In this document: positions 1 through 64,000 of the stretch, piece by piece | Position numbering within the stretch: position 1 is the first letter of the stretch | Layout: each line of letters begins with the position of its first letter | NCBI GenBank assembly: GCA_003168265.1 | Contig: PMSV01000019.1 | Span: forward strand, 310,001-374,000 | Direction: 5' to 3' | DNA length: 64,000 bases | From: Chitinophagaceae bacterium | GTDB taxonomy: Bacteria > Bacteroidota > Bacteroidia > Chitinophagales > Chitinophagaceae | Translations under genes and position numbers: made by a program | The notes under the pieces: generated by a model | Database searches by the model: none | Told to the model about the DNA's origin: nothing | The model's input: only the letters and a program-made list of their open reading frames with translations

Positions 1-1612
1 TCAAATCTGTAACCTGACGAATAGGGAGACTCTTTAAATAGGATTCCTTCCCCCTCTCCCGGATCTCAATGGATTCATAATTGCCAAAGGTAGATTCATA
101 ACTTCCCGACAAAAGGCCATGTGTCTTCTCGTCATTGCCAAGGAAAACGGAAACCGTCTTCTGCTCGATAATGGAATCAGCCGAGAAATAAATGTTGGAG
201 GAATCCTGGTCGCAGATGACCCTTGCATATTCATTCAAACATTCTGCTGGTATTTTGCCAAAAGCCAATACAGGCAGGGAAGCATCCAGAAAGTAGATCT
301 TGCTATCTATCACGGCCCGGCATACCAGGTAATTCATCTTTTCGTCATCCGGATATTTCAATCTCGAAAATCTTCTTTTACCATTTTCCCGGGTTGAGAG
401 CAATACAGGATCGGCATGAAAACCAGCCTCCCTTAGCAGTACCGCAAGTAAAAGATTCATCTCCCTCACTCCGCCCTTCTTTTGTCTCACCACTTCGCTT
501 GCTGTCTCCTTCTCATAGAATTGGGAACGGTCGGTACAGGATATATTATCGCGAACATATTCATATATCCGGTATGCTTTACCCAAATTGCTTGTTTCAC
601 CTTTTGTGATCTTGTAAACCATGTCTGCGAATTCATGATCGGCACTTAAAAGAGGCGCTCCGAAATGGCTGGAACCCATCAATTCACTTGTTCTTTCCTT
701 CCAATTGGTCCCCAGGTTGACCGATACTTCTCCATTATAATATTGGTAAAGATGGAACAGCAACTTATCGCTATAATCCATTGGAGCATAAACATAATTT
801 TCTATTTTAAGGGCAGGGAGATCTTTCATGATCCAGGTATAGGTTATGACGGGAGTAGATACATTTAATCCCTTTTCCGTTTCTACAATGCCATAATTGG
901 TCTTTTGGGAAAGCTGGTAGGTTTTATAACCTTCCTTACTGCTGCTCATAGAATATTTATGCAACCCTTCCCTGAAAACGGCATAACTGAGGGCTGAAGG
1001 CCGGATAAAATCAAGCCTGCTCCTAAGGCAGGGACAATTCAGGTATTCCTGAAAATACCAGGTAGGGAGATCGTCAATAAAGCTTGATGTTATGGTAAAA
1101 GAAATTTCAAGAATTGCCCCCACACGGGCACCCGGAACGGTAAATTTTTTGATCATGAATTTCCCTTCTCCCTTTTCAACGAAAATGTCCTTATTATCCA
1201 GGCTTGTCTTCACTACTTTACCATCCAAAAGGATAAAGGATGAAGCCTTAATTTCATCCATCTTCTGGTTGTGTTCATCGTTTAAGTAATATAGCTCACT
1301 TGCATATGAAGCCAACCTCAGCCCTCTGTTGTTAAGGATTTTTATGCGGGTATTTCTTTTAAATACGTAGGAAAAAAAGCTGTTTTTGTTTCCAACAAAA
1401 CCTAGCTCGCCCTGATCCGCCACAATTACAGCGTCGGCGCTGCTGTCAATCAACGGGGAAGCGGGAAGATTGAAATCCGAAGCATTTACATGTCCGAAAT
1501 CAACCGGAGTCCGTTCCTGAGCAAGAGAAATCCCAGAAGAAAAAAAACAAAATAATAAAAATCCTCCCATCAAAATGGAATACTGAAATCTACTTATCAT
1601 AGTATTATGCAT
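1..1612 (-). CDS. DUF3857/transglutaminase-like secreted protein, 3'-truncated by window edge
   Basis: The frame is open from the left edge to an ATG at 1612 (a second in-frame ATG lies at 1600). The N-terminus is a hydrophobic signal peptide ending near Ser-Leu-Ala-Gln, followed by a DUF3857-type beta-rich region and a transglutaminase-like core. The core reads KKGGVREMNLLLAVLLREAG and then MNYLV. Active transglutaminases have Cys where this has Val (GDCK versus GGVR), and His where this has Tyr. The product is therefore probably a non-catalytic, periplasmic or outer-membrane-associated transglutaminase fold. It starts 11 bp after the stop of the 1624-3513 gene, so it is the third gene of a tandem paralogous operon. 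The function of DUF3857 proteins is unknown. The C-terminus lies outside the window. Confidence 0.85.
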   Translation of the reverse strand, partial: MHNTMISRFQYSILMGGFLLFCFFSSGISLAQERTPVDFGHVNASDFNLPASPLIDSSADAVIVADQGELGFVGNKNSFFSYVFKRNTRIKILNNRGLRLASYASELYYLNDEHNQKMDEIKASSFILLDGKVVKTSLDNKDIFVEKGEGKFMIKKFTVPGARVGAILEISFTITSSFIDDLPTWYFQEYLNCPCLRSRLDFIRPSALSYAVFREGLHKYSMSSSKEGYKTYQLSQKTNYGIVETEKGLNVSTPVITYTWIMKDLPALKIENYVYAPMDYSDKLLFHLYQYYNGEVSVNLGTNWKERTSELMGSSHFGAPLLSADHEFADMVYKITKGETSNLGKAYRIYEYVRDNISCTDRSQFYEKETASEVVRQKKGGVREMNLLLAVLLREAGFHADPVLLSTRENGKRRFSRLKYPDDEKMNYLVCRAVIDSKIYFLDASLPVLAFGKIPAECLNEYARVICDQDSSNIYFSADSIIEQKTVSVFLGNDEKTHGLLSGSYESTFGNYESIEIRERGKESYLKSLPIRQVTDL

Positions 1613-1623
1613 TTGCCCAATTT

Positions 1624-3513
1624 TCAATTTTTAACCAGCACGATACGCGCCGCATCCGCCTTATTCATAGCTCCATAAAAATCGGAAAACTGTGTATACT
1701 CGGAAGCAGGGAATTTACCGGCATATTCTTCATCGGTACGGATAAGGGTAATTTGATTCCCGGAAACCTTATAGCTGATGCTGTATTTTCCGAAGCGATT
1801 GGTCAGGCTAAGGTCTTTAGGGACAGACTCAGGGGCATATCCATCCGGGATCTTTATATGAATGCTATCTACGTCCCGCCAGTTGTATTTAAGTCGGATA
1901 TCCATTCTTCTGGGTTTGTCATTGATCAGCCTGGAATGCCGGTTAAAGATATTTGGAGTTATGAACAGTCGTTTTCCTGTAACTGCGGCATAATTCTGTG
2001 AACTTATTTGTAAAAACTCATCCATAGCCGGAATTTTCCCCCTTATTTCAGAGTACTCATTTTTTTCCACTTTATAGGTAGGGAGTGACAGGACCTCGTT
2101 GAGGAATTTTTCCCTTTCTTCTTTATTTTCCTCCAGGAGCAGATCATGAGCCTGTTCCTGTTGAATGCCACTTAAATGAGTGCGGACCTCTACCTGGAGA
2201 TTTCCATCAGCATCAACGACAGCTTCCGCTCTCCGGATAGACAAATTATCGGACACGGAATATCCTGGAGTTTTCACAACAAATCCTCCCTCAGGGCTAA
2301 TGAGGAGCGCATTCCTGTTGCCGGTAAACTTGCCCATATAACCCGGACTAACTGTTTGACTAGTGCATTCCAGCCAGATCGTATCTTTTCCATTAGGCAC
2401 ACAGGAAATCACATGGTTGAACTGATGGCAGCTAAAATCTTCGATCAACCCCCTTCCATCATTACCCCCGTTAATCAATACGCAAAAGGCTGGAATGCCT
2501 TCCTCTTTCAACATTGCCACCATGAAATTGGAGAGCGCTTTACAATCCCCGTATTTTTTTTCAGCAACAAACTTTGCTTCAAATGGCTGCCAGCCTCCGA
2601 TACCCAATTGAATGCTTACGTAACGGGTATTTTTTTGCAGAAATTCATAGAGCGCTTTGACTTTTTCCTCTTTTGTCGGCTGGGGATCGGCAATTCGGTG
2701 TACTTCCGCTTTTAAATCAGCCGGCAATTCATCCCTTCCGACATATAATTCGTACATGAATTTTCCGAAACCTTTCCAGTCACTCATATCTCCGGTATGG
2801 CCATCGATCTCAAATTTAACCGGGGCTATGAAAACTCTGGGATAAATATTATCAGTATATGCCAGGTCTTCCAATTCAATTGGCTTAAGATTGAAGAGAC
2901 GCCAGGAATAGGTTTTCCCATCAGCTGATTCGTGAATTTGAGGGCTGACCGGATAATTATAACATTTATAACGAAGTTGAAATCCTGGTGGCGTTTCAAC
3001 GATAAAATCACTCTGTTGTACGGAGAGTTTTTCATCATTCACCGGATCCCAGGCAGGCATGAAAAAAGTAGAATGATATGTATATTCCACCTCCACTTCG
3101 ATCGTATAGGGGTACTCCATAGAACTGGCTACAAAGCGCTTTACCCTGTCGTCAGATACAAGGCTAAATCCGTCATAAGCAGGCAAATCGGTAATGTCCT
3201 TTTTTTTCAGGCTTTTTTGCACCTTTCCTTTTGCGTCATAAATAGTCCCTGAAATATCATCGATGCTTTTAAATTTGTCATAAAACATCTCAAACTCTGA
3301 AAAATCCTTTCCATTTTCATTCAAAATAGTATAGGCATATTTATGCTTTACCTGGACCTTGTTCAGGTCTTTCACAATTACATGGAGCGATTCTATTCTT
3401 TTTACCACATCAGCCCCCTCCTTCATTGAGTCTGGAATCAGGTCAACTGAATAGGACTGACTTCTCGCGAACAGAGGTCCTGATAATAGGATAAAAAACC
3501 ACTTTAACTTCAT
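1624..3513 (-). CDS. DUF3857 domain protein with intact transglutaminase Cys and His
   Basis: This 629-residue protein has a signal peptide (MKLKWFFILLSGPLFARSQS), a DUF3857 region over about residues 50-230 and a transglutaminase-like core around 270-390. The core has the nucleophile context YGDCKALSNFMVAML and the histidine context FNHVIS. The third catalytic position reads WLECT, with Glu where Asp is usual. The C-terminal third is another beta-rich domain. It is the middle gene of three in tandem (22 bp after the upstream gene, 11 bp before the next) and the only one of the three that keeps the Cys and His. It may be a protease or peptide-modifying enzyme in the periplasm, with the neighbours as inactive partners; that is inference. 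No substrate can be named. Confidence 0.88.
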   Translation of the reverse strand: MKLKWFFILLSGPLFARSQSYSVDLIPDSMKEGADVVKRIESLHVIVKDLNKVQVKHKYAYTILNENGKDFSEFEMFYDKFKSIDDISGTIYDAKGKVQKSLKKKDITDLPAYDGFSLVSDDRVKRFVASSMEYPYTIEVEVEYTYHSTFFMPAWDPVNDEKLSVQQSDFIVETPPGFQLRYKCYNYPVSPQIHESADGKTYSWRLFNLKPIELEDLAYTDNIYPRVFIAPVKFEIDGHTGDMSDWKGFGKFMYELYVGRDELPADLKAEVHRIADPQPTKEEKVKALYEFLQKNTRYVSIQLGIGGWQPFEAKFVAEKKYGDCKALSNFMVAMLKEEGIPAFCVLINGGNDGRGLIEDFSCHQFNHVISCVPNGKDTIWLECTSQTVSPGYMGKFTGNRNALLISPEGGFVVKTPGYSVSDNLSIRRAEAVVDADGNLQVEVRTHLSGIQQEQAHDLLLEENKEEREKFLNEVLSLPTYKVEKNEYSEIRGKIPAMDEFLQISSQNYAAVTGKRLFITPNIFNRHSRLINDKPRRMDIRLKYNWRDVDSIHIKIPDGYAPESVPKDLSLTNRFGKYSISYKVSGNQITLIRTDEEYAGKFPASEYTQFSDFYGAMNKADAARIVLVKN

Positions 3514-3535
3514 AGGGGATAATTCATTTTGATGT

Positions 3536-5563
3536 TCAATTAATCTTTTTAAACACTATCTGTTCAGCCTCCTTCTTCACGATGTAAGAATAGAAATCGC
3601 GAAGAGTCTGATAATCCTCAGGTTGAAAATCAGTTTTATTGATAAGCAGCTTAACCCTGATTTGTAGAGTTTTTTCATTCCCGGCTACCATGTATTCGAA
3701 CATGCCTTCATTTTCGTTCAATTTAACCCTGGCTGATTTTGGCAATTCATCAATCTTATAACCTTTCGGAACTTCCATATTTAAAAGATAAACATCAAAA
3801 ATCTTATAGGGCATATTAACCGGGTAGATTCTATTTGCAACGGCGAATGGATTAAGCTTTAGAGAATGATTAAGCATCGGATTGAAATATACGATATCAT
3901 CATCGAATTTGAAATGAATTTCTTCATGAACCGTAACCGGCATTTCATAATTGAATGCGGAATCAATACTTACATTTGAAATCCTAAAATCGGAAGAGTA
4001 TTCTTTAGCGATTTCTTTTGTCAGTTCAGAACTCTTTATTTCTTTGTGCTTTTCCCGAAACTCACTCGATTCAAAATATCCGAAATTTTTGGTGACATTT
4101 CCGACAAGTCCTTCCTTCTCATCATTTGCTATAAATATGAGCGTACTTTTCTCTTCACTCAGTGAATCCCTGGACAAAGGCAACAGCAATGGCATTTGAT
4201 CGATCAATCGTCCGTTCCCATTATAGCATTTCAAGGGCAGCCTGCCAAAACCGATTCTTTTGTCCGTTGCATCAAGCAGGTAGGTTTCGGAGCCGATTTT
4301 TAACTGACAGATCACATAATCATACTGGTATAAAAAGGCAGAAACCTCCGAAGGGATGCCATTACCCTCCGTGCTAAGAATAACCGGGTGAACATCAAAA
4401 CCCTGATTAGCTAGCATGGCCATTAACATAAAATTTATATCAGCCACATTGCCTTTTCTGTTTTGGTAAACCTTCTTTAAAGAATTGCTTGTGTATTTTG
4501 TTTGTTCACCGTCGCAATCAAAATGATCACGGACATATTCATAGATCTTTTTTGCTTTTTCCAGGCCTTGGGTGCCTGCAGTAATCGTCTTCAAATCGGA
4601 TTCCATCCAACCATTAGAATTCGAAAGCGCTTGTCCAAAATTCTCCCGTTTCATAAGGTCACTCGCTGTCGTGAACCAATCCTTCACGACTAGTTTAATG
4701 TCATTGTCATTGTATTTTACACTATGCAACTGAAAAACAATTTTTGAAATATAATCGTCGGCGTTGCGCATGTATTTCTCGTCCTTAAAAGGAGGTGCGT
4801 CTTTGACTACCCACCAACCGGACCGGGCATTGCCGGAAAATGCATATACATTGCTTGAAGTCGTTTCATCTCCCGGATCGAGTATTCGGTATTCGTGAAA
4901 AGAGCTCCAGGTACTGTCAAAGGCAAAATGCAGGTATCCCTCCGGAATGGTAACATAGGTGTAAAAGGGAGGGATCGTCACTTTGTACTCGCTCCAAAGT
5001 ACCGGGTATTTGGATTGAAAATACCAGGTTCGTATATCATTATTATCAAAAGGAGACTTAATTGTGTACTGATATTCAACTATACAACCTTCCTTTATAT
5101 TAGGCAGCGTAAATTTAAGTTCCTGATAATCCTTGTTTATTTTTTCCTTAAAAAGGGCCGTTTTGTCAAGTTTGGTTTGGACCACCTGCCCATTTTCCAG
5201 GTTATATGTGGCTGCTTCCAGGTCATTGAATTTATCCTCGTATTGGGTACGCCCACTATACAAATGAATTTGAATAGTAGCTGCATCATAAGCGTTCCTG
5301 TTCCTGATCAGGATTCTCTCGTGTATTTTGAAAACCAGGTTAAAGTAACCATTATTATTCCCTTCAAAATCGGTACTGCCAACATCGGCCAGGACCACGG
5401 CATCTGAGCTTGAATCAATGACTGGAGATTTGGGATGGAAGTCCGTGGGTTTGATGTCCCCAAATTGATAATCAGGCCGGCTCGAATTTTTGTTTTTTGC
5501 CTGTGCAAAAGCAATGAAGGGCAAAAAAATAAGACTTAAGATGCAGAAAGGCTTAAGGTTCAT
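3536..5563 (-). CDS. DUF3857/transglutaminase-like protein lacking catalytic Cys
   Basis: The 675-residue protein begins with a signal peptide (cut near IAFAQA) and has the DUF3857-transglutaminase layout of its two downstream neighbours. The transglutaminase motif reads RKGNVADINFML, so Val replaces the catalytic Cys. The histidine site reads YDYVIC, with no His, while LLDAT keeps the Asp. The enzyme is predicted inactive, like the product of 1-1612. It is the first gene of the tandem operon. The roughly 100 bp upstream separates it from the divergent queG and should hold both promoters. The GNVA(D/E)IN variant, as I recall, recurs in Bacteroidota homologues, so it looks like a stable subfamily and not a recent mutation. 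Confidence 0.87.
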   Translation of the reverse strand: MNLKPFCILSLIFLPFIAFAQAKNKNSSRPDYQFGDIKPTDFHPKSPVIDSSSDAVVLADVGSTDFEGNNNGYFNLVFKIHERILIRNRNAYDAATIQIHLYSGRTQYEDKFNDLEAATYNLENGQVVQTKLDKTALFKEKINKDYQELKFTLPNIKEGCIVEYQYTIKSPFDNNDIRTWYFQSKYPVLWSEYKVTIPPFYTYVTIPEGYLHFAFDSTWSSFHEYRILDPGDETTSSNVYAFSGNARSGWWVVKDAPPFKDEKYMRNADDYISKIVFQLHSVKYNDNDIKLVVKDWFTTASDLMKRENFGQALSNSNGWMESDLKTITAGTQGLEKAKKIYEYVRDHFDCDGEQTKYTSNSLKKVYQNRKGNVADINFMLMAMLANQGFDVHPVILSTEGNGIPSEVSAFLYQYDYVICQLKIGSETYLLDATDKRIGFGRLPLKCYNGNGRLIDQMPLLLPLSRDSLSEEKSTLIFIANDEKEGLVGNVTKNFGYFESSEFREKHKEIKSSELTKEIAKEYSSDFRISNVSIDSAFNYEMPVTVHEEIHFKFDDDIVYFNPMLNHSLKLNPFAVANRIYPVNMPYKIFDVYLLNMEVPKGYKIDELPKSARVKLNENEGMFEYMVAGNEKTLQIRVKLLINKTDFQPEDYQTLRDFYSYIVKKEAEQIVFKKIN

Positions 5564-5663
5564 AATGGTACTTTTAGGGGGTTGTATAAAATTAACGAAA
5601 AAAGAGGTTTGGCCAAATTATATACCGAGTAACCAGTTTTAGTGGTTTAATTTTACAAGAATA

Positions 5664-6596
5664 GTGAGAAAGACGACCCATACAGGCCTTATAAAAACCA
5701 TATCAAGTGAACTGGGTTTCGATTATTGCGGTATAGCCAGGGCCGAAAAATTGGACCAGGATGCCAGAAGACTCGAAAACTGGCTAAACAAGGGTATGCA
5801 TGGGAAGATGAAATATATGGAGAATTATTTTGATATGAGAATTGATCCCACAAGGCTTCTGCCGGAAGCCCGTTCAGTGATTACTCTATTACTGAATTAT
5901 TATCCAGCTATTCAGCCTAATCAAAAAGGCCCAAAGATTTCCAAATATGCCTATGGAAAAGATTACCATTTAGTGATCAAATCAAAATTGCAGACCCTGG
6001 CAAAACGCATGAAAGAGGGGGTCGGGAATTTTTCAGGTCGCGGCTTTGTCGACAGCGCACCTGTTCTCGAAAGGTCCTGGGCCCAGCGTAGTGGTCTTGG
6101 TTGGGTAGGTCGCAATGGCAATCTCATCAATAAAAACAGTGGCTCCTTTTTTTTTATTGCCACACTTATAACCGATCTGGAACTCGATTACGACGATCCT
6201 ATGGCAAAGGATTATTGCGGCACTTGCAGAAAATGCATCGAAGCCTGTCCTACGGAAGCGATACTTGATGATAGGCTGGTGGATGGCAGTCGCTGCATTT
6301 CCTATTTTACAATTGAGTTGAAAGACAAAATAATTCCTGAAAATATGCATGGCCGATTCGATGACTGGGTCTTTGGTTGCGATACCTGTCAGGACGTTTG
6401 CCCATGGAACCGCTTTTCCAAGCCAAACCTTGAACCGGAATTGGAGCCATTAAAGGAAATACTTGAATTCAGTTTAAAGGACTGGGAAGAATTGAAAGAA
6501 GAAGGATTCAGGGAAATATTCTCAAAGTCCCCTTTAAAAAGAGCAGGGTTCCAGGGAATCAAGAGGAATCTTCAATTCATACGCAGGTTGAGCTGA
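5664..6596 (+). CDS. queG: Epoxyqueuosine reductase QueG
   Basis: QueG reduces epoxyqueuosine to queuosine in the wobble base of GUN tRNAs, using cobalamin and two [4Fe-4S] clusters. The 310-residue product has the cluster motif CGTCRKCIEACP (Cys185, 188, 191, 195) and the second set CDTCQDVCPWN (Cys239, 242, 246, with Cys211 nearby). The conserved FVDSAPVLER around residues 128-137 carries the proposed proton-donor Asp. The best start is GTG at 5664, which gives the usual N-terminus; no ATG in frame upstream fits. It is transcribed divergently from the DUF3857 operon and converges on the 6601-7941 gene with only 4 bp between them. Confidence 0.95.
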   Translation: MRKTTHTGLIKTISSELGFDYCGIARAEKLDQDARRLENWLNKGMHGKMKYMENYFDMRIDPTRLLPEARSVITLLLNYYPAIQPNQKGPKISKYAYGKDYHLVIKSKLQTLAKRMKEGVGNFSGRGFVDSAPVLERSWAQRSGLGWVGRNGNLINKNSGSFFFIATLITDLELDYDDPMAKDYCGTCRKCIEACPTEAILDDRLVDGSRCISYFTIELKDKIIPENMHGRFDDWVFGCDTCQDVCPWNRFSKPNLEPELEPLKEILEFSLKDWEELKEEGFREIFSKSPLKRAGFQGIKRNLQFIRRLS

Positions 6597-6600
6597 CGAA

Positions 6601-7941
6601 TTATTTTCTTTTTCCCTTCAACCAATTTTCGGGTATGATTAAAAGTTCGGCTCCAATAAATTCCATACGTTGCTGGCTCATGGCATTCTTGCTCAATAGA
6701 TCATTCAGCCCGTATTCAAATTTAGGCCCGAACTGCCAGATGATATCCCTGCTAAGGATATTTGTCATGAGGGCCAGGGAGCCACTCAAATTTATCCTTT
6801 CCAGGAGGCTATTGTCACGGTAATAGATACCTGAATTGGGGTCAAATTGGAGCGCACTGCTATTCAATAGATAGGAAGCTGAAATTGAAGGAACAAGATG
6901 TAGTGGGAGTTTCCCATACCTGGTCATCAGCCAATCCAGGGACAGAGGGAGATCCAGCCAATTATAATTTTCCTTATACCTGTTTTGGGTGCCGTATTTG
7001 TAAAAGCCGCTAATAGAAGTAAAACTGCCTAAACTAACTGAACTTGGCATATTTCTGGGTCCATAGAAGATGGCAGTAACGCTGTCCGTGTAAGCGCCAA
7101 CATGAATATAGTTTATCATTTGCCTGTAACCCAAGCCCAGTCTTACACTTAGATTTTTAGACAGTGCGTATTGAACCGATAATCCAAGTTTCCAATAAGG
7201 ACCAGGATCAATTTCCGAAGGCTGGTAAGCCGGGACAACCCCATTTATTCTGGCCGCAGCAGCATTACCCGAACTTAAAATGTTTTGTCGAATCGCTGAA
7301 AGGCCTCCTCCTGCGTTAAATCCAATTTGGAATCCTTTTCGATTAAGTTTTGAAGGCCAGTAGGGAATTATCCGAGATTTTATTCTACCTGCACTAGATG
7401 AATTGGGGGCATTTATATCCAATGAATTGATCAAATGCCAATTTCTCAGGGAATGATCCAGCTCCCCAATCACTATCATCCTGCCATTTTCTTCGATATG
7501 GCCATCTTCCGGGATAGTAATTACCAGATTCTTTCTTTTAGATACTTGTTTAGCGGAAGAACCCTGGGCTGCCATAATTTGAGTCAGCAGATGCTTCTGT
7601 ATTGGATCTTTATCGTTTTGCTTGGCCGGGACTGAAATTGGATCGGCTTGAGATCTACCTGTTTTAAAATCCTTATCGGGGCTATTAATAACCTCTCTTT
7701 CCGGTTTCGACTTTGGTGATCCTTCCGGCTGACCTTGTTGATTGCGGACAATATTGGAATAATATAAACCCCCTCCCGCAACAATTAATCCGGCTAACAG
7801 GAATATCCAGAAAAATGGACGGCGTCGGTCTTTTTCGGGATTTATTTCCTGGACTACTTTGGTCCAAACAGCATCAGAGGGAATGAATTCCAGCCCTTCC
7901 ATGTTTTGCTGAACCTTTTTTTCAAATTCATTTTCGTACAT
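6601..7941 (-). CDS. Membrane-anchored protein with cytoplasmic tail and beta-barrel-like C-terminus, partner of ECF sigma factor
   Basis: The 446-residue protein has about 40 cytoplasmic residues (EFEKKVQQNMEGLEF...AVWTKV), one transmembrane helix (FFWIFLLAGLIVAGGGLYYS, about 42-62), a low-complexity linker rich in Lys, Pro and Gln, and from about residue 200 a beta-rich region of aromatic-glycine strands resembling outer-membrane beta-barrel domains. Its start overlaps the end of the ECF sigma factor gene by 14 bp, so the two are co-translated. This position and topology suggest an anti-sigma or signal-transducing role. It lacks a recognisable FecR or zinc anti-sigma motif, so the mechanism is inferred from context. 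Joining an inner-membrane helix to a barrel-like domain is topologically odd. Confidence 0.75.
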   Translation of the reverse strand: MYENEFEKKVQQNMEGLEFIPSDAVWTKVVQEINPEKDRRRPFFWIFLLAGLIVAGGGLYYSNIVRNQQGQPEGSPKSKPEREVINSPDKDFKTGRSQADPISVPAKQNDKDPIQKHLLTQIMAAQGSSAKQVSKRKNLVITIPEDGHIEENGRMIVIGELDHSLRNWHLINSLDINAPNSSSAGRIKSRIIPYWPSKLNRKGFQIGFNAGGGLSAIRQNILSSGNAAAARINGVVPAYQPSEIDPGPYWKLGLSVQYALSKNLSVRLGLGYRQMINYIHVGAYTDSVTAIFYGPRNMPSSVSLGSFTSISGFYKYGTQNRYKENYNWLDLPLSLDWLMTRYGKLPLHLVPSISASYLLNSSALQFDPNSGIYYRDNSLLERINLSGSLALMTNILSRDIIWQFGPKFEYGLNDLLSKNAMSQQRMEFIGAELLIIPENWLKGKRK

Positions 7942-8509
7942 AGATGCCTGTATTATTTTCTAATTCATTTTTTTGAATCCAACTGATCAACAGGGACCTG
8001 GCCCTGGAATATTGTGAGCGGGATGTCCCCTCATTGATTCCCAGTATCCGGCCAATCTCCACATGGCTATATCCTTCCACCGCATGAAGATTGAAAATGG
8101 TTTGATAGCCGACTGGCAGTTGCCTGATGAGCTCTGCAAGCTCCCGGGTATTCAGCCTTATTTCCGGGTTTTCCTCGGTCGTGACGGGATGCAGCCCTTT
8201 ATCGACAAAGGAAAGATCCACCTGGTAACGTTCCTTTTGTTTTAGAAAATTGATAGCCGTGTTGACCATTATGCGTCGGATCCAGGCGCCCAGTTCTCCA
8301 GAACCCTTAAACTGTTCCAAATTCCGGAATACTTTGATAAACCCTTCCTGAAGGATGTCTTCGGCATCTGCCATCGATTTAGTGTAGCGATAACAAATCC
8401 CCAGCATCTTTGATGAATAGCGCTCATAAAGCAGGCTTTGCGCCGCCCGGTTTTTTTTGAGACATCTTTCCACCAAGTCCTGGTCATCCATCATGTTCTT
8501 TGTTGACAA
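7928..8509 (-). CDS. ECF-type RNA polymerase sigma factor
   Basis: The 193-residue sigma-70 family protein of the extracytoplasmic-function group has region 2 over about residues 12-85 (LLYERYSSKMLGICYRYTKS, then DAEDILQEGFIKVFRNL, which binds core and the -10 equivalent). Region 4 spans about 125-175 (ELIRQLPVGYQTIFNLHAVEGYSH followed by the helix-turn-helix IGRILGINEGTSRSQYSRAR). There is no region 1 or 3, as is usual for ECF factors. The 3' end overlaps the start of the membrane-anchored 6601-7941 gene, the classic arrangement for a sigma factor and its membrane regulator. Its regulon cannot be told from this sequence. Confidence 0.92.
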   Translation of the reverse strand: MSTKNMMDDQDLVERCLKKNRAAQSLLYERYSSKMLGICYRYTKSMADAEDILQEGFIKVFRNLEQFKGSGELGAWIRRIMVNTAINFLKQKERYQVDLSFVDKGLHPVTTEENPEIRLNTRELAELIRQLPVGYQTIFNLHAVEGYSHVEIGRILGINEGTSRSQYSRARSLLISWIQKNELENNTGIYVRK

Positions 8510-8593
8510 TGGTTATTGACAAAGCGTTGCATCTGCAAGATACTGACTCTGTGAATTTTAGGCGCTTCCCCCCGACTTAGTTATTTTTGATGC

Positions 8594-9622
8594 GTGAATC
8601 AATCGTCCATCCTGATATTGGCCATCGAATCTTCCTGTGATGAAACTTCGGCCTCCATTTGCAGAGATGGAAATATTTTATCCAATATAACAGCTACCCA
8701 GAAGGTCCACGAAGCCTATGGAGGAGTTGTACCTGAACTCGCTTCCAGGGCACATATTCAGCATATTGTCCCAACTGTAGACCAGGCTCTTATGACCGCC
8801 GGATGCCTGCTTGAGGAATTGAATGCCGTTGGCTTTACCCAGGCTCCCGGCCTGATCGGTTCCTTACTGGTAGGGAGCCAGTTCGCCAAATCCCTTTCCC
8901 TTTCATTAGAAATTCCACTGATCGCAGTCCATCATATGCAGGCCCATGTATTGGCCAACCTGATCAGTCCGGAAAAGCCCGCATTCCCCTTTCTCTGTTT
9001 GACTGTCAGCGGAGGCCATACCCAAATAGTAATCTGCCATTCCCCCCTTAAAATGGAACTGGTCGGAGAAACCCTTGATGATGCCGCCGGTGAGGCTTTT
9101 GATAAGTCAGCTAAATTATTAGGACTCCCCTATCCGGGAGGCCCGCTTATTGATCAATATGCCCAATCAGGAAACCCGCGTCGCTTCCCTTTTCCCGAAC
9201 CACAAATCCCGGGGTTAGATTTCAGTTTTAGCGGACTAAAAACGGCGATCTTATATTTCTTACAAGAGCAAAAAGCAAATGAACCAGGTTTTATTGAAAA
9301 GAACCTGCCGGATATTTGTGCGTCGATCCAATTCCGAATAGTCAGCATATTGTTGAATAAGCTGAAAAAGGCCGCAACACAAACGGGCATTCGTGATATC
9401 TGTATAGCCGGTGGCGTCTCCGCGAATTCCTGGTTACGGAAATCTTTAAAGGAATTGGGTGAAAAACTGGGCTGGAAAACCTATATTCCAAAATTTGAAT
9501 ATTGTACTGACAACGCTGCCATGATCGCTATTACTGCCTATTTCAAATATTTGGAGAAAGATTTTGCGACTCTGAATGTATCGGTGAGTGCCCGTACGGA
9601 ATGGTGCATTGAAAAAAAATAG
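8594..9622 (+). CDS. tsaD: tRNA N6-adenosine threonylcarbamoyltransferase TsaD
   Basis: TsaD transfers the threonylcarbamoyl group to A37 of ANN-decoding tRNAs (t6A), working with TsaB, TsaC and TsaE. The 342-residue protein shows the N-terminal IESSCDETSAS signature, the metal ligands in HMQAH (His114 and His118), SGGHTQI, the GEAFDKSAKLLGLPYPGG block, and IAGGVSANSWLR with a C-terminal CTDNAAM Asp ligand. The start is GTG at 8594; the nearby ATG at 8590 is out of frame. It is divergent from the ECF sigma gene and is followed 15 bp later by the trmN6-like gene, probably in the same transcript. Confidence 0.97.
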   Translation: MNQSSILILAIESSCDETSASICRDGNILSNITATQKVHEAYGGVVPELASRAHIQHIVPTVDQALMTAGCLLEELNAVGFTQAPGLIGSLLVGSQFAKSLSLSLEIPLIAVHHMQAHVLANLISPEKPAFPFLCLTVSGGHTQIVICHSPLKMELVGETLDDAAGEAFDKSAKLLGLPYPGGPLIDQYAQSGNPRRFPFPEPQIPGLDFSFSGLKTAILYFLQEQKANEPGFIEKNLPDICASIQFRIVSILLNKLKKAATQTGIRDICIAGGVSANSWLRKSLKELGEKLGWKTYIPKFEYCTDNAAMIAITAYFKYLEKDFATLNVSVSARTEWCIEKK

Positions 9623-9637
9623 CCATCTTGCCTGTCC

Positions 9638-10351
9638 ATGTCAAACAGCTATTTCCAATTTAAGAAATTTTCCATCCAGCAGGACCAATGCGGCATGAAG
9701 GTTTGCACCGATTCCTGTGTATTGGGGGCATGGTTTGCAGAAAAGATACCTACTTATTCAACCATTTTGGATATAGGAAGTGGCACTGGCCTGCAAATGC
9801 TGATGCTGGCCCAAAAGAGCAGGGCAAAAATCACAGGCATTGAAATAGACCTGCCTAGCTGCAAGCAATCAAAAGAAAATATTCAAGAATCTCCATGGCA
9901 TGATCGGTTGAATATTTGCCCCGGGGATGTTCGCAATTATAAATTTCCCGATCGGTTCGATTTTATAATCAGCAACCCGCCTTTTTTTGAAGGCGACCTC
10001 CTTTCCGAAAACAGCCAAGACCAGGTGGCCCGACATGAGATATCCCTTAACCTGGAAGAATTATTGGAAGTGGTAAAAAGCAATCTGGATACTGGCGGAA
10101 GCTTTGGAATACTCCTGCCTGCGAATCGAACAAGTTATTTTGAAAAATTAGCGTTGGACTATGGGTTTTATGTGAGCGAAGCACTTTTTTTACGCCAGTC
10201 CTCTGCATATGAATTTTTCAGGACCATCCTGCATTTATCAGGTCGTAAAGCGAATAATCCAGAGCGCTTTGAACTCAGCATACATAAAGGAAGCGGTCAT
10301 TTCACGGCTGAGTTCATCGAATTGATGAAGGATTATTATCTCTATCTATAG
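9638..10351 (+). CDS. trmN6: tRNA1(Val) (adenine-37-N6)-methyltransferase-like protein
   Basis: This 237-residue class I SAM-dependent methyltransferase has the SAM-binding loop ILDIGSGTG (residues 43-51), an acidic motif II (GIEID) and the amino-methylating motif NPPF (113-116) typical of N6-adenine methyltransferases. Length and N-terminal FxFKxFxIxQDxCGMKVxTD match the YfiC/TrmN6 family, which modifies A37 of tRNA-Val. It lies 15 bp downstream of tsaD, so two tRNA-modification genes probably share an operon. Its last 6 bp overlap the convergent dehydrogenase gene. Confidence 0.88.
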   Translation: MSNSYFQFKKFSIQQDQCGMKVCTDSCVLGAWFAEKIPTYSTILDIGSGTGLQMLMLAQKSRAKITGIEIDLPSCKQSKENIQESPWHDRLNICPGDVRNYKFPDRFDFIISNPPFFEGDLLSENSQDQVARHEISLNLEELLEVVKSNLDTGGSFGILLPANRTSYFEKLALDYGFYVSEALFLRQSSAYEFFRTILHLSGRKANNPERFELSIHKGSGHFTAEFIELMKDYYLYL

Positions 10352-11551
10352 GGTAGCACTGGCATAATCTTTCATATAGGAATAATGATCAGTCAGTCTG
10401 CCCTTTTCAATCAGTGTAGCCTTACTGATCATTGGAGATCCTCCTTTTAACAGATCCTCCAATACGTATTTTATGAGTTGTTCTCCGAAATAGCGGGAAG
10501 CGTCGCGAGGCAATTCGTTAGGAAGGTTCCCCACGCTCATTATATCGATAGAGTTCTGGAGATAAGGAAGGGTTTTTTGCTGGGTGAGGCGATCCACTCC
10601 GTAAAGCGGAGTCTCAATAGTGGCATCCCCAAGGTTGCAGGGAACCGAGCCTCCCATATCGTCCGTAATATCGGCAATGGTCTTAATGCAGAAATCCTCT
10701 TTGGAAACCTCTTCCCATTCAAATAGACGCGGAATATGCTGATCCCAATAAATCCCGTTCATCAGAACATCCGTCACTTTGGTATAGGGATGGAACTTGC
10801 TCCTGTAACGCTCCGGACATAAATGAAATTCTTCGCGGTTATAATTTCCGGATTCAATATTTTCATAAAGCGCTCCCCCCTTTAGCTGTACAAATACCGG
10901 ATAGGTAAAACTTCGAGACAGGAATTCATCAGGATCCACTTCGATCAGCCCGAGTAAATTCATGATCTCCAGGACTCCATGAGCCACCCTGCCCGAGCCA
11001 GTAATCGCAACTTTTATATTAGGCAGTTTCAGCCCAAAATAGGTATGGATCAATTGCCTGAAACTATTTTGAATATATACCCTTTGCAAATGGAATTTTC
11101 CAGTACGCTGGCCATAGGCCATCATGCCATTATGAGCGCCGACAATCCCCGCGAAAAACCCGAAGCCAAGAACCCTCTGTCCGTCCTCATGCTCCATGCA
11201 TTCATAATCGATCAGTGTGATCTTACGATCAATGATCTCCCTGAGCATCTCCCGGTTTCGTTCCTGCAATTTTTTCGTGTGTGAAAAGAAAAGATAGCTC
11301 TTTCCTGCGATCAGGTCAGAAATTGCGACCTCTTTGATACCAAGCAAAATGTCGCAATCACTTAGATCTTCCCGAACCTCCACTCCCGCCATCTGGTACT
11401 CTTTTTCTGAAAAACAGCGATAGTCGGAAGGCTGAACGGCCAACCTTACCGCGGTCCCGGTCTTATGAATCCATTTGCATTGGGCAGGTGTGAGCGCAAC
11501 CCTATTATCATGAGGAATCTTACCCTCTCTAATCAATCCAATTCTTATCAT
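10346..11551 (-). CDS. Saccharopine/alanine dehydrogenase-like NAD(P)-dependent oxidoreductase
   Basis: The 401-residue protein has an AlaDH/PNT-type N-terminal domain (MIRIGLIREGKIPHDNRVAL, with the conserved Arg and Lys of that fold) and a Rossmann domain with the dinucleotide loop ITGSGRVAHGVLEIM near residue 185. It is closer to the eukaryotic-type lysine-forming saccharopine dehydrogenases than to typical bacterial alanine dehydrogenases (for example HEDGQRVLGFGFFAGIVGAHNG). The physiological substrate is uncertain: lysine/saccharopine metabolism or another amino acid. It stands alone on the minus strand, converging on trmN6. Confidence 0.8.
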   Translation of the reverse strand: MIRIGLIREGKIPHDNRVALTPAQCKWIHKTGTAVRLAVQPSDYRCFSEKEYQMAGVEVREDLSDCDILLGIKEVAISDLIAGKSYLFFSHTKKLQERNREMLREIIDRKITLIDYECMEHEDGQRVLGFGFFAGIVGAHNGMMAYGQRTGKFHLQRVYIQNSFRQLIHTYFGLKLPNIKVAITGSGRVAHGVLEIMNLLGLIEVDPDEFLSRSFTYPVFVQLKGGALYENIESGNYNREEFHLCPERYRSKFHPYTKVTDVLMNGIYWDQHIPRLFEWEEVSKEDFCIKTIADITDDMGGSVPCNLGDATIETPLYGVDRLTQQKTLPYLQNSIDIMSVGNLPNELPRDASRYFGEQLIKYVLEDLLKGGSPMISKATLIEKGRLTDHYSYMKDYASATL

Positions 11552-11728
11552 TCCATTTCATTTGGCGCGGCAAGATAACCCGAAAGCAGGAAATCCCGAA
11601 GCTAGCCTCAAAATTGTGAAATTCAACAAGTTGATATTTGGAAATAATCCTGCCCGCGTTTGGCCGGAAAAGTGCAATTGATTAATATTGCAGCCCGTTT
11701 CTAAGTTTTTTTTGGATTATTCACAAAT

Positions 11729-11812
11729 GCCCAGATGGCGGAATTGGTAGACGCGCCAGACTCAAAATCTGGTATTCGCAAGGATGTGCAGGTTCGATTC
11801 CTGTTCTGGGCA
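11729..11812 (+). tRNA. tRNA-Leu (anticodon CAA)
   Basis: An 84-nt class II tRNA. The acceptor stem GCCCAGA pairs with TCTGGGC (ends at 11811) and the discriminator is A. The anticodon stem CCAGA/TCTGG encloses the loop CTCAAAA, with anticodon CAA at 11763-11765. A variable arm follows, and the T arm carries GGTTCGATTCC. CCA is not encoded. It reads UUG codons. Confidence 0.96.
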
Positions 11813-11813
11813 C

Positions 11814-11845
11814 AAAGGCCTTCCGGCGATAGCCGGAGGGCCTTT
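11814..11845 (+). terminator. Rho-independent terminator of tRNA-Leu
   Basis: The 14-bp stem AAAGGCCTTCCGGC / GCCGGAGGGCCTTT has one wobble pair and a GATA loop. It begins 2 nt after the tRNA and is followed by a T-rich stretch (TTTGTGTTGT). Confidence 0.85.
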
Positions 11846-11917
11846 GTGTTGTGCAGCTTTGCAATACAAGCAAGCCGACCGGAACCCTGCTTTTGATCCG
11901 GTGAGACATTTCCTTCG

Positions 11918-13330
11918 TTAATATTTACCGACCTCTCCTTTTACGGAACTGAATATCTTTTGGGAATTGAAGCCCACTCCATGCTTAAACACCCATTCGA
12001 TCTTCCTGATGTTTTGAATATTTTGAAAAATGTCACCATCGATGACCACGAGGTCGGCGGTCTTGCCGACTTCGATGGAGCCGATCTTATCTTCCAGTCC
12101 AAGGGCCTTTGCGCCATTGTAGGTCGCGATGCGTATCGCTTCGATCGGGGTGAACCCCGCCTGTGTCAACAGCTCAATGGATTGCTGTGAGCCATATCCC
12201 GCTAGGGTGGCGCCGCTGCCGGTAGGGTCGGTGCCTACGGTCAACAGTCCGCCGGCGTCCGAAAACATCTTTTCCATTTTCATTTCCTCCAGCATCGCTT
12301 TATTGCCGTAAGGGTTGCGCATTTTGTTATATACGTTGAGGAACATATTCCGAGTATCGGGCGCCATCGCTTCCAGTACTTCGGGACGGATCGTTGTATC
12401 CAGGGTAGTCATGTTATAGATTACGGCCAGTGTGGATGTCACGATCACTTTTTTGTCGACGAGGAATTGGATCAGTACTTTGACTTTCGGCGAATCCGCG
12501 GATGCTATGGGTTCCGCACCAAGTGGACAGGCGTTCTCCTTTTTATTGGGAACAAAATCCGTAGACACAAAAAAGCCATGTTCCAACTGGTCAATGCCCA
12601 TCTCCGCCGCCTCGCGATAGGTAACAGAACATAAATGACCCGTCACTTTTAGTCTTTTGGCGTGGGCCTCGTCTAATGCGGCCTTCAGCGTAGCCTTATC
12701 CACGAACATATATCCCTTGAATGAAGTACAGCCCTGGCTGGCCCAGAAGTCGACAAAGGCTTTCGCCTCCGCGGGCCCGCTCAATTCATGCATCCCGGGA
12801 AAGATGCTGCCTTTTCCTTCCAGGTAAGGCGCGGTCACGTCCATTTCTGGCCCGAGTATCTTACCCTGGTCGATGTCCCGTTTGAGGTTCAGGTCGGAAT
12901 AGGGCTCAACGCTTCCGGCTGTACGAATAGTCGTTGCGCCGCAGGCCAGGTATAGTTTGGGGAAAGTGAACGGCAATTGCTTGACATGTAAATAGGTGAA
13001 GTCGGCGGAATAGGCCGCATAGTACATGTGTTCATGCAGTAGAATAAATCCCGGCAAGAGGGATTTTCCGGTGAGGTCGATGATGGTACTTCCGGAAGGG
13101 GCGGAAAGTTTTTTGCTAGCATCTACAGCAGCTATTATGCCGTTGCGGACGATCACCGTTTGGTCGTCCAGCACTTTCAGATGTTTCACATCGGCGAGCC
13201 TGCAATGGATAAATGCGATGACCGAAGAATCGTAATCAATGTATTTCTTTACCACGGCTGAAAACGAGGTTTGCGATATCGCCTGTAAACCGATGACCAG
13301 ATAAAATCCGGCAAGGAGCAATTTTTTCAT
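11918..13330 (-). CDS. Secreted amidohydrolase-family metalloenzyme
   Basis: The 470-residue protein has a signal peptide (MKKLLLAGFYLVIGLQAISQ) and an amidohydrolase beta/alpha barrel. The metal ligands are all visible: HEH at 99-101, the Lys in SFKGYMF, GHLCS and QLEHG histidines, and GTDPTGSG near the C-terminus. The small beta domain rejoins at the end (GSIEVGKTADLVVIDGD). It resembles imidazolonepropionase-like or Xaa-Pro dipeptidase-like exported members of the family; the substrate is unknown. The gene is GC-richer than the housekeeping genes to its left. Its promoter, about 130 bp upstream, faces the arsR promoter and carries the same palindromic operator, so it is likely controlled by the ArsR protein at 13697. 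Confidence 0.85.
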   Translation of the reverse strand: MKKLLLAGFYLVIGLQAISQTSFSAVVKKYIDYDSSVIAFIHCRLADVKHLKVLDDQTVIVRNGIIAAVDASKKLSAPSGSTIIDLTGKSLLPGFILLHEHMYYAAYSADFTYLHVKQLPFTFPKLYLACGATTIRTAGSVEPYSDLNLKRDIDQGKILGPEMDVTAPYLEGKGSIFPGMHELSGPAEAKAFVDFWASQGCTSFKGYMFVDKATLKAALDEAHAKRLKVTGHLCSVTYREAAEMGIDQLEHGFFVSTDFVPNKKENACPLGAEPIASADSPKVKVLIQFLVDKKVIVTSTLAVIYNMTTLDTTIRPEVLEAMAPDTRNMFLNVYNKMRNPYGNKAMLEEMKMEKMFSDAGGLLTVGTDPTGSGATLAGYGSQQSIELLTQAGFTPIEAIRIATYNGAKALGLEDKIGSIEVGKTADLVVIDGDIFQNIQNIRKIEWVFKHGVGFNSQKIFSSVKGEVGKY

Positions 13331-13453
13331 GTAGCGGTGGTTTTAATTTTGAATTGATAATAATATATTCATCGTGCAATTAGTTCTTTCGTCCCGTTTG
13401 AATCTCTGGAAACCCTTCTCCGGTTTTTCTATACTTCAATTTTGTCTTCACAG

Positions 13454-13496
13454 CCATTCAGTTACAAATATATGTGCAGCCAATCGGTTGCCAAAA
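13454..13496 (-). promoter_or_regulatory. Amidohydrolase promoter with palindromic operator
   Basis: On the minus strand, TTTTG (13496-13492), a 19-bp spacer and TATATTTG (13472-13465) match the Bacteroidota -33/-7 consensus. A 34-bp imperfect palindrome (13454-13487) covers the spacer and -7 box. The strong half reads CCGATTGGCTGCA. The weaker half, on the plus strand CCATTCAGTTACA, matches 10 of 13 positions of the consensus CCRATYGGYTGCA. The two halves are 8 bp apart. Confidence 0.7.
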
Positions 13497-13635
13497 TTTT
13501 TTTTACAAATGATCTCGAATGGTACAAGTCCGGCAACCGCACTACAAAGCGAATCTCTTTTCAATTCATCTTGTACAAGGCCGGATAATCCGTCAAAGTT
13601 CTTCCTCACCCGGACAAATCTCTCTGTAAAAAAAA

Positions 13636-13681
13636 TTTTGCGAATCCAATTGGTTGCACGTATATTTGCAGCCGATCGGCT
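13636..13681 (+). promoter_or_regulatory. arsR operon promoter with palindromic operator
   Basis: TTTTG (13636-13640), a 20-bp spacer and TATATTTG (13661-13668) form a Bacteroidota promoter 28 bp before the arsR ATG. The 34-bp palindrome 13646-13679 is centred on the -7 box. Its left half is CCAATTGGTTGCA, and its right half is TGCAGCCGATCGG, the inverse of the same consensus. The two are separated by 8 bp. The same arrangement occurs on the divergent amidohydrolase promoter. This predicts repression, probably including autoregulation, by the ArsR protein. Confidence 0.72.
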
Positions 13682-13696
13682 TCTTAATTAACAAAC

Positions 13697-14017
13697 ATGA
13701 GACGCGACATTTTTCAAGCTATTGCAGACCCCACCAGACGGGCGATCCTCGTCCTGATCGCCGTGCATGCAATGACACCCAACGCAATTGCGGAGCGCTT
13801 CGACATCACCCGCCAGTCAATATCCAAACATTTGCGGATCCTGTCCGAATGTGACCTCCTGGCCCAAAAGCAAAAAGGCAGGGAAATCTTTTATGAACTG
13901 AAAATCGATAAAATGAAAGAAATCGATATCTGGCTCGACCAGTTCCGGAAGATTATGGAAGAAAGGTTCCAACTACTCGATCAATTATTGTACACCATAA
14001 AAAACAAGAAAAAATGA
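13697..14017 (+). CDS. ArsR-family winged-helix transcriptional regulator
   Basis: The 106-residue DNA-binding protein opens with [20 protein letters not shown] and has the recognition helix region ITRQSISKHLRILSECDLL and a beta wing ([12 protein letters not shown]). There is no metal-binding Cys motif (no ELCVCDL-type site), so it belongs to the non-metal ArsR group that usually travels with SRPBCC/AHSA1 proteins. Its stop overlaps the start of such a gene (ATGA, 14014-14017). It is a close paralogue of the regulator at 61900-62220. The palindromes on both divergent promoters are its likely targets. Confidence 0.92.
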   Translation: MRRDIFQAIADPTRRAILVLIAVHAMTPNAIAERFDITRQSISKHLRILSECDLLAQKQKGREIFYELKIDKMKEIDIWLDQFRKIMEERFQLLDQLLYTIKNKKK

Positions 14018-14514
14018 ACCTGCTATTTGATTTCATCGTAGACAAGACCACGAAGACCATTCACATTACCCGTGAATTTGCCGCCGACCTCGATCTCGTC
14101 TGGGACGCCTTCACAAAAGCGGAAATGCTGGACCAGTGGTCGGCTCCAAAACCATGGAAGGCCCGTACGAAGGAGATGGATTTCCGGGAAAATGGGCGCT
14201 GGTTATATGCCATGGTCTCTCCTGAGAAGGTCTCCCACTGGTCTTTGGTCGAATTTATCGAGATACAACCCAAGTCCAGTTTCTCCTCAAGGAATTCCTT
14301 TTGCGATGAAAACGGAAATCCCATCAATAATGGCTTTTCTTTGACGAAGACTTCGTTCAATGCAGGGACGGAGACAACCACGGTTCACGTTGAGAAAAAA
14401 TTCAATGACCTTTCCGTCCTTGAAATGATGGTGTCGAAGGGCTTCAAGGAAGGCACTGCCATCGCAATGGGCAATCTGGACGAATATTTACTCACCCTGG
14501 TCACCAACAAATGA
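14014..14514 (+). CDS. SRPBCC/AHSA1-domain protein
   Basis: The 166-residue protein has the START-like ligand-binding fold: ITREFAADLDLVWDAFTKAEMLDQWSAPKPW at the N-terminus and a C-terminal helix (GFKEGTAIAMGNLDEYLL). Members form a hydrophobic pocket. In ArsR-linked operons their ligand is generally unknown. It is translationally coupled to the arsR gene by a 4-bp overlap and followed 28 bp later by a dihydrofolate-reductase-like gene. The first dozen residues (MNLLFDFIVDKT) may be a slightly early start. Confidence 0.88.
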   Translation: MNLLFDFIVDKTTKTIHITREFAADLDLVWDAFTKAEMLDQWSAPKPWKARTKEMDFRENGRWLYAMVSPEKVSHWSLVEFIEIQPKSSFSSRNSFCDENGNPINNGFSLTKTSFNAGTETTTVHVEKKFNDLSVLEMMVSKGFKEGTAIAMGNLDEYLLTLVTNK

Positions 14515-14542
14515 GCTGTATTTAAAAAATAAATCTATAGTT

Positions 14543-15136
14543 ATGCGAAAGTTGATAATGAAGATGTCAATCTCGCTCGACGGATTCGTAAGCGGCGCCA
14601 ATGGCGAGAACGATTGGATCTTCAAGACTGGAGACGAAGAATCATTGGCTTGGAGTGTCGGGTCAGCCAGGCAGGCAGGGCTAATTATCATGGGCAGGAA
14701 GTCGTTTGAAGGTATGGCCCCTTACTGGCCCTCTGCGACCGGGCCTTTTGCCGCGCCGATGAACGAGATCCCAAAGGCTGTCTTTACTAAAAAAGGATTT
14801 AAAGGCATCGACTCGGAGCATACGACAACTGCACAGCTTTCGCCTGCCGCGGCTTCCTGGGCCGAGGCGAGAGTTTTCGATGGCGATCTTGCCGAAGGTA
14901 TCAGGGAACTCAAAGCCGAGCCGGGGAAACCAATCGTAGCAATTGGGGGCGCAGAATTTATGCAAAGCCTCATAGCAACGGGTCTCATAGATGAATACGT
15001 ATTGGCCACCCATCCCGTCGCATTGGGCTCGGGGTTGCCAATCTTCACTGGTCTTGCAATACCGCTTTACCTGAAGTTGGTGGATGTAAAGACTTTCCCG
15101 GGAGGAGTCATAGCAAAGACTTATCATCCGGCATAA
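14543..15136 (+). CDS. Dihydrofolate reductase-fold (RibD C-terminal-like) protein
   Basis: The 197-residue protein starts MRKLIMKMSISLDGFVSGANGENDW, the usual opening of the RibD C-terminal/dihydrofolate reductase-like family. It contains LIIMGRKSFEGMAPYWP and IVAIGGAEFMQSLIATGLIDEYVL, the NADPH-binding parts. Members are NADPH-dependent reductases of mostly unknown substrate. It is the third gene of the arsR-SRPBCC operon, a combination that recurs in bacteria. GC content here is near 57% in the stretch I counted (14881-14940), against about 32% just past 15.36 kb. Confidence 0.88.
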   Translation: MRKLIMKMSISLDGFVSGANGENDWIFKTGDEESLAWSVGSARQAGLIIMGRKSFEGMAPYWPSATGPFAAPMNEIPKAVFTKKGFKGIDSEHTTTAQLSPAAASWAEARVFDGDLAEGIRELKAEPGKPIVAIGGAEFMQSLIATGLIDEYVLATHPVALGSGLPIFTGLAIPLYLKLVDVKTFPGGVIAKTYHPA

Positions 15137-15172
15137 GGCATATAAAGTTCATATTTTGATAAATAAACGACC

Positions 15173-15292
15173 ATGACTCGGGGTCCTGTCGCTGCGTTGG
15201 TGGTGCTGAACTCCGCCACAAGCTTCGCACAACCCGATCCCAACCATCCCGATCTTTGTCAGGGTGCTTATTACACCGAGGCGCAGGTGTAG
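15173..15292 (+). pseudogene. Truncated secreted-enzyme N-terminus (39 codons)
   Basis: The short frame opens with MTRGPVAALVVLNSATSFAQ, a plausible signal peptide, and continues PDPNHPDLCQGAYYTEAQ before a TAG stop. The mature part reads like the beginning of a much larger exported enzyme; I recall similar openings in secreted esterase-type proteins but cannot confirm it. Nothing homologous follows, and AT-rich sequence begins right after the stop. It is best seen as the remnant of a gene cut at a recombination junction. Confidence 0.4.
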
Positions 15293-15359
15293 CATGACCA
15301 GTAGTAATTAGGATTTAGATATTGACAAGTCCTCTATTTTGCCTCAAAAATTAAGGATT

Positions 15360-16175
15360 TTACTTAATTCCCAAACCAATTAAAAATTCTCCAGGAACAG
15401 AATATCCATCCTCTGTTTTAAAGTTTTCAATAGAAGTCAGGTATTCTTCGCAAGCTTCCTTTTTTACACTTTCAGAAAATTTAGAATACGCCAATGCCAC
15501 TGGCCCACCTTCAAATGCAGCAGAGCAGGCTTTTTCGTCTGTATCATATTCAAGAAATGATTGAATTCTTTTGACTTGGCAGCTTGCAAATCCAGCTAGT
15601 TTAAAATTCTCTTCAAGTACTTTCTCATTACCTAAATTGAAGAACATTGGGCATACTTCGGAAGAAACTCTTTTATCGACTATCTCAAAGATATCCGCCC
15701 AGCCACAATTAATCCTTTTCCCCCAAACGGCGGCAACACAGTGTCCTCCTTTTTTCAAAACACGGAACATTTGCTTCAAGGCATTTACAGGGCTAGGCAA
15801 ATACATTAACCCCAATGCACAAATTGCCAAATCAAATTCTTCATCATCTACTTTTAGTTCTTCAGCATCCATTCTTTCAAATCTAATATTTCCTAAGCCG
15901 TTCTCTTTCGCTGTTTTATCGGCAATCTCAATCATTTTGTCAGAAATATCCGTACCTACTATAAGACCATCGCTGCCAGTTGCTTCCAATGCCCGAAAGC
16001 TCATTAGCCCTGTGCCACAGGCAATGTCAATAATTTTTTGTCCTGTTTGAATATTAGCTACGTCAAACAACGCGTCATGTGCAGGTTTAAGTTGTTGCTG
16101 CCATGAATTTTCATAATACAAGGCTGCTTTGTCCCATCCATATCGCTGCACACGTCTTTGTAAAGCGGCTTCCAT
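15360..16175 (-). CDS. Class I SAM-dependent methyltransferase
   Basis: The 271-residue protein has the SAM loop KIIDIACGTGLMSFRALEATG, then VGTDISDKMIEIA and the DLAICALGLMYLPSPVNALKQMFRVLKKGG block of the UbiE/Methyltransf_11 group. The substrate is unknown. Its ATG overlaps the stop of the upstream osmC-like gene by one base (TAATG), so they are translationally coupled. The region is noticeably AT-rich compared with the genes just left of 15.3 kb. Confidence 0.88.
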   Translation of the reverse strand: MEAALQRRVQRYGWDKAALYYENSWQQQLKPAHDALFDVANIQTGQKIIDIACGTGLMSFRALEATGSDGLIVGTDISDKMIEIADKTAKENGLGNIRFERMDAEELKVDDEEFDLAICALGLMYLPSPVNALKQMFRVLKKGGHCVAAVWGKRINCGWADIFEIVDKRVSSEVCPMFFNLGNEKVLEENFKLAGFASCQVKRIQSFLEYDTDEKACSAAFEGGPVALAYSKFSESVKKEACEEYLTSIENFKTEDGYSVPGEFLIGLGIK

Positions 16176-16705
16176 TAAGAATTAATTTTAGTGGAAACTA
16201 TGTTTATATTCCTTACACATTTTTGCGCTCTTGAAAAGACATCAAGGTAGGGGCTATGTTTATCACCTTCATTGATAATCTGCATAATTTTTTCTTCTTC
16301 AGCATCACTTTCAATAGTTATGGTATAACGTACCTCAAGATAACCCGGAGGCACATTCTTATTTGCTGTGCCTATCAAAGCGCCATCATCAAAATCAGCT
16401 TGTACTTCGACTTCAAGGTTTTTAACAGGGATGTCTAACTGAGCTGCTTTCATTATGTAGCCTATTGCAAGACAGGAACCAAGAGCTGCTCTTCCATATA
16501 CGCCGGGTGTTGGAGCGCTGTTGTTTCCACCGATTGCTTCTGGCATATCGGCAGAAAACTTCCAGTTACCTTCAATAATTTCACAGGTTAATCCATTTAC
16601 CATGCGCACTTTAGAAACAGCCATACCTTCCCCCATTGCAGGCTTTAGGGTAAATACTTTTTTACATCGTTCGACAGCGATCTTTATTTTTTCTGCCTCT
16701 TTCAT
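16175..16705 (-). CDS. OsmC/Ohr-family protein
   Basis: The 176-residue protein has the OsmC fold and both redox cysteines: Cys78 in AALGSCLAIGY and Cys163 in RAQKCVRNI. OsmC/Ohr proteins are thiol peroxidases acting on organic hydroperoxides, though some paralogues have other roles. It is the first gene of a two-gene unit with the methyltransferase. About 60-100 bp upstream is an inverted repeat (16767-16807) that may be an operator. Confidence 0.85.
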   Translation of the reverse strand: MKEAEKIKIAVERCKKVFTLKPAMGEGMAVSKVRMVNGLTCEIIEGNWKFSADMPEAIGGNNSAPTPGVYGRAALGSCLAIGYIMKAAQLDIPVKNLEVEVQADFDDGALIGTANKNVPPGYLEVRYTITIESDAEEEKIMQIINEGDKHSPYLDVFSRAQKCVRNINIVSTKINS

Positions 16706-16766
16706 AATGAACCTTTTAAAATTTGATTTATCATAAGGCTGCAGCCAACTTGATTGACGCTATTTC

Positions 16767-16807
16767 TTGTTCCAAAATATGGTAATTTACAAAGAAATAT
16801 GGAACAA
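16767..16807. repeat. Inverted repeat upstream of the osmC-like gene
   Basis: TTGTTCCA (16767-16774) and its exact inverse TGGAACAA (16800-16807) are 25 bp apart in the AT-rich promoter region of the minus-strand OsmC-methyltransferase pair. It is a possible regulator site; no regulator gene is adjacent. Confidence 0.35.
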
Positions 16808-16886
16808 TAAATAAAACTAAAATGTACTATAACGAGCTCCTATAGACCTGAAGAGCGTTGCCATTTATCTGGCAGGGTTTAAAAAT

Positions 16887-17123
16887 CTACAATGCATCAA
16901 GAACCTCTGCAATCGCTTGCACCAGACCGCGATCCGGTAATTTTCCGGTATACCCCTCAGGCGTTATCGCCCGGAATTCCCCCGAATTATCCCGCTCGAA
17001 TACCAGTGTCAATTCACCAATCAACACCAGGAACCTATATCCATATTGCCAAACCTGAACCTCCGCTTCAAACTCAAGCTCCACGCCTTTATAGTTCACT
17101 GGAATCGTAACCATTTCTCCCAT
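16887..17123 (-). CDS. Small hypothetical protein (78 aa)
   Basis: A 78-residue soluble acidic protein with a regular pattern of beta strands: TIPVNYKGVELEFEAEVQVW, then YRFLVLIGELTLVFERD and a C-terminal helix (LVQAIAEVLDAL). There is no signal peptide or known motif. Codon use and composition look coding, and the frame fills the space between the osmC and 17263 genes. I do not recognise the family. Confidence 0.6.
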   Translation of the reverse strand: MGEMVTIPVNYKGVELEFEAEVQVWQYGYRFLVLIGELTLVFERDNSGEFRAITPEGYTGKLPDRGLVQAIAEVLDAL

Positions 17124-17200
17124 AAAGGCAAATTACTGCATTATCAGTAATTCACTATTTTTCCCAAAATATGGTCCTTACCCGATATTATAATTTCCTC

Positions 17201-17240
17201 AAAAAATAAAGCCCGTCTAGTCATAAAGAGCTAAACGGGC
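17201..17240 (-). terminator. Rho-independent terminator after the 17263-17700 gene
   Basis: Read on the minus strand, GCCCGTTTAG pairs with CTAGACGGGC (one wobble) around a 10-nt loop and is followed by TTTATTTTTT. It lies 22 bp past the stop codon. Confidence 0.8.
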
Positions 17241-17262
17241 CAGCTTGTATTTTTTTATAGAT

Positions 17263-17700
17263 TTATTTCACTCCGTCTCTTGCCTTTTGGGTGAGCCTAA
17301 TGGCTTCATCTATGTGGAAAAACGCTCTTTTCCTCAGTCCTTTTGCAAAATCGTTGTCCTCATCCTTTTCAATATCTCCCCTGGCCCTTCTCAACCATTC
17401 CAATGCTTTTTCCAAACGCCCACTGTGCTCGTTAATCTCGTCCACTTTTGGGTGATCTTCGAGGTTCTTACCGTCATCAATGGAAGCTTTTTTGATCTCA
17501 TTAATGGCATCGTCAATTTTCCTTACAGCGCCAACTTCATCCTCTGTAGTATTCCAGTTGCCTGGCCGGTGCTCGATCATCCATCGCGCGGCGCGAAGGT
17601 CAGATAGGGCATGCAGAAAAGCCGGATGATCTTTCTGTGCAAAAGCTCCTGTTGTTAGGGTTGTAGTCACAACAAGCGCCATCAATGCGATTTTTTTCAT
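17263..17700 (-). CDS. Small periplasmic helical protein (145 aa)
   Basis: The start at 17700 gives a clean signal peptide, MKKIALMALVVTTTLTTGAFA; the frame extends upstream to 17826 but without signal features. The mature part is charged and helical, with recurring short units: LHALSDLRAARWMI, VRKIDDAINEIKKA and LEKALEWLRRARGDI. It ends in a helix FHIDEAIRLTQKARDGVK. It looks like a small four-helix periplasmic protein. The gene is alone, with its own terminator. The function is unknown. Confidence 0.72.
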   Translation of the reverse strand: MKKIALMALVVTTTLTTGAFAQKDHPAFLHALSDLRAARWMIEHRPGNWNTTEDEVGAVRKIDDAINEIKKASIDDGKNLEDHPKVDEINEHSGRLEKALEWLRRARGDIEKDEDNDFAKGLRKRAFFHIDEAIRLTQKARDGVK

Positions 17701-18094
17701 TTTTAAGTTTTTAGTTTTAAAATAGATCTCCTCAACGAATTTTTGAATATAAATATTGCAAATTACTGATTCAGGAAGCTCAATTAACAATTTTATAAGT
17801 TTCCCGGCACTTATATTCTGTGTCACACGAAATGAAAATAAAAAAAAATCTACAAATTAATAGGCAAGATAAAAAATACCTTTACAAAATCCAACTGAGT
17901 CAAAATAAGCAACCCTGAACATCACCATTTTTGATAAAGAAAGGATCATTGGTATTTGATGATCAAAACTAAACAGCTTCTTGTTGTTTAATTAGTGTAA
18001 CTTGCTTACTAGGCGTCTATTCCCCACACAAATCTGCTTTGACTTATCACCTGCCTTTTCGTCCTGACCCTGGCAATCCGGGAAATCTTAAACA
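17701..18094. other. Intergenic region, 394 bp, no gene seen
   Basis: AT-rich spacer between divergent genes at 17700 (minus) and 18095 (plus). It should contain both promoters, but I see no convincing TTTG/TAnnTTTG pair and no conserved repeat. Confidence 0.4.
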
Positions 18095-18928
18095 ATGAGT
18101 GAAGAAGACGAAATAGATCAGGAACTAAAGATCAGCGAAACTCCCGAAGTTAAGCCTGATGTAATAGCACAAGAAGCCCCAGTTGAAAATCAAACAAATA
18201 ATATGGAAGTATTCCATCACCCCGACCTGCATCACAATAAAAAACAATGGAAAGAATACATCATTGAGTTCTTGATGATATTCCTTGCAGTAACGCTTGG
18301 TTTTTTTGCCGAGAACCTGAGGGAATATATTTCAGATAATCACCATGTCCGTCAGTTGGCCAGCCAATTGATCATTGACCTGAAAAATGATTCAGCCATC
18401 CTGAATAACAATATAGAAAGAGAAAAAATACTCATTAAAAAAGCGGACAGTTTATATTTTATACTGCAACAGTCTTCTGCATCAATAGACTTAAAAAAGG
18501 CGCAGGAACTGATTATCGCTTGCTACAACATAAATCTTTTCCAGCCTTCCTCAGGAGCCATGCTGGCTGTTAAGACTGAACTGCACCTGAAACAATTTGC
18601 AAACTCCGATATCGCCTTACGCATATCAAACTATGAAACCGATCAGGCGCTTTTGAAAACCGTAGAACAATTTCAGGAAGCCAACCTAAAAGAATATTTG
18701 CAAGGTTTTATGACATCGCATTTTAGTCCTGCCAATGCCTATACCTCCTTAACCTATGGTACAATCGCAAATCGGGACATGCGTAACATAACAACTAATG
18801 AACTGACCCAACTCAGTGTTGACATCATGTTTATAAAAAATTATAATGCTTTGCTTGCGGACAAATCAGAACAATTGAAGAACAATGCATCTGAGTTTAT
18901 CCATTACCTTAATAAAGAATTTCAATAA
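18095..18928 (+). CDS. DUF6090-like single-pass membrane protein
   Basis: The 277-residue protein has an acidic N-terminal tail of about 50 residues, then EYIIEFLMIFLAVTLGFFAE, a single transmembrane helix followed by NLREYISD. A long helical domain follows (about 85-277). The membrane segment and the LASQLIIDLKND pattern after it match the DUF6090-type proteins common in Bacteroidota. Function is unknown. It is monocistronic, followed by a degenerate receptor fragment on the same strand. Confidence 0.72.
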   Translation: MSEEDEIDQELKISETPEVKPDVIAQEAPVENQTNNMEVFHHPDLHHNKKQWKEYIIEFLMIFLAVTLGFFAENLREYISDNHHVRQLASQLIIDLKNDSAILNNNIEREKILIKKADSLYFILQQSSASIDLKKAQELIIACYNINLFQPSSGAMLAVKTELHLKQFANSDIALRISNYETDQALLKTVEQFQEANLKEYLQGFMTSHFSPANAYTSLTYGTIANRDMRNITTNELTQLSVDIMFIKNYNALLADKSEQLKNNASEFIHYLNKEFQ

Positions 18929-18939
18929 GAAGGTTATCA

Positions 18940-19345
18940 GGCTTAGGCCCTGATCTGAGTATCAAGGTCTCCTACAACTATTGCATAGCAAAAGTCTCTA
19001 AAAACCTTATACCCACGCCTCCAAGTCAGGCACCCTGGTTGAGAACGCCCACCGCAATGAAACTGGTTCATAGATAAAATATGACTTCCCGGGCGGCTTC
19101 TTAAAGAGTTTTGGTATTTCTGCAGGGCATAAAGATTGGTGAGTGGAGTACCCTTGACCCGACTACTACCCTCCCAGGATTGCTCGTCATCGATGAGGGC
19201 CTACATTACAAATAGAGGCATCTTGTTCTGGCGATGAATGTTTATAATATCACCAATCAAACCTATTGGACTGGGACATATAACATGGTTCCGGAGCGCC
19301 AGGGAATGTCCTGTTCAATCTGAGTTATCGTTTTTGGCGATTATT
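18940..19345 (+). pseudogene. Decayed TonB-dependent receptor C-terminus
   Basis: With frameshifts and stops allowed, the plus strand reads as the last strands of a siderophore-type TonB receptor. One stretch is KYDFPGGFLKSFGISAGHKDW (about 19073-19138). Another is LAMNVYNITNQTYWTGTYNM (about 19230-19290). A frameshift then leads to GNVLFNLSYRFW, the usual aromatic C-terminal strand, at about 19300-19337. In-frame stops and at least two frame changes show it is dead. No upstream part of the receptor remains, so most was deleted. Confidence 0.7.
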
Positions 19346-19691
19346 TTTTCTTCAATAGTTTTAAAATAGCTTCCTGATTTTTGAGAATTGCCTTCAGGCT
19401 CTTCTGATTTTGAAGAATTAAGGATTGGTTGTTCTTAATTATTTGTTGGTTCTTTAAAATAGATGCCTGATTGGTTTTAATGGTAGTCTGGTTTTTTAAA
19501 ATAGCTACCTGGTTCGTCTTTATATCCCCCTGATTGCCTTTTAAAGATTTTTGATTACTAAGAATTGTTGCTTGGTTGTCTGTGATCGCAGATTGGTTTT
19601 CAACGATCAACCCTTGGTTATCTTTTATAATTTTTTGGTTATCAAGAATAAAATCTTGATTTTTCAATATCGTTACGTCGTTCTCTGCCAT
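19341..19691 (-). CDS. IxxNQxx heptad-repeat coiled-coil protein (116 aa)
   Basis: After seven residues the protein is 13 uninterrupted heptads of the form I-x-x-N-Q-x-x (residues 8-98). A three-residue insertion (LKA) follows, then one more heptad (102-108) and the tail ILKLLKKK. Ile/Leu falls at one core position and Asn at the other, the N@d pattern known from stalks of trimeric autotransporter adhesins, where Asn layers bind anions inside trimers. Here there is no signal peptide, head or anchor, so it is probably a free cytosolic trimeric rod. It lies 58 bp downstream of the TauE/SafE gene on the same strand and may be co-transcribed with it. Confidence 0.8.
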   Translation of the reverse strand: MAENDVTILKNQDFILDNQKIIKDNQGLIVENQSAITDNQATILSNQKSLKGNQGDIKTNQVAILKNQTTIKTNQASILKNQQIIKNNQSLILQNQKSLKAILKNQEAILKLLKKK

Positions 19692-19749
19692 TTTAATTTT
19701 GTTTTAATGTGAATAATAGCTTTAAAATTACTATTTAAAATAATGTCTT

Positions 19750-20748
19750 TCATTGTTTTGTTGCCATTGCTATTGCTTTGTTTTTACCCAGTTTGGCCAG
19801 ATAAGTGAACAAGAACAGTCCAACGGTCAGCACGGAAGCACACATAATGAGTTTGATTGCACTGGGCTTAATAACCAGCATCGCCCCTATAAACTGTACA
19901 AACAAGATGATATATAAAAATTGCGCTATGCGTTTTCTTGGCAGTTTATTAACAATGAAGGCCCCGAGAGGAGCAAAAAATATAACCAAAGGCACGCAGG
20001 CGATCCACATTTCAAACGCCGCAGGCTGAAAATCCTTCAGGATTTGAGTATGAATAAAAAAACCTAAAATGGTCTCAATAGTCATTATAATTACGGAAGA
20101 TGGGGTCGCCACTTTTTCCGAAATTCCGTAATAAATTGTCATAATGCAATAGGTAAATATATTGATCCCAGTCCCAAACAATGATGAAATGATGCCTCCG
20201 ATAAAGCCAAATAAAATCAACCTTGCCATATCCGAAGATCTGAAATCACTGATCTCATCAAATACCTTACGTGAAGGGCGCCTGTTCTCGCGCCATAATG
20301 CAATTCCGAAGCTTAGCCACAATGAAACAAAAAACAATTTTGCCATGACTGGTGATACCAAGGGTACAACTTCATAAGTTCCGAATACCAATCCAATTAT
20401 ACCTCCGAGGGTCACATATTTTATATAGTTCCATTCCACTTTAATGCGGAGTCCCAAAATAAGCAAAGCAGCCCCTGTCATACCGATACTCTGTATGGCA
20501 AAAGAAAAATTTCGCGCTGTTGCCGGGGGTATATTAAGCAGCAGGGTAAATATAGGGTAGGAAATTGCCGCACTTCCCTCAGGACTGGAACCTGCGACAA
20601 ATGAACCGAAAATCATAGTAAGTGCAGAGGGCCACCTTCTTGAATAAAGACCGATCAAATCGAGATGTCGTATATATAGCAGCCAGCAAACGAGCACAAT
20701 GATTAGAAAAACAAAATAAAGAAAGGGTGTTTTGGTTTTTGATTTCAA
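19750..20748 (-). CDS. TauE/SafE-family membrane exporter
   Basis: The 332-residue protein has about nine to ten hydrophobic helices. It carries the TauE/SafE signatures, including FGSFVAGSSPEGSAAISYP near residue 48, GGIIGLVFGTYEVVPLVSP and the second-half repeat FIGGIISSLFGTGINIF. Family members export sulfite, sulfoacetate or other organosulfur anions. The substrate here is unknown. It starts 15 bp after the DUF2798 gene. A second family member lies at 57074-57874, and the two are not close copies. Confidence 0.85.
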   Translation of the reverse strand: MKSKTKTPFLYFVFLIIVLVCWLLYIRHLDLIGLYSRRWPSALTMIFGSFVAGSSPEGSAAISYPIFTLLLNIPPATARNFSFAIQSIGMTGAALLILGLRIKVEWNYIKYVTLGGIIGLVFGTYEVVPLVSPVMAKLFFVSLWLSFGIALWRENRRPSRKVFDEISDFRSSDMARLILFGFIGGIISSLFGTGINIFTYCIMTIYYGISEKVATPSSVIIMTIETILGFFIHTQILKDFQPAAFEMWIACVPLVIFFAPLGAFIVNKLPRKRIAQFLYIILFVQFIGAMLVIKPSAIKLIMCASVLTVGLFLFTYLAKLGKNKAIAMATKQ

Positions 20749-20763
20749 TGAAATTATTTTTAC

Positions 20764-21027
20764 TTATCTCGAATCTTGCTTAAAGTTATCGCAGTTCTGA
20801 TCAGGGCTGAATTTTATTTTGTTTGTCATTCTATTTGCAGTCGGGATTATGACCAATCCGAAAATAAATGCAACCGGAAACATGGTGAGCCAGGTGCTCA
20901 TTATTTTTAACGCCCAACCATCATGAAATCCAAAATTCCTCAAAACTCCGATACAAGCCATCATCAAGGTCATTGCCCAAGTATAAATGCTGTATTGATA
21001 TATTTTCTGAACTTGATATCCATACAT
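20764..21027 (-). CDS. DUF2798 small membrane protein
   Basis: The 87-residue protein has two transmembrane helices (about YTWAMTLMMACIGVLRN and WLTMFPVAFIFGLVIIPTA) and a charged C-terminal tail, matching DUF2798. The function is unknown. It is paired with the TauE/SafE gene. A hairpin between it and susD suggests that this pair may be transcribed separately from the SusCD operon, or only by read-through. Confidence 0.75.
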   Translation of the reverse strand: MYGYQVQKIYQYSIYTWAMTLMMACIGVLRNFGFHDGWALKIMSTWLTMFPVAFIFGLVIIPTANRMTNKIKFSPDQNCDNFKQDSR

Positions 21028-21054
21028 TAACTGTTTTCAATTAGACTAAATTTT

Positions 21055-21093
21055 AAAATGCCTGAAAGTTTTTTGAAATCTCCCAGGCATTTT
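21055..21093 (-). terminator. Hairpin terminator after susD-like gene
   Basis: AAAATGCCTG (21055-21064) and CAGGCATTTT (21084-21093) form a 10-bp stem just past the SusD stop codon at 21096. On the minus strand the stem is followed by a short T/A-rich run. It probably ends the large operon. Confidence 0.65.
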
Positions 21094-21095
21094 AA

Positions 21096-22397
21096 TTATT
21101 GTTGTTCGGACACGGGTAAAGGGAATTCCGTCCAAACCTGGTCACCTGGCCTGTCGATTGGTAAGGAGCTCAAAAGATTATACCTGCGCAAGTCTAACCA
21201 GCGGTGCCCTTCACAATATAAGGAATACCTTTTCTGGTTCAGCATCTCCGTAATAAGTGCGGATTGGGTCATCGCCCCCGAGTAAGCGGCCAGGTTGTGC
21301 CCGGTCCTTATGATATTGATCGCATTGACTCCATCCGAAAGATCATTATTCTGAATATTTGCTTCTGCATAAAGCAATATCAATTCTTCATTACGGATTA
21401 TGGGCACAGGAGCAGTACTTGAAGTATATACCCAAACATCCCTATCGCTGCTCAGGCCATCGAGGGAAGCAACTGCAATGCGTAGGGTTGCCTTATTGAT
21501 CCTGTCATCGCCAGGTTCGATATCCTCGGCAAAAGAGGGATGTGCTACCCGAATTTCACCTGTTTGGTTTTGAGGGATAAAAAATGTATTCAACTGATCA
21601 CCCAACCCGGTTCCGAATACATCAAATACGCCGAGATTAAAATCACCGGTCAGGCTAAAAAACGATTGGCCCAGGTCAGTCAATGCAGCAGACCAGTTTT
21701 GTTGATAGACATCTAATCTGGCAGCAAGTGCACGATTGAATTGAGCCAGTCCCTGCGCATTACTGAAGTTTCCAAAACCGGCAAGAGTGAATACAATGTC
21801 CGCATTGTTAAAAGAACTCAAACCCGAATCAAGCAGAGAAGAAATTGCAGCGAGCGCAGTAACATTAGTTACAATAGGCCCCAGGTTATTAGGGTCATTG
21901 ACATTTATACGGATCCCATTTGAATCACTGAGATTCAGGTTCATCAACAATTGGTAAGCTTTAATGGTCTGGGCAAAACCAATATATCCGCTCCGCTGAG
22001 CCGCAGTTATCTGGGTTGAATTCGTAGCTGCCTGAATGAGTATATTGCAATTTTTTACTACTGTATACCTTGAAGCCCAGGGATTGGTTATATAAAAATT
22101 GCTATTGCTCAGTGTAGCTCCGCCACCACCGAGCAGGTCGGTGACATATCTTGGTTCCGAGTTTGAGAAATGATACATCTCCCTCCCGATGATGCCGATA
22201 TCGTCAAGATAAAGAGAAAGATTAGTACGCAAGCCTGATTCGGTTCCGCTTACAAGGTTGTTGAGCTCACTTGCAGAAGCATTGGAGATAAAGCTTTGGA
22301 CTGTTGCATCGTTAAGGTCGCCGTAATCCTTGGCGCATGAATTGAACACCAGAATTGCGCCTATGCTCAATAAATATAGATATACGCTCTTTTTCAT
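21096..22397 (-). CDS. SusD/RagB-family outer-membrane lipoprotein
   Basis: The 433-residue protein has a lipoprotein signal peptide (MKKSVYLYLLSIGAILVFNSC, Cys21). Its N-terminal helical TPR-like part and C-terminal motif QKRYSLYCEGHRWLDLRRYN are diagnostic of SusD/RagB. SusD proteins form the lid over the SusC transporter and bind the substrate at the cell surface. It follows the SusC gene by 17 bp. It is somewhat short for the family (usually about 500 residues). The ligand is unknown. No glycoside hydrolase is in the operon, which argues against a simple polysaccharide. Confidence 0.92.
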   Translation of the reverse strand: MKKSVYLYLLSIGAILVFNSCAKDYGDLNDATVQSFISNASASELNNLVSGTESGLRTNLSLYLDDIGIIGREMYHFSNSEPRYVTDLLGGGGATLSNSNFYITNPWASRYTVVKNCNILIQAATNSTQITAAQRSGYIGFAQTIKAYQLLMNLNLSDSNGIRINVNDPNNLGPIVTNVTALAAISSLLDSGLSSFNNADIVFTLAGFGNFSNAQGLAQFNRALAARLDVYQQNWSAALTDLGQSFFSLTGDFNLGVFDVFGTGLGDQLNTFFIPQNQTGEIRVAHPSFAEDIEPGDDRINKATLRIAVASLDGLSSDRDVWVYTSSTAPVPIIRNEELILLYAEANIQNNDLSDGVNAINIIRTGHNLAAYSGAMTQSALITEMLNQKRYSLYCEGHRWLDLRRYNLLSSLPIDRPGDQVWTEFPLPVSEQQ

Positions 22398-22414
22398 ATT
22401 TAATTTTTATAGTA

Positions 22415-25378
22415 TTAAAAATCGAAGGTGATATGGAAATCTGCACGTTTTGATGCAGGATAAGGATCCACATCCACACCGCTTGAAAATCCTGATCCAA
22501 AATTGGAAACTTCAGGATCATAGGATTTATACTTTGTAATGGTCACATAATTGTTGAGTGAAAGTCCTATCCTCACCGCTTTTATATAGTCTACAGGAAG
22601 GTTGGTGAAGGAATAATACAATCCTATTTCGCGCAAACGCAGGTAGCTTGCCGTCTGTACAAATTCATGTGCATCCGTACCCACCTGCATGATCCTGTAA
22701 ACACCATTAGGTACTCCCAGTTTATTGGTTACCTGATCATAATCTGCGCTTGTTCCGCCAAAATCATTTTCAAGATTAGTGAGATTGATGTTTTGGCCGC
22801 CTTGTTTCCAATGTATCAAAAAGCGGAGGCTTAATTTATTGAAAAAAGTAACTTCATTATAAGTGCTCATTTGGAATGTCGGCTCGGCATCCCCAAGCTT
22901 GCTGACGCCTCCCGCGCCATTAAGCCCGAGTATCTGAGTTGCAGATTGTCCCTGTTGTATTTGGAAGGATCCAAGAACATACCCAAAAGAACCCTGTGGC
23001 ACCGATGGAATCGTTAATTCAGTAACAAGTGATCTGTTAAGCCAAAAACTTACAGTGGTATTCCAGACAACCGTCCTAGTCTCCACTACTCCTGCATTCA
23101 TGCCAAGCTCGACACCGCGGTTGCGCAGATTTCCTGCATTCGCCCAGGCACTGGAAAAACCAGAGGAAGAAGGCGGATTACTTTGCATCAGGAAATCAAA
23201 TATATCCTTTTGATAGTAGGTAAGTTCAAAGCCCAGCCTGCCTTTCAGCACACTGAAATCAACCCCGGTTTCAAACTCCGTTTGCCTTTCTGGCTTTATA
23301 TCCGGTTGTCCCTCTTGTGGATTCACCAAAAGTCCCGGGTTTCCTGCAATATTTGAAATGGAAAATTCAGTGAATTTGCTCCCATAAGCCGGGACATTAT
23401 TTGCCTGGCCGTAGGCAGCCCTTAATTTCAGATTATCGAATACATCTCCCTTTATAAGATCCCACCTGGTAAGGTTCAATGAAATACCGCCTTTTGGGTA
23501 AACGTAATATTTTGCGACTTCTCCATTGTTTGAAGACCTGTCGAAACGGACTCCGCCAGTAAGCATCAGCACGTCATTTAAATTTGCTTCTTCCTGTGCA
23601 AAAATTCCCTGGTTCTGGAATTTCGTCCTCAACTGGGTACCATTCAGTGCACCGGCCTGGTTGATATTGGTTTGGCCCGATATAACCTGTGTTGCCACGT
23701 CGAGCACATTATTGTAATCACCTGTTTCCTGAGTAAGGCCCGCTGAAGTAGTCATTGAAAATTTATCAGTTGGAGTCAGGGTATTTACCAGAGAAAGTAT
23801 ATAATTGGTATTCAGGTTACTGGTAAATCCCTGTACGGTTGTTCCTTTGTTAATGGCTTCAAATTGAAGGATGCTTGGAAAAATGGCATTTGTTTCAAGG
23901 TCATAAAAGTCAATCCCGCCTCTCCCAATCAATTTGGTCGTGCTTTTTATGCTTTTCTGCAAAGTTGCATCAAAGCTTAATCCTGTTATAAACCGATTAA
24001 CGGATTCATTGTTAGTCATCAATGCTATGGTTTGCAAAGGATTTGAAGCCGCAAAAGGATTATTCGGGTAAATGCCCGCCGAATCATGAAGCTGGGCAAA
24101 ACTCGGCGTCGATGAAAGTGCAATACCCAAAGAAACTCCGGTATTATCATTTCCGGTCAATCCTCTGTCCGCAGAAGAGTTGATATAATTTGTAGTGATT
24201 CCGATCTTAATGTTGTCTGTAATATGATGATCCACATTCAGGCGCAAACTGCTATTTCGATAACCTGTGTTTTTTACGATTCCACCTTCATCCTTTTGTG
24301 CTGCTGAAAAATAAAACCCGGTTTTTGAATTGCCGCCACTGACGCTCAGGACAGTATTTCTGGCAAAACCAGTATTGCCGAAAACCTCCTTTTCATAATC
24401 ATAAATCTGCCCTTTTGCCTGTGCAGCAAGAAATTCCTGGCTCAAAAGAACACCTGTGGCGCTGTCACTTGACAGACTTGCCGCTCTTTCTGCATTGAAT
24501 TGACGAACACCCAATAATTTGCGAACTCTTATTTCTCCTAGATCCTGGGAAACAGAAATTTTGGTCCTCCCTTCTTTCCCCTTTTTGGTAGTGATGATGA
24601 TCACCCCAGCCGCAGCCCTTGATCCATAAATTGCAGCAGCAGAAGCTCCCTTAAGTATTTCAATGCTTTCGATATCCTCCGGTCTAATATCAGCGATGCG
24701 ACTTGAAGGGTTATCCTGCGTACCACCGGCCGCATTGGATGTCGGTAGGCCATTTGCAAGCGCATTGGTAACAACATTCAGACCTGCAGAAGTTGCCGTA
24801 TTATCGACAAAGACACCATCTACAACATATAAGGGTTGTGTATTCCCGTAAACTGAAGTAACGCCCCGTAATTTCACTGAAATGCCGCCCCCGGGAGCGC
24901 CGTCATTTGCATTGATATAAGCTCCTGGTATCTTCCCTTCCAGTGCGGCATCAAATGTCTGTGCCGGCGCAACACCATCCAGCTCATTCGATGATATTGT
25001 TGCAACAGCGTTAGCAAGGTTCCTTCTTTTCACTGAAGTGGCTAATCCTGTGACAATTACTTCATCAAGATGTGCCACGTCTTCGTCCAGTTTCACATCC
25101 ATAAATTCCAATAAGTCACCCACCTTTATAGTTTTCGATTTGTATCCGGCAGAACTGATGATCAATCCGGCCCCTGGGGGAACAGTTAGTCTAAATTTAC
25201 CATCAGCATCCGTTGCAGTTCCCAGCGCAGATTGATTTACGGTGATGCTTGCACCCACTATGGGACCGCCTTTATTATCGGTAACCTTCCCCGTTATCGT
25301 TTTAGTTTGTGAAAAGACATGCTCTGGTAAAATCGCAATGCATGATAAAAACAGTACAGCAAGAAATAGCATTCTCAT
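22415..25378 (-). CDS. SusC/RagA-family TonB-dependent transporter
   Basis: The 987-residue protein has a signal peptide, then a carboxypeptidase-regulatory-like domain (about 24-105, TITGKVTDNKGGPIVGASIT). The plug follows, with the SusC signature IESIEILKGASAAAIYGSRA (about 235-255), then a 22-strand-type barrel ending in KRADFHITFDF. It imports a nutrient across the outer membrane with TonB energy and pairs with the SusD gene downstream. Upstream, 54 bp away, is the FG-GAP/ASPIC gene. Confidence 0.95.
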   Translation of the reverse strand: MRMLFLAVLFLSCIAILPEHVFSQTKTITGKVTDNKGGPIVGASITVNQSALGTATDADGKFRLTVPPGAGLIISSAGYKSKTIKVGDLLEFMDVKLDEDVAHLDEVIVTGLATSVKRRNLANAVATISSNELDGVAPAQTFDAALEGKIPGAYINANDGAPGGGISVKLRGVTSVYGNTQPLYVVDGVFVDNTATSAGLNVVTNALANGLPTSNAAGGTQDNPSSRIADIRPEDIESIEILKGASAAAIYGSRAAAGVIIITTKKGKEGRTKISVSQDLGEIRVRKLLGVRQFNAERAASLSSDSATGVLLSQEFLAAQAKGQIYDYEKEVFGNTGFARNTVLSVSGGNSKTGFYFSAAQKDEGGIVKNTGYRNSSLRLNVDHHITDNIKIGITTNYINSSADRGLTGNDNTGVSLGIALSSTPSFAQLHDSAGIYPNNPFAASNPLQTIALMTNNESVNRFITGLSFDATLQKSIKSTTKLIGRGGIDFYDLETNAIFPSILQFEAINKGTTVQGFTSNLNTNYILSLVNTLTPTDKFSMTTSAGLTQETGDYNNVLDVATQVISGQTNINQAGALNGTQLRTKFQNQGIFAQEEANLNDVLMLTGGVRFDRSSNNGEVAKYYVYPKGGISLNLTRWDLIKGDVFDNLKLRAAYGQANNVPAYGSKFTEFSISNIAGNPGLLVNPQEGQPDIKPERQTEFETGVDFSVLKGRLGFELTYYQKDIFDFLMQSNPPSSSGFSSAWANAGNLRNRGVELGMNAGVVETRTVVWNTTVSFWLNRSLVTELTIPSVPQGSFGYVLGSFQIQQGQSATQILGLNGAGGVSKLGDAEPTFQMSTYNEVTFFNKLSLRFLIHWKQGGQNINLTNLENDFGGTSADYDQVTNKLGVPNGVYRIMQVGTDAHEFVQTASYLRLREIGLYYSFTNLPVDYIKAVRIGLSLNNYVTITKYKSYDPEVSNFGSGFSSGVDVDPYPASKRADFHITFDF

Positions 25379-25432
25379 TTTGTAAGTTTTAGTTTTGATT
25401 ATTAAAAAATAGGAATTCTGAAAATATTATTC

Positions 25433-27715
25433 TCATTTAGTTCCTGGTGCACATGAAATCATTTGCATATTTGTTTGTTTTGACTGGTTCCTGAAACTAA
25501 TTTGTTTCAGTTTCATTTTTTCGATCTGTCCATCCCCTTCTCTGATCCTTATGAATTGACAAGGCTCCATATTTTTAAATACCTGCACGATCCCAGTGGT
25601 TGGCCATTTTATAATCAGCTCATCTATAATTTTTGCTTTGCCAATCCCGATTTCCTTTCTGAATGGGCTTGAGCCGAAACTGGCTCCGGAATTGACATCC
25701 ATATAGACAGTCCTTTTCACGCTGTCTTCTGTAAATTTGACCACAATATGGGCCCCTATCGCGGAACGGTTGGATTTTGTCCCTTCAAGTAAAATACTTA
25801 TCCAATTATTCTTATTCTGACCAGGATTTATGTAAAAAGAATTATAAAACGCATCTCCCGGATAAACTCCCCCAACTTCAATAAAAACATCCTGATCGCC
25901 ATCATTATCTATATCGGCAAACGCTACTCCATGACCCTTCTGTAAATTCCCAACCCGGGCCGAGCTGGTAACATCTGCAAATTTTTTCCCATCAACGTTC
26001 TTGAACATCTTATTTGGAACAAGGGATCTGAAATCAGGGTTGCCAGTGCCTAAATACATATCCGGCCAGCCGTCATTATCGATATCTCCAAAATTTGCGC
26101 CCATAGCAAATACGGGCTGATCCAGTCCTGCACTCTTGGTCACATTTGTGAATGTACCATCATGGTTATTCCTGTACAGGTACATAGAACTTGTAGAGGC
26201 AGGCAATTTGCCATTATTGAGCGCCTGGGCGGCTGCAGTGATTGCCAGGGAACCATGAAACTTGTAACCGCAGACAAAGATATCGGGCCAACCATCATTG
26301 TTATAATCCCAGAACCATGTCGGAAAAGTGTAAGTGGTATCTTTATCAAGTCCCGCCTCATGTGTTGCATTTTCAAATTGAGGGATTTTGCCCTTAACAG
26401 CTTTGTTTTTAAACAATATTTTTTTACCAGCCAAATCGGATATAAAGATATCAGGCCAACCATCGTTATTGTAATCGGCAACAGTGACTCCTTTCATAAA
26501 AGCAGTTGCTTCACAACCTGCCTCCTTTGCAACGTTTGTAAACGTACCATCGTGATTGTTTATATAAAGTTCTGAAGGATGAGGAGGGCCTTTGGTAAAA
26601 ACATCAGTTTCATTACCTATAAACAAGTCAAGCCATCCGTCGTTATTGAAATCTGCCCAAACGGCAGTCTGGGTAGGGCCAAAGGATAGGATACCACTTT
26701 CTACAGTAACATCGGTAAATGTTCCGTCTCCATTATTTCGAAGCAGGGTCTTTGGCTGTTTAGTGAATTCTCCCAACCATCCGCCACGCAGGATAAGAAT
26801 ATCCGTGTATCCATCGTTGTTATAGTCTGCCTGAACGATATTAAGTCCACCTTTGATTTTACTCAATCCTGATTTTTCAGAAAGGTCAGTAAATGTCCCA
26901 TCGCCGTTGTTTTTAAAATAGTGCATGGATTCATTTAAGGACAAGGAAGAAGTAATGATATCGAGATAACCATCATTATCAAAATCATCCACAATCGCTC
27001 CACCAGCCATATTTCGAAACTTGTTTATTCCCATGTCGCCGGCCATGTCCTCAAAAGCTTTCATCTTAAAAGAGGAGGTATCTTCATCTAAAGCAGGGAT
27101 TAGAAAATTTGCCGGCACTTTTTGGGGGTATATACCGATAGTCATGAAAGCAATATTGAGCAGCCATCTTGATTCAAGATCGTCTGGATTCTCAATTAAG
27201 ATTTCCTGATATGCATCTATGGCCTTTTGAGAAGCCGATGGATCCATATATACTCCATTGCTCTTAATCGGAAATATACATGATCCTGATGAATGATCCA
27301 TGATGCAATTATTCCTTTCTCCCAGGCGCAAATAGGACAATGCCAGATACTTTTTAGCGTCTATCCCTAGTCTTTCAACACCATAATTTTTTGCATTGCC
27401 TGCTACATATTTGAATATCTCAATCGCCTCCGTTTCCCTTCCAAGTTCCAATAAAGTCACAGCTTTAAAATAATTGGTTATCACGAAACGGCGATTATTT
27501 GGCGTCAGCACTCTAAGTAAGGAATCATAAAAAGTAAACTGCGCTCCACTGGAAAAAGGGTTGTCTTTATTATTGTCCGGTTTTAACCCTTCCTGATAAA
27601 GCAGTAAATTATCGCGCCTCGTGCAATAATTATTTATGCATCTATAGGTAAACGCGGTTAACACTATCACACAGATAACTGATGACATTAAAATGATTAA
27701 TTTCTTCCGCTTCAT
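25433..27715 (-). CDS. FG-GAP/ASPIC-UnbV (CRTAC1-like) exported protein
   Basis: The 760-residue protein has an N-terminal membrane or signal segment (LIILMSSVICVIVLTAFTYRC) and a helical TPR-like region (about 40-200). A seven-bladed integrin-like propeller follows, with seven Ca-binding loops of the DxDxDG type (DFDNDGYLD, DYNNDGYTD, DFNNDGWLD, DYNNDGWPD twice, DIDNDGWPD, DIDNDGDQD). Next comes an ASPIC/UnbV domain (WISILLEGTKSNRSAIGAHI). Such proteins often sit beside SusC/SusD in Bacteroidota, but their role is not established. Surface display and substrate or protein binding is likely. Confidence 0.9.
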   Translation of the reverse strand: MKRKKLIILMSSVICVIVLTAFTYRCINNYCTRRDNLLLYQEGLKPDNNKDNPFSSGAQFTFYDSLLRVLTPNNRRFVITNYFKAVTLLELGRETEAIEIFKYVAGNAKNYGVERLGIDAKKYLALSYLRLGERNNCIMDHSSGSCIFPIKSNGVYMDPSASQKAIDAYQEILIENPDDLESRWLLNIAFMTIGIYPQKVPANFLIPALDEDTSSFKMKAFEDMAGDMGINKFRNMAGGAIVDDFDNDGYLDIITSSLSLNESMHYFKNNGDGTFTDLSEKSGLSKIKGGLNIVQADYNNDGYTDILILRGGWLGEFTKQPKTLLRNNGDGTFTDVTVESGILSFGPTQTAVWADFNNDGWLDLFIGNETDVFTKGPPHPSELYINNHDGTFTNVAKEAGCEATAFMKGVTVADYNNDGWPDIFISDLAGKKILFKNKAVKGKIPQFENATHEAGLDKDTTYTFPTWFWDYNNDGWPDIFVCGYKFHGSLAITAAAQALNNGKLPASTSSMYLYRNNHDGTFTNVTKSAGLDQPVFAMGANFGDIDNDGWPDMYLGTGNPDFRSLVPNKMFKNVDGKKFADVTSSARVGNLQKGHGVAFADIDNDGDQDVFIEVGGVYPGDAFYNSFYINPGQNKNNWISILLEGTKSNRSAIGAHIVVKFTEDSVKRTVYMDVNSGASFGSSPFRKEIGIGKAKIIDELIIKWPTTGIVQVFKNMEPCQFIRIREGDGQIEKMKLKQISFRNQSKQTNMQMISCAPGTK

Positions 27716-27745
27716 AAAGAATGAATAAGACTTGCATTATAGAAT

Positions 27746-27806
27746 GAAGTTTTTCAAAATTGACTGCAAACAGCAAATTGTGATTAGTTAGTTCAATTTT
27801 GACTTC
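27746..27806. repeat. Long hairpin between operon genes
   Basis: GAAGT and CAAAATTGA (27746-27763, split by TTTT) are the inverse of TCAATTTTG and ACTTC (27793-27806). The hairpin lies in the 95-bp gap before the CRTAC1-like gene, with its start about 30 bp further downstream. There is no T-run on the minus strand, so a processing or attenuation site is as likely as a terminator. Confidence 0.4.
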
Positions 27807-27810
27807 TTAA

Positions 27811-28395
27811 CTAACAATGAGTGGCGTTCGGGTATCTGCAGCCCTGACAATATTTAGGGGGCTGTTCCGGGGGTTTTCTGTGAGCGGGCGAGAGCTCAAT
27901 GTTGTAGTTAAAGTGAAATAACCCCCTAAAATAAATATATTCAATTTTAAATTTTCCATCCCCAACATCATAGTCTGTTGTTAAATTCTTTATAGGGGAT
28001 GGGTTTTGATTTTTATTTTGCCCGGAATGGCGCAAATCGTTTTCAAATCTAAAAAACTCATTTTTCGCAGACTTTAATTTCATAACATTCTGATCAGCGA
28101 TGCACAATAATTCTAAAGAATCATTATAAATCCTGCGTTTGACATATTTATAGGTTAGGCCCCCAATATCTACCTGCCCCGCTACCCGTTCATATGATCC
28201 TGAATTGTTATAATATGGCAAATAGCTAACCGGTATCTTCACGGATACTAACTGGCTTTCATCATATTCCCCATCATCCAGCCTGGCTTCAAATTTTGAA
28301 TTGGCTGTTTCTTGTAATAAAAAAACAAGCAGATGATATCCGCACCAGTTAAATAACAGAATGCTCAGCAATAATATGGATGCTGCTTTCCTCAA
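27811..28395 (-). CDS. Single-pass membrane protein, paralogue of 31950-32513
   Basis: The 194-residue protein has an N-terminal hydrophobic helix (AASILLLSILLFNWCGYHLLVFLL). A periplasmic beta-rich domain follows, sharing the pattern LVSVKIPVSYLPYYNNSGSYERV...GGLTYKYVKRRIYNDSLELLCI with the 31950 gene. The C-terminal tail is Pro- and Cys-rich (PPEQPPKYCQGCRYP), which could bind metal. I do not recognise a characterised family. Its start directly abuts the stop of the AhpD-like gene at 28396. The paralogues bracket the AhpD/MFS block. Confidence 0.7.
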   Translation of the reverse strand: MRKAASILLLSILLFNWCGYHLLVFLLQETANSKFEARLDDGEYDESQLVSVKIPVSYLPYYNNSGSYERVAGQVDIGGLTYKYVKRRIYNDSLELLCIADQNVMKLKSAKNEFFRFENDLRHSGQNKNQNPSPIKNLTTDYDVGDGKFKIEYIYFRGLFHFNYNIELSPAHRKPPEQPPKYCQGCRYPNATHC

Positions 28396-28977
28396 TTATA
28401 TTGAATTTTCTGTCTGTGAAGCTGGCTGAACCAAAGAATAAATCTGATTGCTATACCCATTTTGCGCAACTTGCTTCGCACGTGGCGCATAAGTTGACAG
28501 ATCGGATGGGGTATTAGCAGCAAGGCCATCTACATACCTGTTGAACATGCAAAAAGCTGCGGCAATCAAAACTGTATCATGTATATCCTTATCAGTTGCT
28601 CCAAAACTTCGGGCAACATCCACATCCAATTGCGTAACGGACTTCCCGCTTTTCTGCACCTTTGCGGCAATATTCAATAATGCTTTCAGCTTATCTGAAA
28701 TTGGCGCATTCCTGTAATCTTTCCGTACCCGATCGACCAAGTCTCGATCGCCGTCCAAATAATAACAGGCAATTTCGCCATGTGAATTGTGGCAATAAAA
28801 ACAATCGTTCAAATAGGAAACATGGGTTGCTATGAGTTCTCTTTCGGCCCGGCTCAGTCCTGTCTCATCCCGTAATAAAGAATTGGCCAAATCGCATAAC
28901 GGAGAAGCTGTCTCAGGCCGGAAAGCCATTAAGCCCCTTATTCCTGCTAAATTATTATCAACTTTAATATGCGGCAT
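28396..28977 (-). CDS. AhpD-like (carboxymuconolactone decarboxylase family) peroxidase-related protein 1
   Basis: This 193-residue member of the AhpD/carboxymuconolactone decarboxylase superfamily has Glu47, Cys59, Cys62 and His66 in AERELIA...NDCFYCHNSHG, the proton-relay and CxxC...H set of AhpD peroxidases. The C-terminal half has DIHDTVLIAAAFCMFNRYVDGLA, the conserved helix pair. It is cytosolic. It would reduce peroxides or act on a thiol-linked substrate; the true reaction is unknown. It is the last of four paralogues in transcription order, with 11 bp separating it from the next. Confidence 0.88.
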   Translation of the reverse strand: MPHIKVDNNLAGIRGLMAFRPETASPLCDLANSLLRDETGLSRAERELIATHVSYLNDCFYCHNSHGEIACYYLDGDRDLVDRVRKDYRNAPISDKLKALLNIAAKVQKSGKSVTQLDVDVARSFGATDKDIHDTVLIAAAFCMFNRYVDGLAANTPSDLSTYAPRAKQVAQNGYSNQIYSLVQPASQTENSI

Positions 28978-28988
28978 AGTTAAAATTT

Positions 28989-29543
28989 TTATTTGTATTG
29001 ATAGAGATCATAATCAAGGTATCCTTCTTCTGCCCGTAGGGGGGCCCGGTTCACATAATACTGCCTGTCTTCCGGCGCCCATGTAGCAAGTCCGTCGACA
29101 TAACGGTTATACATGCAGAATGCAGCGGCGATCAGAACTGTGTCGTGAATTTCTTTGTCGGTAGCGCCCAGATTTCTTGCATCTTCGATTTGTTCCGGGT
29201 TGACCTTTTTTCCACCCTTCTGCACGCTTTCCGCGATAGACAATAACGATTTCAATTTGTCGGATATAGGCTCAGTGCGATAATCCATTTTTATACTGTC
29301 AATTGCAGCAATATCCCAACTAAGATAATGCCCTGCCAGAGCGCCATGAATATTCTGGCAAAAAAAGCAATCATTGAGCGAGGAAACATAGGTTCCGATC
29401 AGTTCCCTCTCGCCCCTGGTTAAAGTATTATTGTCATCCCGTAATAAGGCCTCTGCAAGCTCATTCAATGGCTTTGCAGTTGCAGGGCTAAACGCCATAG
29501 GGCCTCGGATACCCGGAAGATCCGGAAGATTAATATGTGCCAT
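28989..29543 (-). CDS. AhpD-like peroxidase-related protein 2
   Basis: The 184-residue protein keeps Glu47, Cys59, Cys62 and His66 at the same residue numbers as its neighbours (GERELIGTYVSSLNDCFFC, then QNIHGA). It is closest to the 28396 protein (LNDCF context, LPGIRG.MAF opening). Its 3' neighbour begins 11 bp later and its 5' neighbour ends 11 bp before it. The regular spacing suggests local duplication within the operon. The function is as uncertain as for the other copies. Confidence 0.88.
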   Translation of the reverse strand: MAHINLPDLPGIRGPMAFSPATAKPLNELAEALLRDDNNTLTRGERELIGTYVSSLNDCFFCQNIHGALAGHYLSWDIAAIDSIKMDYRTEPISDKLKSLLSIAESVQKGGKKVNPEQIEDARNLGATDKEIHDTVLIAAAFCMYNRYVDGLATWAPEDRQYYVNRAPLRAEEGYLDYDLYQYK

Positions 29544-29554
29544 TACATTTATTT

Positions 29555-30094
29555 TTATTGTTTAGGTAAAACATAACCCCTGGCCATTCTCTGGCCCATT
29601 TCCTCATAAACAGCAGGGTCGGTTGGCGTCCAGCTTGCTAAACCGTCTACATATCTATTGAACATGGAAAATGCCGCAGCGATAAGGACCGTATCGTGAA
29701 TTTCCCTATCGGTTACCCCATGTTTTCTGGCCATGGAAGTATCATCTTCGGTCACTTCTTTTCCCAGCACTTGTACCTTTCCCGCTATCTTCAACAGCGC
29801 TTTAAGTTTATCGCTTATGTTTGCCTGCTGCATATCCATCAATACTTCATCTACTATTTTTTTGTCTTCTCCGTATAGGCATCTTGAAGCCGCGGCATGG
29901 CTGCTCATGCAAAAAATGCATTGATTTCTGGATGAAGTATATGCAGCAATCAATTCCCGCTCTGCCTCAGATAAAGTAGACTCACCACGTAGTAAGACCT
30001 GGGCTAGTTCATACAGGGGCTTCCCTGTATCCGGCCTGAACATTACCAGGCTCCTTATTCCGGGAACTCCTTCCGGAACTTGAATATACGCCAT
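29555..30094 (-). CDS. AhpD-like peroxidase-related protein 3
   Basis: The 179-residue protein has the catalytic set again at Glu47, Cys59, Cys62 and His66, in the context SSRNQCIFCMSSHAA. This SRNQC form is shared with the 31311 protein and not with copies 1 and 2. Its first 40 bp overlap the end of the MFS gene. The start is supported by alignment with the other copies (MAYIQVPEGVPGIRSLVMF), so the overlap looks real and the genes are probably translationally coupled. Confidence 0.88.
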   Translation of the reverse strand: MAYIQVPEGVPGIRSLVMFRPDTGKPLYELAQVLLRGESTLSEAERELIAAYTSSRNQCIFCMSSHAAASRCLYGEDKKIVDEVLMDMQQANISDKLKALLKIAGKVQVLGKEVTEDDTSMARKHGVTDREIHDTVLIAAAFSMFNRYVDGLASWTPTDPAVYEEMGQRMARGYVLPKQ

Positions 30095-31314
30095 TGATTT
30101 ACATTTTTATTTGAAGTAAAGACTGTGGCAATTAACCCGATCAGGAATACGAATGAAAAAATAAACAGTGCGTTTCCATATCCTCCAAGAAATGATTGCA
30201 ATAATCCTATAAACAATACGGCAGTTGCCGTCAGCAATCTCCCGATATTAAAACAAAATCCTGTTGCGGTCGCCCGAATCTGCACTGGAAAAAGTTCAGG
30301 TATATAGACGGAGAGTACCCCCTGGCTCGCCCCAAAAAAGAAGGCAATCCCTGCTACTTCTGCATAGATCAGATTATTAAATGAGCTATTGGTCCTGAAA
30401 AGCAGAAAGCTGCAAATACTGCATGTCAAAAAACAAAAAATCATTGATTTTCTTGAGCCGATGGCATTCAATATCCAACCTGATAAAATGCCGCCGGTTA
30501 TTCCGCCTATACCAAAAATCATCATCACTGATCCGATTTTTTTATTAGCGTTCTCATCATGAATGATGCTATCCAGCCAGGTAGGTAACCAGGAAAATAT
30601 GGCCCAAAGTCCGATCAGCATCGAACCAAAAATGACTGACCCGGTAACCAAATTTTTTCTATATACAGCCGAAAAAGCAGTGATCGCATTTTTTTCTGCA
30701 ACGACTGTCTTATCAAGCTTGGATTTCCATTTTTCAGATTCCCTTATCACCCATATGGACATTATCGCAATCAGGATTGGGACGATGCCGATCAGGAAAC
30801 CTTGCCGCCAATTATTGGAAAAACTGGCAATCCATCCGGCGGAGAAAATACCGATGGGCATTGCAATAGAAAGAAAGCCCATAATAACTGCTTTTGACCT
30901 TTCATTCCATTCCTCAATCATAATGGTTGTTGTGACAACCAGAACGCCGCCCATGCCGAAGCCGCTTGCGAATCTGCAGAATGCAATGGCTATCCAGTGG
31001 TTCATAAATCCGGTAAGCATTGTGAAGAATCCATACCACCCAACAGAAAATAGCAAGGCTTTTTTTCTGCCGATTCTATCCCCGATCATTCCCCAGGAAT
31101 AACCACCAATTGCCCAACCAAAAACAAAGGCAGCATTGATATACGAAGCAGCAGTGCTGCTCTTATCCTGATCCATTGCGAATTCCTTCGCAACAGCAGG
31201 CAGATATATGCTCATTAATGAAGAAACTATTCCTCCGAAAGCCACGCAGATAAAGCATATGGCAAACAAAGAAACCTGATACCAGTTAATTTTATCCGGT
31301 TGGTCATTTTTCAT
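30055..31314 (-). CDS. MFS transporter (sugar/aromatic-acid symporter type)
   Basis: The 419-residue protein has 12 predicted helices. The MFS signature GDRIGRKKALLF lies in the loop between helices 2 and 3, and an acidic IPELFPVQIRATATGFCFNIGR motif typical of the sugar/organic-acid symporter branch lies near residue 345. It would move a small acid, aromatic or sugar-like compound across the inner membrane. It is embedded between AhpD-like genes, overlapping one by 4 bp (ATGA at 31311-31314) and the next by 40 bp. It is probably the inner-membrane partner of the SusC/SusD pair. Confidence 0.9.
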   Translation of the reverse strand: MKNDQPDKINWYQVSLFAICFICVAFGGIVSSLMSIYLPAVAKEFAMDQDKSSTAASYINAAFVFGWAIGGYSWGMIGDRIGRKKALLFSVGWYGFFTMLTGFMNHWIAIAFCRFASGFGMGGVLVVTTTIMIEEWNERSKAVIMGFLSIAMPIGIFSAGWIASFSNNWRQGFLIGIVPILIAIMSIWVIRESEKWKSKLDKTVVAEKNAITAFSAVYRKNLVTGSVIFGSMLIGLWAIFSWLPTWLDSIIHDENANKKIGSVMMIFGIGGITGGILSGWILNAIGSRKSMIFCFLTCSICSFLLFRTNSSFNNLIYAEVAGIAFFFGASQGVLSVYIPELFPVQIRATATGFCFNIGRLLTATAVLFIGLLQSFLGGYGNALFIFSFVFLIGLIATVFTSNKNVNQWRIFKFRKEFPE

Positions 31315-31880
31315 AATGGCTGTTTTCTTAAATGGTCATAGCCCTGAGACAATCGGTTATACCCATGCTCTTTTAACCTGTTTCCAAGATTGTTGTAAAA
31401 TTCCGGATTTGTCGGGGTCACTGTTGCAAGCCCATCGACATAACGATTGTATAAACAAAACAAAGCGGCAATGAGAACTGTGTCATGTATTTCAATATCA
31501 GTCGCTCCTTCTTCCTTTGCTTTTTGTATAGCATCGCTCGTTACATTCTTTCCGCTTTGCTGAACTTGAGAGGCAATGGTCAGCAATGCCTTCATTTTAT
31601 TACTTACAGGCGCGGAAGAAATATTTTCTTTTACCATTTCAGATGTATCAGGTTCGCCCAACAACACATTGGCCGCAGCCGTATGGGCTGCCGTACAAAA
31701 CCTGCACTGGTTCCTGGAAGAAACGATTGTTGCAATCAACTCCCGTTCACCTTCAGTCAAGGTCGAAGTCCCGCGCAATAGGATCTGGGTAAGTTCCCGA
31801 ATGGGCTGAGCCGAATCCTTTCTGTATTCAAGCAATCCGGTTATCCCGGGTAAATGTTCTTCCAATGGAATATAAGGCAT
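31311..31880 (-). CDS. AhpD-like peroxidase-related protein 4
   Basis: The 189-residue protein has Glu47, Cys59, Cys62 and His66 (GERELIATIVSSRNQCRFC, then TAAH). It belongs to the SRNQC subtype with copy 3. It is the first AhpD-like gene in transcription order, and its stop overlaps the MFS start (ATGA). The C-terminus is longer than in the others (NRLKEHGYNRLSQGYDHLRKQPL). Confidence 0.88.
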   Translation of the reverse strand: MPYIPLEEHLPGITGLLEYRKDSAQPIRELTQILLRGTSTLTEGERELIATIVSSRNQCRFCTAAHTAAANVLLGEPDTSEMVKENISSAPVSNKMKALLTIASQVQQSGKNVTSDAIQKAKEEGATDIEIHDTVLIAALFCLYNRYVDGLATVTPTNPEFYNNLGNRLKEHGYNRLSQGYDHLRKQPL

Positions 31881-31949
31881 TATCGATTATATTTATTTTG
31901 CAGGAATTCCTGGACAAGCGATTAAAATTTCTAAGAACCGGGAAAGATT

Positions 31950-32513
31950 TCAGGAAAGAGTGTCCGGAGGCTGTTCATCAATAACAGAAAATAATGAAGA
32001 AATATCATCGGAAAAATGAGAAGGCTTAATCGAAACTGCGACACTGGAATTGTTCAGTAAAAACAAATCGCCGATGGTATAATTGTCTGAAGAAAAACTC
32101 TTTGTAAGGTTTTTATGAGGGTCTGCTTTTTTGCTCTGAGAACTGGCCTGCAGATCGTTAACCAATTTGAAGAACTCGTCCTTTGCACTCTTTAAATACA
32201 TCACAGCGGAGTTTTGAATACAGAGGTATTCTATTGAGTCCTGATATAGCCTGCGCTTAACTAATTTATATATCAGTCCGTTAATTTCTATCTCACCGTC
32301 AACCCGCTCGAAAGTTTGAGAATTATTGCAATAAGCGAGGTCTGAAACCGGCACTTTAAGAGAGAGCAATTGCGCATCAATGTATTTGTCATCGTCAAGT
32401 TGTGACTCCATTTGTGCATTGGCCCTATCTTCGAGATAGGAAGTGAACAACCGATATCCAACCCAATTGAATAGGAGCATGGCAAGCAGAACTATGGTAG
32501 CGATACTTTTCAA
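31950..32513 (-). CDS. Single-pass membrane protein, paralogue of 27811-28395
   Basis: The 187-residue protein opens MKSIATIVLLAMLLFNWVGYRL (membrane anchor). Its periplasmic domain aligns with the 27811 protein through VPVSDLAYCNNSQTFERV, then INGLIYKLVKRRLYQDS and LKSAKDEFFKLVNDL. The C-terminal tails differ: this one lacks the Cys-rich end and finishes DEQPPDTLS. It is the first gene of the ten-gene cluster, 69 bp upstream of the AhpD-like gene. The function is unknown. Confidence 0.7.
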   Translation of the reverse strand: MKSIATIVLLAMLLFNWVGYRLFTSYLEDRANAQMESQLDDDKYIDAQLLSLKVPVSDLAYCNNSQTFERVDGEIEINGLIYKLVKRRLYQDSIEYLCIQNSAVMYLKSAKDEFFKLVNDLQASSQSKKADPHKNLTKSFSSDNYTIGDLFLLNNSSVAVSIKPSHFSDDISSLFSVIDEQPPDTLS

Positions 32514-32553
32514 AGTTCCTCAATTTAGGGAAATTTATGAAAATCTATATTAA

Positions 32554-32727
32554 TTAAAATATTGCTATGATTGTCATAGTTCCGGCCGAGCGCCTCAAAA
32601 GCAGGCTGGTATCAGCATTGGAATAAATAAAATCTAAGAGGATACCCTTATTCGTAAGGATGCTGTTTTTGGCAAGCGATTCGATCAGGTTAAAGACTGC
32701 TATCTTTTGCTGCGGATCCCATTTCAT
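32554..32727 (-). CDS. Small hypothetical protein (57 aa) coupled to GNAT gene
   Basis: The ATG at 32727 overlaps the GNAT stop codon as ATGA, and the frame runs 57 codons to TAA. The sequence begins MKWDPQQKIAVFNLIESLAK and ends LLLRRSAGTMTIIAIF, amphipathic and then hydrophobic. The coupled start and open frame argue for a gene. It could also be the remnant of a longer protein. I recognise no family. Confidence 0.4.
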   Translation of the reverse strand: MKWDPQQKIAVFNLIESLAKNSILTNKGILLDFIYSNADTSLLLRRSAGTMTIIAIF

Positions 32728-33263
32728 ATAGGCATTTCAAAAAGGCTCAGCGCCCCTTCCCGGTAATGGCGTGGCACCTGTTCCTCCATGCTGAATTCCC
32801 TGATCCCGCAGGGTAGAAATCCGTGTTGAATATAATAATCATTGAGTTTTTGATTTTCCTGGCAGGTATCCAGTCGGATATATTTCAACTTGTTCATTTG
32901 GCCATAATCCCTGGCCCAATCAATTATCCTGCGGACAAATTGCATTCCATGATAATCCGGCGCAGTAACGATCCTGTGCAAATAAAGAGCGGGCGTGTGC
33001 GCACGCTCTCCCCAGATCAGAAAATCATCAAATGTGACCGAAAAGCAGCCGGCGATTTTTTTTTCAGATCCTACGGTTAATTTCCAATGCCTGTTTTCCC
33101 GGATTTCTTTTGCAAGAAGAAGCGGATCAAATGTATACCAATGACGGTGAAATTTTTTCTTTTGGTATTCGATGGCCGATTCATACAATTTGAGAATCAC
33201 TTCGCTGTCGGCAATGACACTGGGTTCGATATGGACCATAACACTTACAGGTTGAATTGTCAA
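32724..33263 (-). CDS. GNAT-family N-acetyltransferase
   Basis: The 179-residue protein has an acetyl-CoA-binding pattern: TPALYLHRIVTAPDYHGMQFVRRIIDWARDYG (motif A) and IRLDTCQENQKLNDYYIQHGF (motif B). Its substrate is unknown. The start at 33263 overlaps the stop of the DUF6886-like gene by 4 bp. An internal Met at 33239 (MVHIEPSV) is an alternative start. The two neighbours on either side are also overlap-coupled, giving a three-gene unit. Confidence 0.82.
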   Translation of the reverse strand: MTIQPVSVMVHIEPSVIADSEVILKLYESAIEYQKKKFHRHWYTFDPLLLAKEIRENRHWKLTVGSEKKIAGCFSVTFDDFLIWGERAHTPALYLHRIVTAPDYHGMQFVRRIIDWARDYGQMNKLKYIRLDTCQENQKLNDYYIQHGFLPCGIREFSMEEQVPRHYREGALSLFEMPI

Positions 33264-33799
33264 AAAACAGGCATAGCTCCATTTGAATTTCGCATGCGGA
33301 TCAGCGAAAAATTCAACGAAGAATGCGAAACCGCTTCACTCAGCTCATTAATAGAGGGCATGAATCGTAGTTCAACATCCCGCTTCAGCATTTCCTCCAG
33401 TATATTGTAAATGGGCCTCACGGAAACCGGAACAATTGTTTTTTCGGAAATATAGTATCCGGCATTTTCATCCAGGAGCCAAAAATCCTGAGCGGGAAAC
33501 TCATAAAGAAAAAGTGTCGTCCTTTCGATAGTCTTTATCCACCTGTTTTCCACCGCAATCACAAAAGATGCGGAAAATTGTCCTAAAAAGGCCTGCCTGT
33601 CCTCCGGACTGGTTTGAGATCCTGCATAATAACAAACCCGGGGACAATCCCTGGGAAGGAGATAATTATGCAGCAATCTCTCACTTATTGCAAATACAAC
33701 CTCTTTCCTGATTGCATCGAATTGGCTGGGAGAGGGCCTTGGAACAAAGGTCCTGATCCTGGCATCCTCGCTCACATGAAATAATCTCAAACCTTCCAT
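33260..33799 (-). CDS. DUF6886-like protein
   Basis: The 179-residue soluble protein begins LRLFHVSEDARIRTFVPRPSP, the usual opening of DUF6886 proteins, where a His-Val-Ser and PR motif precedes a mostly beta domain (VVFAISERLLHNYLLPRDCPRV). Some openings of this kind recall ADP-ribosyltransferase-like folds, but I cannot establish that here. It starts 6 bp after the tyrosine phosphatase gene ends and overlaps the GNAT gene by 4 bp. Confidence 0.72.
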   Translation of the reverse strand: MEGLRLFHVSEDARIRTFVPRPSPSQFDAIRKEVVFAISERLLHNYLLPRDCPRVCYYAGSQTSPEDRQAFLGQFSASFVIAVENRWIKTIERTTLFLYEFPAQDFWLLDENAGYYISEKTIVPVSVRPIYNILEEMLKRDVELRFMPSINELSEAVSHSSLNFSLIRMRNSNGAMPVF

Positions 33800-33805
33800 A
33801 AGATC

Positions 33806-34630
33806 TTAATCCAGGTATTTTGCCTTCAATATCGCGATTTTATTTTCGTCAAGACCCAATTGCCACCTAAGAAACTGATCTACGGAACCATAACGGGCTT
33901 TTATCGCTCTGAAAGCTTCGTCCAGGTATTCCTTTCTGGCACTCATGATATCCCTGGCTACCTGTTCATTGATATGCATGTATTGGGCCATGACCTGGGC
34001 CATCCTCTTGTTTTCAGCCTGACGGTAGTAATTCGTTGCGAGGTAATCAGCCATGATCGTATCATAAGAAACACCAAGAGAATACAAAAGCAATGCAGTT
34101 CCAATCCCCGTTCGGTCCTTGCCAGCCGTGCAATGTAGCAGCAAGGCATCACTGTCTGGCATGGACAATAATTTTTCAAACAGGGCTCTGTACCTATCTG
34201 AAAAGAACTCCGTTTTTCCATAATAAACGATCATCATCGAGTCCCCTCCGGACTGGAGATTTTGTAAGGATTTCATCCAATCCGATAGATTCTGGTCGCT
34301 TCCTGCCGGACAAAGAGTATAATCTGTATGCGGATTCATCCGGTCAGGGGCTTTGGCGGATTCATCATGGCCTCTCAGATCAATGACATAATCAATATTC
34401 CTTTTCGCCAACGAGGATAGGTCATCCGGGGTTAATTTGCTTATGTCTGCGCTACGGTAAATCTTTCCCCATTTTACATGATGGCCATCTGTCGTATTAT
34501 ATCCGCCGAGGTCCCTGAAATTAGTTGCACCCTGCAGCGGAACATGACGCATATTGCTGTCCGATACCTGGGCATTTACTAAAAGTCCAACCAGCAAAAA
34601 ATCCAATAAGAAAATGCTTGATTTTTTCAT
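33806..34630 (-). CDS. Secreted tyrosine/dual-specificity phosphatase
   Basis: The 274-residue protein has a signal peptide (MKKSSIFLLDFLLVGLLVNA). The family opening NFRDLGGY (38-45) and the active-site P-loop HCTAGKDRTG (Cys167, Arg173) follow, with an upstream Asp-rich loop. This is the Y_phosphatase3 type, which includes LipA and lipid or phosphotyrosine phosphatases. The location is periplasmic or outside. It lies downstream of the SusC/SusD pair on the same strand with a hairpin between, so it may release phosphate from the imported ligand, such as a phospho-sugar or phospholipid headgroup. That is inference. Confidence 0.9.
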   Translation of the reverse strand: MKKSSIFLLDFLLVGLLVNAQVSDSNMRHVPLQGATNFRDLGGYNTTDGHHVKWGKIYRSADISKLTPDDLSSLAKRNIDYVIDLRGHDESAKAPDRMNPHTDYTLCPAGSDQNLSDWMKSLQNLQSGGDSMMIVYYGKTEFFSDRYRALFEKLLSMPDSDALLLHCTAGKDRTGIGTALLLYSLGVSYDTIMADYLATNYYRQAENKRMAQVMAQYMHINEQVARDIMSARKEYLDEAFRAIKARYGSVDQFLRWQLGLDENKIAILKAKYLD

Positions 34631-34656
34631 ATTCGATCCTGTTTATTAATATAGCA

Positions 34657-34685
34657 AAGAGGCAAGTACCATTGACTTGCCTCTT
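34657..34685 (-). terminator. Hairpin after second susD-like gene
   Basis: A perfect 11-bp stem, AAGAGGCAAGT / ACTTGCCTCTT, with a 7-nt loop lies 25 bp past the SusD stop. The T-run on the minus strand is weak (TTTGCTATAT), so it may only partly terminate. Confidence 0.65.
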
Positions 34686-34709
34686 ATGCATTGGCTTAAG
34701 GGTCTCAAA

Positions 34710-36371
34710 TTATTTGGTCAGCCACATCGTAGCCGTAATGGCATCGGTACCTCCAAACTGAGATTGTATGGCCGCATTGTAATTCGTTGTATTGCTCACC
34801 TGTTCGTCATTCGGATATTGCCAGCGGATGGGGATCATCAAATTGGCCGTTCCGATGCCGGCGCCTCCCTGGTGGAAGGCGGGAACTCCTGTTCTTCTCC
34901 AGTTGTAATAAGGTTCCCATCCTGAGTTTTGCCAGAAGGCAACATATTTTTGAGTCAGGATCTGGTTCAACCCCGTTGCATTGTCTCCTGCATAAGCTAC
35001 ATTGGGGTTACTCAGGAAACCGGATACGCTAACTGTGACATTGTCCAATGAATTGGTTAAATTAACCGGGTTAAATAACGGGTAACTGATCGGCACCTGT
35101 ACACCATCGGCTAAACCGTAGAGGCTCAAAGAAGCATTGATCCCGTTCAGATAATAACTACTGCCGGATACGCCGGGGATCCAACCCAGGTTGGCGGCTT
35201 CGGCGATATTAAAGCACATTTCAGGATAGCCGATGATGATATAGGGTTCACAGGTCGAACCGCTGATATTGGGTCCTGAAGCATTGCCATAGTACCTGAG
35301 ATAGTTGTTATAGGAATATTCACCTCCACTTGCTCCTACAGTGATCTGGGAATAACCGGAATCGATATCAGCGCCCACATAGGCCGTAAAATCTCCGGGT
35401 TCCTTACCACTGGCAATCTGTGCCGGCGCTGGAGTGGCAGTTACAAATATCCTTGGATCCTGGTTGGCTGATAATATATTTATAAATGTATTGCACATAT
35501 TTTCATAGCCGACATAGGGCGTATAGTTCGGATAAAGGGGATAATTGTCTCTTGCCGGGCTAGAAAGATAGTTATAAATCAAATTGTCGCTATTGCCGGT
35601 CAGGATTGGATATTTGGTCGGGTTTTGAACGATGTTTGCAAACTGGCTTGGAATATTCAGGTCAGGATTGTCCAGGGCCCTTCTGCTCAGAGAAATCAAT
35701 ACCCTCAACTTATAGGTATTGATCACTTTTTGCCATCCGAGATAGGTCTGCCCGAAAATATCCCCGGTTGCATCTACGAGCGAAGTCGCATTGCCAGGTA
35801 TTGCAGCAAGATCGCCCATCAGGGTATTTGCCGTATCCAATAGGGCGAGGCAGTTTTGATATACATCATGCTGTTTGTCATAAGTTGGCGTGGGATAATT
35901 GGGGTTTCCGGCCTGGCTCATTGGGATATCGCCTACACGCTGCGTGTACCACACAAAAAGATAGGCCCGGAAGAATTTGGCCAGAGCAGTATACGCATTT
36001 GGAGTGGTCCCGAATTGACTGGCAGCCTGCTGTTCCATCAGTTCCACATATTTCAGAACACTGTACATGGTTGCCGTATTGCTCCAGTTATAGGTATTCG
36101 TGCCCCAATAATAAGGATAACTGGAAACAAAATATTGATTCCAACGCATGAGCTGATTCCAGGGTCCCTCATTGACATTACCGGCGACAGCATCCAGAAC
36201 ACCCCCGCCATTGTAGAGTTCATTAGTGATCCTGTTCAGAAGCAAGGTCGGAGGAACTGTTGTGGATGTACTTGCCTGGTTTGGGTTATCAAGCAAATCC
36301 CCTTTCTGGCAACTGCTCAAAACCAGGGCTGATAACCCGGCTAAAAGACAGAAAAGAAATGACTTTTTCAT
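34710..36371 (-). CDS. SusD-like (SusD_2 type) outer-membrane lipoprotein
   Basis: The start at 36371 gives the lipoprotein signal MKKSFLFCLLAGLSALVLSSC (Cys21); the frame extends six codons further. The mature 550-residue part has the N-terminal NPNQASTSTTVPPTLLLNRI and AKFFRAYLFVWYTQRVGDIP motifs of the SusD_2/RagB lipoprotein group. Its C-terminal end is PIRWQYPNDEQVSNTTNYN. It sits 21 bp downstream of its SusC partner. This subgroup often occurs with ligands other than starch, including peptides; the actual ligand is unknown. Confidence 0.92.
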   Translation of the reverse strand: MKKSFLFCLLAGLSALVLSSCQKGDLLDNPNQASTSTTVPPTLLLNRITNELYNGGGVLDAVAGNVNEGPWNQLMRWNQYFVSSYPYYWGTNTYNWSNTATMYSVLKYVELMEQQAASQFGTTPNAYTALAKFFRAYLFVWYTQRVGDIPMSQAGNPNYPTPTYDKQHDVYQNCLALLDTANTLMGDLAAIPGNATSLVDATGDIFGQTYLGWQKVINTYKLRVLISLSRRALDNPDLNIPSQFANIVQNPTKYPILTGNSDNLIYNYLSSPARDNYPLYPNYTPYVGYENMCNTFINILSANQDPRIFVTATPAPAQIASGKEPGDFTAYVGADIDSGYSQITVGASGGEYSYNNYLRYYGNASGPNISGSTCEPYIIIGYPEMCFNIAEAANLGWIPGVSGSSYYLNGINASLSLYGLADGVQVPISYPLFNPVNLTNSLDNVTVSVSGFLSNPNVAYAGDNATGLNQILTQKYVAFWQNSGWEPYYNWRRTGVPAFHQGGAGIGTANLMIPIRWQYPNDEQVSNTTNYNAAIQSQFGGTDAITATMWLTK

Positions 36372-36392
36372 GATTTTGTTTTTATTCATGGA

Positions 36393-39300
36393 TTAAAAAG
36401 TGAAGTTGAGGTTCATGCCCCAGCGGCGGAAAGTAGGTGAAGAAAGGGTTACATCCGAAGAAGTCCCTGATTGCTGCACTCCATAATTACTCACGTTTGT
36501 TCCGCTTCCATATTGGTCGATATCAAAATCCTTTCTTTTTGCAAAATAGAGCAGGTTACGCCCGACAAAGGAGATAGAAGCCGTTTTGATTGCTGAATTT
36601 CCCAACAACTTCTTCGGCAGACTGTAGGCTATCTGTACATCGCGAAGTTTAACGAATGTGCGGCTGATCATATAGTATTCGTCAAAATTGCTGCTGATAT
36701 CGCTGGATAAATAATTCTGAACAGTTACAGCCGTTGTATTGGGAGTAAAGGTCAAATCTTTCAGGTTGGATATCTGGCCATTGACATAGGTTGGTGTCCC
36801 GGAGGCGATGACGACTCCTGGAGCAACATAGGCTGCGACGATGGGCTGGGTTCCGTTACTTGTACTCAGCCATTCGGAAGCGCGGGCGGTTTTGAAAGCC
36901 CCCTGATCGGATTCAACTGCATTGCCGCCATTCATGGACTTATACCATACATCATCATAAACCTTGCCGCCAACCCTGCCATCAACCTGGAAGCTGAAAC
37001 TGAAACTCTTATAAGAAATGCGGTTGGTAATCCCGAAACTGTAATCCGGGTTAAGGTGGCCCAGGTATATATTATTGCTGAGACCGCTTGGAGCATTGAC
37101 CGGACCTCCATTGCTCATTACGATATTACCTAAACCATCCCTTACAAATCCGGTGCTGTAAAAATCATCCAGGCGTTCACCGATCGTATAATTATGATTT
37201 CCCACAGTGAGTAATGGCACTCCGGGATATATGGAATGAAGCACTTCCTTATAGGTGGACCAGTTGACAAGGAGGTCCCATTTGAACCCGGATCGAGTCT
37301 GTATGGGTGTCAGGTTCAGCAGTATTTCCCAGCCTGTTTTCAAAGTGGTCACCCCATTCACATTCTGATACTGATAGGTTGTTGAGGACGGAACAGGCAA
37401 CCCATAGATCTGTGGGCCATTGATCGTATTAAAATAAGTCAGATCAAGGCCAACCCGGTTATTGAACATGCGGTAATCCAAACCAGCCTCATATGATTTT
37501 ACATCGAATGGTTTCAGGTTGGGATCCGACTTGGTATTGGAATAGGTAACAGCAGGCTCATTGTTGTAATAGGTAGACAAACTATAAGCGCTTTGATTGG
37601 CATAAGTCGGTCCATCGTAGGAAGTGAAATTCTCAAACCCATAACCAAGCAAATTGTTGGTGCTTGCTCCTGTCCCTTGGAAATAACCATTGACCAGTGA
37701 ATAGGCTGAAGGTGCTTGTGAAGAGGTCAATGCTCCCTTTACGTCAGCGTAGGAAGCCCTTAATTTAAGAAAACTGATGGCCCTCGGCAGGTTCAGATAA
37801 TCCGTAAGGGAGGAACTGATAGACACCGAAGGATAGAAAAAAGTATTGTCTCCGCTCGGAAGGGTTGAGGTATTATCTACCCTGCCTGTGGTTGCAACAT
37901 TGAAAAAGTTCCTGTATCCCAGGTCGAAACTGTAATAGCCACTGTATACCTGCATTTTGGACCCCCAGTTAAAGGCCAGAGCAGGGGTCTGGGAGTTGGA
38001 GAGGCTATATACACCGGGCACAGCAAGGTCAACAGTTGTTGCCCATGAAGAATTGTATTGAAAGGAACGCTCGCTGGCTCCAAGGTTAGCAGAAAAATTC
38101 CAGTTCCTGATTTTAGGGTTATAGGCCAACAGGAAATCCGAATTGTTTTCCAGCAGGTTCCTCCTGTCTTCCCTGTAATCTCCGTACCATCCCCAATAAT
38201 ACCATGGCAGATATTGATTAAGTATCGTACCTGCAGGAACTTTTTCCGTGCGGGTCTGGCTCCATGTGGTGACCTGTGTACGCAGGCTTGCTTCGAGGTC
38301 ATGGGTAATCTTATAGGTAGCTTTTAAATAACCGTACATGTCCACCTTATTATGGCCGCGAAGCCATTGGTTAGCCATGAAATAGGGATTATTGTCGCGG
38401 CCATAGTTCTCGTTGTATTGTCTCAGGCCAGGGATCCCCATCGGAGATTTATAGTAATCTTTCAGATCTCGCACATCGTAATCGGAAGGGCCATATACAT
38501 TAAACATGTATACATAACTGTTGGGGCCATAATCCGCGTCCGGGATCTGGGGGGTGTACTGGAAGTTCATGTTGACATTGGTCTCGAATTTGAGGCGTGA
38601 ACTGATATCATAATCCGCAAATACATTCAGGTTATCCATATTCAGTTTTGAATTGGGATCAGTTCCCTTTTGGTATACATGAGAATAGGACATCCTGATA
38701 TCAGAATTGGCCCCTGAAGTGGACAGAGAGATATTATTGGTGGATAGAAACCCTGCATCAATAAAATTCCTGTAGTTGTTTCCGCCTATGGATTCCCAGG
38801 GCGTAGCCGAGCGTGTACCTGTAGCTACATCATAAGGGCTATTGTATTGCTGTATCAATTGTCCGTCAAAACGGGGTCCCCAGACTGGAAGACGCTGGGT
38901 ATGGTCATCCAGGCCGTTACCAAAGGAATAAAGGAAATGGGTGCCGCGGCCATATTCCGTCTGATCCTTTGGATAAACCAGGAAACCCTTATCCAGCATA
39001 TCGGAAGTGTTATAGCTAAGGGTCCAGCCTTTGCTGTCTCTTGATCCCCGCTTGGTTGTGACAACGATCGCACCGTTCTGGCCACGGAATCCATAAAGAG
39101 CTGCGGCATTTGGGCCTTTCAGAATGGTCATGGATTCAACATCATCGGCATTGATATTCCAGGTATCGGAATTGATGGGGACCCCATCTACAACGATCAG
39201 CATATCCTTAGTACCCCGGCTGATGATCTGGGGCCTTGTGAGCATTTCAGGAGAGGCCGCTATAGTAATTCCTGCAACCTTTCCTTCCAACTGATTGAAC

Positions 39301-39728
39301 ATATCCTCATCCCGGGCTTTTGCCAATTCATCGCCCTTCACGGTCTGCACGGCATATCCCACCTTTTTTTCTTCTTTTTTTATGCCCAATGCCGTTACGA
39401 CAACTTCTACCAACTCTTTATTTCTTTGCGCCAGGGTGATATTGAATACAGTTTTACCTGATACATTCACTTCCGATTTTTCAAATCCTATATAGGAAAA
39501 AATCAGGGTCGCATTGGCTGCTCCGGTTGTGATGGTATAATTACCCATTGCATCTGTAATGGCGAAGACTTTTTCTCCTTTAATCTGAATGGTGACTCCG
39601 GACAGTGGTTGCCCATCCGCCCCAACCACCTTACCCGTTACGGCTTGGCTAAAGGCAGCAGTGCTGAATAGCAGAACCACGAAGGCAAGGAAAGCAGGGA
39701 GTAAAACCCTGATTGATTGCTTTTTCAT
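36393..39728 (-). CDS. SusC/RagA-family TonB-dependent transporter
   Basis: The 1111-residue protein has a signal peptide, a carboxypeptidase-like domain (AVTGKVVGADGQPLSGVTI) and a plug with the SusC signature VESMTILKGPNAAALYGFRG. A long aromatic-rich barrel follows, ending FRRWGMNLNFTF. It pairs with the 34710 SusD. Two inverted repeats of the form TTnCCCnnATGGGAAn lie about 210 to 250 bp upstream, between this gene and the membrane-bound AraC regulator, and are candidate control sites. Confidence 0.95.
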   Translation of the reverse strand: MKKQSIRVLLPAFLAFVVLLFSTAAFSQAVTGKVVGADGQPLSGVTIQIKGEKVFAITDAMGNYTITTGAANATLIFSYIGFEKSEVNVSGKTVFNITLAQRNKELVEVVVTALGIKKEEKKVGYAVQTVKGDELAKARDEDMFNQLEGKVAGITIAASPEMLTRPQIISRGTKDMLIVVDGVPINSDTWNINADDVESMTILKGPNAAALYGFRGQNGAIVVTTKRGSRDSKGWTLSYNTSDMLDKGFLVYPKDQTEYGRGTHFLYSFGNGLDDHTQRLPVWGPRFDGQLIQQYNSPYDVATGTRSATPWESIGGNNYRNFIDAGFLSTNNISLSTSGANSDIRMSYSHVYQKGTDPNSKLNMDNLNVFADYDISSRLKFETNVNMNFQYTPQIPDADYGPNSYVYMFNVYGPSDYDVRDLKDYYKSPMGIPGLRQYNENYGRDNNPYFMANQWLRGHNKVDMYGYLKATYKITHDLEASLRTQVTTWSQTRTEKVPAGTILNQYLPWYYWGWYGDYREDRRNLLENNSDFLLAYNPKIRNWNFSANLGASERSFQYNSSWATTVDLAVPGVYSLSNSQTPALAFNWGSKMQVYSGYYSFDLGYRNFFNVATTGRVDNTSTLPSGDNTFFYPSVSISSSLTDYLNLPRAISFLKLRASYADVKGALTSSQAPSAYSLVNGYFQGTGASTNNLLGYGFENFTSYDGPTYANQSAYSLSTYYNNEPAVTYSNTKSDPNLKPFDVKSYEAGLDYRMFNNRVGLDLTYFNTINGPQIYGLPVPSSTTYQYQNVNGVTTLKTGWEILLNLTPIQTRSGFKWDLLVNWSTYKEVLHSIYPGVPLLTVGNHNYTIGERLDDFYSTGFVRDGLGNIVMSNGGPVNAPSGLSNNIYLGHLNPDYSFGITNRISYKSFSFSFQVDGRVGGKVYDDVWYKSMNGGNAVESDQGAFKTARASEWLSTSNGTQPIVAAYVAPGVVIASGTPTYVNGQISNLKDLTFTPNTTAVTVQNYLSSDISSNFDEYYMISRTFVKLRDVQIAYSLPKKLLGNSAIKTASISFVGRNLLYFAKRKDFDIDQYGSGTNVSNYGVQQSGTSSDVTLSSPTFRRWGMNLNFTF

Positions 39729-39932
39729 TTGCTGTTTTTTTGAATGTTAGTTTTAGTAACTGATGGTGAAATATGCCAGTGAAGACTGAAAGAAACCATA
39801 GCGGTCGCCTTATTTGCAATGAGCAGGGGGAATAATGAATGAACACTATTTCCCTTAATGACTGTCCGCAATATTCCCATTTCAGTTTTTCTTGGCTGGG
39901 CAAAACTGAAGATTGAGTTCTTGATATACGAC

Positions 39933-39978
39933 TTGCCCAAATGGGAAGGACTATTTTTCGTCTTTCCCGTATGGGAAA
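39933..39978. promoter_or_regulatory. Twin palindromic sites upstream of second susC-like gene
   Basis: TTGCCCAAATGGGAAG (39933-39948) and TTTCCCGTATGGGAAA (39963-39978) are two inverted repeats of one consensus, the second perfect in its arms. Their centres are exactly 30 bp apart, near three helical turns. They lie in the 334-bp gap between the susC-like gene and the AraC-type regulator gene; nothing else is seen in that gap. Confidence 0.6.
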
Positions 39979-40062
39979 TACGATTTTATTTTACAAAGCA
40001 TTAAAATCCAATACCTTGTATTTTATAAACAAATCATTAATTTAATATGAAGTAAATATGAA

Positions 40063-41310
40063 CTACTTGGCTAATTGAGCTTGTTTGGAGAAGTTCAGGC
40101 ATTGGTTTCGGTAAAAAGAAGGCGTTTGCCCTGTGATCTTTTTAAAATAATTATTGAAAGAGGATTTTGAATTAAATCCGCAGTCAAAGGCAAGGGAAAG
40201 CAGGCTAAATTCCTGCAACTGAATGGATTCCAGTTTGAGCTTTGCCTCTTCAATGCGGTATTCATTGATAAAGTGGTAAAAGTTTTTATGCAGCTTTTCA
40301 TTCAAAAGCTGGGTGAGATGATGTTTCGGAATATCCACTTCTTCAGCTAAGGATTCAAGAGATAATTCGGCGTTCAGGTAGGTCTTGCTTCTTTGCATAT
40401 AATGGTTTAGCATCTCTTGGTACCGGTTCATCATTTCAAGGCTGACGGCAGATTTTTTATACCGTTTGTCCTCCACTGATTCTGCGGAAGGAGGAGTTTC
40501 ATCGGGAAGCGATTGTTCATCCTTTGAAATTTCTTCTATAAGAAAGCCAGGGTCCTCATCCACCAGTTCAGGGAAATGAATGACCGTAAATTTCTTCTCG
40601 GGGAAATAGGGTGGAATTGACCTGGAATGGATAATATTCCTGATCTTATAACTGAGAATCATTGCCGGAATGAATGCGAAAAAGAAATAAGGCAGGAAAC
40701 GCAATTCAAAAAGAGGAACTCCGTAGCGGGAATAATTACCCAATTCTAACAAAGCCCCGCAGGTCATTCCCGAGAAAAACACGGTAGAAATCCGGTTGAC
40801 AAGTTTACCTCTGGGATCTTCTATAATTTCTCTTATATTATCCTTTTGGCTGTCGCGGACCAGGGTCTGATGGCTGTATATTGAATATAAAAGCAGCGAA
40901 ATCACCACAAGCCATTGTACGGCCATGCTATACCCATTGATCAATCCTTCGCTAACAGGGCCATTCAAGGTCGCCAATATCAATATAAAATAGGCAGAAG
41001 ATATTATAGCGAAAGGAGTAATGTGAAGCAGCTTTTGTTGCCTTGAAAGCGGTTTGCCAATCAGCCACATGGCTGTTGAATAGAGCAAGGGACCATAGTA
41101 AAGTCCAAGGGCAGTCGATATTTTACCATATTCCACAGCATTGTGCAGCCAGAGCAGGAAAATCAGTTTAAGACAAATATGAGCCAGGAGGAAAAGGAGC
41201 AGGTTCAACATATTCTTTTCAAACACTCCTTCGATACGGCTGATGCAAAGCAAATAAATCGCAAAGCCTGTTTGAAAAAGAATGCAACAGATCACAATGG
41301 TGATGAACAT
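40063..41310 (-). CDS. Membrane-bound AraC-family regulator
   Basis: The 415-residue protein has seven hydrophobic helices over about residues 1-225 and a cytoplasmic linker rich in Glu and Pro (about 240-300). The C-terminal AraC DNA-binding domain follows: AELSLESLAEEVDIPKHHLTQLLNEKL and FSLLSLAFDCGFNSKSSFNNYFKKITGQTPS. This is the 7TM-HTH_18 type found in Bacteroidota. It would sense a membrane or external signal. It is located next to the SusC/SusD locus and may act on the twin palindromes at 39.95 kb. Confidence 0.88.
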   Translation of the reverse strand: MFITIVICCILFQTGFAIYLLCISRIEGVFEKNMLNLLLFLLAHICLKLIFLLWLHNAVEYGKISTALGLYYGPLLYSTAMWLIGKPLSRQQKLLHITPFAIISSAYFILILATLNGPVSEGLINGYSMAVQWLVVISLLLYSIYSHQTLVRDSQKDNIREIIEDPRGKLVNRISTVFFSGMTCGALLELGNYSRYGVPLFELRFLPYFFFAFIPAMILSYKIRNIIHSRSIPPYFPEKKFTVIHFPELVDEDPGFLIEEISKDEQSLPDETPPSAESVEDKRYKKSAVSLEMMNRYQEMLNHYMQRSKTYLNAELSLESLAEEVDIPKHHLTQLLNEKLHKNFYHFINEYRIEEAKLKLESIQLQEFSLLSLAFDCGFNSKSSFNNYFKKITGQTPSFYRNQCLNFSKQAQLAK

Positions 41311-41530
41311 AAGCAGAATTGGTCATTCAAGGTAAACTCTGAATGTTAACAGCCTATTAAGCAGAAAGCCATTGCACCTTGCTATTTTAACACCCATTGA
41401 TAATGATCATCCTATATTTGCCCAAATCGAAAACTTAATAAATAATTCACATGTGATTTTTTTCATTTAACAATTTCCTCATGAATTATTATCAGTTTGT
41501 TCATATGTAATTGCTAATTCTGAGGAAAAA

Positions 41531-43261
41531 ATGAAACCTTTCTTCCTCCTCGCAATAGGATTGCTTTTCTCGATTCAAAAATGCATTTGCCAGTCTGCCG
41601 ATCTTGTTTTTCTGCATGGACAGATCATTACATTACATTCAAAAGGAGACAGGGCAAATGCAGTAGCCATTGCCGGTGACAGGATCCTCGCAGTCGGCAA
41701 TGAAGAAACGATTAATAAATTTATTGGTACCAAAACAAAGGTCATCGACCTCGAAGGAAGGACCATAGTACCGGGATTCAATGATGTCCATCAGCATCCT
41801 GCGCCGGTATATGATTGGGCAAAATCCTATGCAGTGCTCAGGCTGGATACTGTTTCCTCTATGAAGGGCCTGATCCGTCTTCTCCTCAAGAAAGCTGAAC
41901 TGATACCCAAAGGGATGCTGATTCGGGGAGTCGGTTATAATGAATTCAGACTGGGCGGACAGCCAACAAGAGATATCTTGGATAAGGCAAGCCAGGATCA
42001 TCCTATTTTGATCACCCATGCCAGCGGGCATGTTTCAGCAGCCAATTCACTGATGCTCCAATTGAATGGTATTGATAAAAATACACATGATCCCGTTGGA
42101 GGAGCTTTCGAAAGAGACCCCAACGGAGTTCCGGATGGTATAGTAAAGGAATCTGCCCGCGGACTCCTTTCATCCGGAAAAGTGCTGAAGCCTGGTCAAC
42201 CGGGTTTTGAGGAAGAATTGGCAGGCTACCGGATCTATTTCAATGCTCTTTTGGCCTCAGGCATTACCAGTATTGGCGATTGCTGGACTACTCCCCAGAA
42301 AGTAAAAATATACCAGGCGCTCAGAAAAGAGAATTTCCCCCTGCGGTTCAATTTATATATTGGGGTAGATTATCTGGACCAAGTGATTTCAGGTGCCATT
42401 CATTTACCTCCATCGCCCTGGCTCAGAATTGGAGGGATCAAAATGTTCCACGGTAATTCGCTTAGCGGAAAAACCTGTTGGCTTTATGAGCCTTATGATA
42501 CCGTCAATCCGGCTACCGGAAAAAGGGATTATTATGGGATCCCTCCGGAAAGGAATCAGAAGCAACTGGACAGTCTGGTTCTGAAAATCCATCGGGCCGG
42601 CCTGCAGATCGCCTGTCATTCCAATGGGGACAGGGAAATTGACATGATGATATTAGCCATAGAGAACGCACAAAAACAATACTACCGCTCAAATGCCAGG
42701 CACCGCATAGAGCACTGCAGTATCACCAATCAAAATATCCTGGAAAAGATTAAAAAGGATAGCATAATCCCTGTCTTTCACTGTTATATTAATGAGCTGG
42801 GAAATCAATTGCTTGTTTACGGGGCCGAACGTCTTTCAATGATCATGCCCACAAAATCAGCAGAAGAACTCGGAATTCCTTATGCCCTTCATTCGGATTA
42901 TCCTATTTCCCGCTATGAACCAATGATCCGGATCTCAGGAGCTGTCAACCGCATGACTAAGGACGCTGTTCTAATTGGCGCAAACCAACGGATCGATGCA
43001 GAGGAGGCTATTCGCGCTTATACCGTTGGCGGCGCTTATACAAGTTTTGAAGAAAATCAGAAAGGCCGTATTATGATCGGTCAATACGCCGACCTGGTCG
43101 TTTTAGACCATGACCCTGTAACAACTAAAGCAGTGGAAATTGATAAAATAAAAGTGCTGATGACAATCGTTGGAGGCAGGATAGTATACGATACCCATGA
43201 ACTTGGGAAAAAAGAATTGGCCGTTCATGGCAACCCCTTCATTTCAAAATCGGGATTTTAG
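41531..43261 (+). CDS. YtcJ-like exported amidohydrolase
   Basis: The 576-residue protein has a signal peptide (about 1-20), the amidohydrolase metal motif FNDVHQHP (His87 and His89), HASGHVSAANS, RHRIEHC and ALHSDYPISRYEPM with the barrel-end Asp. The C-terminal beta sandwich is GRIMIGQYADLVVLDHDP. The YtcJ group hydrolyses N-acyl or aryl amides; the substrate is unknown. It is divergent from the AraC-type gene across a 220-bp gap containing the palindrome TCACATGTGA at 41447-41456. Confidence 0.88.
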   Translation: MKPFFLLAIGLLFSIQKCICQSADLVFLHGQIITLHSKGDRANAVAIAGDRILAVGNEETINKFIGTKTKVIDLEGRTIVPGFNDVHQHPAPVYDWAKSYAVLRLDTVSSMKGLIRLLLKKAELIPKGMLIRGVGYNEFRLGGQPTRDILDKASQDHPILITHASGHVSAANSLMLQLNGIDKNTHDPVGGAFERDPNGVPDGIVKESARGLLSSGKVLKPGQPGFEEELAGYRIYFNALLASGITSIGDCWTTPQKVKIYQALRKENFPLRFNLYIGVDYLDQVISGAIHLPPSPWLRIGGIKMFHGNSLSGKTCWLYEPYDTVNPATGKRDYYGIPPERNQKQLDSLVLKIHRAGLQIACHSNGDREIDMMILAIENAQKQYYRSNARHRIEHCSITNQNILEKIKKDSIIPVFHCYINELGNQLLVYGAERLSMIMPTKSAEELGIPYALHSDYPISRYEPMIRISGAVNRMTKDAVLIGANQRIDAEEAIRAYTVGGAYTSFEENQKGRIMIGQYADLVVLDHDPVTTKAVEIDKIKVLMTIVGGRIVYDTHELGKKELAVHGNPFISKSGF

Positions 43262-43274
43262 GCCGGATTCGGTC

Positions 43275-43529
43275 TTAGATCCGTTTTACAAGCCTGGCTT
43301 TTACAGCATCGGTACCGCCTGATGCTTCAAATGTGTAAACTCCGTAAGGCAGGTCGTTGAGCCCTTCCCATTTACAGCTCAGGCCTCCTCCCTTGTGTTC
43401 CCTTTCAAATGTATTGTAAACTTGGCCACGATCGTCCTTTAGAACTGCTTTGAGCGTACAGCCCTGCATTTCCTTGATCTCGAATTCCAGCTCATTTAGA
43501 AAAATAAGCGGTTTGATTTGAAGCAACAT
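43275..43529 (-). CDS. Small hypothetical protein (84 aa)
   Basis: The 84-residue protein has no signal peptide. The sequence suggests one small beta-sandwich: LEFEIKEMQGCTLKAVLKDD, then WEGLNDLPYGVYTFEASGG and VKARLVKRI. The second half resembles the LPxGVYxxxA...VxxxKxxKR pattern of T9SS sorting domains, but the protein is too short and has no export signal. It converges on the amidohydrolase gene. I do not recognise the family. Confidence 0.6.
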   Translation of the reverse strand: MLLQIKPLIFLNELEFEIKEMQGCTLKAVLKDDRGQVYNTFEREHKGGGLSCKWEGLNDLPYGVYTFEASGGTDAVKARLVKRI

Positions 43530-44038
43530 ATGGGGTTATTTAGGTTTCAGGAAATAGAAATCCAGTCACGTTTGTTTCAATGGATCCGGGACCCTTTTTG
43601 GATTGATAGGAATGGAAGGATTAGGTAAAAATTACAGAAGAACATAAAACTAACAGATTATCAGCAAATAAACAATAGTTAATGAAAATTTAATATTAAA
43701 GAACAGAAGACACCCCTAAAGCTGCAATTTTATTTAATCTACAGAAAGAAAAAGTGGCCATTGGTTTTTCGGACAGAAAATGGATTTGGACGTTTCAAAT
43801 TGTACGGATTTCCAATGGCCTTGGTTTCAGAGATAGGTTTTTCAGGGTTTTGGATCATTTTTCAAAGGATAAGATAAAATACAATCAACAACTCAAAGTA
43901 AATTAATTGCGAACTACGTTCAAATAGATTGAAATAGGAATCACCTGTCGACTTTTTAGCTGACACTGTCAATGAAAAACTACAACCCATTTCATTTTTA
44001 CGCATGAAATTGATTTTCAATAAGAATAAATGAGCCTC
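43530..44038. other. Intergenic region, 509 bp, with inverted repeat
   Basis: No convincing gene. A 9-bp perfect inverted repeat, GGCCATTGG (43756-43764) and CCAATGGCC (43812-43820), encloses 47 bp and could fold in RNA. The rest is AT-rich without recognisable motifs. Confidence 0.4.
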
Positions 44039-44752
44039 CTAAAGTTGTTCTGTAAGTATTTGTAAGCTGAGTGAATCAGTCTTGCCGATCAGAAAGACAG
44101 TATATGCCATACCTCCGAAGAAATTGACTGGATTGCTGTTATTTAAAACGGCAACGGTCGAATCGGTACCTGTTTTTTTGGCGATTACTACATAATTACC
44201 GATAGCGAGAGGCTGAAACAGATTAAAAATAGCACTGGTAACATTGTCGGCAGGGGTGCGATCTAACTGGGTATATGTGCTCCCGAAATATACATCAACA
44301 GCAGGGGCATCAGGGGTGGCACTGATGAAACGCACATAAGTGCTTGTTAGCGAAACCTGGGAATAATCATCGTTGGTCAAGAAGGCAGCCAGAGAATCCC
44401 TGGTAGGGTTATAAAGGTAGACGGTATAGAACTGACCACTGTCATAAGAAGTGGCCGTCAATTGCACTTCCGGGCTATCAGCAACTGTTTGGAATTGTAT
44501 GGTATAGGTCCCAGGAGTAAAGGAGACATAAGTTGGCTGGTAACTATCCGGGTTCATCGTACTGGTAACGGCAGAAGAATTCATGAAAATGACAGAAGGT
44601 TCCGAATAAGGGGCCAGATTCAAGAAAGAAAAATAGACCAATGCCTGGGAAGGATTTGTAGACATGCTCCCTCCGGAAGCTGTTTTATTGCAGGATTCCG
44701 CCAAAAAAATAACACAGGATAGCAGGCTTAAAATAAAAATTATCTTCTTCAT
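44039..44752 (-). CDS. DUF4397-domain lipoprotein
   Basis: The 237-residue protein has a lipoprotein signal (KIIFILSLLSCVIFLAESC, Cys near 21). Two beta-sandwich repeats follow of the DUF4397 type: VYFSFLNLAPYSEPSVIFMN and, later, TYVRFISATPDAPAVDVYFG. The location is periplasmic or outer membrane. Function is unknown for the family. It is monocistronic and divergent from the oxidoreductase gene at 44932. Confidence 0.85.
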   Translation of the reverse strand: MKKIIFILSLLSCVIFLAESCNKTASGGSMSTNPSQALVYFSFLNLAPYSEPSVIFMNSSAVTSTMNPDSYQPTYVSFTPGTYTIQFQTVADSPEVQLTATSYDSGQFYTVYLYNPTRDSLAAFLTNDDYSQVSLTSTYVRFISATPDAPAVDVYFGSTYTQLDRTPADNVTSAIFNLFQPLAIGNYVVIAKKTGTDSTVAVLNNSNPVNFFGGMAYTVFLIGKTDSLSLQILTEQL

Positions 44753-44931
44753 TATCCTCCGGAATTTATGGACAAAGATATCCCACCTGATGAGATAACA
44801 AAATCCTCCGATTTATACTTAGAATTTGTTTCCGGGGTTGCCAGGGCCCATACGCCGTTTATAAGAAAAGAAAACAGCTTTAACCAAAATTGCATTACAT
44901 TTAATTACATCCTAAACTAAAACGCTGCTAT

Positions 44932-46509
44932 ATGAAAAATGATTCAGCAAGGCCACAGCCTGGGCCGCAAGATTTGAATGAACAATCCCAGTCACTCCCC
45001 CGCAGAAAATTTATCAGTATGGTTGGCGCTTCTGCGGCCGCTTTTACCATTTTGCCCAGGCATGTATTGGGACGAGGTTATATTGCACCCAGTGATCAAG
45101 TCAACCTGGCATATATCGGGTTGGGCACCCAGGGCATACGTGAATTACTGCCCTTGATTCAAAACACCGGGTTCAGGGTTATAGCTGTATGTGATCCCAA
45201 CCAGCATGCGGTCGGATACCGGGATTGGGACAAACTCTCTTTAAAAATGAATATCCGCCAAACCATCAAAAACATGGATTGGGAATCGGGTGGGGACAAT
45301 TTGATACCTGGAGGTCGAGATAACGGAAAATCCATTGTGGATCAATTCTATGCCAACGTTCACCCCGAATTAAATTATAAGGGTTGCAATGCCTACGAAG
45401 ACTTTCGTGTGCTATTCGACAAGGAAAAAGATATTGATGCAGTCAAAATCATGACCCCTGACCATTTGCATGGATTGATTTCAATGGCTGCGATCCGGAG
45501 AAGCAAACATGTAATTGTCCATAAGCCCCTATCCAATCGCCTGATTGAAGGGAAAAAAGTAATCCAGGCTGCGCGGGACAACCAAAAGGTCATTACCCAC
45601 CTGGTCCCCTGGGATTCCAATGGCTCCATGGAAACTGTTATGGCCTGGATAGGGTCCGGTGCAATCGGAACGCTGAAAGAAATTCATAATTGGACCCAAC
45701 GACCAGTCTGGCCCCAATACTCTAGTCTGCCGACGGATAACCCCGCCATACCGGATGGATTGAACTGGGATCTTTGGATCGGACCGGAAACCATGAGAAA
45801 CTATAATTCCAATTACACCAATATGGTTTTTCGTGGATGGTACGATTTCGGAGGAGGCTCGATGGCGGATATGGGTCATTACAGTCTCTGGACTGTTTTC
45901 AAAGCCTTGCAACTTACCAGCCCCCATACCATCATCCCCAATCTGAGCCATGTATGTGCAATGAATGAGCCCCTGCCCTACCGGATCCAAAACAATTTCT
46001 CCTTTCCGATGGCAAGCCATGTCTGCTTCAAATACCCTGCCAACGGAAATCGTCCTGCGGTTGATCTTTGGTGGTATGATGGCGGCATGCGGCCTGCAAT
46101 CCCCGAGGAATTGCTCAGTGATAATAAACAGCTTGCAGAAGAAGGAATGCTATTCGTGGGTGATCAAGGAAAAATACTCGCCGGTTTCAATGTGCAGGAT
46201 CCTAAGATCATTTCCGGTACAAAAATGGACTCGCCTGTCCAGATGGCCTCAGTTAAACGTAGCCAGGTTGAACAAACCTCAACCGCCTTGCCCCTTTTCA
46301 TTGATGCCATCAAGAACAGTAAACAATATCCCGGAAATATCATTGAAGCAGAATTCCTGACCGAAGCAGTCAACCTTTACGCAGCCTCTCTGAGATCGGG
46401 GAAATTGTTGAAATACGATGCCGGGAACCGACGCATTACAAATGTCGATGACGCGAACAGATGGCTGGACCGCGAATACCGTTCCGGCTGGGACATTGCT
46501 TCAATTTAA
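44932..46509 (+). CDS. Tat-exported Gfo/Idh/MocA-family oxidoreductase
   Basis: The 525-residue protein has a twin-arginine signal (RRKFISMVGASAAAFTILP). The Rossmann domain contains NLAYIGLGTQGIRELLPL (dinucleotide loop) and VCDPN, and the catalytic-region motif HVIVHKPLSN corresponds to the EKP motif with His in place of Glu. The C-terminal alpha/beta domain includes WYDFGGGSMADMGHYSLW. Such secreted members act on sugars or related polyols with a tightly bound nicotinamide cofactor. It is followed 10 bp later by a serine hydrolase gene. Confidence 0.88.
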   Translation: MKNDSARPQPGPQDLNEQSQSLPRRKFISMVGASAAAFTILPRHVLGRGYIAPSDQVNLAYIGLGTQGIRELLPLIQNTGFRVIAVCDPNQHAVGYRDWDKLSLKMNIRQTIKNMDWESGGDNLIPGGRDNGKSIVDQFYANVHPELNYKGCNAYEDFRVLFDKEKDIDAVKIMTPDHLHGLISMAAIRRSKHVIVHKPLSNRLIEGKKVIQAARDNQKVITHLVPWDSNGSMETVMAWIGSGAIGTLKEIHNWTQRPVWPQYSSLPTDNPAIPDGLNWDLWIGPETMRNYNSNYTNMVFRGWYDFGGGSMADMGHYSLWTVFKALQLTSPHTIIPNLSHVCAMNEPLPYRIQNNFSFPMASHVCFKYPANGNRPAVDLWWYDGGMRPAIPEELLSDNKQLAEEGMLFVGDQGKILAGFNVQDPKIISGTKMDSPVQMASVKRSQVEQTSTALPLFIDAIKNSKQYPGNIIEAEFLTEAVNLYAASLRSGKLLKYDAGNRRITNVDDANRWLDREYRSGWDIASI

Positions 46510-46519
46510 AAGTGGAAAA

Positions 46520-47770
46520 ATGTCCATTCAATTCAGGCAATCTGTTTATTTGATTCTGGCGCTGTTCCTTGATTCGGTGAATGCTCCGGCCTTTGCGCAA
46601 ATAAAGCCGGCAGAACTCTTAACCAACCGCATTGACAGCATCCTCCAGTCGGAAGTAGATGCGGACCGGATTCCGGGAGCAGTGATTCAGATAGAAAAAG
46701 ACGGTAAAATAATCTATACCAAGGCTTATGGCTATGCCGGGAAATACGAATATCCTCATAAACTGTTGACGAATCCGGAAGCTATGACCGCCAACCACCT
46801 GTTCGACATTGCTTCCCTCACAAAGGTCATTGGCACGACCACATCAATTATGCTCCTCGTGGACCGGGGTTTGCTGAATGTGGACGAACCGGTAGGCAAA
46901 TTCATTCCCGCATTTAACAGCCCTGAAAAAAAATCAATTACCATCCGGCAATTGCTGACCCATGCCTCCGGCCTCTATGAATGGTATCCGCTCTATTACC
47001 ATTGTTCCAATAAGGAAGAGGTATATAAGCTGATTGGCGACCTTCCGCTGAAATATCCCTTAGGTTTTCAACGCAAATACAGTGATCTCGGCTTTACCAT
47101 CCTGGGAGAGGTCATCGAAAAGCTATCCGGTCTATCACTGGAAGAATTTGAAATGAAAAATATTTTCGTTCCTCTAGGAATGAAAAGCACCTGCTATAAT
47201 CCCCTGAAAAAAGGGTTTACTAAAATTGCAGCTACCTCCCATGGCAATCCCTATGAATACCGGATGGTCCATGATACCAGTCTACATATGCGCCCACCTG
47301 GCCTGGATCCGGATTCCTGGAATGGTTGGAGGAAATATACCCTGTGCGGAGAGGTAAATGACGGCAATGCCTGGTATGCGGGCGGTGGAGTATGCGGAGC
47401 GGCCGGCCTTTTTTCCACAGTTTCGGATCTGCAGATCCTGGTCAACATGCTGATGAACAGGGGTCGTATCGGTGATAGACAATTCATCAGACCGGAAACC
47501 ATTGAAAACTTTCTCACACAAGACCAATTTAACAATGGGCTCGGTTGGATGATGGATCCCCTCAATTCATTCATGAAAAACGCTCCTCAGGGGAGTTTCG
47601 GTCATACGGGATTCACGGGAACGAGTATCACGGCAATCCCCGCAGATCATTTAACATTAATCCTGCTCATCAATCGCCAGAATACAGGCCTTCTTCCTTC
47701 CGGCGAATACTACAATGTGGGGCCGGTAAGGCAGAAAGTATTTGAAGCCGTGATGAGATATTATCAATAA
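46520..47770 (+). CDS. Serine hydrolase, beta-lactamase/penicillin-binding fold
   Basis: The ATG at 46520, 10 bp after the oxidoreductase stop, gives a signal peptide (MSIQFRQSVYLILALFLDSVNAPAFAQ); the frame itself extends upstream into the oxidoreductase gene. The 416-residue product has the class C/esterase motifs SLTK (Ser99, Lys102), YSD in place of the YxN triad member and HTGFTG at the KTG position. The likely reaction is ester or amide hydrolysis in the periplasm. The substrate is unknown. It is probably co-transcribed with 44932. Confidence 0.88.
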   Translation: MSIQFRQSVYLILALFLDSVNAPAFAQIKPAELLTNRIDSILQSEVDADRIPGAVIQIEKDGKIIYTKAYGYAGKYEYPHKLLTNPEAMTANHLFDIASLTKVIGTTTSIMLLVDRGLLNVDEPVGKFIPAFNSPEKKSITIRQLLTHASGLYEWYPLYYHCSNKEEVYKLIGDLPLKYPLGFQRKYSDLGFTILGEVIEKLSGLSLEEFEMKNIFVPLGMKSTCYNPLKKGFTKIAATSHGNPYEYRMVHDTSLHMRPPGLDPDSWNGWRKYTLCGEVNDGNAWYAGGGVCGAAGLFSTVSDLQILVNMLMNRGRIGDRQFIRPETIENFLTQDQFNNGLGWMMDPLNSFMKNAPQGSFGHTGFTGTSITAIPADHLTLILLINRQNTGLLPSGEYYNVGPVRQKVFEAVMRYYQ

Positions 47771-47814
47771 AATGAAAACCTGATTGAAAGCTTTTAGTTA
47801 TATTTATTAGACTC

Positions 47815-48315
47815 ATGCCTCCGGTCTCCTATTTATTTCGATTGGCAAAAACGCTCTGCGTGGGATCCATTGGATTGATGATGCTCATTATCGTAATCGG
47901 CAATACCACGGATTATTTTTCCAATTACCAGTTTGTAGAACACGTCCTGAAAATGGATAGCATTTTCCCGGATAGCCAATTGCACTACCGAAGCCTTAAC
48001 AGCCCAATCTTATCCAATACAACTTATATTGCGATCATTATTACAGAAGCGCTGGCAAGCTTCTGTTGTATCAGAGGCTTCCTGTTCCTGTTTAAAAACC
48101 TGAAATCCGATGCTGTCTCATTTCATGCTTCAAAAAATTGGGCAGTGGCTGGGCTCATCCTGGGTATCCTGCTTTGGTTTCTCGGATTTGAAGTAATAGG
48201 CGGGGAATGGTTTGCAATGTGGCAAAGCGCCAGGTACAATGGCCTGGCGGCAGCCGAAAGAGTATTGATATTTCTGATGCTGACCCTTATCCTGCTTCAA
48301 ATAAGAGATGAATGA
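47815..48315 (+). CDS. DUF2165 integral membrane protein
   Basis: The 166-residue protein has four hydrophobic helices, with the family patterns IGNTTDYFSNYQFVEHVLKMD and WFAMWQSARYNG. The DUF2165 function is unknown. It ends in a 4-bp overlap region with the frame of the following esterase gene. Confidence 0.85.
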   Translation: MPPVSYLFRLAKTLCVGSIGLMMLIIVIGNTTDYFSNYQFVEHVLKMDSIFPDSQLHYRSLNSPILSNTTYIAIIITEALASFCCIRGFLFLFKNLKSDAVSFHASKNWAVAGLILGILLWFLGFEVIGGEWFAMWQSARYNGLAAAERVLIFLMLTLILLQIRDE

Positions 48316-48335
48316 ATCTTAAAATCAGTCTACAT

Positions 48336-49097
48336 ATGAGAAAAATCAATTCGCTTCTTTTATTCCTACTGTGCTGGATCTTTCTGTCCGCTTCGGGCCA
48401 TTCCCAAAGCTCATCCAAATTCAGCTCTAATCGCTATGTCGAAAATGGAGACACCCTTTTCTATCGCATGCTCTATCCCGATGCGGATACTTTCCGCAGG
48501 TATCCCCTGGTCATTTTCCTTCATGGGGCCGGAGAAAGGGGCCATGACAATGAAGCCCAACTGAAATGGGGCGTATCGAATTTCGCTACCGACCAAAACA
48601 TGCTCCTTCATCCGGCGATTGTGGTTGCGCCCCAATGCCCGGAAAAAAGCTCTTGGTCCAATTTCTTACGGACTGATATGAATCTCCAGCCAGATCCATC
48701 CAAACCAATGCAAATGCTGATCGACCTGATACATAGCCTGGTCAAAACGATGCCAATTGACAGCAACCGCATCTATATTACGGGTCTGTCCATGGGAGGT
48801 TACGGCACCTATGACGCGATCGAACGTTATCCAAACCTCTTTGCAGCCGCCATTCCGGTTTGCGGAGCGGGAGATACCTCAAGGGCAAAAAGCATTGCCC
48901 GAATCCCTCTGTGGATCGTTCACGGCGAAGATGACCCGGCCGTAAATCCCCGATATTCAATAGATATGCTGGAGGCCCTGAGAAGAGCAGGCGCGCGCCC
49001 TGGTCTGACGCTCTATCCAGGCGTGGGTCATTTTAGCTGGCTGGGGGCTTATAGCGATCCGCAGCTATTGGAATGGCTTTTCGAGCAGCACAAATAA
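48336..49097 (+). CDS. Secreted alpha/beta hydrolase (esterase/carbohydrate esterase-like)
   Basis: The protein has about 253 residues from the ATG at 48336 (signal peptide MRKINSLLLFLLCWIFLSA). An in-frame ATG at 48312 overlaps the previous stop and is an alternative. It shows the oxyanion loop FLHGAGERGHDN, nucleophile elbow GLSMGGYGT, the acid in HGEDDPAVNP and the histidine in GVGHFSW. The GAGERG opening is typical of predicted feruloyl- or phospholipase/carboxylesterase-like hydrolases of Bacteroidota. The substrate is unknown. Confidence 0.87.
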   Translation: MRKINSLLLFLLCWIFLSASGHSQSSSKFSSNRYVENGDTLFYRMLYPDADTFRRYPLVIFLHGAGERGHDNEAQLKWGVSNFATDQNMLLHPAIVVAPQCPEKSSWSNFLRTDMNLQPDPSKPMQMLIDLIHSLVKTMPIDSNRIYITGLSMGGYGTYDAIERYPNLFAAAIPVCGAGDTSRAKSIARIPLWIVHGEDDPAVNPRYSIDMLEALRRAGARPGLTLYPGVGHFSWLGAYSDPQLLEWLFEQHK

Positions 49098-49193
49098 ACT
49101 ATGTCATAACTACTGAATTAGAGACGCTTATCTCACCGAAGCTTTGTATTTTTAGATGTTTATGCTCCTTTTCTTAACCCCTCAAGGGAAATC

Positions 49194-50540
49194 ATGATAT
49201 TTGATCTCATAGTTGCCATATTCATTGTGCAATACCTGCGCCGCACACTGCAAACAGCTATTGAATTGCCCCGATGGGACAACATTTTAAGGTATATCCT
49301 GTTTGGATCGATCGGATTGCTGGTGGTCGATGTGGCTTTCTCGAATCTGCGTGAAATAGTTAACTGGCTCTCTCATATACTTCTTCTCTATCTCATTTAT
49401 ATTCTTTACGCTGTAAAAGATCTGAGAGCTGCCAGGCAGGTTTTGATCGCGATTGCGCCCTATTTTCTACTTTCCCTGGTCAGAGATTTTTTCCAGCTAT
49501 TCGATTTGAGACAATTGGAGAACTGGAAGGATATACTTGATACCCTCACAGGATGCGCACTGGTTTATATGCTTATCATGGGGTTCATCATCAACCGCCA
49601 GAGAAAGGCCTTGCATAGGGAAAGAATGAGAACACTCCGGGAAGAAGCCCAGAAAAATCAGGCGCTTTCCCTTAAAGATCAATTAGAAATACAGGTGGCT
49701 GAAAGAACAAAGGAACTCACCCGACAAAAAGAGGAATTGCAACAGGCCCTTTCCGATCTGAAAGCCACTCAAAGCCAATTGATCCAATCGGAGAAAATGG
49801 CCTCACTAGGGGAGTTGACGGCAGGAATTGCACACGAGATCCAGAACCCACTCAATTTTGTCAATAATTTTTCAGACCTCAACCAGGATTTGTTGGATGA
49901 ATTAAAGACGGAACTGAAAACAGGAAATGTCGAAGAAGCGGTGGCCATCGCAGATAATATCCGCTCTAATGAAGAAAAGATCAATCACCATGGAAAAAGG
50001 GCCGATGGCATCGTCAAAGGCATGCTCCAGCATTCCAGGACCAGCACAGGCCAAAAGGAACCAACTGATCTCAATGCCCTCGCGGATGAGTACCTGCGTC
50101 TGGCCTTTCATGGCTGGCGGGCCAAGGACAAATCATTCAACGTAACCCTGGACAGCGATTTCGATCCGGCTGTCGGTAAGATTCAGATCGTACCCCAGGA
50201 AATTGGGCGGGTAATACTTAACCTGCTCACCAATGCTTTCTATGCGGTCAATGAAAGGAAAAAATCGAATGAAGAGGGCTATCAGCCAATCGTCCGCTTC
50301 AGAACAAAAAGACAGGGAAACCGGGTCCAGATCAGCATTGGCGACAATGGGCTGGGTATACCAGCTTCCATCGTGGAGAAGGTATTTCAGCCTTTTTTCA
50401 CGACCAAACCGGCGGGAGAAGGTACCGGGCTGGGTCTGAGCCTGTGTTATGATATGATAACCAAGGGCAATGGAGGCGAACTCAAATTAGAAACAAAGGA
50501 AGGAGAAGGAACGACTTTTACAATTAATTTACCGGCATAA
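49194..50540 (+). CDS. Membrane sensor histidine kinase
   Basis: The 448-residue protein has about four hydrophobic helices (1-135) and a coiled coil (about 137-200). The H box is GIAHEIQNPLNFVNNFS (phospho-acceptor His214), and the HATPase domain has ILNLLTNAFYAV (N box), DNGLGIP and GEGTGLGLSL. It lacks a large periplasmic sensor, so it probably senses within the membrane or from a partner. It is followed 12 bp later by a response regulator and then a second one fused to a cyclase, all in one operon. Confidence 0.92.
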   Translation: MIFDLIVAIFIVQYLRRTLQTAIELPRWDNILRYILFGSIGLLVVDVAFSNLREIVNWLSHILLLYLIYILYAVKDLRAARQVLIAIAPYFLLSLVRDFFQLFDLRQLENWKDILDTLTGCALVYMLIMGFIINRQRKALHRERMRTLREEAQKNQALSLKDQLEIQVAERTKELTRQKEELQQALSDLKATQSQLIQSEKMASLGELTAGIAHEIQNPLNFVNNFSDLNQDLLDELKTELKTGNVEEAVAIADNIRSNEEKINHHGKRADGIVKGMLQHSRTSTGQKEPTDLNALADEYLRLAFHGWRAKDKSFNVTLDSDFDPAVGKIQIVPQEIGRVILNLLTNAFYAVNERKKSNEEGYQPIVRFRTKRQGNRVQISIGDNGLGIPASIVEKVFQPFFTTKPAGEGTGLGLSLCYDMITKGNGGELKLETKEGEGTTFTINLPA

Positions 50541-50552
50541 AACTCAAAAAAA

Positions 50553-50930
50553 ATGAAAATATTAGTAGTTGATGACGAAAGGGATATTCAGGCGCTTTTC
50601 CAGCAAAAATTCAGAAAAGAGATCCGCGATCATGAGATGGAATTTGCATTTGCTTTTTCAGGGGAAGAAGCGCTGGAATTCATGAAGCTCAATGCCCATG
50701 AAGCCGTATTGATCCTTTCCGATATAAATATGCCCGGAATGAGCGGTTTGGAATTGCTCAAAAGAATCAAGGAAAAGTATGAAACGCCCCCACCAGTTGT
50801 TATGATGATCACTGCCTATGGCGACGATGAGAATTATAACCAGGCTATGAAACTAGGGGCCGATGATTTTTTGACCAAGCCTGTTGATTTCTCTGCATTA
50901 AAGGAAAAACTTAAACCTAAAATTGCATGA
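50553..50930 (+). CDS. Stand-alone response regulator receiver (CheY-like)
   Basis: The 125-residue receiver domain has the acidic pair Asp7-Asp8, phospho-acceptor Asp57 (LILSDINMPG) and Lys109 (DFLTKPVDF). There is no output domain. It sits between the kinase and the receiver-cyclase and shares its stop with the next start (ATGA). It may act as a phosphate sink or relay between the kinase and cyclase. Confidence 0.93.
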   Translation: MKILVVDDERDIQALFQQKFRKEIRDHEMEFAFAFSGEEALEFMKLNAHEAVLILSDINMPGMSGLELLKRIKEKYETPPPVVMMITAYGDDENYNQAMKLGADDFLTKPVDFSALKEKLKPKIA

Positions 50931-51967
50931 CAAAAATTTTGGTGGCCGATGACGAAGCAGATCTGGAAGTACTGATCAGGCAAAAATTCCGGCAAAAGAT
51001 CCGGGAACAGAAATACGAATTCCTGTTTGCGGCCAACGGCAAAGAAGCCATGAGTAAACTGGAACAAAATCCAGGGGTAGACATTGTACTGAGCGATATC
51101 AATATGCCGGAAATGGATGGGCTCACCCTGCTTTCCAGGATGAGTGAGCTATATCCCCTCATAAAAGCCGTTATTGTGTCTGCTTATGGAGATATGGATA
51201 ATATACGGACGGCCATGAACCGGGGCGCTTTCGATTTTGTAACCAAGCCGGTAAATTTTGAGGATTTAGAGCTCACGATGGAAAAAACCATCAAACATGT
51301 CGATCAATTGAGAGCAACATTAAGGGCAATAAAGGAAAATAATATCCTCAAAATGTATGTTGATGAAAATGTGCTCAACTTCATGGGTGGCAGGGAATAC
51401 GAGAGCAGCCTCATGTCCAACGAAATCATAGAAGCTACGGTCGCTTTTATGGATATATGCAGTTTCACGTCCATCAGCGAGAAAGAAAAACCGGACACTG
51501 TCGTGCGCCTGTTAAATAGCTATTTCGACGTAATGGTCAAGGAAATCATCGCACAAAACGGGTTGGTTGATAAATTCATGGGAGACTGTATCATGGCTGT
51601 ATTCAATGGGCCTTTCCAACTAGACCGTGCCATCGACTCGGCTCTTGCCATCAGAAATAAGATTGATGCCTTGCCGGCTGTTGGCATTGACCTGCAATTC
51701 CTGCCAAAAGTTGCAATTGGGATACACAGCGGAGAAATGATTAGCGGCAATATCGGTTCGGCCACCTTGCGCAGATTGGATTATACGGTGATCGGAGACA
51801 GCGTAAATATAGCTCAACGCCTGCAGAAAGCTGCAGGAACGGGACAGATCGTCATTGCAGAGTCAGGCTATCTGAAAGTTAAAGACAGTTTCAATTGCTC
51901 GAAAATAGGTTTAGCCGAATTGAAGAACAAGGCCGAACCTGTGATGATTTATCAGGTATTGAGCTAG
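50927..51967 (+). CDS. Receiver domain fused to class III adenylate cyclase
   Basis: The 346-residue protein has a receiver domain (1-120, Asp57, FVTKPVN), a helical linker (about 120-165) and a class III cyclase domain (about 170-346). All catalytic positions are present: metal Asp176 (AFMDICSFT) and Asp220 (FMGDC), adenine-selecting Lys216 and Thr287 (DYTVIGDSVN), and transition-state Asn294 and Arg298. The Lys/Thr pair marks the class IIIb type, which elsewhere is bicarbonate-responsive. The product is predicted to make cAMP in response to phosphorylation by the upstream kinase. Confidence 0.92.
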   Translation: MTKILVADDEADLEVLIRQKFRQKIREQKYEFLFAANGKEAMSKLEQNPGVDIVLSDINMPEMDGLTLLSRMSELYPLIKAVIVSAYGDMDNIRTAMNRGAFDFVTKPVNFEDLELTMEKTIKHVDQLRATLRAIKENNILKMYVDENVLNFMGGREYESSLMSNEIIEATVAFMDICSFTSISEKEKPDTVVRLLNSYFDVMVKEIIAQNGLVDKFMGDCIMAVFNGPFQLDRAIDSALAIRNKIDALPAVGIDLQFLPKVAIGIHSGEMISGNIGSATLRRLDYTVIGDSVNIAQRLQKAAGTGQIVIAESGYLKVKDSFNCSKIGLAELKNKAEPVMIYQVLS

Positions 51968-51977
51968 TACATTATGG

Positions 51978-52008
51978 CAAAATGGCCTGGCGGCCATTTT
52001 GTTATTAG
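51978..52008 (+). terminator. Terminator of the kinase-cyclase operon
   Basis: A perfect 10-bp stem, CAAAATGGCC / GGCCATTTTG, with loop TGGC is followed by TTATT. It lies about 10 bp after the cyclase stop. Confidence 0.75.
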
Positions 52009-52084
52009 AAATCAGTTCTGCTGCGAGCTCCATTCCTCATTCGTGGACTGCCAAGATCAAATTAAAAATTTTACAGTCTGTCAG

Positions 52085-53182
52085 TCAGGGAGCAATTGCC
52101 ACTCCGACAAAGGAATCAGCCATTCCATAATAGAGGAAATAACGGCCATGGAAATAAACCAGTCCTTCGGAAAATATAGTTCCTGCTTGATACTGACCGG
52201 TCAATTCATGAGGCAGTGTCGGCTTCAAAATACAGGTATCTGTACGTTCCAGCAGCCTCGAAGGATCTGCCGCGTCAAAAAGCATCGCGCCCACTGAATA
52301 GGTGCCCTTTGGAAGATAAGGACAGGAAGTCTTTTCATTTTCCGCATTCTTCCCATTATAAAGCAATATGACGCCTTTCGAAGTCATAAGAGCAGGAGGG
52401 CCACATTCGGTCAATTCACTGTCGAAGCGTCCGGGACGGGTTTCTGCAATTCTTTTCAAATTTCCGTCCGGATCAGTCAATGGATACCAATCTTTCAGAT
52501 TTATAGACCAGGCCAGGTTGACGAATTGCTCCCCCCAATACATCCAGTATTTGCCATTAATTTTTAAAGCAATGCACCGGCCTCTCTCAAGGCTGGTAAT
52601 AATGGATCCGGATTTACTCCAGATATCTCTGAATCTGCCTTCATTCGCTTTTGCAAATGCAGGCCCCAGTTTTTGCCAATGAATCAGGTCATTTGAAAAG
52701 GCGATCGAAAGGCGGGCTGTCCTTCCATTCCATGAAGTATAGGTCATTACGAAACGCCCATCAGAAGTCTGCACTATTCTAGGGTCCTCACAACCTCCCG
52801 GATAATCATATTGCATCCAGGAATCTCCGCCCGGATAAAGCACGGGTTTTTGAAATTTCTTGAAATGAATGCCATCACTGCTTTCCGCCAATCCGATCCT
52901 GGAGCTGCGGCCTCCGATGGCGGCTGCAGGTTTATCTTCACAGCGATAAAGCAAATACACTCTTCCGTCTTTAACGATGGCAGCGGGGTTAAAAACATCA
53001 GCAGCCTGCCATCTCACCCATTTCTTACTGACCGGATCCAGGAATTGAAAAGAAGAATCAGCCCTCAGAATAGGGTTTTCAGCGGGTTTTTTAAATTTTG
53101 AGATACCTATTACCGTTAGAAATTCCTGGGAAAATGCAAAGGCTGGAAAAAGAACAGGAAAACAAATGAAAAAATATTTCAT
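52085..53182 (-). CDS. GH130-like glycosidase/phosphorylase
   Basis: From the ATG at 53182 the protein has 365 residues and a clear signal peptide (MKYFFICFPVLFPAFAFSQ); the frame extends upstream to 53245. It has a five-bladed propeller pattern with FNPAAIVKDGRVYLLYRCED, YPGGCEDPRIV and ECGPPALMTSKGVILLYNGKN, typical of GH130. Members are mannoside phosphorylases or beta-1,2-mannosidases. Export suggests the hydrolase type, though this is not proven. It is monocistronic, convergent with the cyclase operon. Confidence 0.85.
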   Translation of the reverse strand: MKYFFICFPVLFPAFAFSQEFLTVIGISKFKKPAENPILRADSSFQFLDPVSKKWVRWQAADVFNPAAIVKDGRVYLLYRCEDKPAAAIGGRSSRIGLAESSDGIHFKKFQKPVLYPGGDSWMQYDYPGGCEDPRIVQTSDGRFVMTYTSWNGRTARLSIAFSNDLIHWQKLGPAFAKANEGRFRDIWSKSGSIITSLERGRCIALKINGKYWMYWGEQFVNLAWSINLKDWYPLTDPDGNLKRIAETRPGRFDSELTECGPPALMTSKGVILLYNGKNAENEKTSCPYLPKGTYSVGAMLFDAADPSRLLERTDTCILKPTLPHELTGQYQAGTIFSEGLVYFHGRYFLYYGMADSFVGVAIAP

Positions 53183-53398
53183 ATGGATTGAAAAATAGAA
53201 AGTTAGGAAAGAAATCCGACTTGCAATTCCAAAAGCAATTTCCAAACGAAACGTTAAATGAAATGCCCTTATTCAAAAGGGTTTTCCCCTTTGGCACGGT
53301 TTTAGAATACCCTATATCACAGGTCTGTTTCAATTCCTTTTGGTCGATAGACGCAGCTTATGCTATTTTATTAATTATTCCACTTAAAATATACGATC

Positions 53399-54406
53399 AT
53401 GAACACAACAGATCCAAACGAAAATTTTCCTGAAAATTATCGAGAACAACCTCCGATGGATTCGGAGAAAAAACGAGACTCAAGAGGCATTATCATTGGC
53501 GTGCTTGCAATAGGGCTCGCTGCCAGCATACTCTATGCGACTGTTTCAGGAAGTCACCAGGAACAGGTCCGGCAAACTGATCAAACCCAGATATCAAAGA
53601 TCAGTGACGAAAAAAGCCAGGTTCAGAATAATTTTGACCAGGCCCTGGTCAGATTGGATTCCCTCACAGGATACAATAACCGGATACAGGCCTCCCTGAC
53701 GGACAGGCAAAAGGACATTACCAAATTGAAAACCCAGATCAGGGGCATTCTTAAAAAGGAGCATATAACCGCTCAGGAAAAGCAGAAAGCGGATTCATTA
53801 ATTTCCGATCTGAATAATAAAATAAGCGGCATGGAGCAGGATATTGCCCGCCTTACTCAGCAAAATCAAGGATTGACCCAGGACAATGTTCAATTAAATC
53901 AGGATAAAACGAAGCTTACTTCTGACCTTCAGACGACCACACAGGAAAAAGATCAACTCTCTCAAAAAGCTGATATCGCTTCTACCCTTTTTGCCAATAA
54001 TATACAAGTTATGGCCGTGCAGGACAAAAAAAATGGGGAAGAGAAAATAACGGACAAGGCAAAAAAAGCGGACAAACTGAAGATCAGTTTCGATGTAAGC
54101 AATAGGATTGCAGCTACAGGAGAAACCTTTGTGTATGTTTCTGTAAAAGATCCCTCAGGCCATTTGATCACTGACAGTACTATGGGTTCCGGCAGCTTTA
54201 CCTCCCGTGATTCTGTAGGTGGAGATATCCAGTACAGTTCGAAGATGCCGGTTGAATTCGAAACCGGAAAGATCAAAACTGTAAATTTTTCAATGAAAGG
54301 CTCCAATGGATTCCAGAAAGGTACTTACCAAATATGCATCTATCATAATGGATACAAGATTGGAGAAGCCAGTAAGGAGTTGAAGAAGGGAGGTTTGTTC
54401 TCCTAA
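53399..54406 (+). CDS. Membrane-anchored coiled-coil protein
   Basis: The 335-residue protein has a cytoplasmic tail, one transmembrane helix (GIIIGVLAIGLAASILYATV, about 30-50) and a long coiled coil (about 60-200). The coil is rich in Gln, Asp and Lys with LTQQNQGLTQDNVQLNQDKT. A C-terminal beta domain follows (KISFDVSNRIAATGETFVYV to GTYQICIYHNGYKIGEASK). It probably spans the periplasm from the inner membrane. The function is unknown. It is monocistronic with its own terminator. Confidence 0.78.
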   Translation: MNTTDPNENFPENYREQPPMDSEKKRDSRGIIIGVLAIGLAASILYATVSGSHQEQVRQTDQTQISKISDEKSQVQNNFDQALVRLDSLTGYNNRIQASLTDRQKDITKLKTQIRGILKKEHITAQEKQKADSLISDLNNKISGMEQDIARLTQQNQGLTQDNVQLNQDKTKLTSDLQTTTQEKDQLSQKADIASTLFANNIQVMAVQDKKNGEEKITDKAKKADKLKISFDVSNRIAATGETFVYVSVKDPSGHLITDSTMGSGSFTSRDSVGGDIQYSSKMPVEFETGKIKTVNFSMKGSNGFQKGTYQICIYHNGYKIGEASKELKKGGLFS

Positions 54407-54428
54407 CTGAAATCACAGGATAGATGAA

Positions 54429-54457
54429 AAGGTTGTGCATCATGCACAGCCTTTTTT
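54429..54457 (+). terminator. Rho-independent terminator
   Basis: GGTTGTGCA and TGCACAGCC pair (one wobble) around a 3-nt loop and are followed by six Ts, about 20 bp after the coiled-coil gene. Confidence 0.85.
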
Positions 54458-54487
54458 GCTTTATTTTTAGGGGATCAACATTCCTTC

Positions 54488-56020
54488 ATGCTACACCGAT
54501 TTAATTACCCCACCGCAATAACAGGAACGTTTCTTTTTTTATCGGTTCTATGCAAGGGCCAGGACAGGGCAGTCGGCAATTATGACGAATCGCTTCGTGA
54601 ACGGGTCCACTTCTCTCCGCTGAAACACTGGATGAATGATCCAAATGGGATGGTCTATTACAGAGGAGTCTATCATCTCTATTTCCAATACTATCCCGGC
54701 GCAGAAGTATGGGGGCCCATGCATTGGGGACATGCAACCAGCAATGACCTGGTGCACTGGAAAGAACAACCAATAGCCATCTACCCCGATAGTCTTGGAT
54801 ATATTTTTTCAGGAAGCGCCGTCCTGGATATGGAAAACAGCTCTGGCTTCGGAACCAAACAAGAGCCTTCATTGGTTGCCATTTTCACACAGCATGATCC
54901 TCAGGAGGAAAAATCCGGAAGAAATGATTTTCAAAACCAAAGTATTGCCTACAGTAATGATGGAGGAAGCACATGGACAAAATATGCCAGCAACCCCGTC
55001 ATAAAAAACCCTGGCATCCGGGATTTCAGGGACCCGAAACTGACCTGGTATGCTCCGGCCAAAAAATGGATTGCAACCCTGGCCATCGGGGATCATATCG
55101 GCTTCTATTCATCAAAAGACCTGAAAACATGGACCCTTGAATCTGAATTCGGAAAGAATGCAGGTTGCCATGCTGGGGTTTGGGAATGCCCCGACCTTTT
55201 CCAACTAAGATTTCAAGGCAACGGATATTGGGTCGTCACAGTAAGTGTAAATCCTGGCGGACCCAATAAAGGTTCGGCCACTCAATATTTTATTGGTCAG
55301 TTCGACGGGCATCGTTTTGAAGCTTTAAGCGATTCCACAAAATGGATTGACTATGGCCCCGATTCTTATGCTGGGGTCTCCTGGTCCAATACCGGAAACC
55401 GAAAAATTTACCTTGCCTGGATGTCCAATTGGCTATATGCAGACAAAATCCCATCACAGGGTTGGAGAAATTCGATGACGATTCCAAGGGAACTTCATTT
55501 GGAAAAAATAGGTACCCGGCTCTTTTTAGGCTCCTTGCCGGTAGCCGAACTCAACAATTTGAACAAAGGCCCGGTAGACTTATTGAAACAGGACGCAACC
55601 GGCCCTAATATCCATAAATCCATTCAATCTCCTTTTCTGCTCAAACTCAAATCAAAATCCGATGAAGACTTTTGCCTAAAGATCAAAAATGAAGAACAGG
55701 AGTGGCTGCTTATCGGATACGATCACCATAGCAACCGGTTTTATATTGACCGCTCTCAAAGCGGAGCTACCCATTTTCAACCGGATTTCATCGGCCGAAG
55801 TTACGCCCCCAGGATCAGTACAGATTCCACCTTATCCCTTCAAATCCTGATCGACAGGGCATCTGTGGAAATATTTGCTGATGGCGGCCTGACCGTTCTT
55901 TCCACTGTTTTTTTCCCGACTGTTCCCTTTGGTCAGATGGATCTATCCCTCGGGCACGGAAAGTCATGGACGCAAATCGATTACCAGCCTTTAGAAAGCA
56001 TCTGGAAAGCTAATGACTGA
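54488..56020 (+). CDS. GH32 fructan beta-fructosidase-like enzyme
   Basis: The 510-residue protein has a signal peptide (to about residue 24). The GH32 motifs are present: WMNDPNGM (nucleophile Asp51), RDPKLTW (Asp182) and ECPDLF (acid/base Glu233). A C-terminal beta-sandwich follows (LQILIDRASVEIFADGGLTVLS). It hydrolyses beta-fructofuranosyl links in sucrose, levan or inulin; the exact specificity cannot be read. There is no adjacent SusC/SusD or fructokinase. The last 11 bp overlap the convergent cytochrome gene. Confidence 0.93.
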   Translation: MLHRFNYPTAITGTFLFLSVLCKGQDRAVGNYDESLRERVHFSPLKHWMNDPNGMVYYRGVYHLYFQYYPGAEVWGPMHWGHATSNDLVHWKEQPIAIYPDSLGYIFSGSAVLDMENSSGFGTKQEPSLVAIFTQHDPQEEKSGRNDFQNQSIAYSNDGGSTWTKYASNPVIKNPGIRDFRDPKLTWYAPAKKWIATLAIGDHIGFYSSKDLKTWTLESEFGKNAGCHAGVWECPDLFQLRFQGNGYWVVTVSVNPGGPNKGSATQYFIGQFDGHRFEALSDSTKWIDYGPDSYAGVSWSNTGNRKIYLAWMSNWLYADKIPSQGWRNSMTIPRELHLEKIGTRLFLGSLPVAELNNLNKGPVDLLKQDATGPNIHKSIQSPFLLKLKSKSDEDFCLKIKNEEQEWLLIGYDHHSNRFYIDRSQSGATHFQPDFIGRSYAPRISTDSTLSLQILIDRASVEIFADGGLTVLSTVFFPTVPFGQMDLSLGHGKSWTQIDYQPLESIWKAND

Positions 56021-56948
56021 ACGGCCCATACCTATGCCGATTTTCGGATAAACTATCCCGATAGGGGCCGAACGGATAGTCAATGGGTTTTTTGGAAAGA
56101 TTGGGCCAGTCATGGCTATAGTCAAAATGAGGCCTAGGTTGGGAACAGATATAGGCCGCAACATCCCATGCCTCTTCATCGCTCAATAGAGGTGCTCGAT
56201 AATTAGCACCGAATGGCATATTGTATTTGACAAAACCGGCCAGGTTGATTAACCGCAATAAGCCGGCACCGTCATTAAAACTATGCCCTCCCCAAAGCGC
56301 CGGGTACAAAAATTCATTGCCTAAGGTATTCAACGCGCCTTCCCCCTGCTGCTGATGGCAGCTTTGACAACGGAGGGTATAGACCTTTCTGCCAAGGATA
56401 GTATCTGCAGCCCGATCCAGGAATGCCAGTTTACCGAGGCCGGAACCGAAAGCCTTAATCCCCCTGGGCACATTCGACCCGATAAATTGAATATAAGAAG
56501 CAATGGCCTTCATTTCCCGGCTCATTGTGTCGATGGGCCGTCCATTAAGGCTTCGCTCAAAACAATCATTGATGCGCTTATAAACATTTTCAATCTGGCC
56601 GCTTCTATCTCTGAACTTTGGATAAAGAGAAGCCACAGAACCAAAATTATTGCCAAAAACAACCGTCCCAGCCTGCAAATGACAGTTCTGACAATTCATG
56701 CCATTGCTGCTCTTGTTGATGGAGCCTGTGGGTCCAAAATAGTGGCCCGTATGTGCAACCAATTCACGTCCGTAGGCTACCATATGTTTCAGGGAAGGAT
56801 TCCTTATTGAATTTGTATCGGCTGGGATCCAGAAACCATCCTGATTTTTTTCAGTCTGCTGGTTACCGCAACCTCCGGTTATCAATATTGATCCGGCCAG
56901 AAAAAGAGTCAAATACAGCCCGGCGAGCGTTTTATTTTTTTGAAGCAT
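56010..56948 (-). CDS. Dihaem c-type cytochrome, TsdA (thiosulfate dehydrogenase)-like
   Basis: The 312-residue protein has a lipoprotein-type signal (LAGSILITGGC, Cys27) and two CxxCH haem sites: NCQNCH (86-90) and RCQSCH (194-198). The stretch RINDCFERSLNGRPID places Cys129 where TsdA enzymes carry their unusual Cys haem ligand. TsdA couples two thiosulfates to tetrathionate, or the reverse, in the periplasm. The gene lies 125 bp downstream of a TauE/SafE exporter on the same strand, which fits sulfur-oxyanion metabolism. The direction of catalysis is not determinable from sequence. Confidence 0.82.
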   Translation of the reverse strand: MLQKNKTLAGLYLTLFLAGSILITGGCGNQQTEKNQDGFWIPADTNSIRNPSLKHMVAYGRELVAHTGHYFGPTGSINKSSNGMNCQNCHLQAGTVVFGNNFGSVASLYPKFRDRSGQIENVYKRINDCFERSLNGRPIDTMSREMKAIASYIQFIGSNVPRGIKAFGSGLGKLAFLDRAADTILGRKVYTLRCQSCHQQQGEGALNTLGNEFLYPALWGGHSFNDGAGLLRLINLAGFVKYNMPFGANYRAPLLSDEEAWDVAAYICSQPRPHFDYSHDWPNLSKKPIDYPFGPYRDSLSENRHRYGPFSH

Positions 56949-57073
56949 CTTATTGATGAATCTGGCTAAAATACGTCAGCAGGCAATTTCAACCAATTAT
57001 TTCCCCGGAATTCCTTTGATGAAAAGGCTGACGGAAATCATGAAAAGATTTAATTTATAGCAGTACAGGAATC

Positions 57074-57874
57074 TCAGAAAGAAAAAAAGAATTCTTTGAT
57101 TAATACAGCAATTGCCATGCTCAAAACGAACCATCCGAAGGCCTTTCTTAATTTATCTCCGCTCAGTTTACGCCCTATCAACCCTCCGATAAAAATGCCT
57201 GTAACAGCAAGAGCGGTAATACCCAGGAGCAAGTTCCATTGTATCCGGAAATGCCCGATATCACCGCAAAAGCCAACCAGCGAATTAAGGGCAATGATCA
57301 GTAAAGAAGTCCCAACTGCCTCTTTCATGGTCATCTTCAGAACAAGGACCAGGGCTGGAATGATCAGGAATCCTCCGCCGGCGCCCAAAAGCCCGGTTGC
57401 AGATCCTACGATCACCCCATACAATAAGAGGATTGATATTTGATTTGTTTTGCCGAGTGGTTTCGAGACCACTTCCTCGCTAATGTCACTGATCATGGCC
57501 CATGCAGAAAGCAACATCAGCAAGGCAAAAAGAATCATTGTTGCCGTCGAATGGGTGATGATCCGGCTGCCTATCTGAAATAAATTAGCGGGGATCAGCG
57601 GGATCAGGAATTTTCTGATGAGCAAAACGGTAGTGATGGAAGAAACTCCAAATAAGAGCGCTGTTCGCACATTTACAAGACCTTTTCTGTAATTATTGAA
57701 AGCTCCTGCCAGGGAACTAATGCCAACAATGAAAAGCGAATAGGAAGTTGCCGGTACCGGATCCAAACCGATCGCATAAACCAGGATGGGAACGGTCAAA
57801 ATTGAACCACCGCCGCCAATGAGCCCTAGAGATAGGCCAACAAGAGCGGAAAGAAATAAACCAAGTATCTCCAT
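57074..57874 (-). CDS. TauE/SafE-family exporter
   Basis: The 266-residue protein has eight helices and the two-fold repeat of the family: LVGLSLGLIGGGGSILTVPILVYAIG and VIVGSATGLLGAGGGFLIIPALVLV. It probably exports sulfite or a related anion. It precedes the TsdA-like cytochrome gene. The divergent alpha/beta hydrolase gene starts at 58005. Confidence 0.88.
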   Translation of the reverse strand: MEILGLFLSALVGLSLGLIGGGGSILTVPILVYAIGLDPVPATSYSLFIVGISSLAGAFNNYRKGLVNVRTALLFGVSSITTVLLIRKFLIPLIPANLFQIGSRIITHSTATMILFALLMLLSAWAMISDISEEVVSKPLGKTNQISILLLYGVIVGSATGLLGAGGGFLIIPALVLVLKMTMKEAVGTSLLIIALNSLVGFCGDIGHFRIQWNLLLGITALAVTGIFIGGLIGRKLSGDKLRKAFGWFVLSMAIAVLIKEFFFSF

Positions 57875-58004
57875 GCTGATATTAAAAGTTAGGCGGCCTA
57901 AACGGCCCCAAAAATAAGGATAGTGGCTTTAGTCGCATTCCTAATTATTCCGGCCCATCGGCTGTCCTTATCGCGGAGCCCTCATTTATATATAAATTTG
58001 TTCA

Positions 58005-58658
58005 ATGAAGGTTTATATGGTGAGTGGCCTGGGAGCGGATCACAGGGCATTCAGGAATATCCGGTTACCTGAAGGGTTTGAAGCAGCACCCATTCTTTGG
58101 ATCCAGCCATTGAAACAGGAACGCCTATCTGATTATGCATCGCGTCTGTCTGTTCAAATCGATGACTCAAAACCTTTTATATTGATGGGCCTTTCCTTGG
58201 GCGGCATGATCGTATCAGAAATGGCGAAAACTCTAAATCCTAAAGCAATCATCCTAATTTCCAGCATACCCGTTTCAAGGGAACTACCCCCCTATTTTCG
58301 TCTGTTGGGCAAACTGGGTATTCATGCGATCCTGCCAATCGGCCTGATCAAAACCGGAGCCCGTATCAAATATTTCTTCACTATCCGAAACAGGGGCATC
58401 TACCGCAATATCAACCGGATGTTGAATGAACAGGATTCGGTATTCATGAAATGGGCAATGGACGCCATCCTGAAATGGGAAAATGAGAAAATCCATACTC
58501 CGATACTTCATATTCATGGTAGCCGCGATCTAACCCTGCCGATGCGCTATACCCATCCCACAGAGGTCATCCCTAAAGCCGGGCACCTGCTGATCTTAAA
58601 AGAGCCTGAGCGCATCAATGAAATAATCGGTAATTGGTTAAATTCACATATTCGATAA
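58005..58658 (+). CDS. Alpha/beta hydrolase
   Basis: The 217-residue cytosolic protein has the opening VSGLGADHRAF, nucleophile elbow MGLSLGGMIV (Ser64), acid in HGSRDLTLP and histidine in PKAGHLLIL. The substrate is unknown. It is followed 14 bp later by a DinB-like gene and probably co-transcribed with it. Confidence 0.85.
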   Translation: MKVYMVSGLGADHRAFRNIRLPEGFEAAPILWIQPLKQERLSDYASRLSVQIDDSKPFILMGLSLGGMIVSEMAKTLNPKAIILISSIPVSRELPPYFRLLGKLGIHAILPIGLIKTGARIKYFFTIRNRGIYRNINRMLNEQDSVFMKWAMDAILKWENEKIHTPILHIHGSRDLTLPMRYTHPTEVIPKAGHLLILKEPERINEIIGNWLNSHIR

Positions 58659-58672
58659 AAGAAATTTATTCC

Positions 58673-59149
58673 ATGACAACTCCCGCTCAAATTGCCAAAG
58701 GCCTGCGGACTTTTCAAAAGGGCAGCAACTGGACTGATTCCTCTTTGAATGAACATTTAAAAGATTTGAGCTGGGAAGATGCAACCAGACAGGTCTATGA
58801 TCTAAACTGCATTGCCTTACTGGTCCACCATATGAACTATTATCTCAATGCAGTCTTTCATGTCTTAAAGGGCAATCCTCTCCAGTCCAAACACGAGGAA
58901 AGCCTACAATACCCACCGATCCAATCTCAGCAGGATTGGGAAAATCTGGTACAAAAGAATTTTCAGGACGCTGAAGATTTCGCAACACTTATCGAACAAT
59001 TGACTGAAGAACAGCTTTGGAAGGAATTCCCTGATGGCCGATCCGGGAATTATTATTACCATATCCAGGGTTCAATCGAACATTGTTATTATCATCTTGG
59101 GCAAATCGTAGTGATCAAAAAAATCCTAAGACAAATTCCTGCCAAATAA
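58673..59149 (+). CDS. DinB-superfamily protein
   Basis: From the ATG at 58673 (158 residues) the protein fits the DinB/YfiT four-helix bundle, with metal-ligand histidines in LLVHHMNYYLNAVFH and EHCYYHLGQIVVIKK. The frame extends 13 codons upstream into the hydrolase gene, but that part is not family-like. DinB-like proteins are metal-dependent thiol S-transferases or of unknown function. Confidence 0.82.
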   Translation: MTTPAQIAKGLRTFQKGSNWTDSSLNEHLKDLSWEDATRQVYDLNCIALLVHHMNYYLNAVFHVLKGNPLQSKHEESLQYPPIQSQQDWENLVQKNFQDAEDFATLIEQLTEEQLWKEFPDGRSGNYYYHIQGSIEHCYYHLGQIVVIKKILRQIPAK

Positions 59150-59150
59150 A

Positions 59151-59178
59151 AGAGGCCATCTCCTTGGAGACAGCCTCT
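59151..59178 (-). terminator. Terminator between convergent genes
   Basis: AGAGGC/GCCTCT and TCTCC/GGAGA form a stem with a CA/CA internal bulge and a 2-nt loop. On the minus strand it is followed by TTTTATTT, so it most likely serves the T9SS-cargo gene at 59212; it may also stop the DinB transcript. Confidence 0.65.
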
Positions 59179-59211
59179 TCCTTAGGGACGATACGACAAA
59201 TAAAAGTTTAA

Positions 59212-60375
59212 TTATTGGATTACCAGTTTCGCATTGACCTGCTGGTGGGAACTATTGTCAGTCAGATGAACGATATAGAGTCCTTGTTTAATACCGCCCA
59301 GGTTCAGACTCAATTGGTTGCTCCCGTTTAAGCTCACTTGTTTTTGTTGCACACAATAGCCCGAACTATTCATGATTGAAACTGAATAAGTGCCGGTCAG
59401 CATTTGATCAAATTCAACAACTGCCAAACTCTTAGCAGGATTGGGATATAGATTGCATCCCGCAATACCCAGGGCACTCAGGTCCACCCACCGGACTGGG
59501 GAATAGGAGGTGTTGCCCGTCGAATCCGTGAATTTTATCTGAAAATAGATCTTATTGTTCTCGTTCGATGACAGGTTATAAACATATTTGAAGGAAGCCG
59601 TATCACCATCAACCCCTGAAGCAGAACCGCAATGCCCGATAGGCTGGAACTGATATCCGTTTTGGCTGAACAGGATTTGAGAACTGTCATTTTTATAAGC
59701 CGTATCGCAGGTCCAATTCAGGTTGACACAACCACTCCCCTTTGTAGCAGTGAAACCATGGCAATGGGGATCATTGTTACCGGAAGAGCAATAATAATAG
59801 GTCAGCCGGAATTTACCCCAGTAATTGGTCACGATCTGTGAATTATAATTTAAACCGCCCGTTAAAGCAACCAGGCCACCGCCTAATGTATAATCAAAAG
59901 CAACGTTGCCGCTGCCCTGGTATCCAGCCGTATCCGTTACATAGACGGAATCCGGGACATTTAAAAACAAGCTGTCCGGACCAAATGTTACCTGCTGACC
60001 GGCCGAAAGAGTTTCTGGGCCCAGGTTCTTTGAAAATGTTTGGGTAAGTGAAACGCCAGGTGCGCTGAAACTATTGGCTACAGTCAACAGGAAGCTGTAA
60101 TCAGAAGCCGAAGAACCGGTATTCTGTATTACAGTAGTGGAAGCTCCGGATATGGTATCCCTGAATTCAATGCAACCGAGGGTGCCCAGGCTGGGATTGA
60201 ACTTGGGAAAACTGATGGTGGAAGTTGCCGCATTCGTTGAACTTATTGTTTGCAAATAAGTCACACTATTAGGGCTGATATTTCCTGAACAGGAGCACTG
60301 GCCATAACTGGCCGCCGCAGGAAGAAAAAAAGAAAATGAGCAGAAAACTGAGAGGCGGAGGTAAATGTTTTTCAT
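59212..60375 (-). CDS. Secreted T9SS type A sorting-domain protein
   Basis: The start at 60375 gives MKNIYLRLSVFCSFSFFLPAAASYGQ as the signal peptide (the frame extends to 60429). The roughly 387-residue product has a beta-rich N-terminal part and an 80-residue C-terminal T9SS domain (GCNLYPNPAKSLAVVEF to GLYIVHLTDNSSHQQVNAKL). It would be exported by the type IX system and anchored or released. The middle has Cys-rich segments (CSSGNNDPHCHGF). No catalytic motif is recognised. Confidence 0.85.
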   Translation of the reverse strand: MKNIYLRLSVFCSFSFFLPAAASYGQCSCSGNISPNSVTYLQTISSTNAATSTISFPKFNPSLGTLGCIEFRDTISGASTTVIQNTGSSASDYSFLLTVANSFSAPGVSLTQTFSKNLGPETLSAGQQVTFGPDSLFLNVPDSVYVTDTAGYQGSGNVAFDYTLGGGLVALTGGLNYNSQIVTNYWGKFRLTYYYCSSGNNDPHCHGFTATKGSGCVNLNWTCDTAYKNDSSQILFSQNGYQFQPIGHCGSASGVDGDTASFKYVYNLSSNENNKIYFQIKFTDSTGNTSYSPVRWVDLSALGIAGCNLYPNPAKSLAVVEFDQMLTGTYSVSIMNSSGYCVQQKQVSLNGSNQLSLNLGGIKQGLYIVHLTDNSSHQQVNAKLVIQ

Positions 60376-60486
60376 GGGAAGTGAATTTGGATTATTGGAT
60401 GGGACTAAATTATTCAGTAAAAACAGCAATCACAACGTAATCACCCCTGATTTATGCGCCTAGTAAAAACCACATCAAAAAGATCC

Positions 60487-60771
60487 TTATTTGTAAGCCA
60501 GATGACCCTCCGGGTCTTTCTGGAAATCATCCTTGCAGTCCTTGGAACAAAAACCATAAACCTTACCCTTATAATGAACAGTATCTTCAATGCCCGCAGT
60601 CAGTGGCATGCCGCAGGAAAGATCGTTCTTATTATCCAGCATGTTAATAGTATATTTCGGTTTGGCCGGCTGCTGGGCAGCAGCCGGTGTTGCGCCTGCC
60701 GGTCCGGAAGATTGCTGATTCTGACAGGAAAGGAACAAGATAGACAAACAGGTGGGGATAAGGATTTTCAT
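60487..60771 (-). CDS. YHS-like metal-binding lipoprotein
   Basis: A small protein of 94 residues from the ATG at 60771 (an upstream ATG at 60792 is possible). It has the lipobox LFLSC, a Pro/Ala-rich linker and a C-terminal YHS-type domain with DLSCGMPL...YKGKVYGFCSKDCKDDFQKDP, where three Cys could bind a metal. It is the last gene of a minus-strand run headed by the 61900-62220 arsR gene. Confidence 0.78.
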   Translation of the reverse strand: MKILIPTCLSILFLSCQNQQSSGPAGATPAAAQQPAKPKYTINMLDNKNDLSCGMPLTAGIEDTVHYKGKVYGFCSKDCKDDFQKDPEGHLAYK

Positions 60772-60828
60772 AATCCGGCAAATTTTGTTCAAAATTCTGA
60801 AAAAAAGCTCATTTAAGTCAAGGGAACT

Positions 60829-61308
60829 TTAGTTTGTTTGGGCGAGGGACCAATTGGCATTCGCAAATTTCCATCCAGATGGAGTCAGCCTTGTTACAGC
60901 AGTGAAGTAACCAGTTGATGTCATTGGTTTTCCCGCTGAATCGATCAGTTTTTCATTGAATCCAGCCGACATCGTAGCCAATTCATTGGTCAGGGAATCA
61001 ACCCGAATAACATCCCAGGAAAGTTGAATGCTCCGAATATTATGAACTAAAACCTGATTAATGAAATTCCTGGCAGAATCGTAATTGGGGAAAATCAAAT
61101 GGCCGCCGGAGACCATAAAAAAATCGGTCCGATCGTCAAAAAAATCAAGCCAGGAGGAAACCCCCTTTGACGTTATAGATTTTGAAACGGAATCCGCCAT
61201 CCTTAGCACTTCCTCCTTTACATGATTCACAGGATGATTTTCTCCGCGGTTTTGGCAGGCCATTAATCCAATGAGGACAATCGGGAAATTTCTAAAGATA
61301 ATATGCAT
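60829..61308 (-). CDS. NTF2/DUF4440-like lipoprotein
   Basis: The 159-residue protein has a lipobox (LIGLMAC) and an NTF2-like fold (VLRMADSVSKSITSKGVSSWLDFFDDRTDF, then TSTGYFTAVTRLTPSGWKFANANWS). It resembles DUF4440/SnoaL-like proteins, for which no common activity is known. It starts 1 bp after the pentapeptide gene ends. Confidence 0.75.
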   Translation of the reverse strand: MHIIFRNFPIVLIGLMACQNRGENHPVNHVKEEVLRMADSVSKSITSKGVSSWLDFFDDRTDFFMVSGGHLIFPNYDSARNFINQVLVHNIRSIQLSWDVIRVDSLTNELATMSAGFNEKLIDSAGKPMTSTGYFTAVTRLTPSGWKFANANWSLAQTN

Positions 61309-61309
61309 A

Positions 61310-61888
61310 TTATTGAATAATTAGCCCATATTTTGTCAATAACCCGTGAAGCCCTGTCATGTTAAATTTAGCATTTTTTACTTTATTTAGTTCCAGATCT
61401 ATCCGATAATTAAAAGAGTTGCTGAAATCTGCACCAGAAAGATCTGCATTGACAAAAACCGCATCTTCCAAATCGCAGTTTTCAAATAAAACTGATTCCA
61501 TATCTGCTTGCGAAAAATCAGTGTATTTAAGAACAGAATTTTTAAAAACAGTCTTCTTCATTTTAACCTGGCAAAAGCTGGAATCATTCAATAAACAATC
61601 CTCAAATGAAAAGGAAAGTCCAAAAGGGTGACAGTCTTCCCAATGAACCCCAAACATTTTGCAATTCCTGAAAGCGGCATCCCGGAATACTGTCTGCCTG
61701 AATTTGGCGAGGCTCAAATCTGAACCTTCAAAAACACAGTCTATAAAATGAAAGTCTGAAAAATCCTTCCCTTTCAGATCACAGTTCCTGAAAATGCAAC
61801 ATTCGTATTCACCCCTTGACAGAGGCCCGGATCCCTTTCCGGCTCGTTCAAAAACCTCATCGTGCAGGTATACTTCTTCCATTTTCAT
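61310..61888 (-). CDS. Pentapeptide-repeat protein, Qnr/McbG-like
   Basis: The 192-residue protein consists of A(D/N)LxF-type pentapeptide repeats forming a right-handed beta helix (CIFRNCDLKGKDFSDFHFID and VLFENCDLEDAVFVNADLSGADF). The C-terminal LELNKVKNAKF...GLLTKYGLIIQ matches Qnr/McbG proteins, which protect DNA gyrase from quinolones or microcin B17. Its real target is not shown. It starts 11 bp after the arsR gene and is probably regulated by it. Confidence 0.85.
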   Translation of the reverse strand: MKMEEVYLHDEVFERAGKGSGPLSRGEYECCIFRNCDLKGKDFSDFHFIDCVFEGSDLSLAKFRQTVFRDAAFRNCKMFGVHWEDCHPFGLSFSFEDCLLNDSSFCQVKMKKTVFKNSVLKYTDFSQADMESVLFENCDLEDAVFVNADLSGADFSNSFNYRIDLELNKVKNAKFNMTGLHGLLTKYGLIIQ

Positions 61889-61899
61889 GGGTTTCCTTG

Positions 61900-62220
61900 T
61901 TATTTTGGATTGATCCGGACCAGCAATTCATCCAACTGATTAAAACGTTTTTCCCAGATTTGCCGGAAGGGCTCGATCCAATCTGCAATCTCTTTCATTC
62001 TTAAAACATTCACCCTATAAAAGATCTCCCTTCCCTTTTGCTTCGATTGCACCAGGCTGCATTCGGATAAAATCTGAATATGTTTGGAAACTGCCTGTCT
62101 GCTGCTGTTGAAATGATCCGCAATCGCATGGGGTGTCATGGCTTGCAACGCGATCAGGCAGAGAATAGCCCTGCGAGTGGGGTCTGCAATGGCCTGGAAT
62201 GGATCTCTCCGGGTTTTCAT
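61900..62220 (-). CDS. ArsR-family regulator (paralogue of 13697)
   Basis: The ATG at 62220 aligns with the paralogue's start; the frame extends 13 codons upstream but that part covers the promoter. The 106-residue product reads [20 protein letters not shown], with [22 protein letters not shown] and wing [11 protein letters not shown]. It has no metal-site Cys. It heads a run of genes: pentapeptide, NTF2-like and YHS-like. Its promoter does not show the palindrome seen at the other arsR. Confidence 0.9.
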
Positions 62221-62293
62221 TAACATAAAGATATGCGCAATTACCTGATTGCAGAGCAATCCGATAAACTATTATTGCCAAGAAAGAATAATT

Positions 62294-62311
62294 CTAAAAT
62301 ATATATTTTAG
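62294..62311. repeat. Perfect 18-bp AT palindrome
   Basis: CTAAAATATATATTTTAG is a perfect palindrome one base upstream of the TCTACTAATTTGGTAGA element, between divergent genes. Confidence 0.5.
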
Positions 62312-62351
62312 TCTACTAATTTGGTAGATTTATAAAATCATACTATTTTTG
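62312..62351 (+). promoter_or_regulatory. Promoter with palindromic operator before leader peptide
   Basis: TTTG (62320-62323), a 20-bp spacer and TATTTTTG (62344-62351) form a promoter. The imperfect palindrome TCTACTAATTTGGTAGA (62312-62328) overlaps the -33 element, as a repressor site would. The form recalls Rrf2/CymR-type sulfur regulators, which is only a resemblance. The leader ORF begins 7 bp after the -7 box. Confidence 0.6.
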
Positions 62352-62357
62352 TTCATT

Positions 62358-62411
62358 ATGAAGTTCGAAAAACAAGAATTTTACCTATTAGCCCACCGAT
62401 GTTGCCGTTGA
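62358..62411 (+). CDS. Putative leader peptide (17 aa) ending Arg-Cys-Cys-Arg
   Basis: The ATG at 62358 starts MKFEKQEFYLLAHRCCR and stops at TGA 62409-62411. It begins 7 nt after the -7 box, so the transcript is almost leaderless. Consecutive Cys codons just before the stop are what a cysteine-responsive leader would have. It is about 60 bp upstream of the 62474 gene. No protein function is expected; the act of translation would matter. Confidence 0.5.
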   Translation: MKFEKQEFYLLAHRCCR

Positions 62412-62473
62412 CTAACCAGTTCAACCCGGACTCCAATTGAATCAATAATCTATTCAATCTTTCTTCTCACAAA

Positions 62474-62737
62474 ATGACCATACTCGAATTCATATCCTTA
62501 CCGAATGATCAGCAGGATAAGAATCTGAACTGTTATGGAAGTTTTATAGGAGAAAGGAGACAGGGCCTCGACAGATTTTTTCTTTATGCGCTTGGGCATT
62601 TTTATGTCGAATTGAAACTTATTTATTCCGAAAAGGGAGAGAGCATTCTCATCTTAAACCTGGTGTTTCATGAAACCAAATGGCTGGAACCTTACATGGA
62701 AAAGATTGACATCTCCTCCCTGATTGCGGAATTTTAA
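62474..62737 (+). CDS. Small hypothetical protein (87 aa)
   Basis: The 87-residue soluble protein has alternating strands and helices: MTILEFISLPNDQQDKNLNC, then HFYVELKLIYSEKGESILILNLVF and a C-terminal helix. The family is not recognised. It is the first full gene after the leader ORF, followed 16 bp later by the 62754 gene. Confidence 0.65.
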   Translation: MTILEFISLPNDQQDKNLNCYGSFIGERRQGLDRFFLYALGHFYVELKLIYSEKGESILILNLVFHETKWLEPYMEKIDISSLIAEF

Positions 62738-62753
62738 AGCTGAACGAATCACC

Positions 62754-63077
62754 ATGAAAAAAAATATATTGTATAGGTTTACCATCCTGATTTGTTCCCT
62801 CCTGCTAATGAGCGGAAGAGTTCCTCAAATCAACCAGGAAATGCAGATCAGCGGCCTGGTATTGAGTGCCGAAGCATCCTCTCCTCTGGAAGGAGCTACC
62901 ATTCGTATTCAGGGAACCCAAAAAATCACAGGTACCATGCCGGACGGAGCATTCAGTCTGGTAGCCCAACCGGATGACACCCTTTGTGTCAACAAGGAAG
63001 GCTATCGTTCAATCAAAGTCAGGATAACAAGAGAAACCTATTATGAAATCAGCCTGCAAGCCGACCAAAACAAATAA
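62754..63077 (+). CDS. Exported carboxypeptidase-regulatory-like domain protein (107 aa)
   Basis: The ATG at 62754 gives a signal peptide (MKKNILYRFTILICSLLLMS). The frame extends back into the previous gene. The mature part is a single beta-sandwich: QISGLVLSAEASSPLEGATI, then GTMPDGAFSLVAQPDDTLCVNKEGYRSIKV, the domain usually found at the N-terminus of SusC/TonB receptors. Here it stands alone. Confidence 0.75.
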   Translation: MKKNILYRFTILICSLLLMSGRVPQINQEMQISGLVLSAEASSPLEGATIRIQGTQKITGTMPDGAFSLVAQPDDTLCVNKEGYRSIKVRITRETYYEISLQADQNK

Positions 63078-63079
63078 TC

Positions 63080-63718
63080 ATGCCAAAAATATATTATATC
63101 AAAGCTCAGCATAACAGTTCAAGCCCTTACAATACATCATCTTCACTGCTCGCCTTTCAATCAGCAGAACGCCTCCAGATCATACTTCAGCCCCTTGAAT
63201 ATTTTGCAGGATCCTATGGTTTGAAACCTTTTAAAATCCTGCTTTATCCCTTCCTCACAGAAGAAAGAAAAGGCTGGATATATAAAATTGGTTTTCCCGT
63301 TCGAAAAAATATATCACAGGCAGCAATTGATGACCATATAAGGGAAATTCTTCAACACAAAAATTACACAGCCAGATGCCTGTTGAACTATAGAAAAGCA
63401 ATAAAAGACTCGATAGAAGAAGGAAACAATACCGGGAAAAGCTGGTCCGAAAAACTTCCAATAAATGGCCTCGATATCCTGCTCCAATCAGCTAAACAGC
63501 AAGGCGCTAAAACAAGCCATGAATTCATTGATTCAACTGCTTCATCAGAATATTTTCCATTGGAATCAGAAGAAGGCTATCAGATCAGGTTCATTGTCGA
63601 AATCGATCTGGGTCCAATTGAAAAACCATTTTTTAAAGCAGCCAGCCGATTATCGGTTTCGATGACAAATATTAAGAAACAACTTCGGGAAAATTACCTG
63701 AAAAGAGAAATTGAGTAG
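63080..63718 (+). CDS. Hypothetical protein (212 aa)
   Basis: The 212-residue soluble basic protein starts 2 bp after the previous stop, so it is in the same operon. It has no signal peptide or motif. Helical segments include ISQAAIDDHIREILQHKN and SRLSVSMTNIKKQLRENYLKRE, with a strand-rich centre (YQIRFIVEIDLG). The family is not recognised. Confidence 0.7.
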   Translation: MPKIYYIKAQHNSSSPYNTSSSLLAFQSAERLQIILQPLEYFAGSYGLKPFKILLYPFLTEERKGWIYKIGFPVRKNISQAAIDDHIREILQHKNYTARCLLNYRKAIKDSIEEGNNTGKSWSEKLPINGLDILLQSAKQQGAKTSHEFIDSTASSEYFPLESEEGYQIRFIVEIDLGPIEKPFFKAASRLSVSMTNIKKQLRENYLKREIE

Positions 63719-63781
63719 ACTAATCCATCCTAATCTATAGCCAGGCCGAGTTGAAGTTGAGGTCTGGCAATGCAATTGGTT

Positions 63782-63813
63782 CACCGTCCGTTTCCACAGA
63801 CGGTGTTTTTTTT
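63782..63813 (+). terminator. Rho-independent terminator of the leader-peptide operon
   Basis: CACCGTC and GACGGTG form a 7-bp stem with a 10-nt loop, followed by eight Ts, about 65 bp after the 63080 gene. Confidence 0.9.
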
Positions 63814-63816
63814 AGC

Positions 63817-64000
63817 CTATTTCAAAATACTGTTACTGAGGAACAACTCATCCTGATTCATGGTATCGGTATTCAACAGCTTTCCCTCCAATATGCTTTG
63901 ACCTGCACTTGCAGGATTATTGCCTCTGCCGAGGGGCCAACTGTTTTCCGTTTGAAATATTTGGATCCCGCATAAGGCTGCTGCATTCAATCCGAAATCC
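63817..64000 (-). CDS. Partial C-terminus of an unidentified protein, entering from right edge
   Basis: On the minus strand the frame is open from the window edge for 60 codons to TAG at 63817-63819: DFGLNAAALCGIQIF, then PLGRGNNPASAGQSILEGK and DELFLSNSILK. It lies next to the plus-strand terminator, as convergent genes do. It is too short to identify. Confidence 0.4.
   Translation of the reverse strand, partial: DFGLNAAALCGIQIFQTENSWPLGRGNNPASAGQSILEGKLLNTDTMNQDELFLSNSILK

Follow-up and report, generated by a model that had tools for sequence, protein, structure and literature searches.

The ten genes along the minus strand of the 64-kb window (by which we mean the whole stretch of DNA analyzed, C17:310001-374000 of a 4.3 Mb source genome) on balance probably form a dedicated import-and-processing operon, in which uptake through a TonB-dependent receptor and an MFS carrier would serve cysteine-based chemistry on an organic small molecule. 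This reading is based on the gene set, its conserved linkage, four orthologous clades of AhpD-like proteins held in fixed places, and the cysteine motifs of these proteins. The features of the operon and its flanks are listed in Table 1.

Table 1. Features of the operon and its boundaries, in window coordinates; rows and support values refer to the tree of AhpD-like (CMD) proteins.
Feature	Position	Strand	Remarks
TAAATTG, tentative -7-like element	32521..32527	-	7 nt before smA start; by eye
smA	31950..32513	-	First gene, TTG start; small bitopic membrane protein; no Pfam/NCBIfam family
P1	31311..31880	-	AhpD/CMD-like; clade P1, 47 rows, support 100/100
MFS transporter	30055..31314	-	MFS_1 match; core partner of the AhpD set
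P2	29555..30094	-	AhpD/CMD-like; clade P2, 37 rows, support 99/96
P3	28989..29543	-	AhpD/CMD-like; clade P3, 42 rows, support 99/93
P4	28396..28977	-	AhpD/CMD-like; clade P4, 22 rows, support 100/99
smB	27811..28395	-	Paralogue of smA
ASPIC/UnbV (CRTAC1-like) FG-GAP protein	25433..27715	-	Hydrophobic N-terminus; optional member
SusC/RagA-type TonB-dependent receptor	22415..25378	-	TIGR04056, TIGR04057
SusD-type lipoprotein	21096..22397	-	PF07980
Hairpin, probable terminator	21040..21100	-	3' of susD; folding energy

Layout, boundaries and protein families

A first-pass annotation of this DNA had described ten consecutive minus-strand genes with gaps from -40 to +95 bp and a hairpin terminator at the susD end. 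The ORF map of the window reproduced these genes at the same coordinates, with intergenic distances, in the order of transcription, of 69, -4, -40, 11, 11, 0, 95, 54 and 17 bp. The hairpin also stood up to folding (-19.5 kcal/mol, z = -6.2, with none of 200 shuffles as good); a simple scan did not list it. On the 5' side lie DUF6886 and GNAT genes in the same orientation, as well as a 57-codon ORF whose end, judged by eye, is some 40 bp from smA, so that read-through from upstream is possible. In a genome of the same genus (G242, locus L113), the nearest ORFs 5' of the small-membrane-protein gene encode 92 and 750 residues, sizes other than those found here, and the 750-residue one lies on the opposite strand. 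The TAAATTG preceding smA may be a Bacteroidota -7-like element, as judged by eye against the consensus.

Beyond the hairpin, on the same strand, the window encodes a TauE/SafE permease and a DUF2798 protein (19750-21027), and a TauE-like gene likewise lies 3' of susD in locus L171 of the same genus. Upstream, at 34710-39728, is what is presumably a second SusC/SusD pair, accompanied by a tyrosine-phosphatase-like gene.

With the exception of the small membrane proteins, the parts of the operon belong to known families. The combination of SusC/SusD, propeller, four AhpD-like proteins and MFS carrier, as first proposed, was recovered with Pfam and NCBIfam: SusC scored 524.6 bits against TIGR04056 (cut-off 368.25) and 63.9 against TIGR04057, and SusD 53.4 against PF07980, all above cut-off, while the propeller reached 172.5 bits for FG-GAP and 35.0 for UnbV_ASPIC (cut-offs 26.9 and 23.4). 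All four AhpD-like proteins matched PF02627 with 45.1-51.5 bits (cut-off 23), and three of them exceeded the cut-off of TIGR01926, P3 falling just below it (80.0 against 81.8). A description of a cluster with this composition was not found in open PMC full text, outside whose coverage most subscription journals lie, which agrees with the annotation's remark that no such system was known to it.

The AhpD-like proteins and the MFS carrier

Our searches covered Bacteroidota, with 244 genomes of the family and 395 of the phylum, which are phylogenetically non-independent. A profile built from the four AhpD-like proteins matched 46 of the 244 family genomes at E <= 1e-15 and left 198 without a match at this threshold. 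The MFS carrier was matched at E <= 1e-60 in 29 of the 244, as a single copy in each, and in all 29 it lay within 500 bp of an AhpD-like gene. By its linkage, the AhpD/MFS gene set appears to be a conserved system, beyond chance assembly.

Outside the family, MFS matches occurred in 22 of the 395 phylum genomes, at 24 places, and the AhpD profile matched 26 genomes at E <= 1e-40. Twenty phylum regions were fetched, and all 24 MFS places were viewed apart from the distant G483, G561 and G613. In some distant loci, such as L157, L158, L160 and L163, the MFS gene is accompanied by a TonB receptor gene and by AhpD-like genes, one to four in number, and L158 has ASPIC and haloperoxidase-like genes in addition; in L161, the MFS gene is followed by AhpD-like genes and then by the contig end. 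Ten viewed phylum loci (L153-L156, L159, L162, L168-L170 and L172, with L168 at a contig edge) hold MFS homologues of 35-40% identity without AhpD-like genes, so the carrier family alone is insufficient to define the system. Since four genomes (G340, G344, G352 and G513) possess one MFS copy beside AhpD-like genes and another apart, these distant homologues may represent a separate carrier. The aromatic ligand first offered as an example finds little encouragement in the carrier: it scored 161.8 bits against TIGR00895 (aromatic acid:H+ symporter), whose cut-off of 418.55 was not reached, and DGxD, the motif of these symporters in the first transmembrane helix, was found in the first 80 residues of none of 72 MFS sequences.

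Gene neighborhoods were compared on locus maps of different origin. As named loci we took the 80 best among 572 confirmed matches to P1-type patterns, and a P1-type gene is therefore present in them by construction, while 40 family regions were picked by hand among the AhpD profile matches. At least seven of the best-80 loci turn up again in the fetched regions (L036 = L124, L040 = L127, L041 = L132, L077 = L140, L082 = L123, L090 = L129 and L093 = L167), so that counts over all maps, such as those of the gene after a small membrane protein or of its start codons, include some loci twice. ORFs on the maps were called mechanically, and the map label 'SusC' comprises SusC and similarly sized TonB receptors of other kinds.

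A tree of 166 CMD proteins (162 distinct; rows of 160-230 residues), drawn from L111-L152 and 17 hand-chosen loci of the best 80, separates the four AhpD-like proteins of the window into four clades, with the support given in Table 1 from a bootstrap that had not fully converged. Its rows come from Chitinophagaceae, Sphingobacteriaceae, Spirosomataceae, Cyclobacteriaceae, Fulvivirgaceae and Leadbetterellaceae, among others; outside the tree, the labels P1-P4 are best-BLAST labels. Each clade tends to hold its own place in the gene order. P1 stands immediately 5' of the MFS or TonB receptor gene in 42 of 47 clade rows and P2 immediately 3' of the MFS gene in 35 of 37, the window included in both counts. 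For P3, the gene immediately 5' is another CMD gene in 32 of 42 rows (the window, which has the same arrangement, was not counted), and P4 directly precedes susC in 20 of 22 rows; the window is among the exceptions, because smB and the propeller gene lie in between. Old paralogues held in such fixed places are hard to explain by redundancy. A second AhpD-like pair, P2-like and then P1-like, is found in the source genome away from any MFS or receptor gene (L111:9638-10776, that is, G000 C21:23137-24275), and similar pairs are present in L141 and L142.

The motif E-x11-CxxC-x3-H is whole in P1-P4 of the window and in 153 of the 166 tree rows. The remaining 13 have Thr in place of the first Cys, and every one is of P1 or P2 type: P2 of L036, L117, L121, L124, L128 and L132, both P1 and P2 of L092, L101 and L109, and P1 of L094. 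Among these Thr-bearing proteins, a Cys occurs one position upstream in three P1 and two P2. Such proteins provide a natural test of which cysteine matters. At the position aligned with His132 of Mycobacterium tuberculosis AhpD, the residue between the cysteines, 184 of 187 motif-complete homologues have F or Y, and three have L or N. Given this replaced His, and the Thr that stands for the first Cys in some P1 and P2 proteins, it is doubtful that the set as a whole performs classical AhpD peroxidase chemistry.

These residues bear on the peroxide-type ligand of the first-pass annotation, which they weaken, and on the related idea of peroxide defence, in which four antioxidant AhpD-type enzymes would act while an oxidised lipid or aromatic compound is brought in, or disposed of, by the transporters. 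The family assignment to peroxidase-related TIGR01926, the CxxC motif and the top-scoring solved relatives of P1-P4 (2prr, 2pfx, 3c1l and 2oyo), which are named peroxidase-related or AhpD, are consistent with it, as is one CMD protein, of whichever clade, that figures among the induced antioxidant genes in a study of Zobellia on algae (PMC9296495). The CMD family as such is widespread, with matches in 12 of 14 control genomes. Nevertheless, the ten window proteins include no AhpC, and the F/Y at the His132 position and the first Cys replaced in some P1 and P2 argue against peroxide defence, which we regard as unlikely.

Receptors, propeller and scattered loci

A TonB receptor gene shares a run with the MFS gene in 62 of 72 runs from the best-80 named loci, and in 20 of 26 family-sample runs, where three of the six exceptions are cut by a contig edge. 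Because TonB receptors travel with the carrier in this way, import is likelier than export. They also make it very unlikely that the MFS protein is an efflux pump for the export or detoxification of a toxic metabolite, an explanation with which its weak, below-cut-off matches to efflux families, found among many others, would agree.

The type of receptor varies, with two predominant layouts. Among the 80 named loci, 40 show the layout P1-receptor-MFS and nine contain a SusC-SusD pair; the window operon carries the SusC signature with an adjacent SusD, and the receptor of L060, a locus with the P1-receptor-MFS layout, lacks this signature. SusC/SusD is just one among several receptor types that the system uses. 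Of 30 orthologues of SusD (E <= 1e-150), 19 had an AhpD-like gene no more than 15 kb away; of the 11 unlinked ones, five belong to genomes without an AhpD profile match, and some may reflect contig breaks. In L174, L178, L179 and L182, the SusC/SusD pair sits between ORFs that we take, from their starts, to encode a large conserved protein and adenylosuccinate synthase (purA-like), and its neighbors in L177, L180, L184, L185 and L187 are similar in size to these. Next to a purA-like gene, SusC/SusD without AhpD-like genes occupies, in several genomes of the family, an unusual, housekeeping-like place.

The first-pass annotation had counted SusC/SusD and the propeller as parts of the unit, and it regarded routine separation of the SusCD and AhpD/MFS blocks as evidence against this. 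Co-occurrence is present between AhpD-like and MFS genes; SusC/SusD is separable, so that part of this counter-evidence is at hand, even though most close SusD orthologues remain linked, and together with the few SusC-SusD pairs in the best-80 loci this does not support core membership. The separability, with the gaps of 95 and 54 bp between smB, propeller and SusC, could also mean that two unrelated neighboring operons have been taken for one. In many loci of the family sample, however, the AhpD/MFS block leads into P4-susC-susD, and we consider two operons most unlikely. The propeller is an optional member: matches to the ASPIC protein at E <= 1e-150 occurred in 19 of 195 genomes, only some of them beside the AhpD block. 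Among the mapped propellers (14 aligned), the region before the repeats has a conserved NC-x3-H-x3-SC motif that may be a metal or disulfide site, and in G162 (C17:696813-700142) DUF3179 and ASPIC genes adjoin away from the AhpD cluster.

The small membrane proteins (sm) matched no Pfam or NCBIfam family. smA and smB, encoded at either side of the AhpD/MFS block, are 51% identical over 151 residues, and the AlphaFold model of smA (mean pLDDT 83.4, with the last third low) has a helix at residues 2-40 followed by a small alpha/beta part. On all maps, where some loci count twice, P1 is the gene after sm in 53 of 102 cases. Mechanical start calls gave TTG for 76, GTG for 26 and ATG for 5 of 107 mapped sm genes, again with some loci counted twice; the TTG of smA is at 32511-32513. 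The TTG and GTG starts hint that translation of the first gene is kept weak deliberately.

The source genome has four sm genes at E <= 1e-5, two in the window operon, one on contig C21 and one on C8. The C21 locus (L112) reads GH65-sm-VHPO-CMD-h323-VHPO-h284, in which VHPO denotes PAP2/vanadium-haloperoxidase-like lipoproteins, a label based on Pfam matches partly below cut-off, and h284 matches DoxX_2 below cut-off; both source-genome matches of a 441-residue haloperoxidase-like protein fall in this locus. On C8 (L173), sm is followed by a MetE-like gene and lies about 1.3 kb after the only DUF3179 gene of the genome; a TonB_C gene and, on the other strand, a DUF4249 gene separate DUF3179 from sm. 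As all four copies mark loci of the same partner families, their positions suggest an sm-marked regulon. In relatives such as L037, L045, L115 and L117, several of the accessory parts are gathered in one cluster with P1-MFS-P2.

The neighbors of related loci include DUF3179, VHPO, a MetE-C-like enzyme, an esterase, GH65, trehalase and LacI. DUF3179 is present in 62 of the 244 family genomes, in 26 of 29 with the MFS carrier and 36 of 215 without it (Fisher p ~6e-15, relatedness ignored). Several motifs are well kept: the positions of K-x6-RP, SGH and a late R-x5-H in 85% or more of 23 haloperoxidase-like proteins, CxxC in 36 of 36 aligned DUF3179 proteins, and HxC in 12 of 12 MetE-like proteins. 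PMC9312934 counts DUF3179 and a YciW-like AhpD protein among selenoprotein families, with UxxC/T and CxxU, which fits thiol chemistry.

Pfam confirmed the earlier statement that the ten window proteins contain no glycosidase, peptidase or esterase, and neither Pfam nor NCBIfam revealed a carbohydrate-active enzyme among them; this absence does not extend to some relatives, near which GH65, trehalase and esterase genes are encoded. It is conceivable, albeit doubtful, that the operon is a variant glycoside or polysaccharide utilisation locus. In that case its ligand would be a sugar conjugate, which GH65, trehalase or esterase from genes elsewhere would trim, with the AhpD set handling the non-sugar part. 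GH65 lies beside sm, VHPO or ASPIC genes in eight mapped loci, the C21 locus included, trehalase in three mapped loci and LacI regulators in five. For the GH65 protein of C21, the closest entry is 7fe3, whose deposition names it a candidate GH65 alpha-glycoside phosphorylase, and the copy in L034 exceeds the NCBIfam cut-off for kojibiose hydrolase. Against such a locus stand the lack of a glycosidase in the window operon, the minority of loci with sugar enzymes, and the prevalence of P1-receptor-MFS over SusC-SusD pairs among the best-80 loci.

Proposed function and comparison with known systems

In the import-and-processing operon that we favor, an organic small molecule would pass the outer membrane through a TonB-dependent receptor, which in this case is SusC, with SusD as its lid, and the MFS protein would then move the molecule into the cytoplasm, the direction of transport and the cytoplasmic site being our supposition. 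Four non-redundant AhpD-like proteins would perform thiol/disulfide chemistry on the imported molecule. CMD-fold proteins act as trimers or hexamers, and P1-P4 would on this ground probably form a mixed oligomer. The small membrane proteins and the propeller may be accessory parts with a periplasmic or cell-surface location.

As a first, tentative guess, the substrate might be a small organic acid or its glycoside, the glycoside being possible because a minority of loci carry sugar enzymes and LacI genes. Putative uptake and processing of a small molecule is thus retained from the first-pass annotation; its phrase 'rather than a polysaccharide' is weakened by the sugar-linked neighbors. A more speculative proposal, to which we give limited credence, is twofold: that P1-P4 constitute one hetero-oligomeric AhpD-fold enzyme for one substrate brought by its own MFS carrier and TonB receptor, and that sm marks a scattered regulon comprising the window operon, the GH65/haloperoxidase/CMD locus and the DUF3179/MetE-like locus, which together might be a Bacteroidota pathway that breaks down a glycosylated small molecule by oxidative and thiol-based steps. 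To our knowledge, many AhpD/CMD proteins have no known substrate, and a conserved operon in which four distinct members accompany a dedicated transport route through both membranes offers a direct way to find theirs. It also suggests that SusCD-type receptors serve something besides an ordinary glycan locus.

Compared with AhpD and the TIGR01926 peroxidase-related CMD proteins (COG2128, YciW-like), the window proteins have the CMD domain and E-x11-CxxC-x3-H in common; here, however, four paralogous clades are kept together with a transporter, F/Y takes the place of His132, and the first Cys is missing in some members. With SusC/SusD polysaccharide utilisation loci the operon shares the SusC and SusD pair, but it contains no glycan enzyme, its core enzymes are AhpD-like, and other TonB receptors fill the role of the pair in many relatives. 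The propeller resembles CRTAC1/ASPIC-UnbV proteins in its FG-GAP repeats and UnbV_ASPIC domain and matches the solved CRTAC1 structure 9etn, whereas it has a hydrophobic N-terminus and an extra region N-terminal to the repeats and is optional in the system. Finally, the best matches of the MFS carrier in NCBIfam and among solved structures are aromatic acid:H+ symporters (TIGR00895) and SLC22 organic anion carriers, and it differs from the symporters in its sub-cut-off score and its lack of DGxD.
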